27,811 nt of DNA from Kitasatospora phosalacinea (GTDB lineage Bacteria > Actinomycetota > Actinomycetes > Streptomycetales > Streptomycetaceae). Shown piece after piece: positions 1-27,811 of this stretch. The translations under genes and the position numbers were made by a program. The stretch spans positions 1-27,811 of the forward strand of contig NZ_JNYE01000114.1 in NCBI RefSeq assembly GCF_000717185.1, written 5' to 3'. The stretch's first letter is position 1. Each line of letters opens with the position of its first letter. The notes below the pieces were generated by a model, which ran no database searches, had not been told where the DNA came from, and saw only the letters and a program-made list of their open reading frames with translations.

Positions 1-24
1 CCCCCACCCCCCACCCCCACTTCC

Positions 25-50
25 GCGCCCCGAGCCGTCGGCCGGGGCGC
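25..50. terminator. Short GC-rich hairpin before GH3 gene
   Basis: A 7-bp perfect stem (25-31 with 44-50) encloses a 12-base loop just before the GH3 ribosome site. It could end transcription of a gene left of the window or be part of the leader. The first 20 bases are an almost pure C tract with A every six or so bases, and no gene is seen before position 73. Confidence 0.25.
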
Positions 51-72
51 CCTTCCGCCGACTGGAGCCGTC

Positions 73-3000
73 GTGCGCCGTCCTCACCTGCGAACCGCCC
101 TGGCCGGGCCACTCGCCGCCCTCCTGGTGGCCGGGGCCCTGGCCACCCTCGGCAGCCCGGCGGCACGGGCCGCCGACCAGCCGTGGACCAACGCCGCCCA
201 GACCCCCGAACAGCGCGCCGACGAACTGCTCGCCGCGATGACCCAGGCCGAGAAGCTGACCATGCTGCACGGCGGGCCGTCCTGCGGCTACGCGGGCTGC
301 ATCCCGGCCAACACCCGCCTCGGCATCCCCGCGCTGCACTTCCAGGACGGCCCGGTGGGCGCCGGGGACGGCCTGACCGGCGTGACCCAGCTCGCGGCCC
401 CGGTGGCCGGCGCGGCCAGCTGGGACCCGGAGCTGATGCGCGCGTACGGCCAGGTGCTCGGCGCCGAGCAGTGGGGCAAGGGCACCAACGTGGTCCTGGC
501 CCCGACCGTCAACATCGTCCGGGACCCGCGCTGGGGCCGGGCCTTCGAGTCGTTCGGCGAGGACCCGTACCTGGCCGGGCAGATCGGCGCCGCCGACATC
601 GCGGGCATCCAGAGCCAGGGCCCGATGGCGCAGGTGAAGCACTTCGCGGTCTACAACCAGGAGACCAACCGCAACACCCTCGCCGACAACGCGGTGGTCT
701 CCGACCGTGCCGAGCGGGAGATCTACCTGCCGGCCTTCGAGGCCGCCGTCCAGCAGGGCGTCGACTCCGCGATGTGCTCGTACTCGGCGGTCAACGGGGC
801 CTTCGCCTGCGAGAACGGGCCGCTGCTGAACGGCGTCCTCAAGGGCGACCTCGGCTTCAAGGGCTTCGTCACCGCGGACTGGGGCGCCACCCACTCCACC
901 GTCGCCTCGGCCAACAACGGCCTGGACGTGGAGATGCCGGGCAGCGACTACTACGGCACCGCGCTGACCAACGCCGTCAACGCCGGGCAGGTGTCGCAGG
1001 CGACGATCGACGACCACGTCCGCCGGGTGCTGGTGCCGATGTTCCGCCGCGGCCTGTTCGACCGGGCGCAGAACGGCAACCGGGACGCCGTCGTCACCAA
1101 CGCCGCGAACGCCGCCGTCGCGCAGAAGGTCGCGCAGGAGGGCAGCGTCCTGCTGAAGAACGACGCCGCGGTGCTGCCCGTGGCGCCGTCGGTGAAGTCG
1201 ATCGCGGTGATCGGCGACGACGCCGGGGCGGGCGTGATGACCCAGGGCGGCGGCAGCGCCGCCGTCAACGCCCCCCACGTGGTGACGCCCTACCAGGGCA
1301 TCAAGGCCCGCGCCGGGGCCGGGACGACGGTGACCTTCGCCCAGGGCGGCCCGTCCGCCGACGGCTCGCTGCCGCCGGTGCCCGCCAGCGCGCTCAAGCC
1401 GTCCGGCGGCACCGGCACCGGCCTGTACGGCGAGTACCACAACAGCACCGACCTGTCCGGCCCGGTCGTCGCGAGCCGGGTCGACGCGGGCATCGACACG
1501 GTCTGGGGCGGCCAGTCGCCCGCCGCCGGGGTCAACGCCACCAACTGGTCGGTGAAGTGGACCGGCACGCTGACCCCGCCCGCCAGCGGCAGCTACCAGT
1601 TCTCGCTGAACAGCGACGACGGCAGCCGCCTGCTCGTCAACGGCCAGCAGGTCATCAACAACTGGTACAACCAGGGCCCCACCACCCGCACCGGCAGCGT
1701 CACCCTGACGGCCGGCCAGCCGGTCAGCATCGAGGTCGACTACTACCAGGCCGGCGGCGGCAGCAACGCCACCCTCGGCTGGTCGGTGCCCGGCCAGAGC
1801 GCCCACGACCAGGCCGTCGCGGCCGCCCGCAGCTCCGAACTGGCGCTGGTCTTCGTCAGCGACTTCCAGTCCGAGGGCTCCGACCTGCGCGACATCGACC
1901 TGTCCGCCGCGCAGAACCAGCTCGTCGCGGACGTCGCCGCCGTCAACCCGCACACCGTCGTGGTGGTCAACAGCGGCTCCGCCGTCACCATGCCCTGGGC
2001 GGGCTCGGTGCAGGGCATCGTCGAGAACTGGTACCCCGGGCAGGAGGCGGGCACCGCGATCGCCGCGCTGCTCTACGGCGACGTCAACTTCTCCGGCAAG
2101 CTCCCCGTGACCTTCCCGAAGTCGCTCGCCGACGTGCCCGCCGCGAGCACCGCGCAGTGGCCCGGCCAGAACGGCAGCGTGCAGTACTCCGAAGGCGTCG
2201 ACGTCGGCTACCGCTGGTACGACGCCAAGAACAAGGAGCCGCTGTACCCCTTCGGCCACGGCCTCTCCTACACCACCTTCGGGTACTCCGGCCTGACCGT
2301 CTCCGCCCCCGACGCCGCGGGCAACGCGGCCGTCGGCTTCGACGTCACCAACACCGGCACCCGGGCCGGCTCCGAGGTCGCCCAGGTCTACGTCGGCCAG
2401 CCCGCTACCAGCGGCGAGCCGCCCAAGAACCTGCGCGCCTTCCAGAAGGTCGCCCTCGACCCCGGCCAGACCCGGCACGTCACCCTGACCCTGGACGCCC
2501 GCAGCTTCCAGTACTGGAACGGGAGTTGGACCACCGCGACCGGAACCCACACCGTCTCGGTCGGCTCCTCCTCCCGCGACCTGCGCCTGACCGCCCAGAC
2601 CACCGTCACCGGCGGCACGGGCGGCACGGGCGGCACCGGCGGCGGTCTGACCCTGCTGCCGCGCACGGGCTGGACGGCTTCGGCCTCCGCCACGGGTGGG
2701 GGTGACGTGGCGGCGAACATGCTGGACGGGGTGGCGGGTTCGCGCTGGTCGTCGGGTACGCCGATGGTGTCGGGCCAGTCGGTGACGGTGGACACGGGGG
2801 CGGTGCGGCCGCTGGCGCGGATCACCATGGACTCCGGTGGCAGCGCGAACGACTACGCCCGCGGCTACCAGGTGTTCCTGTCCACCGACGGCGCGTCGTG
2901 GGGTTCCGCGGTGGCGTCCGGCAGCGGTACGGGTGCGTTGGTGACGGTCGACTTCCCCGCCCGCAGCGCCCGCTACGTCAAGGTCGTCCAGACCGGTACG

Positions 3001-3325
3001 TCCAGTTCCTGGTGGTCGATCGCCGAGTTCAACGCCTACACCTCCGGCGGCGCGGTCAGCGTCCTGCCGCGCACGGGCTGGTCGGCTTCGGCCTCCGCCA
3101 CGGGCGGGAGCGACGTGGCGGCGAACATGTTGGACGGGGTGGCGGGTTCGCGCTGGTCGTCGGGCACGCCGATGGCGCCGGGCCAGTCGGTGACGGTGGA
3201 CACGGGCGCGGTGCGGCCGCTGGCGCGGAGACTTCCCGGCGCAGAGCGCCCGCTACGTCAAGGTCGTGCAGACCGGGACGTCCACCTCGTGGTGGTCGAT
3301 CGCCGAGTTCAACGCCTACGGCTGA
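73..3325 (+). CDS. Secreted GH3 beta-glucosidase-like enzyme with PA14 and F5/8 type C modules; frame broken near 3229
   Basis: Extracellular retaining glycoside hydrolase of family 3, cleaving beta-linked sugars from oligosaccharide ends. GTG start at 73 has GGAG seven bases upstream and opens a Sec signal peptide (about residues 1-33, ending AARA). The N-terminal barrel carries the KHF motif (Lys189-His190) and the nucleophile motif TADWG with Asp269. A PA14 domain (about 450-575) interrupts the C-terminal alpha/beta domain, and a fibronectin-III-like domain ends near 840. A Gly-Thr linker leads to an F5/8 type C module (857-990). A second copy starts at 997 but loses its core after residue 1052 (base 3228): relative to copy one, about 128 bp are missing, shifting the frame. 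The expected ending (EFNAYG, stop 3323-3325) lies in another frame. Read literally, the ORF runs on to 3972 as nonsense antisense to the neighbour. The catalytic part is intact, so activity is likely. The exact substrate is not readable from sequence; beta-glucosidase or beta-xylosidase are the usual activities. Confidence 0.88.
2653..3228 (+). repeat. Tandem F5/8 type C module DNA repeat
   Basis: Bases 2653-2820 and 3061-3228 encode the first part of two successive F5/8 (discoidin-like) carbohydrate-binding modules. They differ at only a handful of positions, so the DNA repeat is recent or kept similar by gene conversion. The second copy stops matching at 3229. Confidence 0.8.
3151..3228. 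repeat. 78-bp arm of perfect inverted repeat (partner 3877-3954)
   Basis: Reading 3954 down to 3877 on the minus strand gives exactly the same 78 bases as 3151-3228. Both encode the middle of an F5/8 module (RWSSGTPMAPGQ...RPLAR). The arms belong to two convergent genes and are about 650 bp apart. Both modules are structurally damaged at an edge of this arm. Confidence 0.85.
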
Positions 3326-3340
3326 GCCGGGCCGCCCGCT

Positions 3341-3387
3341 ACGTGACTCCGCCCGCGTCCGACACCCGGACGCGGGCGGAGTCACGT
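3341..3387. terminator. Strong bidirectional terminator hairpin after GH3
   Basis: Perfect 21-bp stem: 3341-3361 pairs with 3367-3387 around a 5-base loop (ACACC). It lies 15 bases after the expected GH3 stop at 3325 and has no T tract, as is usual in Streptomyces. It would also block transcription coming from the convergent GH76 gene. Confidence 0.8.
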
Positions 3388-3467
3388 CGGGGAGCCGCTC
3401 ACCGACGGATCCCCGGTCGGCCTGCGCGGGGACGCCCTGCCGGACGCGGCCGGGCAGGACCCTCGTC

Positions 3468-3523
3468 GGTCCGGGCGAGCGGTCCGGGCGAGCGGTTCGG
3501 CGTCCACGTCCGGCGTCCACGTC
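3468..3523. repeat. Two adjacent 13-bp tandem duplications
   Basis: A 13-mer starting GGTCCGGGCG occurs twice head to tail (3468-3480, 3481-3493). Four bases later a different 13-mer, CGGCGTCCACGTC, also occurs twice (3498-3510, 3511-3523). This stretch between the convergent GH3 and GH76 genes (3326-3651) otherwise holds only two hairpins and no gene. Confidence 0.7.
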
Positions 3524-3601
3524 CGGCAGGTTCCCGAGCCACCCGCACGGTGCACGGGCCACGATTCTGGCGCACACCCCTCGTCCGGACCGTCCCATGC
3601 G

Positions 3602-3634
3602 TCCGCCCGCGTCCGGGTGCCGGACGCGGGCGGA
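3602..3634. terminator. Second hairpin, same arm sequence as 3341-3387
   Basis: Perfect 14-bp stem: 3602-3615 pairs with 3621-3634. It lies 17 bases beyond the end of the GH76 reading on the minus strand, so it probably ends that transcript. Its arm (TCCGCCCGCGTCCG) is also contained in the arm of the hairpin at 3341-3387, so the two terminators are copies. Confidence 0.7.
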
Positions 3635-3876
3635 AACGTGTGCGGGGCGGCTCAGCTATAGGCGTTGAACTCGGTGATCGACCACCACGAGGTGGACGTC
3701 CCGGTCTGCACGACCTTGACGTAGCGGGCGCTGCGGGCGGGGAAGTCGACCGTCACCAACGCGCCCGTACCGCTGCCGGTCGCCACCGCGGAGCCCCACG
3801 ACGCGCCGTCGGTGGACAGGAACACCTGGTAGCCGCGGGCGTAGTCGTTCGCGCTGCCACCCGAGTCCATGGTGAT

Positions 3877-3954
3877 CCGCGCCAGCGGCCGCACCGCGCC
3901 CGTGTCCACCGTCACCGACTGGCCCGGCGCCATCGGCGTGCCCGACGACCAGCG
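3877..3954. repeat. 78-bp arm of perfect inverted repeat (partner 3151-3228)
   Basis: Second arm of the inverted repeat shared by the F5/8 modules of GH3 and GH76. Position 3954/3955 is the point where the GH76 sequence abruptly becomes F5/8 sequence. Confidence 0.85.
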
Positions 3955-4466
3955 CTGAGGGCCGGGGCGTAGGGGTGGTCGGGCAGTTGGGCGTTGAGTC
4001 GGCCCAGGCCGCGGGCGTAGGCGCCCTTGAAGGAGGCGCCGTCGCTGGTGCAGCTGTCGTCCTCGCCGGGTTCGCGCAGGACGCCGCCGCTGGTCAGGCG
4101 GGTGGTGGAGGCGTCGGCGAGGGTGCGGGCGGTGGTGAGCAGGGTCGCGTCGCCGGTGGCGCGGTAGAGCTCGGTGAGGCCGCCGAGGATCACGCCCTGG
4201 TTGTACGTCCAGGTGGGCTGGCCGTTGTTGGCGCAGGCGTCGTTGAGGCCGTCGTTGACCAGGTGGTCGGTGTTGACCATGCCGCTGTTCCGGAACCAGT
4301 TCCACTCGTCGCGGGCCCGTTGGAGGTAGGCGGTGTCGCCGGGGATGCGGTTGTGCAGGGCGGCGGTGAGCTGGAGGAACAGTTCGTTGGTGACGGCGTT
4401 CTTGTAGTTGCCGTTGGTGTTCCAGCGCACCCCGCCGCCGCAGGTGCCGTTCCAGTTGGCGTACAT
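3912..4466 (-). CDS. GH76 second fragment (184 aa)
   Basis: Continuation of the GH76 barrel in the same frame after the TGA. It carries family features such as HMYANWNGTCGGGVRW, NELFLQL and TYNQGVILGGLTELYRATGD. The ATG is an internal Met and has no convincing ribosome site, so independent translation is doubtful. The last dozen residues, after HPYAPALS, are out of frame relative to the F5/8 module that follows. Confidence 0.45.
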   Translation of the reverse strand: MYANWNGTCGGGVRWNTNGNYKNAVTNELFLQLTAALHNRIPGDTAYLQRARDEWNWFRNSGMVNTDHLVNDGLNDACANNGQPTWTYNQGVILGGLTELYRATGDATLLTTARTLADASTTRLTSGGVLREPGEDDSCTSDGASFKGAYARGLGRLNAQLPDHPYAPALSAGRRARRWRRASR

Positions 4467-4532
4467 GTGGTCGGCGTCGGCGCGGGCGGTGTTCAGGTAG
4501 CGGCTGTCGCCGGTCAGGTCGTAGGCGGCGAC

Positions 4533-5267
4533 TCAGGCCAGCCCCCACCAGCCGGTGTCGTCGAGGTACTCGTTGGTGAAGTTGCCGCCCTGCGCGCCGA
4601 TGTTCTTGTCGTAGGTCTCGGCGATGGCGTAGGTGTAGCTGTTCATCCCGGTGGCCCGGGCGTTGTCGACGATCGCGGTGAGCGCGTTGGCGCCGGTCCA
4701 CCAGCCGTTGCCGCCGAAGAGCTTGGTGCCGCGGTCGAACGACATCATCAGGGCGGTCGCGGCGGCGGTGCGCCGGTCCCAGGCGTTCCAGGTGGTGCGC
4801 GCCCAGGGGGTGCAGGCGATGGTGCTGCCGACCTGGCCGCAGGCCCGCAGCGCGCCGACGCCCCGGGTGTTCCAGTCGTCGACGTTGTACATCAGGGTGC
4901 GCCAGCCGTTGCCGCCCGCGGGCACCTTGGTGTCGCCGAGCTTGCTGCCGCCGGTCCAGGTGCGGCCGCCGTCCATCGAGCGGTCCAGCCACACCTCGTC
5001 CCCGCCCGCGCCGCCGGTGATCGACGCCCAGCCCATCGCGTCGGCGTCGTCGAAGTGCAGGACGAGCGTGCGGCCGGACAGCGTCGCGGACACCGGCTGC
5101 CGGTCCTGCGGGCTGAGGGCGGGGTCGCGGGTGTCGCAGTACTTGTTGCAGATCGCGGCGTCGGCGGCCGCCGCAGGGGTGGCGGTGAGGACGGTGCCGG
5201 GCAGGGCCGCGGCCAGGACAGCGGTGGACAGCAGGGCGGCGCGCAGGGGCCGGGGTACGGGAGGCAT
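4533..5267 (-). CDS. GH76 N-terminal fragment (244 aa), ends at premature TGA
   Basis: First open segment of the broken GH76 gene. It has a signal peptide (about 1-34), the [14 protein letters not shown] start of the mature enzyme and the first half of the alpha/alpha barrel, ending GWWGLA just after the catalytic Asp pair. A protein of this length lacks the remaining barrel helices and should not fold as an active mannanase. It is listed separately because it is the only part with a proper ribosome site. Confidence 0.6.
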
Positions 5268-5334
5268 GGGGGTCTCCTGGGTCGGGTGGGGGCGGGGCCG
5301 TGGGGTGACCCCGTTCGTGGGGGGTGCGGCGGTG

Positions 5335-8300
5335 TCAGGCGGCGGGCAGGTTCCACTGCTGGGCCGGGGTGCCGTTGCAGTCGAAGAGCTGGAGCTGGAT
5401 CCCGTCGGCCGTACCGGAGTTGGGCACGTCCAGGCAGCGGCCGGACGGCGGGTTGCGCAGCGCCCTGGTGGTGGCGTCGTAGGCCCACTGCTGGCCGGTG
5501 CCGCCGTTGCAGTCCCACAGCACGACCGGGGTGTTGTTGCCGGTGCCGCTGCCGGACGCGGCCACGCAGCGCCCGAGGATCCGCAGGGTGCCGTCGCCGG
5601 GGACGGTGACCGACTGGGCGGGCGAGCCGTTGCAGCTCCACGACTGGATGCGGTTGCCGTTCGCGGTGGCGGCGGCGTTGTCGTCCAGGCACTTGCCGGC
5701 CAGCGCCGAGGGGGTGGCGCCGGTGCGGGCGCGCGGCAGCGTCCACTGCTGGGCGGGGGTGCCGTTGCAGTCGAAGATCTGGAGCTGGATGCCGTCCGCC
5801 GTACCGGAGTTCGGGATGTCCAGGCACTTGCCCGAGCCCGTGTTGACCAGGGCGCTCCCGCGCGGGATCCACTTCTGTCCGTCGCTCTGGTTGCAGTCCC
5901 ACAGCTGGACGGGGGCGCCGTCGGCGGTGGAGCCGCCGCTGACGTCCAGGCACTTGCCGGACTGCGTGACGCTGCCGTCGCCGGGGAGCGTCCAGCGCTG
6001 CGCGGCGGTGTTGTTGCAGCCGTAGGACTGCACCCGGGTGCCGTTGGAGGTGCCCCCGGCGGCCGCGTCCAGGCACTTGCCCGCGAGGCCGGAACCGATC
6101 GGACCGGTCGGGCCGACCTGGACCCGGGGCGGCCGGGCGTCGCCGTTGCCGCCGTAGGAGGGCGGTGCGGAGGACACGGCGGTGGCCCAGTTGGTGTTGG
6201 CGGTGGTGCCCAGGACGAGGTCGAGGGTGGCGCCGTTGATGACGGAGCCCGCGGGGAGGTAGGCGTTGTTCCAGCTGGCGCCGTTGAGGGTGGCGCTCTG
6301 GACGTAGGGGGCGCCGGTGGCGGCCTGCGGGGCGTTGACGACGAGCCTGCCGCCGCCCGCCAGGGTGACGGTGACGTTGGTGAACAGGGGCGAGCCGAGG
6401 GCGAGGTCGGCGGTGCCGGGTGTCTGGGGGTAGAAGCCCATCGCGGAGAAGACGTACCAGGCGCTCATCGTGCCGAGGTCGTCGTTGCCGACGCGCCAGT
6501 TCGCCGGGTCGTTGGGCCACAGCTGGTTCTGGACGTCGCGCACGGTCTTCTGGGTCTTCCAGGGCCGGCCGATGTAGTCGTACTCCCAGGGGAGTTCGAT
6601 GGAGGGCTCGTTGCCGAGGTCGGCGTGCGAGCCGCCGGAGCCGTGGAAGTCGGCCAGGACGGCGTCCAGGTAGGCGGCGAGCTTCGCGTTGCCGCCCATC
6701 GCGTCGGCGAGTCCGCGGACGTTGTGCGGGACGGCGCCGGTGTACTGCCAGGAGGTGCCCTCGACGAACTGGTCGCTGCTGGTGGGGTCGAAGCCGTCGC
6801 GCCAGGTGCCGTCCTTGAGCTTGGGCTGCATGAAGCCGGAGGCGGGGTTGAACACGTTGCGCCAGTCCTGGGCCCGGTTGGCGAACTGGTCGCGGACGGC
6901 GGTGTCGCCGAGCGCTCCGGCGAACGCGGAGACGGCGAAGTCCTGGGCTGCGTACTCCAGCTGGGTGGCCACCGAGCCGTAGAACCCGGGCGCGTACGTG
7001 CCGTCGGACGGCAGGTAGCCGTAGTTGGACTGGTAGTCGAGCCCCAGCCGGATGCCGTTGCCCGCCGACCCCTGCCGCACCATCGCGTCCTTGGCCGCGG
7101 CGGTGTCGAAGTCCCGTGCGCCGAAGGCGTAGTAGTCCGCGATGACGGCCGGTGCGGGGTCGCCGTTCATGACGTTGGTCTCGGCCGAGTTCAGCGACCA
7201 CTTCGGCAGCTGACCGCTCTGCGCGAAGTCGTTGACCAGCGACTGCGCGCTGTCACTGGCCTGCTGCGGGGCGACCAGTGCCTCCAACTGCGCCTGGGTG
7301 CGGTAGATGTCCCAGCCGGAGTAGGTGCCGTACTGGGCCTGCTGCCGACCGCTGACGGTGTGCACCCTGCGGTCGAAGCCCCAGTACTTCCCGTCGCTGT
7401 CGCTGAGCAGGTTCGGGTGCAGCAGTGCGTGGTAGAGCGCGGTGTAGAACACCTTCTGCTGGTCCGCGGTGCCGCCGGTGACGGCGATCCTGCCCAGGAC
7501 GGCGTTCCAGGCGTCGTGGTTGGCGGTGCGGACGGCGTTGAAGTCCCAGTTCGGGTTCTCCGCGGTCCGGTTGGCGGTGGCACCGGCGATGGAGACGTAG
7601 GACAGGCCGACCTTCGCCTGCACGGTGCGGTTGCCCGTGGTGTCGAAGGTGACCGAGTTCCCGCCGTCGAACGTGCCGGTGGAGGTGATCGGCCGGTCGA
7701 AGACCATGTCGAAGTAGGCGGTGTACGAGGGCGCCGAGGCGCAGAACAGGCCGGCGTCCACCGAGCCGCTGACCTCGGTGCTGCTGACCTTGGTGAAGTG
7801 CAGGTTGGTGGCCTTGTCCGCGCTCAGCTTGAACAGCAGGTTGGCCCGGGTGGTGGCGGGGAACGTGAAGCGCGCCATGCCGGAACGGGCGGTCGTGGTC
7901 AGCTCGGTGGTGACGCCGTTGTCCAGGGTCACGGAGTAGGCGCCCGCGCTCGCGGACTCCCTCGCGTGCGAGAAGCCGACCGTCGCGCCGCCGTCGACGG
8001 CGCCGGTGGTCGGCAGGACGGGTACGTCCCCCATTGCCCCGCACCCGGGCCCGGACAGGTGGTTCAGGCTGAACCCGGTGATGGTGTTGTCGGTGTAGGC
8101 GTAGTCGCCGCCCGGCGGCCGGGTCGGGGTGTCGGGGCTCCACTGCACCATGCCGAACGGCGAGTCGGCGCCGGGGAAGGTGTTGCCCTCGTGCGACGTC
8201 CCGAGCAGCGGGTTGACCAGTGAGGCGGGATCGGACACCGCGGCGGCCGCCGCTGCGGGCGCCGCCTGGGCGGGCGCGGGAACGGCGAGTCCGAGGACCA

Positions 8301-8337
8301 CGAGACAGGCGGCCAGGGGGAGGCGCCAGCGTTTCAT
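5335..8337 (-). CDS. Secreted GH92 exo-alpha-mannosidase with six ricin-type lectin repeats
   Basis: GH92 enzymes are calcium-dependent inverting exo-alpha-mannosidases (mostly alpha-1,2) that trim mannan and N-glycan side chains. The chosen ATG at 8337 has GGAGGGG six bases upstream and begins a clear signal peptide ([16 protein letters not shown]..., cut near AQA). The open frame extends 12 codons further upstream without support. Family signatures are [20 protein letters not shown] near the N-terminus, [16 protein letters not shown], and [12 protein letters not shown] with GFYPQTPG. About the last 250 residues form two ricin B-type (CBM13) domains of three repeats each, with W motifs AQRW, GQKW, AQQW, a degenerate AQSV, GQQW and AQQW. 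The third and sixth repeats are almost identical. Length is 1,000 residues. It precedes GH76 on the same strand, consistent with joint mannan breakdown. Confidence 0.93.
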
Positions 8338-8413
8338 CGTTGCCCCTCCAGAAGGGAACAGACGGGGTGTCACCGAACCGGCGGAGGCTCGGTGCGGTAA
8401 GCAAAGAGGACCC

Positions 8414-8427
8414 TGGCAACGTTGTCA
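8414..8427. promoter_or_regulatory. LacI-type operator candidate upstream of GH92
   Basis: TGGCAACGTTGTCA is a 14-bp near-palindrome (one mismatched pair) centred on CG, the usual form of LacI-family operators. It lies 77 bp before the GH92 start codon, a sensible place for a sugar-responsive repressor. No LacI-family gene is in the window. The rest of 8338-8710 shows no gene. Confidence 0.5.
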
Positions 8428-8710
8428 ACGACTGGGACCGAATCGGCCCTTGGGTTCAAGCCCTGTAGCCAAGGCGGCGCCCGCGCCCCCGCGGCCTCCC
8501 CGGACGCCTCCCCGGTAGGCTCTCGCCCAACTGGTCAACCGGCCTGTCCAGCACACTTCCTGATGCTGCGTCGATTCCGGGTGAAGTGATCCTGTGAATG
8601 ATTGCCCCGGAGGAATCCGCAGAAACCGGGACCCCCTGACTACACCGACTTCAAGCCCTGACAGCACCCGCGAGAGGGCTCAGGAGCCTGCGCGGCGGGC
8701 GGGAGCCCGG

Positions 8711-8948
8711 TCAGGACGGGAGCGGCACCGCCGCGGCGGCGAGGCGTTCGTAGGCGCGGCGGACCTCCGGCACCAGCCGGGCGGCGGCCTCCGGGTCGGC
8801 GTGCTCGGTGGCGAGCCGCAGGATGTTCCCGCTGCGCCGGTCCGCGGGGACGTCCTCGCCGCGGGGGGTGACGAGGACGTGGAAGTGCGGGTGGTTCTCG
8901 CCGAAGACCATCAGGTACGTCGCGGGCGCGCCGGTCGCCTCGGCCACC
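8711..8948 (-). pseudogene. C-terminal remnant of a HIT-family protein
   Basis: The minus-strand translation ends with a clear HIT signature, GENHPHFHVLVTPR (His-x-His-x-His), followed by a helical tail and a stop at 8711. HIT proteins are nucleotide hydrolases or transferases of about 130-170 residues. Here only about the last 80 residues are recognisable. Upstream of roughly 8948 the same frame stays open to 9148, but its codon use degrades and no HIT N-terminal half is seen. Instead the opposite strand has the better codon pattern. I read this as a truncated gene left by a rearrangement. An annotation pipeline may call 8711-9148 as one 145-residue ORF. Confidence 0.6.
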
Positions 8949-9170
8949 ACCGGACCGCCCACCTGGCCGCGGCCCCCGGCAACTGCTGCGCGGACGGCTG
9001 CCGGGCCGCCACGGATCGCACCGAACTCCCGCTCCCCGACGGAGGGTTGCGCTTCGGCGAGTTCAACGACCACTCCGGACGCCCCGAGTTGACCACCCGA
9101 CCCGCCGACGCGCGCTACCCGCCGCGGCGACTCGTCCGCTCGCGGCACGCGGTGACGCTCCGCCGGGCCT
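8949..9170 (+). pseudogene. Unassigned coding-like fragment, plus strand
   Basis: In one plus-strand frame from about 8949 to 9170 nearly every codon ends in G or C. It translates to a natural-looking peptide (AAAPGNCCADGCRAATD, LPDGGLRFGEFNDHSGRPEL, DARYPPRRLVRSRH). No start codon with a ribosome site and no natural stop go with it: the frame runs into the antisense of the next gene and stops at 9286. I do not recognise the family. It abuts the HIT remnant head-on, suggesting both are debris of one rearrangement. Confidence 0.3.
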
Positions 9171-9185
9171 CCGCGGTCGCCCGGC

Positions 9186-10478
9186 TCACTGCCCCCGGGC
9201 CGCCCGGGCCACCCGCCGGGTCTTCGCCCAGTCCCGCCGCCCCCGGAGGATCCGCCACAGCGCCCGCCAGGTCGCCAGGTAGGTGACGTACGTCAGCAGG
9301 TACGAGGCGTGGTGCAGCCCGACCGAGCGCCACCAGCCGTAGTGCCGGGTGCGCCGGTGGTACAGCGTGGCCTGGTACAGGTGCGGCGCGAACGCCAGCA
9401 GGTACACCGCCACCGCCGTCGCCACGGCCGCCGCCGCCCCGCTGTGCGCGCCCACCGCGAGCGTCGCCAGCACGCCCAGCACCGCCAGCAGGTGCGCCAG
9501 CACCGACCAGGGCAGCGCCAGGCACCACGGCTGCAGCAGGTACAGCGCCAGCTCCAGCGCGGCCGCCGTGCCCAGCCGCGAACTGCGCCACACCTCGCCC
9601 AGCCGCCCGGCGCAGACCATGTGCCCCTGCGCCCAGCGGGTGCGCTGGCGCAGCAGCGCCCGCAGGCGCTCCGGGCCCTCCTGGACGACGTGCGCCAGGC
9701 TGGTGGTGCGCAGCCGCCAGCCCCGCACGGCCAGCGACAGCGCCAGGTCGAGGTCCTCGGTCAGCGAGTCCGTCCACGGCGCGCCGGGCACCGAGCGCAG
9801 CGCCGACAGCCGGGCGAACTGGGCGTTGCCGCCCAGACTGACCGTGCCGAACGGGTCGCGCCCGTACTGCGCGGTCGCGGCGGCGCCCCAGAACCCGGCG
9901 TCCTGGATCCGGGTCAGCAGCCTGTCCCGGTTGCGGATCCGGACGGCCAACTGCGCGCCGCCCACCGCCGGGTCGGCGAACAGCGGCGCGACGTGCGCCA
10001 GCGCGCCGGGGCTCAGCCGCCCGTCCGCGTCCATCACCGCCACCACCACCCGCTCCTCCGGCACGCCCAGCCGCTCCGCCGCCGCCACCAGGTGCGGCAG
10101 CGCCGCGTTCAGCGCCGCGCCCTTGCCCTGCCGGGCCTGCGGCAGCCGCCGCGACAGCACCTCGACCCGGTCGCCGCCCGCCGCCCGGGCCCGCTCGGCG
10201 GTGGCGTCGGCGGACCCGTCGTCGACCACCGTCACCCGGGCCCGGGCGTCCTGCGCCAGCAGGTTGGCCACCGTCGCGCCGATCACCGCCTCCTCGTCCA
10301 GGCAGGGCACCAGGAACCAGAACACCAACTCCCCGTCCTCCGGCGCCGGTCGGCTGCCCTGCCGCTGCTCGGCCCGGACGCGCAGCCGCCCGGAGAACTG
10401 CAGCACCAGGAAGTAGGTGAGCCCGTAGCCCAGCACCAGCAGGACGAACGTGGTCAGTGGACCGACGGGCAGGTTCAC
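9186..10478 (-). CDS. Membrane processive GT2 glycosyltransferase (QxxRW type)
   Basis: Polymerising glycosyltransferase of the cellulose/chitin/hyaluronan/poly-GlcNAc synthase class, building a beta-linked polysaccharide at the cytoplasmic membrane. GTG at 10478 has GGAGG upstream. Features in order: an N-terminal membrane helix (about 8-27), Asp86-Asp87 in VVDDGS, Asp150-x-Asp152 in MDADG, catalytic-base motif TED (242), the QRTRW motif (Gln278 to Trp282) typical of processive enzymes, then C-terminal membrane helices and a basic tail. Length is 430 residues. Its start overlaps the stop of the small gene before it (GTGA), and that gene overlaps the UDP-GlcNAc 2-epimerase gene in the same way. 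UDP-GlcNAc or UDP-ManNAc is therefore an inferred donor. The open frame extends in phase upstream to 10838, but codon use there belongs to another frame. Confidence 0.88.
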   Translation of the reverse strand: MNLPVGPLTTFVLLVLGYGLTYFLVLQFSGRLRVRAEQRQGSRPAPEDGELVFWFLVPCLDEEAVIGATVANLLAQDARARVTVVDDGSADATAERARAAGGDRVEVLSRRLPQARQGKGAALNAALPHLVAAAERLGVPEERVVVAVMDADGRLSPGALAHVAPLFADPAVGGAQLAVRIRNRDRLLTRIQDAGFWGAAATAQYGRDPFGTVSLGGNAQFARLSALRSVPGAPWTDSLTEDLDLALSLAVRGWRLRTTSLAHVVQEGPERLRALLRQRTRWAQGHMVCAGRLGEVWRSSRLGTAAALELALYLLQPWCLALPWSVLAHLLAVLGVLATLAVGAHSGAAAAVATAVAVYLLAFAPHLYQATLYHRRTRHYGWWRSVGLHHASYLLTYVTYLATWRALWRILRGRRDWAKTRRVARAARGQ

Positions 10479-10838
10479 CGCGACCTCCGGTGCGAGCCGT
10501 GCGAGCCGTGCGGGCCCTCCGGCACCGGCCCGGCCACCGGTGCCGCGCGGCGGCGCGGCACCCCGGCGGCCCGCAGCCCGCAGGCCGCCCCCGCGACGGC
10601 CGCGAACAGCCCGGCCGCCACCGCCAGCGTCAACGCCCCGTCCCGCAGCACCAGCCACGCCGCCCGCCCGCCCGGCCGGCCGGTCCGACCCGGCCAGCGC
10701 CCACCCGGCCAGCAGCACGCCCGTCCCCAGCAGCACCGACAGCACCCGGCGCCCCCACGCCCCGTACCGCCCGTCCCGCGCCCCCGTCGGGCCCGCCGCG
10801 CCCGGCACCCCCGCCGCGCCCTCCGCGTCCGCCGTCAC
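10475..10838 (-). pseudogene. Small two-helix membrane protein, apparent frameshift
   Basis: Between the 2-epimerase and the GT2 sits a gene-sized stretch that starts with GTG at 10838, overlapping the epimerase stop as GTGA. It reads VTADAEGAAG... and a first hydrophobic helix (VLSVLLGTGVLLAGWALAG). After about 10680 that frame becomes codon-poor. A second frame with nearly perfect G/C third positions continues AWLVLRDGALTLAVAAGLFA (second helix), then a His/Ser/Arg-rich tail (GSHGSHRRSR), and stops exactly in the GT2 start (GTGA). Total length 364 bp is one base off a multiple of three. The switch falls in a GGCC/GGGC-rich run (about 10670-10685), so a one-base indel, real or a sequencing error, is likely. 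Function unknown; a two-helix partner of the synthase is plausible. Confidence 0.6.
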
Positions 10839-12184
10839 GCCCCGGCCCGTTCCGCCCGGTGGATCGCGGCCTCGTCGAAGCCCGCGGCCCGCAGCACCGA
10901 GGCCCGCCGGTAGCCGCTGCCGAAGCGGGCCGGTTTCGGGGTGCGGAAGGTCAGGTGCTCCAGGGCGGCCACGATCCGCTCGGCCGCGTGCCCGTCGCCG
11001 TACGGGTTGTCGGCGGCGGCCATCGCGGCGCGCGCCCCGTCGTCGTCCAGCAGGCGGCGCACCGCCGCGGCGACCGCACCGGTCTCGGTGCCGACCAGCC
11101 GCAGGGTGCCCGCGTCCACGCCCTCGGTGCGCTCGGTGCTCTCCCGGGTGACCAGCACCGGGACGCCGAGGGCGGGCGCCTCCTCCTGGACGCCGCCGGA
11201 GTCGGTCACCACCAGCACGGCGCGCCCCAGCAGCGCGGCGAACACCGGGTACGGCAGCGGCTCGGTCAGCAGGACGTTGGGCAGCGGGTCGAGCGCCGGT
11301 CGCAGCTGCGCGCGGACGGCCGGGTTGGGGTGCAGCGGCAGCACGAACGCGGTGTCGGGCCGTTCGGCGGCGACCTGGGCGAGCGCGGCGGCGACGTGGC
11401 CGAGCGCCCCGGTGGCCAGGTTCTCGCGGCGGTGCGCGGTCACCACCACGATCCGGCGGCCGGGGTCGGCCAGCAGCGCGTCCACCTCGGGCCGCCCGGA
11501 GGGGCGGGCGGAGGCGGAGGTGGTGGCGGAGGCCCACAGCAGGGCGTCGACCGCGGTGTTGCCGGTGACGAACACCTGCTCGTGCCGGACCCCTTCCAGG
11601 ATCAGGTTCTCCTCGTTGAGCGAGGTCGGCGCCAGGTGGAACGCGGCGATCCGGGCGACCAGCTGCCGGTTGAGCTCCTCGGGGAACGGGGTGGCGGTGC
11701 GGTGGGTGCGCAGCCCGGCCTCGACGTGCGCGACGGGCATCCGCAGGTGGAACGCGGCGAGCGCGACGGCCGCGGCCGAACTGGTGTCGCCGTGCACCAG
11801 CGCCCAGGCGGGGTAGCGCGCGGACGGGCCGTCGACCGCCACGCTGTCGGCGGGGCCGAGGAGTTCGGCGAGGGCCTCCTGCAGGCCGGACAGCACCCGG
11901 GCGAACAGGTGGTTCAGCGGCAGGCCCGGCTCCCCGACCGCCAGGTCGACGTCCGGCCGGATCCCGGCCAGGTCGAACACCTCGGCCAGCAGCTCCCGGT
12001 GCTGCCCGGTGGAGACCACCAGCGGCCGCAGCCGGGTGCTGGCCCGCAGCGCCCGGATCACCGGCACCATCTTGATCGCCTCGGGCCTGGTCCCGACCGC
12101 GACCAGCACCCGCGTCCGCCGGTCCTCCCCGCCCGAGGCGCCCGAGGCGCCCGCGCCGCCCGGCCCGTCCTGCCGCTCCGCCAC
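10835..12184 (-). CDS. wecB: UDP-N-acetylglucosamine 2-epimerase (non-hydrolysing)
   Basis: Interconverts UDP-GlcNAc and UDP-ManNAc in the cytoplasm, feeding surface polysaccharide synthesis. Signatures are GTRPEAIKMVPVIRAL, HGDTSSAAA, HVEAGLRTHR, PFPEELNRQL, TAHRRENL, LHPNPAVR, and the nucleotide-binding SGGVQEEAPALGVPVLVTR with TERTEGVDAGT. I chose GTG at 12184 because AGGAGGG lies six bases upstream. An ATG at 12223 would add 13 residues with no such site. With this start it has 449 residues, longer than typical bacterial WecB (about 375-380). Extra length comes from a low-complexity Gly/Ala N-terminus and a C-terminal tail (FRTPKPARFGSGYRR...). The stop overlaps the next gene by four bases, indicating coupled translation with the membrane protein and GT2. 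Confidence 0.92.
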   Translation of the reverse strand: MAERQDGPGGAGASGASGGEDRRTRVLVAVGTRPEAIKMVPVIRALRASTRLRPLVVSTGQHRELLAEVFDLAGIRPDVDLAVGEPGLPLNHLFARVLSGLQEALAELLGPADSVAVDGPSARYPAWALVHGDTSSAAAVALAAFHLRMPVAHVEAGLRTHRTATPFPEELNRQLVARIAAFHLAPTSLNEENLILEGVRHEQVFVTGNTAVDALLWASATTSASARPSGRPEVDALLADPGRRIVVVTAHRRENLATGALGHVAAALAQVAAERPDTAFVLPLHPNPAVRAQLRPALDPLPNVLLTEPLPYPVFAALLGRAVLVVTDSGGVQEEAPALGVPVLVTRESTERTEGVDAGTLRLVGTETGAVAAAVRRLLDDDGARAAMAAADNPYGDGHAAERIVAALEHLTFRTPKPARFGSGYRRASVLRAAGFDEAAIHRAERAGA

Positions 12185-12294
12185 CGGTGCCCTCCTGTCG
12201 CCACGGTCACAGTCGGTCGCCATCCTGGCCCGACCGCCGTGCCCCGTCCGGCTGACACACCGTCGGCCCGCCCCCGCTCAGCCGGTTGCGCCGC

Positions 12295-13470
12295 TCAGCC
12301 GCTCGCCGCCAGTTCCATCGCGGCGGGCCCGCGGCCGGGCGTGTTGACGCAGCGGTGGTCGCCGGTGGGCTGCTCCAACTGGAGGCTCAGGCAGGCGCCG
12401 AGGGCCTGCTGGCCGTAGCGGTTGGGGTGCAGCGACTCCTGGAGCTGGCCCTGGCCCGCGCCGGTGGTCAGGAAGCGCATCCACTCGCTGGTCCTCCCGG
12501 AGGGCGGGTGCTCGAGGTCGGCCTGCCGGGTGCCCTTGGAGCAGACCTCGCGGCCCTCGAAGGCGCGGGAGAGGTCGAGGAACTCGGCCCCGGCCTCGTG
12601 CGCGGCCTCGGCGACGGTGGCGCTGATCTGCGGCACGAGGTCGTCGTGCGCCCAGGTGAGGTCCTTGTCGAAGAACGGGCAGCCGCCCGCGGTGAAGCGG
12701 TCGTACTTCTCTCCGGGGTAGCGGACCCGGGCGGCGTCGGGCAGCGGGGACGGGTAGGACTGCAGGACCAGCCGGTAGGAGCCGTCCCGGTGCCCGGCCC
12801 GCTTCAGGGCGGTCTTCACGTCGGCGAGGGTCTCGACCACGGCGGTCCGCACGCCGGGCAGCCGGTCCTTGACCTGCTGCTCGGCGTCGGGCGCGCAGGG
12901 GGAGCCGCCGAAGGGCTTGAGGAACTGCTTCGTGCACTCGGCGATGATGTCGGAGAACCCCAGGTCGTTGCCGCCGATCGACACCACCACGGCCCGCACC
13001 GGCTGCCCGGTCACCGCCTTCTGCAGCTGCCCGGCCTGCGAGGGCTCGCCCTTGAACGGCTTCCCGCCGTTCTCCGGCAGCTTGACGGCCGTCGAAGTCG
13101 CCCCGGAGCAGGCCAGGTTGAGCTTGCGGACGTCCAGCGTGAGGGACTGCACCTCGGCGACGTCGGAGCGGTTGCAGCCGTTCTCGTACGAGGCGCCGTA
13201 CACCCGGGTCGGGTCGGTCTCGTCGGTCTGCGGGTCGTACGCCCGGTCGGTGCCGGACCAGCCGTCGTCCGACTCGTTGCTGTTGCCGGACCAGCGGCCC
13301 GCCTCGCCGGAGATGAAGCTGTCGCCCAGCGACACCACCCACGGCGCGTCGGCCGCGGGCTCCCGGACGGCGGAGGCGTGCGCGGGCGCCAGGCCCGTCA
13401 CGCCCGCCACGCAGACGGCGGCGGCCAGCGCGGCCAGGCCCTTGCGGTGGTACGAAGAAGAAGAGGTCAT
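12295..13470 (-). CDS. Secreted SGNH/GDSL-family hydrolase
   Basis: Extracellular esterase/lipase of the SGNH fold. The signal peptide spans about residues 1-33 (basic start SYHRKG, hydrophobic core, AHASA). Block I is SLGDSFISGEAGRW with nucleophile Ser51, block III is SIGGNDLGFSD (Gly/Asn oxyanion hole), and block V is SLHPNRYGQ with catalytic His near 348. Several Cys residues in the mature part fit the disulfide-stabilised secreted Streptomyces lipases. Length is 391 residues. ATG at 13470 is chosen because it starts the signal peptide, but the ribosome site is weak (GTGGGC). It lies 110 bp upstream of the epimerase gene and 83 bp downstream of the TetR gene, all on one strand, so it may be co-transcribed with the regulator. 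The substrate (acyl lipid or acetylated glycan) cannot be told. Confidence 0.9.
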   Translation of the reverse strand: MTSSSSYHRKGLAALAAAVCVAGVTGLAPAHASAVREPAADAPWVVSLGDSFISGEAGRWSGNSNESDDGWSGTDRAYDPQTDETDPTRVYGASYENGCNRSDVAEVQSLTLDVRKLNLACSGATSTAVKLPENGGKPFKGEPSQAGQLQKAVTGQPVRAVVVSIGGNDLGFSDIIAECTKQFLKPFGGSPCAPDAEQQVKDRLPGVRTAVVETLADVKTALKRAGHRDGSYRLVLQSYPSPLPDAARVRYPGEKYDRFTAGGCPFFDKDLTWAHDDLVPQISATVAEAAHEAGAEFLDLSRAFEGREVCSKGTRQADLEHPPSGRTSEWMRFLTTGAGQGQLQESLHPNRYGQQALGACLSLQLEQPTGDHRCVNTPGRGPAAMELAASG

Positions 13471-13553
13471 GCCCACGGTGTCGGCAGCCGCCCGCCGCGG
13501 GGTTACGGCTACCGGCCCGTTCGCATCCGAATGGACCAGCGGGGGCGGTGCGT

Positions 13554-14174
13554 TCAGGCGGCCGGGCGGAACAGCAGCAGCAGCCGCCCGCGGACGGCCT
13601 CCCAGTCGGCGGCGAGGTCGTGCCCGCCCGCCGAGGAGAGCAGCAGCAGCCCGCGCATCGCCTGCAGTGCGGTCAGCAGCGAGGCGCCGAACTCGGGGGA
13701 GTCGGCGGCCGGGCCGGAGACGACCCGCACCGCGGCCAGCAGCTCGTGCTCCAGCCTCCGCTCGAACTCCCGCACCACCGGCCGCAGTTCGGGGTCGTGC
13801 CGGGTGCCGATCAGCAGCTCCAGGAACGCCTGGTAGTCCCGGGTGTTCATCAGCTGCCAGATCATCCCGAGCCCCTGCGCGGCCCGGTCCGGCTGCGGGG
13901 CCGCGGCCAGCTCCCGGGCCTGGGCCGGGGCCAGTTCGGCGTACGAGCGGGCCAGGTGGTCGGTGACGGCCTCGATCAGCGCGTTCTTGGTCGGGAAGTG
14001 GTGCACCAGCCGCCCCCGGCTCACCCCCGCCGCCTCCCCGACCGCCAGCGTCGAGAACCCGGCGTACCCGCTGTCGCACAGCACGTCCACCGCCGCGCGC
14101 AGCAGCAGGTCCCTGGTCTCCAGCGCGCGCTGCTGGACGCGGCGCTGCCGGGCGTCGTCGGAGGGTGCGGGCAT
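13554..14174 (-). CDS. TetR/AcrR-family transcriptional regulator
   Basis: A 206-residue one-domain-plus-sensor repressor. The N-terminal helix-turn-helix is seen as TRDLLLRAAVDVLCDSGYAG, STLAVGEAAGVSRGRLVHHF and PTKNALIEAV (about residues 20-70). The C-terminal helical ligand domain has no obvious family signature. The ATG at 14174 lacks a clear ribosome site. A TAGGAT -10-like box ends seven bases before it, so a leaderless transcript is plausible. A perfect 24-bp palindrome just upstream is a candidate self-operator. The divergent ankyrin gene and the downstream SGNH gene are the nearest possible targets. Confidence 0.9.
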   Translation of the reverse strand: MPAPSDDARQRRVQQRALETRDLLLRAAVDVLCDSGYAGFSTLAVGEAAGVSRGRLVHHFPTKNALIEAVTDHLARSYAELAPAQARELAAAPQPDRAAQGLGMIWQLMNTRDYQAFLELLIGTRHDPELRPVVREFERRLEHELLAAVRVVSGPAADSPEFGASLLTALQAMRGLLLLSSAGGHDLAADWEAVRGRLLLLFRPAA

Positions 14175-14180
14175 GCCGGA

Positions 14181-14186
14181 ATCCTA
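14181..14186 (-). promoter_or_regulatory. -10-like box of TetR gene (possible leaderless start)
   Basis: TAGGAT on the minus strand, six bases before the TetR ATG. This spacing would place the transcript start at or next to the start codon. No good -35 hexamer is visible because the GC palindrome occupies that place. Confidence 0.35.
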
Positions 14187-14189
14187 TCC

Positions 14190-14213
14190 GCACCCGGGGC
14201 CGGCCCCGGGTGC
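14190..14213. promoter_or_regulatory. Perfect 24-bp palindrome between TetR and ankyrin genes
   Basis: GCACCCGGGGCC followed by its exact reverse complement, with no spacer. It lies just upstream of the TetR -10-like box and about 83 bp upstream of the divergent ankyrin start. The position suits an operator controlling one or both genes. All but two of its base pairs are G-C, so chance self-complementarity is easier here than in average DNA. Confidence 0.45.
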
Positions 14214-14295
14214 CCGGCCCGGGTGTCGGACCCAAGTGCGACAGTGTGCGGACGAGTTCGGCGACCGTGCCGGGCGGCGCGGACGGAGGGGCGCG

Positions 14296-15255
14296 ATGAC
14301 GGGCTGGGACGGGATCGCCCGGGCGGGCTGGAGCGACCACGCGGCGGTGCTGGCCCGGCTGGAGGCGGGCGCCGACCCGGAGCGGTACGGCGCGGGCCGC
14401 CCGCTGCACCAAGCGGCCGCCTACGGCTCCCCGCAGGTGGTGGCCGAACTCGCCGCCCGGGTGGCGGACGTGGACGCGATCGAGCACGGGACGACCGCCC
14501 TGTGGGCAGCCGTCATGGCGGGCCGGGCGGACAACGCCCGGGCGCTGGCCGCCGCCGGGGCCGACCCCTGGCTGCCCCAGCTCGGCGGCTGGTCGCCCGG
14601 CCGCCTCGCCCTGGCCGGGCCCGATCCCGACCTGTTCCCGCGGCCCGCCGCGGGTACCGCGGGCACCGAACTGACGCCCGCCGAACGGGAGACCGCCCGC
14701 AGCGGACGCGAACTCGTCGCGGCACTCGGCGAGTTCCACCACGAGGGCACCGGCCTGGCCTGCGTCGCGGGCATCGACGCCGACGAGGCGGTCCGCCGAC
14801 TGGGCGGCGAACCGCTGGACGCGCAGTACCTGGAGGACTTCCTCGAAGACCCCTACGCCTACGAGATGGAGGAGGGCCTGCTGATCGCGGGCGCCACCAC
14901 CGTCCCCGGCGGCTGCGTCGTCACCCAGCCCTGGGGCTGCACCCCCGCCACCCCGGGCGCGCTGGCCCGGCTGACCGCGGGTACCTTCGGCTACGGCCTG
15001 TACGCCAACCCGAAGAGCGGCAACCAGGGCAGCATCGCCCGCGACGGCACCGTAGAGGCCGGCGACCTGCACCCCGGCGGCGGCCCGAACCCCGCAGACA
15101 CCTCCGAACAGGTCCTCGCCGGATACCTGTTCCACCACCGCGCGGTCGCCGCCGCCTGCGCCTTCGCCGAGCTGCGGCCCACCGACGACCGCGCCGTCGC
15201 GGGCCCCGCCGACCGCTGGGTCAAGCTGCCCGACATCGACTACTGGGAGCACTGA
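14296..15255 (+). CDS. Ankyrin-repeat protein with C-terminal DUF6461-like domain
   Basis: A 319-residue cytoplasmic protein with no signal peptide or membrane helix. ATG at 14296 follows GGAGGGG by four bases. The N-terminal half contains about three ankyrin units (DHAAVLARLEAGADPERYG, PLHQAAAYGSPQVVAELAAR, TALWAAVMAGRADNARALAA-AGADP). The C-terminal half has LACVAGIDADEAVRRLGGEP, an acidic stretch (EDFLEDPYAYEMEE), GGCVVTQPWGCTPATP and LAGYLFHHRAVAAACAFAEL. This resembles the DUF6461 family of actinomycete proteins as I remember it; that assignment is tentative. Function unknown; ankyrins mediate protein binding. It is divergent from TetR and convergent with the alcohol dehydrogenase, with a hairpin between. 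Confidence 0.85.
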   Translation: MTGWDGIARAGWSDHAAVLARLEAGADPERYGAGRPLHQAAAYGSPQVVAELAARVADVDAIEHGTTALWAAVMAGRADNARALAAAGADPWLPQLGGWSPGRLALAGPDPDLFPRPAAGTAGTELTPAERETARSGRELVAALGEFHHEGTGLACVAGIDADEAVRRLGGEPLDAQYLEDFLEDPYAYEMEEGLLIAGATTVPGGCVVTQPWGCTPATPGALARLTAGTFGYGLYANPKSGNQGSIARDGTVEAGDLHPGGGPNPADTSEQVLAGYLFHHRAVAAACAFAELRPTDDRAVAGPADRWVKLPDIDYWEH

Positions 15256-15261
15256 CCGCGC

Positions 15262-15290
15262 CCCCGGCGCCCGCTCAGAAGGCGCCGGGG
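15262..15290. terminator. Bidirectional terminator between ankyrin and ADH genes
   Basis: A perfect 10-bp stem (CCCCGGCGCC at 15262-15271 with 15281-15290) around a 9-base loop. It lies seven bases after the ankyrin stop and 29 bases beyond the convergent dehydrogenase stop. Confidence 0.75.
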
Positions 15291-15318
15291 AGCACGGGGT
15301 CGGACGGCTCGGGCCGGG

Positions 15319-16395
15319 TCAGACGGTCAGCGCGATCCGCAGCGCCTCGCCGCTGCGCATCAGGCCGAGCGCCTCGTTGATCCCGGCCAGCGGCAGCCGG
15401 TGGGTGATCAGCCGCTCCAGGTCGAGCCGCCCGGTGCGGACCAGCTCGGCGATCCGGGCGTAGGTGCGGGTGACGGTGTCGCCGCCGTAGAACGAGGGCA
15501 GCACCCGCTTCTCGCCCGCGGACAGCTCCCACATGCTGATCGGGAACTCGTCCTTGGCGCCGCCGACGCCGACCAGCACCACGCTGCCGCCGCGCCGGGT
15601 GGCGTCGTACGCGGAGCGGAAGGTGGCGGGGCGGCCGACCGCCTCGATGACGTGGTCGAAGCCGAGGCCGCCGGTGGCCTCGCCGACCGCGTCGGCCAGC
15701 GCCTCGGGGGCGACGGCGGCCGTCGCGCCGAAGGACAGCGCCCACTCGCGGCGGGCCGCGACCGGGTCGACCGCGACGACGTGCGAGGCCCCGGCGGCCT
15801 TGGCGCCGAGGACCGCGCTGATGCCGACGCCGCCGCAGCCGATCACCGCGACCGTCTCGCCCGGCCGCACGCCCGCGGTGTTGAACACCGCGCCGACACC
15901 GGTGGTGACGCCGCAGCCGATCAGCGCGGCCGCGTCGTAGGAGACGCCCTCGGGGACGGGGCTGGCGAAGCCCGCGTTCAGCACCACCTCCTGGGCGAAG
16001 GTGCCCGCGCCCATGAAGCGGAAGAGGTCCTGCCCGCCGGAGCGGAACGCGGGCGTCGTCATCGCGGCGTTGCCGCTCTGGCACAGCTGGCCCTGCCCGC
16101 GCACGCACCAGGCGCACTCGCCGCAGGACGGCCGCCAGTTGACGATGACCCGGTCGCCGGGGCGGACGTGGGTGACGCCCTCGCCGACCTCCAGCACCTC
16201 GCCGGCGCCCTCGTGGCCGAGCACCAGCGGCATCGGCGCCGGGATGGTGCCGTTCATGCCCGACAGGTCGGAGTGGCACAGGCTGGTCGCCCGGATGGCG
16301 ACCCGCACCGTGCCGGGGCCGAAGCCGATCGCCTCGACGTCGTCGCGGACCTCCAGCTCGGTGGCGCCCGGGGCGGTGATCATTGCAGCCAACAT
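15319..16395 (-). CDS. Zinc-dependent alcohol dehydrogenase (MDR, class III-like)
   Basis: Oxidises an alcohol or reduces an aldehyde with a nicotinamide cofactor. The catalytic zinc ligands are Cys40 (SLCHSD), His61-Glu62 (LGHEGAGE) and Cys161 (LIGCGVTTG). The structural zinc lobe is CGECAWCVRGQGQLC (Cys91, 94, 97, 105), and the Rossmann motif is VIGCGGVGISAV near 184-195. Length 358 is normal. ATG at 16395 has AGGAG eight bases upstream. It follows the aldehyde dehydrogenase gene by 29 bp, so the two probably act in sequence (alcohol to aldehyde to acid). The sequence resembles actinomycete NDMA-dependent or aryl-alcohol enzymes, but the substrate is not determinable. Confidence 0.93.
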   Translation of the reverse strand: MLAAMITAPGATELEVRDDVEAIGFGPGTVRVAIRATSLCHSDLSGMNGTIPAPMPLVLGHEGAGEVLEVGEGVTHVRPGDRVIVNWRPSCGECAWCVRGQGQLCQSGNAAMTTPAFRSGGQDLFRFMGAGTFAQEVVLNAGFASPVPEGVSYDAAALIGCGVTTGVGAVFNTAGVRPGETVAVIGCGGVGISAVLGAKAAGASHVVAVDPVAARREWALSFGATAAVAPEALADAVGEATGGLGFDHVIEAVGRPATFRSAYDATRRGGSVVLVGVGGAKDEFPISMWELSAGEKRVLPSFYGGDTVTRTYARIAELVRTGRLDLERLITHRLPLAGINEALGLMRSGEALRIALTV

Positions 16396-16424
16396 GGTGG
16401 GTACTCCTAGCTCTTGACGGATCG

Positions 16425-17891
16425 TCAGGCGGTGGCGGGCAGGGCGACAGTCTTGTGCTCCAGGTACTCGCCCAGGCCCTCGGCGCCGAACTCCCGGCCC
16501 ACGCCGGAGTTCTTGTAGCCGCCGAACGGGCCGCGCAGGTCGATGGTGAAGCCGTTCACGGTGTACGTGCCGGTGCGGATCCGGCGGGCCAGCTCGACGC
16601 CGTGCGCGACGCCCTCCTCGGTGCGGGCGGTGAACACCGCGCCGGACAGGCCGAAGTCGGAGTCGTTGGCGATCCGCACCGCCTCGTCCTCGTCCTCGTA
16701 CCGGATCAGGCAGACCACCGGGCCGAAGATCTCCTCGCGGGCGATCCGCATCCCGTTGGTGACCTCGCCGAACAGCGTCGGCTGCACGTAGGCGCCCGCC
16801 TCCAGCCCGGCCGGGACGCCGCCGCCGGCCAGCAGCTCCGCGCCCTCCTCCCGGCCGATCCGGATGTAGTCCAGGTTGCGCTGCTGCTGGCGCTTGGAGA
16901 CCAGCGGGCCGACCTGGGTGTCCGGGTCCTGCGGGTCGCCGACCCGCAGCCCGGCGAACACGGCGGTCAGCGCGGCCGCGAACTCCTCGTACCGGGAGGC
17001 GGGCAGCAGGATCCGGGTCAGCGCGACGCAGGCCTGCCCGTTGTTCAGCAGCGAACCGGCGGCCAGGCCCGCGACGGTGGACGGCAGGTCGGCGTCCGGC
17101 AGCACGATGCCCGCCGACTTGCCGCCCAGCTCCAGCGTCACCCGGGCCAGGTGCTGCGCCGCGGACGCCATCACCTGGCGCCCGGCGGCCACCGAACCGG
17201 TGAACGAGACCTTGTCGACGTCCGGGTGCGCCACCAGGTGGGCGCTGGTCTCCCGGTCGGCGGGCAGCACGCTCAGCACGCCCTCCGGCAGCCCGGCCGC
17301 CTCGCACACCTCGGCCAGCAGGTAGGCGTCCAGCGGCGTCTCCGGGCTCGGCTTCAGCACCACCGTGCAGCCCGCGGCCAGCGCCGGGGCGAGCTTGGCG
17401 GCGGTCACGAACTGCGGGACGTTCCACGGCACCACCGCGGCCACCACCCCGACCGGCTCGCGCAGCACCAGCAGCGGCTGCCGCAGGCCCTCGCGCCGCT
17501 CCTCGAACGGGAACTCCCGGGCGGCCGCCGCCACCAGCCCGTACTGGACGGCCGCCGCCGCGGCCTGGTTGACCGCGCTGAACGAGGCCGGGGAGCCGTT
17601 CTGCGCGCTGATCACCCGGGCGAACTCGTCCTTGTGCTCCAGCATCAGGGCCTGGATCCGCTCCAGCACCGCCAGGCGCTCCGCCAGCGGCAGCCGCGGC
17701 CACGGCCCGTGGTCGAACGCCTCCCGGGCGGCGGCCACCGCCCGGTCCACGTCCTGCGGCGAGGCGTGCGGGACGCGGCCGACCAGCGTCCCGTCGTGCG
17801 GCGAGACGACGTCGATGGTGTCGGTTCCGGCGGGGGTCTCCCACCGTCCGCCGATGAAAAGGGTGCCGTGTACGGCGGGTGCCTCGGCCAT
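16425..17891 (-). CDS. NAD(P)-dependent aldehyde dehydrogenase
   Basis: Oxidises an aldehyde to its carboxylic acid in the cytoplasm. All main residues are present: Asn157 in PWNVPQ, Lys180 in VVLKPSPETP, Glu254 in LELGGKSAG, catalytic Cys288 in NNGQACVAL, and EEIFGPVV plus FGGYKNSGVGRE near the C-terminus. At 488 residues the length is standard. ATG at 17891 has AAGGAG upstream. First gene of a two-gene unit with the zinc alcohol dehydrogenase. A TAAAC-GTTTA inverted repeat 32-55 bp before the start is a candidate repressor site. Confidence 0.94.
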   Translation of the reverse strand: MAEAPAVHGTLFIGGRWETPAGTDTIDVVSPHDGTLVGRVPHASPQDVDRAVAAAREAFDHGPWPRLPLAERLAVLERIQALMLEHKDEFARVISAQNGSPASFSAVNQAAAAAVQYGLVAAAAREFPFEERREGLRQPLLVLREPVGVVAAVVPWNVPQFVTAAKLAPALAAGCTVVLKPSPETPLDAYLLAEVCEAAGLPEGVLSVLPADRETSAHLVAHPDVDKVSFTGSVAAGRQVMASAAQHLARVTLELGGKSAGIVLPDADLPSTVAGLAAGSLLNNGQACVALTRILLPASRYEEFAAALTAVFAGLRVGDPQDPDTQVGPLVSKRQQQRNLDYIRIGREEGAELLAGGGVPAGLEAGAYVQPTLFGEVTNGMRIAREEIFGPVVCLIRYEDEDEAVRIANDSDFGLSGAVFTARTEEGVAHGVELARRIRTGTYTVNGFTIDLRGPFGGYKNSGVGREFGAEGLGEYLEHKTVALPATA

Positions 17892-17922
17892 GGCCGACTC
17901 CTTCTGCTCTGCGATGACCCGT

Positions 17923-17946
17923 TAAACGTACACAGCTGACTGTTTA
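17923..17946. promoter_or_regulatory. TAAAC-N14-GTTTA inverted repeat upstream of ALDH
   Basis: Inverted repeat TAAAC (17923-17927) and GTTTA (17942-17946), in the one conspicuously AT-rich spot between two divergent genes. The AAC/GTT half-sites and spacing resemble TetR-family operators of actinomycetes. It would sit in the promoter of the dehydrogenase pair. Confidence 0.4.
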
Positions 17947-18038
17947 GAGTCCAGGGGCGAGCTGTGTCTTCGAGAGTTGAAGGCTGCGCGCTACTTGACG
18001 GTGGGCCGTCACCGCCCCAACACTTCCGTACGAGCTCA

Positions 18039-18050
18039 GAGAGCGCTCTC
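18039..18050. promoter_or_regulatory. GAGAGCGCTCTC operator candidate upstream of CBM56 gene
   Basis: A perfect 12-bp palindrome with central GCGC core, about 100 bp before the start codon of the secreted CBM56 protein. It resembles GAGCGCTC-cored operators of LacI-family sugar repressors such as CebR (TGGGAGCGCTCCCA). It probably makes this gene responsive to an oligosaccharide. The regulator is not in the window. Confidence 0.55.
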
Positions 18051-18150
18051 AACCGATCTCGACCGACCGGGCTCAGCAGAAAGGCGACACCACCCCCTTC
18101 CCCCACTTCGGCCTGGCGTTCACTTTGCGAAGCCAGACGAGAGGACCCCC

Positions 18151-20301
18151 ATGCGAAGGACGACCGCCCTTTCCCACCCCCGCCCCCGCCTCCTCGCCCT
18201 GCTGGCCGCGATGGCGCTGACCCTCGCGGCCCTGCTCGGCCTGGCCGCCGCCGCGGGCCCCGCCTCGGCCGCGGCCGACTACACGCAGAGCGCCACCCAG
18301 CTGAACGCGACCCAGCTGAAGATCGCCTTCACCCCGACCACGCCCGCGCTCTACGTGGACGTCCACTACCTGGTCAACGGGGCGAACCAGCAGAACATCC
18401 GGATGACCAACACCGCGGGCACCTGGAACTGGACCGTCAGTTCGCTCGCCACCGGCAACGCCGTCGAGTACTGGTTCACCTACGAGAAGAGCGGGCCGCA
18501 GTACGACAGCCCGCACTTCACCTTCACCATGGGCGGCACCGGCACCAGTCCGTCCCCCACACCGACGCCGACGCCCACGCCGACGCCCACGCCCACGGGT
18601 TCCACCGGTGGCACCACCTGCCCGACGCAGTCCGACACCCCCGACTTCGGGCCCAACGTGCACGTCTACGACCCGAGCATGTCCAGCGCCGCCATCCAGT
18701 CCCAACTGGACGCCCACTTCAACCAGATGAAGGACACCCAGAGCGCCCAGTTCTCCGAGAACCGGGTCGCCGACCTGTTCAAGCCGGGCACCTACAACGT
18801 CAACGACAACGTCGGCTTCTACACCTCGGTCGCGGGCCTGGGCCAGAACCCCGACGACGTCACCATCAACGGCAACATCACCGTCGACGCCTTCAACGCC
18901 TCCGACGCGGGCAACGCCACCCAGAACTTCTGGCGCTCCGCCGAGAACCTGGCGATCAACCCCGGCGGCGGCACCAACCGCTGGGCGGTCGCCCAGGCGG
19001 CCCCGTTCCGCCGGATCGACGTGCACGGCAACCTGGCGCTCTACCCGGCCAGTTACGGCTGGGCGAGCGGCGGCTACATCGCCGACAGCAAGGTCACCGG
19101 CCAGGCCGCCTCGATCTCGCAGCAGCAGTGGTACACCCGCGACAGCAGCCTCGGCAGCTGGGACGGCGGGGTGTGGAACATGGTCTTCTCCGGCGTCCAG
19201 GGCGCCCCGGCCACCACCTTCCCCAACCCGCCGGAGACCACCCTGGCCACCACCCCGGTCTCCCGCGACGTGCCCTACCTGTACGTCGACGGCTCCGGCA
19301 GGTACCGGGTCTTCCTGCCCAGCCTGCGCACCAACGCCACCGGCCCCAGCTGGGCGTCCGGCAGCACCCCGGGCAGCTCGCTGCCGATGAGCCGGTTCTA
19401 CGTGGTCAAGGCCGGGGACACCGCCGCGACCATCAACAACGCGCTCTCCCAGGGCTGCAACCTGTTCGTCACCCCCGGGGTCTACCACCTCGGCCAGACC
19501 CTCAACGTGACCCGGGCCGACACCGTGGTCCTCGGCATCGGCTACCCGACCTTCGTCCCCGACAACGGCGTCAACGCGATGCAGGTCGCCGACGTCGACG
19601 GCGTCCGCCTCAAGGGCCTGCTCTTCGACGCGGGCACCACCAGGTCGGCCGCCCTGCTGACCGTCGGCGCCGCCGGCTCCACGGCCAACCACGCCGCCGA
19701 CCCGACCACCGTCCAGGACGTGTTCTTCCGGATCGGCGGCCAGGTCGCGGGCAAGGCCACCACCAGCCTGGTCGTCAACAGCAACCACACGGTCATCGAC
19801 CACATCTGGGCCTGGCGCGCCGACCACGGCAACGCGGGCACCGTCGGCTGGGGCGTCAACACCGCCGACAACGGCGTGGTCGTCAACGGCAGCAACGTCC
19901 TGGCGACCGGCCTGTTCGTCGAGCACTACCAGAAGTACGAGGTCACCTGGAACGGCCAGAACGGGCGGACGATCTTCTTCCAGAACGAGATGCCGTACGA
20001 CGTGCCCAACCAGGCCGCCTGGATCTCACCGACCGGCGTGAACGGCTACGCCGCCTACAAGGTCGGCACCGGCGTCACCAGCCACGAGGCCTGGGGCCTG
20101 GGCAGCTACTGCTACTTCAACGTCAATCCGGCCGTGAACGCCTACCACGCGTTCGAGGTGCCGAACACGGCGGGCGTGAAGTTCCACGACGTGCTCACGG
20201 TCTCCCTCGGCTACCAGGGCACCATCTCGCACGTCGTCAACGACACCGGCGGCGTCACCCCGTCCGGCACCGTCCCGGTCAACGTGGTCGCCTACCCGTA
20301 G
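18151..20301 (+). CDS. Secreted CBM56 plus parallel beta-helix protein, probable glucan-active enzyme
   Basis: A 716-residue exported protein. ATG at 18151 follows GAGAGGA. The signal peptide is about residues 1-41 (ASAAA). Residues 44-127 resemble CBM56, a beta-1,3-glucan-binding module (YTQSATQLNATQLKIAF, YWFTYEKSGPQYDSPHFTFT). A (PT)n linker spans about 132-149. The remaining 560 residues have the repeated short-strand, Asn/Gly-rich pattern of a right-handed beta-helix (NVGFYTSVAGLG, NGNITVDAFN, LFVTPGVYHLGQT, VVLGIGYPTFVPDNG, SLVVNSNHTVIDHIWAWRAD, HEAWGLGSYCYFN). Similar Streptomyces proteins carry uninformative labels such as 'adenylyl cyclase' or 'coagulation factor 5/8 type'. Catalytic residues and CAZy family are not certain; beta-1,3- or alpha-1,3-glucan is the best guess. 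A GAGAGCGCTCTC palindrome upstream suggests sugar control. Confidence 0.88.
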   Translation: MRRTTALSHPRPRLLALLAAMALTLAALLGLAAAAGPASAAADYTQSATQLNATQLKIAFTPTTPALYVDVHYLVNGANQQNIRMTNTAGTWNWTVSSLATGNAVEYWFTYEKSGPQYDSPHFTFTMGGTGTSPSPTPTPTPTPTPTPTGSTGGTTCPTQSDTPDFGPNVHVYDPSMSSAAIQSQLDAHFNQMKDTQSAQFSENRVADLFKPGTYNVNDNVGFYTSVAGLGQNPDDVTINGNITVDAFNASDAGNATQNFWRSAENLAINPGGGTNRWAVAQAAPFRRIDVHGNLALYPASYGWASGGYIADSKVTGQAASISQQQWYTRDSSLGSWDGGVWNMVFSGVQGAPATTFPNPPETTLATTPVSRDVPYLYVDGSGRYRVFLPSLRTNATGPSWASGSTPGSSLPMSRFYVVKAGDTAATINNALSQGCNLFVTPGVYHLGQTLNVTRADTVVLGIGYPTFVPDNGVNAMQVADVDGVRLKGLLFDAGTTRSAALLTVGAAGSTANHAADPTTVQDVFFRIGGQVAGKATTSLVVNSNHTVIDHIWAWRADHGNAGTVGWGVNTADNGVVVNGSNVLATGLFVEHYQKYEVTWNGQNGRTIFFQNEMPYDVPNQAAWISPTGVNGYAAYKVGTGVTSHEAWGLGSYCYFNVNPAVNAYHAFEVPNTAGVKFHDVLTVSLGYQGTISHVVNDTGGVTPSGTVPVNVVAYP
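18553..18600 (+). repeat. Hexanucleotide repeat encoding Pro-Thr linker
   Basis: CCSACG-type hexamers (ACGCCG, ACGCCC) repeat about seven times and encode the (PT)n linker between CBM56 and the beta-helix. Such tracts often vary in copy number between strains. Confidence 0.6.
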
Positions 20302-20316
20302 GCCCCCGCGCCGACG

Positions 20317-20353
20317 GTCCGGCGCCGGGCGGTGAGGCCGCCCGGCGCCGGAC
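20317..20353. terminator. Strong bidirectional terminator
   Basis: Perfect 16-bp stem (20317-20332 with 20338-20353) with a 5-base loop TGAGG, located between the convergent stops of the CBM56 protein (20301) and the CBM20 protein (20359). Confidence 0.85.
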
Positions 20354-20358
20354 GCCGG

Positions 20359-21084
20359 TCACTGCCGCCAGGTGTCGGCGGTGGTGAAGGTGCCGGTGGG
20401 CGGAGTGGTGGCGGTGCGGTCGGCGCCGCCCTCCCACGCCACGCTGCCGTCCGGGTTCCTGATCAGGTACTTGTACGCGACCGGGGTGTTGGGCGGCAGC
20501 TGCAGCCCGGCGCCCCAGGTCGGGTAGCCGCCGGAGCCGGTGGTCAGCGGGACGGCCGCGGCCGGGTTCCAGCCGCCGAGTTCGGCCAGGTTGCCGACCA
20601 GGTAGACGTTCTGCCCGTAGGCGGTGGTGGCGGTGACGCGGAAGCTCGCGGCGACCGGCGCGCCGCTGCCGACGTTCCAGCGGTCGTCGATCGCGGTGAT
20701 CGCCGTCGTCGAGTGGGTGACCGAGCGGTTGGGGACGCTCTCCCAGGTCACGACCCCGGTGCTGCTGCGGATCAGGAACTTGTACTCCGCGGTGCTGCCC
20801 TCGATGATCTGCACGTACCCGGTCCAGGACGGGTAGGTCTGCGCGGTGGTGTGCAGCGGGACGGCCGCGGCCGGGTTCCAGTTGCCCAGCTGCGCGGTGT
20901 TCCCGCTGATCAGGACGGTGTCGCCCGGGTTGGTCACGGCGGAGACCGTGACCGATATGGTCGCCTCGGCGGTGGCCGCGCCGGCCGGGGCGGCGACGCC
21001 GAGCAGCCCGGTCAGCAGGGCGGCCACGAGCAGGAGCGGACGCCACCAGGCGGTGGCCGTGGTGCGGGGCGGTGCGGTGGTCAT
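20359..21084 (-). CDS. Secreted protein of two tandem CBM20 starch-binding modules, no enzyme domain
   Basis: A 241-residue exported protein. The signal peptide ends near residue 36 (APAGAA). Two CBM20 modules follow, about 41-135 and 143-241. Each shows the family pattern: VLISGNTAQLGNWNPAAAVPL and YLVGNLAELGGWNPAAAVPL, then a WxxxxxL/V strand, EYKFLIRSSTGVVTWE or AYKYLIRNPDGSVAWE, and a final NR or DR with a W. These bind starch or related alpha-glucans. No catalytic domain or anchor is present, so it acts as a free binding protein. ATG at 21084 has only a weak GGAAG site. Two inverted repeats lie in the 280-bp upstream region. A truncated amylase is the alternative, but the clean stop and strong terminator argue against that. 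Confidence 0.9.
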   Translation of the reverse strand: MTTAPPRTTATAWWRPLLLVAALLTGLLGVAAPAGAATAEATISVTVSAVTNPGDTVLISGNTAQLGNWNPAAAVPLHTTAQTYPSWTGYVQIIEGSTAEYKFLIRSSTGVVTWESVPNRSVTHSTTAITAIDDRWNVGSGAPVAASFRVTATTAYGQNVYLVGNLAELGGWNPAAAVPLTTGSGGYPTWGAGLQLPPNTPVAYKYLIRNPDGSVAWEGGADRTATTPPTGTFTTADTWRQ

Positions 21085-21130
21085 GGGTCTTCCCGTCTCT
21101 TCTCCGTCGGAGCTGACGCGGTGTCAGCGC

Positions 21131-21157
21131 CCGTTGATCACAACACGAAATCAACGG
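21131..21157. promoter_or_regulatory. 8-bp inverted repeat upstream of CBM20 gene
   Basis: CCGTTGAT (21131-21138) and ATCAACGG (21150-21157) form perfect arms 11 bases apart, about 47 bp before the CBM20 start. It could be an operator or a leader hairpin. The spacer CACAACACGAA is AT-richer than its surroundings. Confidence 0.45.
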
Positions 21158-21338
21158 AAGCCCCGCCCGGTCCGCCCTGTTGGCATCAGGTTTAGGTCAC
21201 CGCCCAGGGCCCATTGTCCGTTTGCCTTCAAGAAGTGGAAGGACTGCCTTCGGCCGGGCCCGACAGGGGAACGGCGGCCGGGTTGACGCCGAGGACATCC
21301 GCCCGTGCGCCCGGCGACATCCGGGCGTCATGAAAATC

Positions 21339-21349
21339 CTTGCTGCAAG
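21339..21349. promoter_or_regulatory. CTTGCTGCAAG palindrome, MalR-like site
   Basis: A perfect 11-bp palindrome of TTGC-N-GCAA type. Streptomyces amylase and maltose promoters contain CTTGCAG/CTTGCAAG boxes bound by the maltose repressor MalR. It stands 255 bp before the CBM20 start, between that gene and the stop of the sortase gene, so maltose or starch control of the CBM20 protein is a reasonable guess. The distance is larger than usual. Confidence 0.4.
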
Positions 21350-21364
21350 ATGGCGCAAAACTTT

Positions 21365-22012
21365 TCAAGCCGGAGCGTCGGAGACCAGGTGGCCCCACCA
21401 GACCAGGCGGTACAGGGAGGTGAACTCGGGGGTGCAGGTGGTCAGGGTGAGGTAGTGGCCGGGGGAGGTGTAGCCGGCCTGGGCGGGGACGGGGTCGAGC
21501 ACCTCGTAGTTGTCGGCGCCGGTCTCCGGCAGCTCGCGGTCCAGGGCGTAGGTGTAGACGGCCGCGGGGGTGCGCAGCACGACCAGGTCGCCGGGCTCCA
21601 GCCGGTCCAGGTGGCGGAACGGCTCGCCGTGGCCGTTGCGGTGCGCGGCCAGGCCCAGGTTGCCCTGCTCGCCGGGGAGTTGGGTGTCCTCGTAGTGCCC
21701 GACGGCGCCGGAGTCGAGGACGGTGCCGCGGTCGACGCCCTCGCGGACGGTGAACGTCGCGGGCAGGCCGAGCTGTTCGAGCCGGGGGACGGTCAGCGTG
21801 CCGAGCTCCGCCCCGGGCGCGGGGGCCGCGGGCGCGCCGGGAGCAGCGGGGGCGGGCGGTGCGGCGACGGCGGCGGGCGGCGGCGCCGGGGGCCCGTACG
21901 CGGGGGTGACGGCGACCGTGCACAGCAGGGCTCCCGCCGCGAGGGCGCCCGCGGCGGCCCGCAGGGGGCCCCGCGGGCGCGGGCGTCGGGCGGCGCGCAG
22001 CGCGGTGCTCAT
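21365..22012 (-). CDS. Class E sortase
   Basis: Membrane transpeptidase that attaches surface proteins to the cell wall. Class E enzymes of high-GC actinomycetes usually recognise LAxTG. Residues 15-38 form a membrane anchor, followed by a Pro/Ala-rich stalk (40-68) and the beta-barrel. The catalytic triad is visible: His124 in LAAHRNGHGEPF, Cys193 in LTLTTCTPEF (TLxTC motif) and Arg202 in SLYRLVWWG. Length 215 is normal. Its ATG overlaps the TGA of the upstream glycosyltransferase (ATGA), making it the last gene of the envelope operon. No LAxTG substrate was found among the proteins of this window. Confidence 0.92.
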   Translation of the reverse strand: MSTALRAARRPRPRGPLRAAAGALAAGALLCTVAVTPAYGPPAPPPAAVAAPPAPAAPGAPAAPAPGAELGTLTVPRLEQLGLPATFTVREGVDRGTVLDSGAVGHYEDTQLPGEQGNLGLAAHRNGHGEPFRHLDRLEPGDLVVLRTPAAVYTYALDRELPETGADNYEVLDPVPAQAGYTSPGHYLTLTTCTPEFTSLYRLVWWGHLVSDAPA

Positions 22013-25000
22013 CCGCGGGCCCCGCGGCGGTGCGCGCCCGGCAGCGGGGCGGTCAGCAGGGCGGCGCCCGCGGCGGCGAACTCGCAGGTCTTGAGCAGCA
22101 GCAGACCGGCCGTCAGCAGCGGGTCGCGGCTGAGCCGCCAGGCGCGGGCGGCCAGCACCGGCAGCCGCCAGGGTCCGGCCTGGGCGGCGAAGTGGCGCGG
22201 GTGGCGGGCGGCGTAGCGTCCGGCGGTGGCCGCGTAGTGGGCCTTCTTGCGCATCGCGGCGCGCAGCGTGGTGCGTCCCTCGTCGTGGACCAGGACGCTG
22301 CGGGTGGTGGCGATCCGGGCGCCGGCGGCCCGCACCCGCAGGTCGAGGTCCTTGTCCTCGGACCAGACCAGTCCCTCGTCGTGGCCGCCGACCCGGTCGT
22401 ACAGCTCGCGGCGCAGGCAGCGCAGCGACTCCACCGAGCGGTCGCCGTCCCAGCAGCGCTTCTCCAGCACCTTGCAGCGCGACCAGAAGCCCTCGCCGAC
22501 CGAGACCTCGGGGATGACCAGGGCGTCGTAGCCCTCGTCCTCGATCAGGCGGCGGCACTCGGCGAGCAGGCCCGGCCCGGCGGTCATGTCGGAGTCCAGG
22601 TGCAGGACGACGGCGGCGCTGGTGAGCCGGACGCCGCGGCGGCGCCCGGCGGCGCGGGACGGGTTGTCGCGGGCCAGCCGGACGTCCAGGCCGCGGGCGT
22701 GGAAGGCGGGCAGCGCGGGGGCGAGCGGGCGGCTGGTCCGCGCGTCCTCGTTGACCAGCACCTCCAGGCCCTCGCGCTGCTGCACCAGCGAGTCGAGCAG
22801 CCGCCCGACCTGCGGGACGCTGTCCCGGGTGGGGACGACCACGGCGATCCGCGGCGCGGCCGGGGCGGGCCGGGCGGAGGGGGCGGACGGGGCGGCGGAC
22901 ATCGGCGGCCTCACGGGTTCCAGGGGGCGGGGGTCGGGGGAGGTACGGCGGCGGGGCAGCAGGACGGTGGCGCAGGCCAGCACGGTCGCGGCGGACAGCC
23001 CGACGGCCGCCCGCCACCAGCGGTCGGGCCCGAACGCGACGCGCAGCTCGGCGTCGCCGCGCCCGTCGACCAGCCAGGCCGCCCGGTAGCCGTCCAGGGT
23101 CAGCGGGCGGGCGCTCCACCCGGCGGGCAGGCCGGTGAGCTCCCAGCGCGGGTCGGCGGAGTCCGGCAGCGTCACGACGGCCGGGCCGTCCACGCCGCTC
23201 AGCCGGGCCCGGTAGCGCCCGGCGCCGTCCGGCACGGCGGCCACGGCGGGGGTGGCGAAGGCCGCCGGGTCGATCCGGACGGCCAGCGGCAGCACGGGCG
23301 TCAGCCGCACGCCGGTGTACTCGACCGCCGTGGTGCCGACGTCGTCGCCGTCGGCGTACAGGTACAGCGCCAGGTCGCGGACGTCGGCGGGCGGGGTGAC
23401 CACCGTGTCCAGGGTGTGCCACTGCGGGCCGTCGACGGTCCGCGGCAGCTCGGCGCACCGGTCCGGGCCGCCCTGCCACAGGCACAGCCGGGCCGGACTG
23501 CCGCTGACCGTACGGTAGTTGACGGACAGCCGGTAGCTGCCGGGCCGGTGGCCGGTGCCCGGCTCGAAGGCGTCGACGGGGGCGCGGACGCAGGCGGTGT
23601 GGGCGCGGGCGGTGAGCCGGACGCCGTCGGTGCCGAGCGGGGTCGCGGACAGCCCGGCCTCGGCGAATCCGCGCCCGTCGGTGCGGCCGCAGTCCTGCAG
23701 CGCGCTGAACGCGGGCGGCCCGGCGGCGGGCAGGCCCGGGTCGGCGTCGACCCGGTGCGGGCCGGGTCCGAGCGGCAGCGGCGCGTCCCCGGCGGCGGCG
23801 GTGGCCTCGGCGGCGACGCCCAGCGCGGTGGCGGCCGGGGCCCGGTAGGCGGCGTCGCCCGGACGGGTGCCGTCCGCGTCGGCGTACCCGTACAGCACGG
23901 CGCCGGTGGTGCCGGGGGCCAGCCGCAGCACGGTGCGGAAGGTCTGCCAGTCGGCGGCGGCGGGCAGGCGGCGCTCGACCGCGCAGCCGTTCGGGCCGTC
24001 CTGCCACAGGCAGATCCGCGGCGCGCTTCCCCGGTACTCGACCGCGACCGCGACCAGCCCGTCGGCGGGCGGGTCGGCCAGCGGCAGGCGGACGCAGGCG
24101 GTGCCCTGCTCGGCGCGCAGCACCCAACTGCCGTCCCCCGCACGGTCGGTGGCGCCGCCGCAGCCGCCGTCGGCCTGCGCGTCCGGGTCGGCCGTCAGCT
24201 CGGGCCCGTCGGCGAGGGCGACCGCGACCCGGTCGCCCGGGCGGACGGCGACCGGGCGGCCGGGCTGCCAGGGCAGCACCTCCGGGCCGACCAGCAGCGC
24301 GGCCGGCGTCGCCTCCGCGGGCAGGTCGAGCCGCAGCTCGGGCGCCGCCGGGACGGGCACGCCGTCCACCGCGGCCCGCCCGGCGTCGGCCAGCCGCACC
24401 CCCTCCGCGGTGCGGGAGGGCAGGTAGGCGGCGCCCGCGCCGCGCTCGACCCGGGCCGCGTACGGGCCGCCGTCCGCGCGCAGCCGCACCTCGGCGCCGC
24501 CCGCGGCGGTGAACGCCAGCCGGGCCGCGTCCACCGGCACCGCCGGGTCGACGGTGGTGGCGGCGCCGCGGGCGGCGGCCGCGGCGGTGGTCCGCGGATC
24601 GGCCGCCGGGTCGAGCAGCAGACCGGCCGGTGCGCCCGCGGGGGACGGGAGTTCGTACAGGTCGGCGACCGGGGTGGCCAGGGTGCGGCGGGCCCCCGGC
24701 AGCCGGTCCAGGGCGGCGGCGAGGACGGCCGGGTCGGCGGTGGCGGCGTCGCCCGCCGTGGTGCGCAGGTCCCGGCGGACCAGCACCTGGCCGACGCCCA
24801 GCGCCCGCAGCGCGCCCGCCGCGGCGTCCGCGTCCCCGGCGGCGAGGCCGTCCTCGGCCAGGGCGAGCAGCCGGGCCGGGCCGGAGGCGTTGTCGAAGTA
24901 GCCGCCCGGCAGCCGCTGCAGCAGCGGCCGGGTCAGCAGGTTGCGCGGCAGGTCGTCCACGCCGTGGAAACCCCAGTCGGTCAGCACCTGGTAGTAGCCC

Positions 25001-26460
25001 TGCAACGGCAGCTCCAGCACCTTCCCGGGCACGGCCGAGCCGTTCGCCGCGTCCGCGACCCGCTGCCACTGCGCCGGGACGGCCACCGACGCCGAGGGCA
25101 GCGGCGGCCGCACCCAGGTCACCACCGCGCCCGTCCACAGCGGCCACGGGTACGCCAGCGCGGCCGCCACCGCGACGGCGGCCGCCACCCGGGGGGCCTT
25201 CCGCCCGGCGTCCAGGGCGCGCTGCACCGCCGCGCCCGCCAGCACCGCCACCACCAGCACCAGCAGCACGCCGAACTTGCTCATCGGCTCGCGGAACAGC
25301 CACATCCCCGGCAGGTGCGCGTACAGCCACGCGTTCACCGCCGCCAGCGGCGGGTGCAGCCCCTTGCACAGCAGCACCAGGACGCCCGTCGCCACCGCCA
25401 GCGCCCGCATCGCCCACCGGGTCCGGCGCGGCCCCGGCGGCAGCACCGCCCCCGCCAGTGCCAGCAGCGCCGGAACCCAGCGCGCCGCCCCCCACGGCGC
25501 CCGGTCCACCGCCGCCGCGAACGGGTAGTACTCGGCGTGCGACCAGCCCCAATGCGCGTTCAGCGCAAGGATGTTGGGCAGGGTGTTGCGCACCTGCGTC
25601 CACGCCCACGCCTGCACGTTGGTCTGCGCGCTGAAGTCCGTCCCCGAACCCCCACCGGTCAGCGTCACCGCCTGCGGCACCAGCCACCACAGCTGCACCA
25701 GCACCAGCAGCGGCAGCGCCCGCCCGACCAGCCCCAGCACCGGCCGCCACCGCCCGCCGGTCAGCGGCGCCGCGACCAGCGCCACCGCGGCCGTCGCCCC
25801 CGCCACCACCGCCAGCAGCGGCGGATTCATCCCCAGGTAGCACAGCGGCAGCGCACTCAGCACCACCGTCCGCACCCGCACCCGCAGCCCCGCCGCCGCC
25901 CGCAGCAGGTGCCCGCCGAACCACGCCACCAGCGCCGTCGCCAGCACCGGCAGCGGATTGAGCAACGACACCAGCGTGTACACGTTCACCACCGCCAGCA
26001 GCCCCGCGCACGCCGCCGCCAGCGGATGCCGCAACCACACCGACGCCAGCCGCGCCACCCCCGTCGCCGCCCCCGCCAGCACCAGCCCGTACAGCACCGC
26101 CTGCGCCACCCCCGGCCCCAGCCCGACCAGGCCGCACAGCCGGACCAGCAGCAGGTCCGGCAGCCGGACGATCTCGTACGAGGGCCCGCCCGTCCCGGTG
26201 ATCTGGTGCCCCCACACGCTCCCCAGCTCCGCCCCCAGCGCCTCCCGCCGGAACGGCCCCACGTCCCCCGTCGCGAAGTCCCGCCCGGGCCGGAACCACA
26301 GCAGTGGCAGCAGTGCCGCGAGGGTTCCGGGCAGGGCGTAGCGGGTGAGTGGGTCGTGGTGGCGGTGGGTGAGGCGGCGCAGGGTGCGCAGGAGGCCGTG
26401 GAGGGAGGTGGGTGCGGTGGCGGCGGTGACGCGGCGGGGGGTGGGGACGGTGGTGGTCAC
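22009..26460 (-). CDS. AftD-like GT-C arabinofuranosyltransferase fused to a GT2 glycosyltransferase
   Basis: A 1,483-residue membrane protein. The first 550 residues hold many membrane helices in the GT-C arrangement of the alpha-(1->3)-arabinofuranosyltransferase family (AftD, DUF3367), with motifs such as LVSLLNPLPV, GTDFSAQTNVQAWAW, LALNAHWGWSHAEYYPF and FREPMSKFG. A large extracytoplasmic part has two related beta-sandwich units (APRICLWQDGPNGCAVE and PARLCLWQGGPDRCAEL), probably glycan-binding. A last helix (AVGLSAATVLACATVLL) ends near 1165. From about residue 1187 (Met, base 22902) a complete GT2 domain follows: VVVPTRDS, LHLDSDM, WSEDKDLDLRV. No stop separates the parts. A modest ribosome site (GAGG) precedes that internal ATG, so separate translation is possible. 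GTG at 26460 overlaps the previous stop (GTGA). It probably transfers sugars from polyprenyl carriers to an envelope glycan; the product is unknown. Confidence 0.85.
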   Translation of the reverse strand: MTTTVPTPRRVTAATAPTSLHGLLRTLRRLTHRHHDPLTRYALPGTLAALLPLLWFRPGRDFATGDVGPFRREALGAELGSVWGHQITGTGGPSYEIVRLPDLLLVRLCGLVGLGPGVAQAVLYGLVLAGAATGVARLASVWLRHPLAAACAGLLAVVNVYTLVSLLNPLPVLATALVAWFGGHLLRAAAGLRVRVRTVVLSALPLCYLGMNPPLLAVVAGATAAVALVAAPLTGGRWRPVLGLVGRALPLLVLVQLWWLVPQAVTLTGGGSGTDFSAQTNVQAWAWTQVRNTLPNILALNAHWGWSHAEYYPFAAAVDRAPWGAARWVPALLALAGAVLPPGPRRTRWAMRALAVATGVLVLLCKGLHPPLAAVNAWLYAHLPGMWLFREPMSKFGVLLVLVVAVLAGAAVQRALDAGRKAPRVAAAVAVAAALAYPWPLWTGAVVTWVRPPLPSASVAVPAQWQRVADAANGSAVPGKVLELPLQGYYQVLTDWGFHGVDDLPRNLLTRPLLQRLPGGYFDNASGPARLLALAEDGLAAGDADAAAGALRALGVGQVLVRRDLRTTAGDAATADPAVLAAALDRLPGARRTLATPVADLYELPSPAGAPAGLLLDPAADPRTTAAAAARGAATTVDPAVPVDAARLAFTAAGGAEVRLRADGGPYAARVERGAGAAYLPSRTAEGVRLADAGRAAVDGVPVPAAPELRLDLPAEATPAALLVGPEVLPWQPGRPVAVRPGDRVAVALADGPELTADPDAQADGGCGGATDRAGDGSWVLRAEQGTACVRLPLADPPADGLVAVAVEYRGSAPRICLWQDGPNGCAVERRLPAAADWQTFRTVLRLAPGTTGAVLYGYADADGTRPGDAAYRAPAATALGVAAEATAAAGDAPLPLGPGPHRVDADPGLPAAGPPAFSALQDCGRTDGRGFAEAGLSATPLGTDGVRLTARAHTACVRAPVDAFEPGTGHRPGSYRLSVNYRTVSGSPARLCLWQGGPDRCAELPRTVDGPQWHTLDTVVTPPADVRDLALYLYADGDDVGTTAVEYTGVRLTPVLPLAVRIDPAAFATPAVAAVPDGAGRYRARLSGVDGPAVVTLPDSADPRWELTGLPAGWSARPLTLDGYRAAWLVDGRGDAELRVAFGPDRWWRAAVGLSAATVLACATVLLPRRRTSPDPRPLEPVRPPMSAAPSAPSARPAPAAPRIAVVVPTRDSVPQVGRLLDSLVQQREGLEVLVNEDARTSRPLAPALPAFHARGLDVRLARDNPSRAAGRRRGVRLTSAAVVLHLDSDMTAGPGLLAECRRLIEDEGYDALVIPEVSVGEGFWSRCKVLEKRCWDGDRSVESLRCLRRELYDRVGGHDEGLVWSEDKDLDLRVRAAGARIATTRSVLVHDEGRTTLRAAMRKKAHYAATAGRYAARHPRHFAAQAGPWRLPVLAARAWRLSRDPLLTAGLLLLKTCEFAAAGAALLTAPLPGAHRRGARG

Positions 26461-26670
26461 TGCGGGGCACCGCCGGGGGTGAGGGTGGGGTGGGTGGGCC
26501 GGAACCACAGCAGTGGCAGCAGCGCCGCGAGGGCTCCCGGCAGGGCGTAGCGGATGAGCGGGTCGCGGTGGGTGAGGGTGCGCAGGAGGCCGTGGAGGGA
26601 GGTGGGTGCGACGGTGGCGGCGGGGCGGCGGGGGGTGGGGACGGTGGTGGTCACTGGGCGGCACCGCCGG
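26288..26670. repeat. Imperfect tandem duplication of the AftD-like gene start
   Basis: Segment 26288-26476 (start of the AftD-like gene) and segment 26497-26670 (the 65-aa ORF) are closely similar, including the GTGA junction, the upstream CCGGCGGTGCC and the GGAACCACAGCAGTGGCAGC stretch. They differ by substitutions and a few in-frame insertions in the THRHHDP region. Confidence 0.75.
26457..26654 (-). CDS. 65-aa ORF duplicating the N-terminus of the AftD-like protein
   Basis: The peptide VTTTVPTPRRPAATVAPTSL...DPLIRYALPGALAALLPLLW is nearly the same as the first 60 residues of the next gene (VTTTVPTPRRVTAATAPTSL...DPLTRYALPGTLAALLPLLW). It then ends with THPTLTPGGAPQ. It contains one hydrophobic helix. 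Both ends are 4-base GTGA overlaps: with the GT4 stop before it and the AftD-like start after it, so a ribosome could pass through all three genes. It arose by a tandem duplication of the gene's 5' end. Whether it is a functional membrane peptide or a passive relic is unknown. Confidence 0.65.
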   Translation of the reverse strand: MTTTVPTPRRPAATVAPTSLHGLLRTLTHRDPLIRYALPGALAALLPLLWFRPTHPTLTPGGAPQ

Positions 26671-27760
26671 AGACGGCGTGGGCGTGCAGCGGGGGGAGTC
26701 CGGCGGCCGCGACGGCCGTGCGCAGGACGGCCTCCGCGACCTCGTCCCAGGGCAGCGCCCCGCCCCGCCAGCCGGTGGGGGACGGGGCGGCGGCCAGGGC
26801 GGGCAGTTGTTCGGCGAGGGCCCGGGCCAGGGCCCCCGGGTTCGGGGCCACCAGGCGACCGCCTGCCGCCGGGACGGAGTCGCACAGGCCCGGGCGCCGG
26901 TAGCCGATCGTCGGGGTGCCCATCGCCGCGGCCTCGTCCACCACCAGCGCCCAGCCCTCCCGGATCGAGGTCGCCACCAACACGTGGGCCCGGGCCAGCA
27001 GTTCGTCCCGCCGCGCGGTCGGCACCCGCCCGTGGAACACCGTCCCCGGCGGTGCCAGCCGCTCCAGCCGGGCCCGCTCCGGCCCGTCCCCGACGATCCA
27101 CAGCCGGGCCTGCGGCATCCGGCGGCGCAGCAGCGCGAACGCCGCCAGCACGTGGTCCACCTGCTTCACCGGCGACAGCCGCCCCAGGAACGCCACCGTC
27201 GGCACCTGCTCCCGCGCCACCTGCGGCCGCGCCCGCCGGGTGTGCCCCTCCGGCACCAGGTGCAGGTCGCGCAGCCCGTACGCGCGCAGCGACTCCCGGC
27301 TGGACGGCGAGACGGTCAGCACCGGCGTCCCGCGCAGCGAGCGCAGCCAGAGCGGCTCGGCCACGTACCGGCCCAGCCAGGACAGCGGCGGCGGGAACCG
27401 GGCGTCCCAGATCTCCCGCGCGACCTGGTGCACCAGCGCGACGGTCGGCGTCCCCGCCGACCAGGCCGCGCAGCCGAACGGGCGGGTGTTCACCTCGTCC
27501 ACCAGCAGGTCGAACCGTCCCGTCCCGTGCGAGGCGTACCACTGCCGGGCGGCCCGGTACACCCCCAGCGGGCCGCCGCCGCGCACGATCCGCACGCCCT
27601 CCCGCGACTCCCGGCCGGGGGCGCCGGGCGCGGCCGCGGTCACCAGCGTGACCCGGTGCCCGGCCGCGGCCCACCGGGTGACCACCTCGTGGGTGTACAC
27701 CTCGGCGCCTCCGGCCTCGGGGTGGGCGGTGTCCTTCCAGTTGAAGACGCAGATGCGCAT
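26651..27760 (-). CDS. GT4-family glycosyltransferase
   Basis: Cytoplasmic or membrane-associated GT-B transferase using a nucleotide sugar, 369 residues. The N-terminal domain starts MRICVFNWKDTAHPEAGGAEVYTHEV, typical of GT4 (Gly-rich acceptor loop). The C-terminal domain has TVAFLGRLSPVKQVDHVLAA, LWIVGDGPERARLE, FHGRVP and the EX7E motif in REGWALVVDEAAAMGTP. ATG at 27760 is supported by homology-like N-terminal residues, while the ribosome site (CGAGG) is modest. It is the first gene of the operon visible here and its stop overlaps the next start (GTGA). Genes further upstream may lie outside the window. Donor and acceptor cannot be told. Confidence 0.92.
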   Translation of the reverse strand: MRICVFNWKDTAHPEAGGAEVYTHEVVTRWAAAGHRVTLVTAAAPGAPGRESREGVRIVRGGGPLGVYRAARQWYASHGTGRFDLLVDEVNTRPFGCAAWSAGTPTVALVHQVAREIWDARFPPPLSWLGRYVAEPLWLRSLRGTPVLTVSPSSRESLRAYGLRDLHLVPEGHTRRARPQVAREQVPTVAFLGRLSPVKQVDHVLAAFALLRRRMPQARLWIVGDGPERARLERLAPPGTVFHGRVPTARRDELLARAHVLVATSIREGWALVVDEAAAMGTPTIGYRRPGLCDSVPAAGGRLVAPNPGALARALAEQLPALAAAPSPTGWRGGALPWDEVAEAVLRTAVAAAGLPPLHAHAVSGGAAQ

Positions 27761-27811
27761 GGCCTCGGCTCGGGTCGTGGGTGGGGATGCGGGGCGTGGG
27801 GCGGGGAGGGT

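Follow-up and report, generated by a model that had tools for sequence, protein, structure and literature searches.

The 27,811-nucleotide window analyzed here, the entire contig C114 of an 8.6-Mb genome assembled in 340 contigs, harbors one open frame that joins an AftD-like GT-C glycosyltransferase with two lectin-like sandwiches to a GT2 glycosyltransferase. The sequences and structure models suggest that the fused protein serves as the transferase end of a three-component extracytoplasmic glycosylation cassette whose most likely target is an Ig-like surface protein, a reading with roughly an even chance of being correct. A fuller proposal can be made only tentatively, and with clearly less than an even chance: an undescribed actinobacterial cassette may glycosylate one dedicated, sortase-anchored Ig-like protein through an AftD-like GT-C, and in one Kitasatospora clade the gene may have two products, the full chain tying the inner GT2 to the outer transferase and an internal start making a free GT2. 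The cassette is a more interesting object than the fusion.

The fused frame is real. Four other proteins (P0001-P0004), all named Kitasatospora, are fused at the window's junction, which confirms the earlier note in describing an AftD-like GT-C with tandem sandwiches genuinely joined to a cytoplasmic-type GT2. The closest database relative of the fused protein is 95% identical and is named Kitasatospora phosalacinea. An artifact of sequencing or assembly is an exceedingly improbable source of the single frame. The assembly is in 340 contigs and a sister strain (L048) keeps two frames, but a junction common to four other proteins refutes this reading. When 21 genomes of the genus were searched at the DNA level with the junction region, all 21 matched, nearly always through short, GC-rich hits; the matches taken as convincing were those in the window's own genome and in G010. 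The coordinates of the gene, its parts and its neighbors are given in Table 1. The 65-amino-acid frame ahead of the fused gene overlaps the GT4 stop with its start and the GT-C start with its stop, and the sortase ATG shares bases with the fused-gene TGA in an ATGA.

Table 1. Features of the window around the fused gene.
Feature	Coordinates	Strand	Details
Class E sortase gene, downstream of fused gene	21365..22012	minus	NF033747 170.6 bits vs cut-off 160; also PF04203
Fused GT-C::GT2 gene	22009..26460	minus	GTG start at 26460, TGA at 22009, 1483 aa, single open frame; fused orthologues P0001-P0004
GT2 module, probable ancestral ATG to end, one C-terminal hydrophobic helix	22012..22902	minus	alignment A4; model pLDDT 86.2
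GAGG Shine-Dalgarno-like site within fused frame	22909..22912	minus	also in L046, L047; GGAGG ahead of separate L048 GT2
Last GT-C hydrophobic helix, residues 1145-1167, arginines after it	22960..23028	minus	
Second sandwich, ~residues 938-1079	23224..23649	minus	strands in structure model
First jelly-roll carbohydrate-binding-like domain, residues 752-881	23818..24207	minus	
GT-C transmembrane core, ~residues 34-606	24643..26361	minus	structure model; AftD and PglB structural matches
65-aa frame, partial tandem copy of GT-C gene start	26457..26654	minus	168/188 aligned bases identical
GT4 glycosyltransferase gene, upstream of GT-C	26651..27760	minus	PF00534 3.7e-25, PF13692 7.8e-25

AftD is known from mycobacterial arabinan. 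It is the closest solved fold to the GT-C half (PDB 6W98, 6WBX and 6WBY), and the shared fold spans the first to the last transmembrane helix, with 17% identity in that alignment. A profile built from 24 sequences matched AftD (6w98/6wbx) at about 1e-8; phmmer of the whole fused protein against the PDB returned nothing. Gly65-Asp66, located just past the first long helix of the GT-C, is nearly invariant in alignment A3. The second sandwich resembles the first (36% identity, E 4e-16, for segments chosen for the comparison), and the first is structurally similar to polysaccharide-binding modules. The arginines behind the last GT-C helix would place the GT2 in the cytoplasm by the positive-inside rule.

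The fold and the profile match favor a true arabinofuranosyltransferase that adds arabinose, but this is very unlikely. The window protein does not match PF11847 (GT-C_AftD), even at E up to 1, and the model is matched at 0.01 by only 3 of the 31 family members of A3, the window not among them; P0008 passes it with 42.2 bits against a cut-off of 26. Searches of the window's genome gave no match to Emb (PF04602) and none to PF11847, and each of these searches was positive in Corynebacterium glutamicum alone among 14 control genomes. The genome-wide PF11847 result is expected, since the window's own protein does not match the model. With neither Emb nor PF11847 found in the genome, arabinan is unlikely. 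The DPM-like synthase of the cassette would also suggest a hexose-type donor, and the window's protein is further unlike AftD in its GT2 tail and its different neighbors. Finding the AftD fold next to a flippase-like sugar-lipid synthase and a sorting-signal protein, in a genome that gave no Emb match, suggests that this fold serves wider surface glycosylation.

The GT2 half looks active, judging from its invariant motifs. D103, D105, E182-D183 and K219-K220 (A4 numbering), which include the DxD and ED motifs, are invariant in all 14 rows of alignment A4, comprising 14 of the 15 GT2-bearing loci (L006, cut by a contig end, was omitted). The module passes the Pfam cut-offs of PF13641 (36.6 vs 27) and PF00535 (30.3 vs 23.3). 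Its profile matched chondroitin synthase best (1.4e-24) and DPM synthase partially (8.6e-10, positions 6-109). The structure model matched TarS, PcManGT, TarP and RmlT in Foldseek, with PcManGT at rank 2 and GtrB at rank 46. WrtF, AvpGT and TarS were matched in VIA, where DPM synthase and GtrB were not among the 50 matches listed. TarS, RmlT, WrtF and chondroitin synthase rank among the nearest neighbors of the window's GT2 in fold or sequence, at ~13-20% identity in structural alignments. These four transfer sugars to glycan acceptors and are not known to be fused to a GT-C. The evidence leans toward a GT2 that adds a sugar to a glycan acceptor as more likely than one that charges polyprenyl phosphate.

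A second GT2, linked to a flippase-like domain in the cassette, has a different profile. Alignment A5 of this GT2, built from 12 of the 13 loci with a DPM match (L016 was omitted), matched DPM synthase at 5e-22 (positions 6-233 of 263), GtrB at 9e-22 and an ArnC-type undecaprenyl-phosphate formamido-arabinose transferase at 2e-18; chondroitin synthase was matched over a shorter stretch (3.6e-21). One of the sequences matched GalT1 slightly better than GtrB, and among NCBIfam models PpgS came first, all matches being far below cut-off. The flippase-like domain is more variable in its matches. PF13440 is passed by the L012 flippase (40.6 bits, cut-off 23), P0029 and P0030, and is not matched by the L047 or L015 proteins at 0.001. 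Compared with the L012 flippase itself, L048 matched at 9e-12 and L046 at 7e-6, with no match for L047 at 1e-5.

The DPM/GtrB-like synthase joined to the flippase-like domain therefore seems a likelier maker of the donor than the window's GT2, although this is a leaning from sequence. The earlier note had suggested that one protein both makes and uses a lipid-linked sugar. In this model, the GT2 tail would produce a polyprenyl-phosphate sugar for use outside by the GT-C to which it is fused. This is now an unlikely reading. It is consistent with a GT2 that has intact DxD and ED motifs and one C-terminal hydrophobic helix and is fused to a GT-C, with the partial DPM synthase match, and with GtrB and the archaeal membrane enzyme PcManGT among the Foldseek matches. 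It is weakened by the synthase-flippase in the same cassette, which fits the three-component plan, and by the glycan-acceptor enzymes found closest to the window's GT2.

The neighbors were compared across 21 GT-C loci: 17 from one peptide pattern search, which gives a lower bound, L046-L048, and the window. Weak matches (L049, L058-L066) were kept out. A flippase-like and/or DPM-like domain is present in 17 of the 21 loci, a GT4 likewise in 17, an Ig-like protein in 11 (ten by homology scan of the loci, and L014 found separately), FkbM in 5, and a sortase in 4, all four in the Kitasatospora group. Because some queries were taken from the window, L012 and L047, matches in these three are built in. 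Seven loci have their flippase and synthase matches within one open frame, and L004 has them in separate genes. In the window's genome, the flippase-synthase, an Ig-like protein and a divergent FkbM are encoded side by side on the neighboring contig C106, the end of which cuts the flippase-synthase gene (from 2212 down); the product of this gene shares 84-92% identity with the L047 protein. The cassette thus appears to consist of an Ig-like sorting-signal protein, a flippase-synthase, a GT4, a GT2 and a GT-C, sometimes with FkbM, and in the Kitasatospora group with a class E sortase.

The Ig-like proteins begin with a leader-like segment and carry, at the C-terminus, a hydrophobic stretch ending in basic residues. 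Class E sortases cut LAxTG. LPxTG or LAxTG is present in the Ig-like protein of 8 of the 11 loci and of the window's own genome, a looser xxxTG is present in L012 and L014, and no sorting motif is visible in the L011 protein. Pfam recognizes the L012 protein alone above cut-off (PF17936, Big_6), and NCBIfam matches of the Ig-like proteins are below cut-off. The ten loci in which the Ig-like protein was not seen include the window, with its copy on C106, and some short contigs. L009, L010, L013 and L015 have long flanks without it, indicating the Ig-like protein may be a passenger.

An Ig-like protein that merely binds or anchors a cell-wall or exported glycopolymer built by the cassette is a lesser possibility. 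The likeness of the first sandwich to polysaccharide-binding modules is compatible with such a product, and a GT4 and a GT2 together can build a repeat. Mycobacterial arabinosyltransferases work on polymers (PMC12041299). Against this, no polymerase, LCP ligase, phosphoglycosyltransferase or sugar-nucleotide gene was recognized among 23 selected flanking genes outside the core, which included a second GT4, a methyltransferase, a GNAT protein, an NlpC/P60 protein and unrelated genes. At least 6 of the 23 are without a Pfam match, so a polymerase could hide there.

Glycosylation of the Ig-like protein would proceed as follows, the substrates, the acceptor and the direction of sugar flow being those we infer from the domains. 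The DPM/GtrB-like GT2 joined to the flippase-like domain would make a polyprenyl-phosphate sugar and turn the sugar outward. The AftD-like GT-C would then transfer the flipped sugar to an acceptor held by its two sandwiches. At the inner face, the GT4 and the window's cytoplasmic GT2 would assemble or lengthen the acceptor glycan from nucleotide sugars, and the FkbM methyltransferase may cap this glycan. The end product would most likely be the cassette's small secreted Ig-like protein, anchored to the wall by the class E sortase in the Kitasatospora group.

Gene order is partly conserved among the loci. A GT2 was found in 15 of the 21: as a separate upstream gene on the same strand in nine, on the opposite strand in two, as an overlapping downstream gene in one (L048), and C-terminally fused in three. 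Outside the Kitasatospora group, the GT2, where found, is a separate gene, located upstream in 9 of 11 loci and on the opposite strand in 2 of 11. No GT2 was found in L003, L004, L008, L010, L016 and L019; L010 is flanked by 10 kb on either side, and the other five are contigs of 4-12 kb. Two database searches gave 60 proteins, of which 4 have the window's type of GT2 behind the GT-C and 10 have it in front. Two of the 60 (P0028 and P0030) chain a flippase, a DPM-like GT2, a GT4 and a GT-C, and one joins a flippase to a GT-C. Such fusions, at either end of the GT-C and, in P0028 and P0030, spanning most pathway steps, indicate which parts cooperate, and they open donor and acceptor to testing in a soil actinomycete that is not a pathogen.

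A 35-row tree was built from 24 of the 60 proteins, 10 of the 17 pattern loci and the window; partial, repeated, distant or shifted sequences were omitted. A frame disturbance in the middle of the GT-C kept P0004 out of A2, A3 and the tree. The C-terminal fusion forms a single clade (100/100). The N-terminal GT2 label needs five changes, at least four of which are forced by well-supported branches; a gain and two losses could account for three of these changes, and 11 rows carry no assigned GT2 state. In these data, the C-terminal fusion is confined to one Kitasatospora clade and is one of several fusions of the same neighbors.

The Shine-Dalgarno-like site and the ATG at 22902 are probably the old start of the GT2. 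All three fused genes for which DNA is available (the window, L046 and L047) have the GAGG-N6-ATG spacing, at 22912-22900 in the window. The AGG of this site is codon 1184, the sole AGG codon of the window's fused frame. One of the two AGG codons of L047 falls in the site, and in L046, read from 8530 onward, the site holds the sole AGG, with another in an earlier segment. AGG accounts for 1 of 199 arginine codons in the three genes counted. In the sister strain L048, the GT2 is a separate gene in another frame that overlaps the end of the GT-C; it can start at ATG 7094 behind GGAGG, and the GT-C frame continues to 6961. The window and L047 differ at 175 of 968 four-fold sites and have 103 of 131 shared arginine codons identical, a divergence too low to claim more than retention of the AGG and ATG; descent alone, rather than selection, may explain it.

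The C-terminal fusion looks derived from separate overlapping genes. A frame change in one Kitasatospora clade would have merged the GT-C and GT2 genes into one frame, with the GT2 start retained, so that the gene may yield a free GT2 as a second product beside the fusion. Both the direction of this change and any use of the internal start are inferred from the sequences. The alternative raised earlier, that a stop was lost, is supported for an old gene boundary near 22902 but not for the stop itself. The TGA at 22913-22911 probably did not end the ancestral GT-C gene: L047 does not have this triplet, and L048 reads through the position in its GT-C frame, continuing past the GT2 start. A comparison of orthologues for a split at 22902 gave a mixed answer: the four Kitasatospora proteins are fused, the L048 GT2 is separate in another frame, and outside the group the GT2 is separate or N-terminally fused. 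Separately, the tail of P0007 resembles, by eye in alignment A1, the out-of-frame tail of P0005, which suggests that an overlap of the L048 kind exists there too.

As far as the searches reach, the GT-C family is rare and patchy. Its core turned up in 4 of 61 genomes of the genus, 6 of 100 relatives, and at least 7 of 396 genomes of the phylum, the last a lower bound from one query sequence with five candidates scored per genome. The loci come from Streptomycetaceae-type strains, Micromonosporaceae, Acidimicrobiia and other Actinomycetota. Searches of open-licence PMC papers turned up no title or abstract opening that describes such a cassette.

Pmt belongs to another GT-C family and has many protein substrates. 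Ppm1/Pmt protein O-mannosylation in Streptomyces uses a lipid-linked sugar outside the membrane on proteins (PMC5882110). The cassette would likewise use a lipid-linked sugar extracytoplasmically in a streptomycete, and the abstract of PMC5882110 describes no such cassette for Ppm1/Pmt. The cassette also resembles three-component glycosylation of the Gtr type and of the GT136 type of Citrobacter, in which a polyprenyl-phosphate-sugar synthase, a flippase and a GT-C with a carbohydrate-binding module are encoded together (PMC11127046). The cassette similarly brings together a putative synthase, a flippase-like domain and a GT-C with carbohydrate-binding-like domains. Compared with the systems described in PMC11127046, its putative synthase is DPM/GtrB-like and joined to the flippase-like domain, and its GT-C is AftD-like. 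The cassette also goes beyond the Gtr and GT136 systems, as described there, in its additional GT4, GT2 and sometimes FkbM, in its sorting-signal Ig-like protein and, in the Kitasatospora group, in its sortase (PMC11127046).

Between the GT4 and GT-C genes of the window lies a short frame (see table) that repeats the GT-C N-terminus and its first hydrophobic stretch. At L047, another locus with the fused GT-C::GT2 gene, the corresponding gap holds a small frame that is unrelated to this copy and contains three repeats (HAPRAARQLA). At L046, a further locus with the fused gene, there is no gap and the GT4 and GT-C genes overlap directly. Frame shifts occur within the L046 GT-C and GT4 genes, at 9257-8530 and near 11320, and are perhaps sequencing errors; the fused Kitasatospora orthologue P0004 has the same frame disturbance.

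Features of the window
Feature	Position	Strand	Details
Partial tandem copy of GT-C gene start	26457-26654	minus	65-aa frame overlapping GT4 and GT-C genes
CBM20 protein	20359-21084		241 aa; two CBM20 starch-binding stretches (Pfam)

The Pfam scan of the CBM20 protein returned nothing beyond these two stretches. Judged by eye, its N-terminal start is leader-like.

The GT-C family has two copies in a Dactylosporangium MAG (L004), where the Ig-like, synthase and GT4 genes sit between the two copies (1-3642 and 6746-10324). Very long proteins join flippase, DPM-like GT2, GT4 and AftD-like GT-C (P0028 and P0030) or flippase and GT-C (P0029). In P0045 and P0046, a window-type GT2 is placed N-terminal to a different family, PF09852, the membrane family DUF2079; this arrangement is possibly a parallel fusion.
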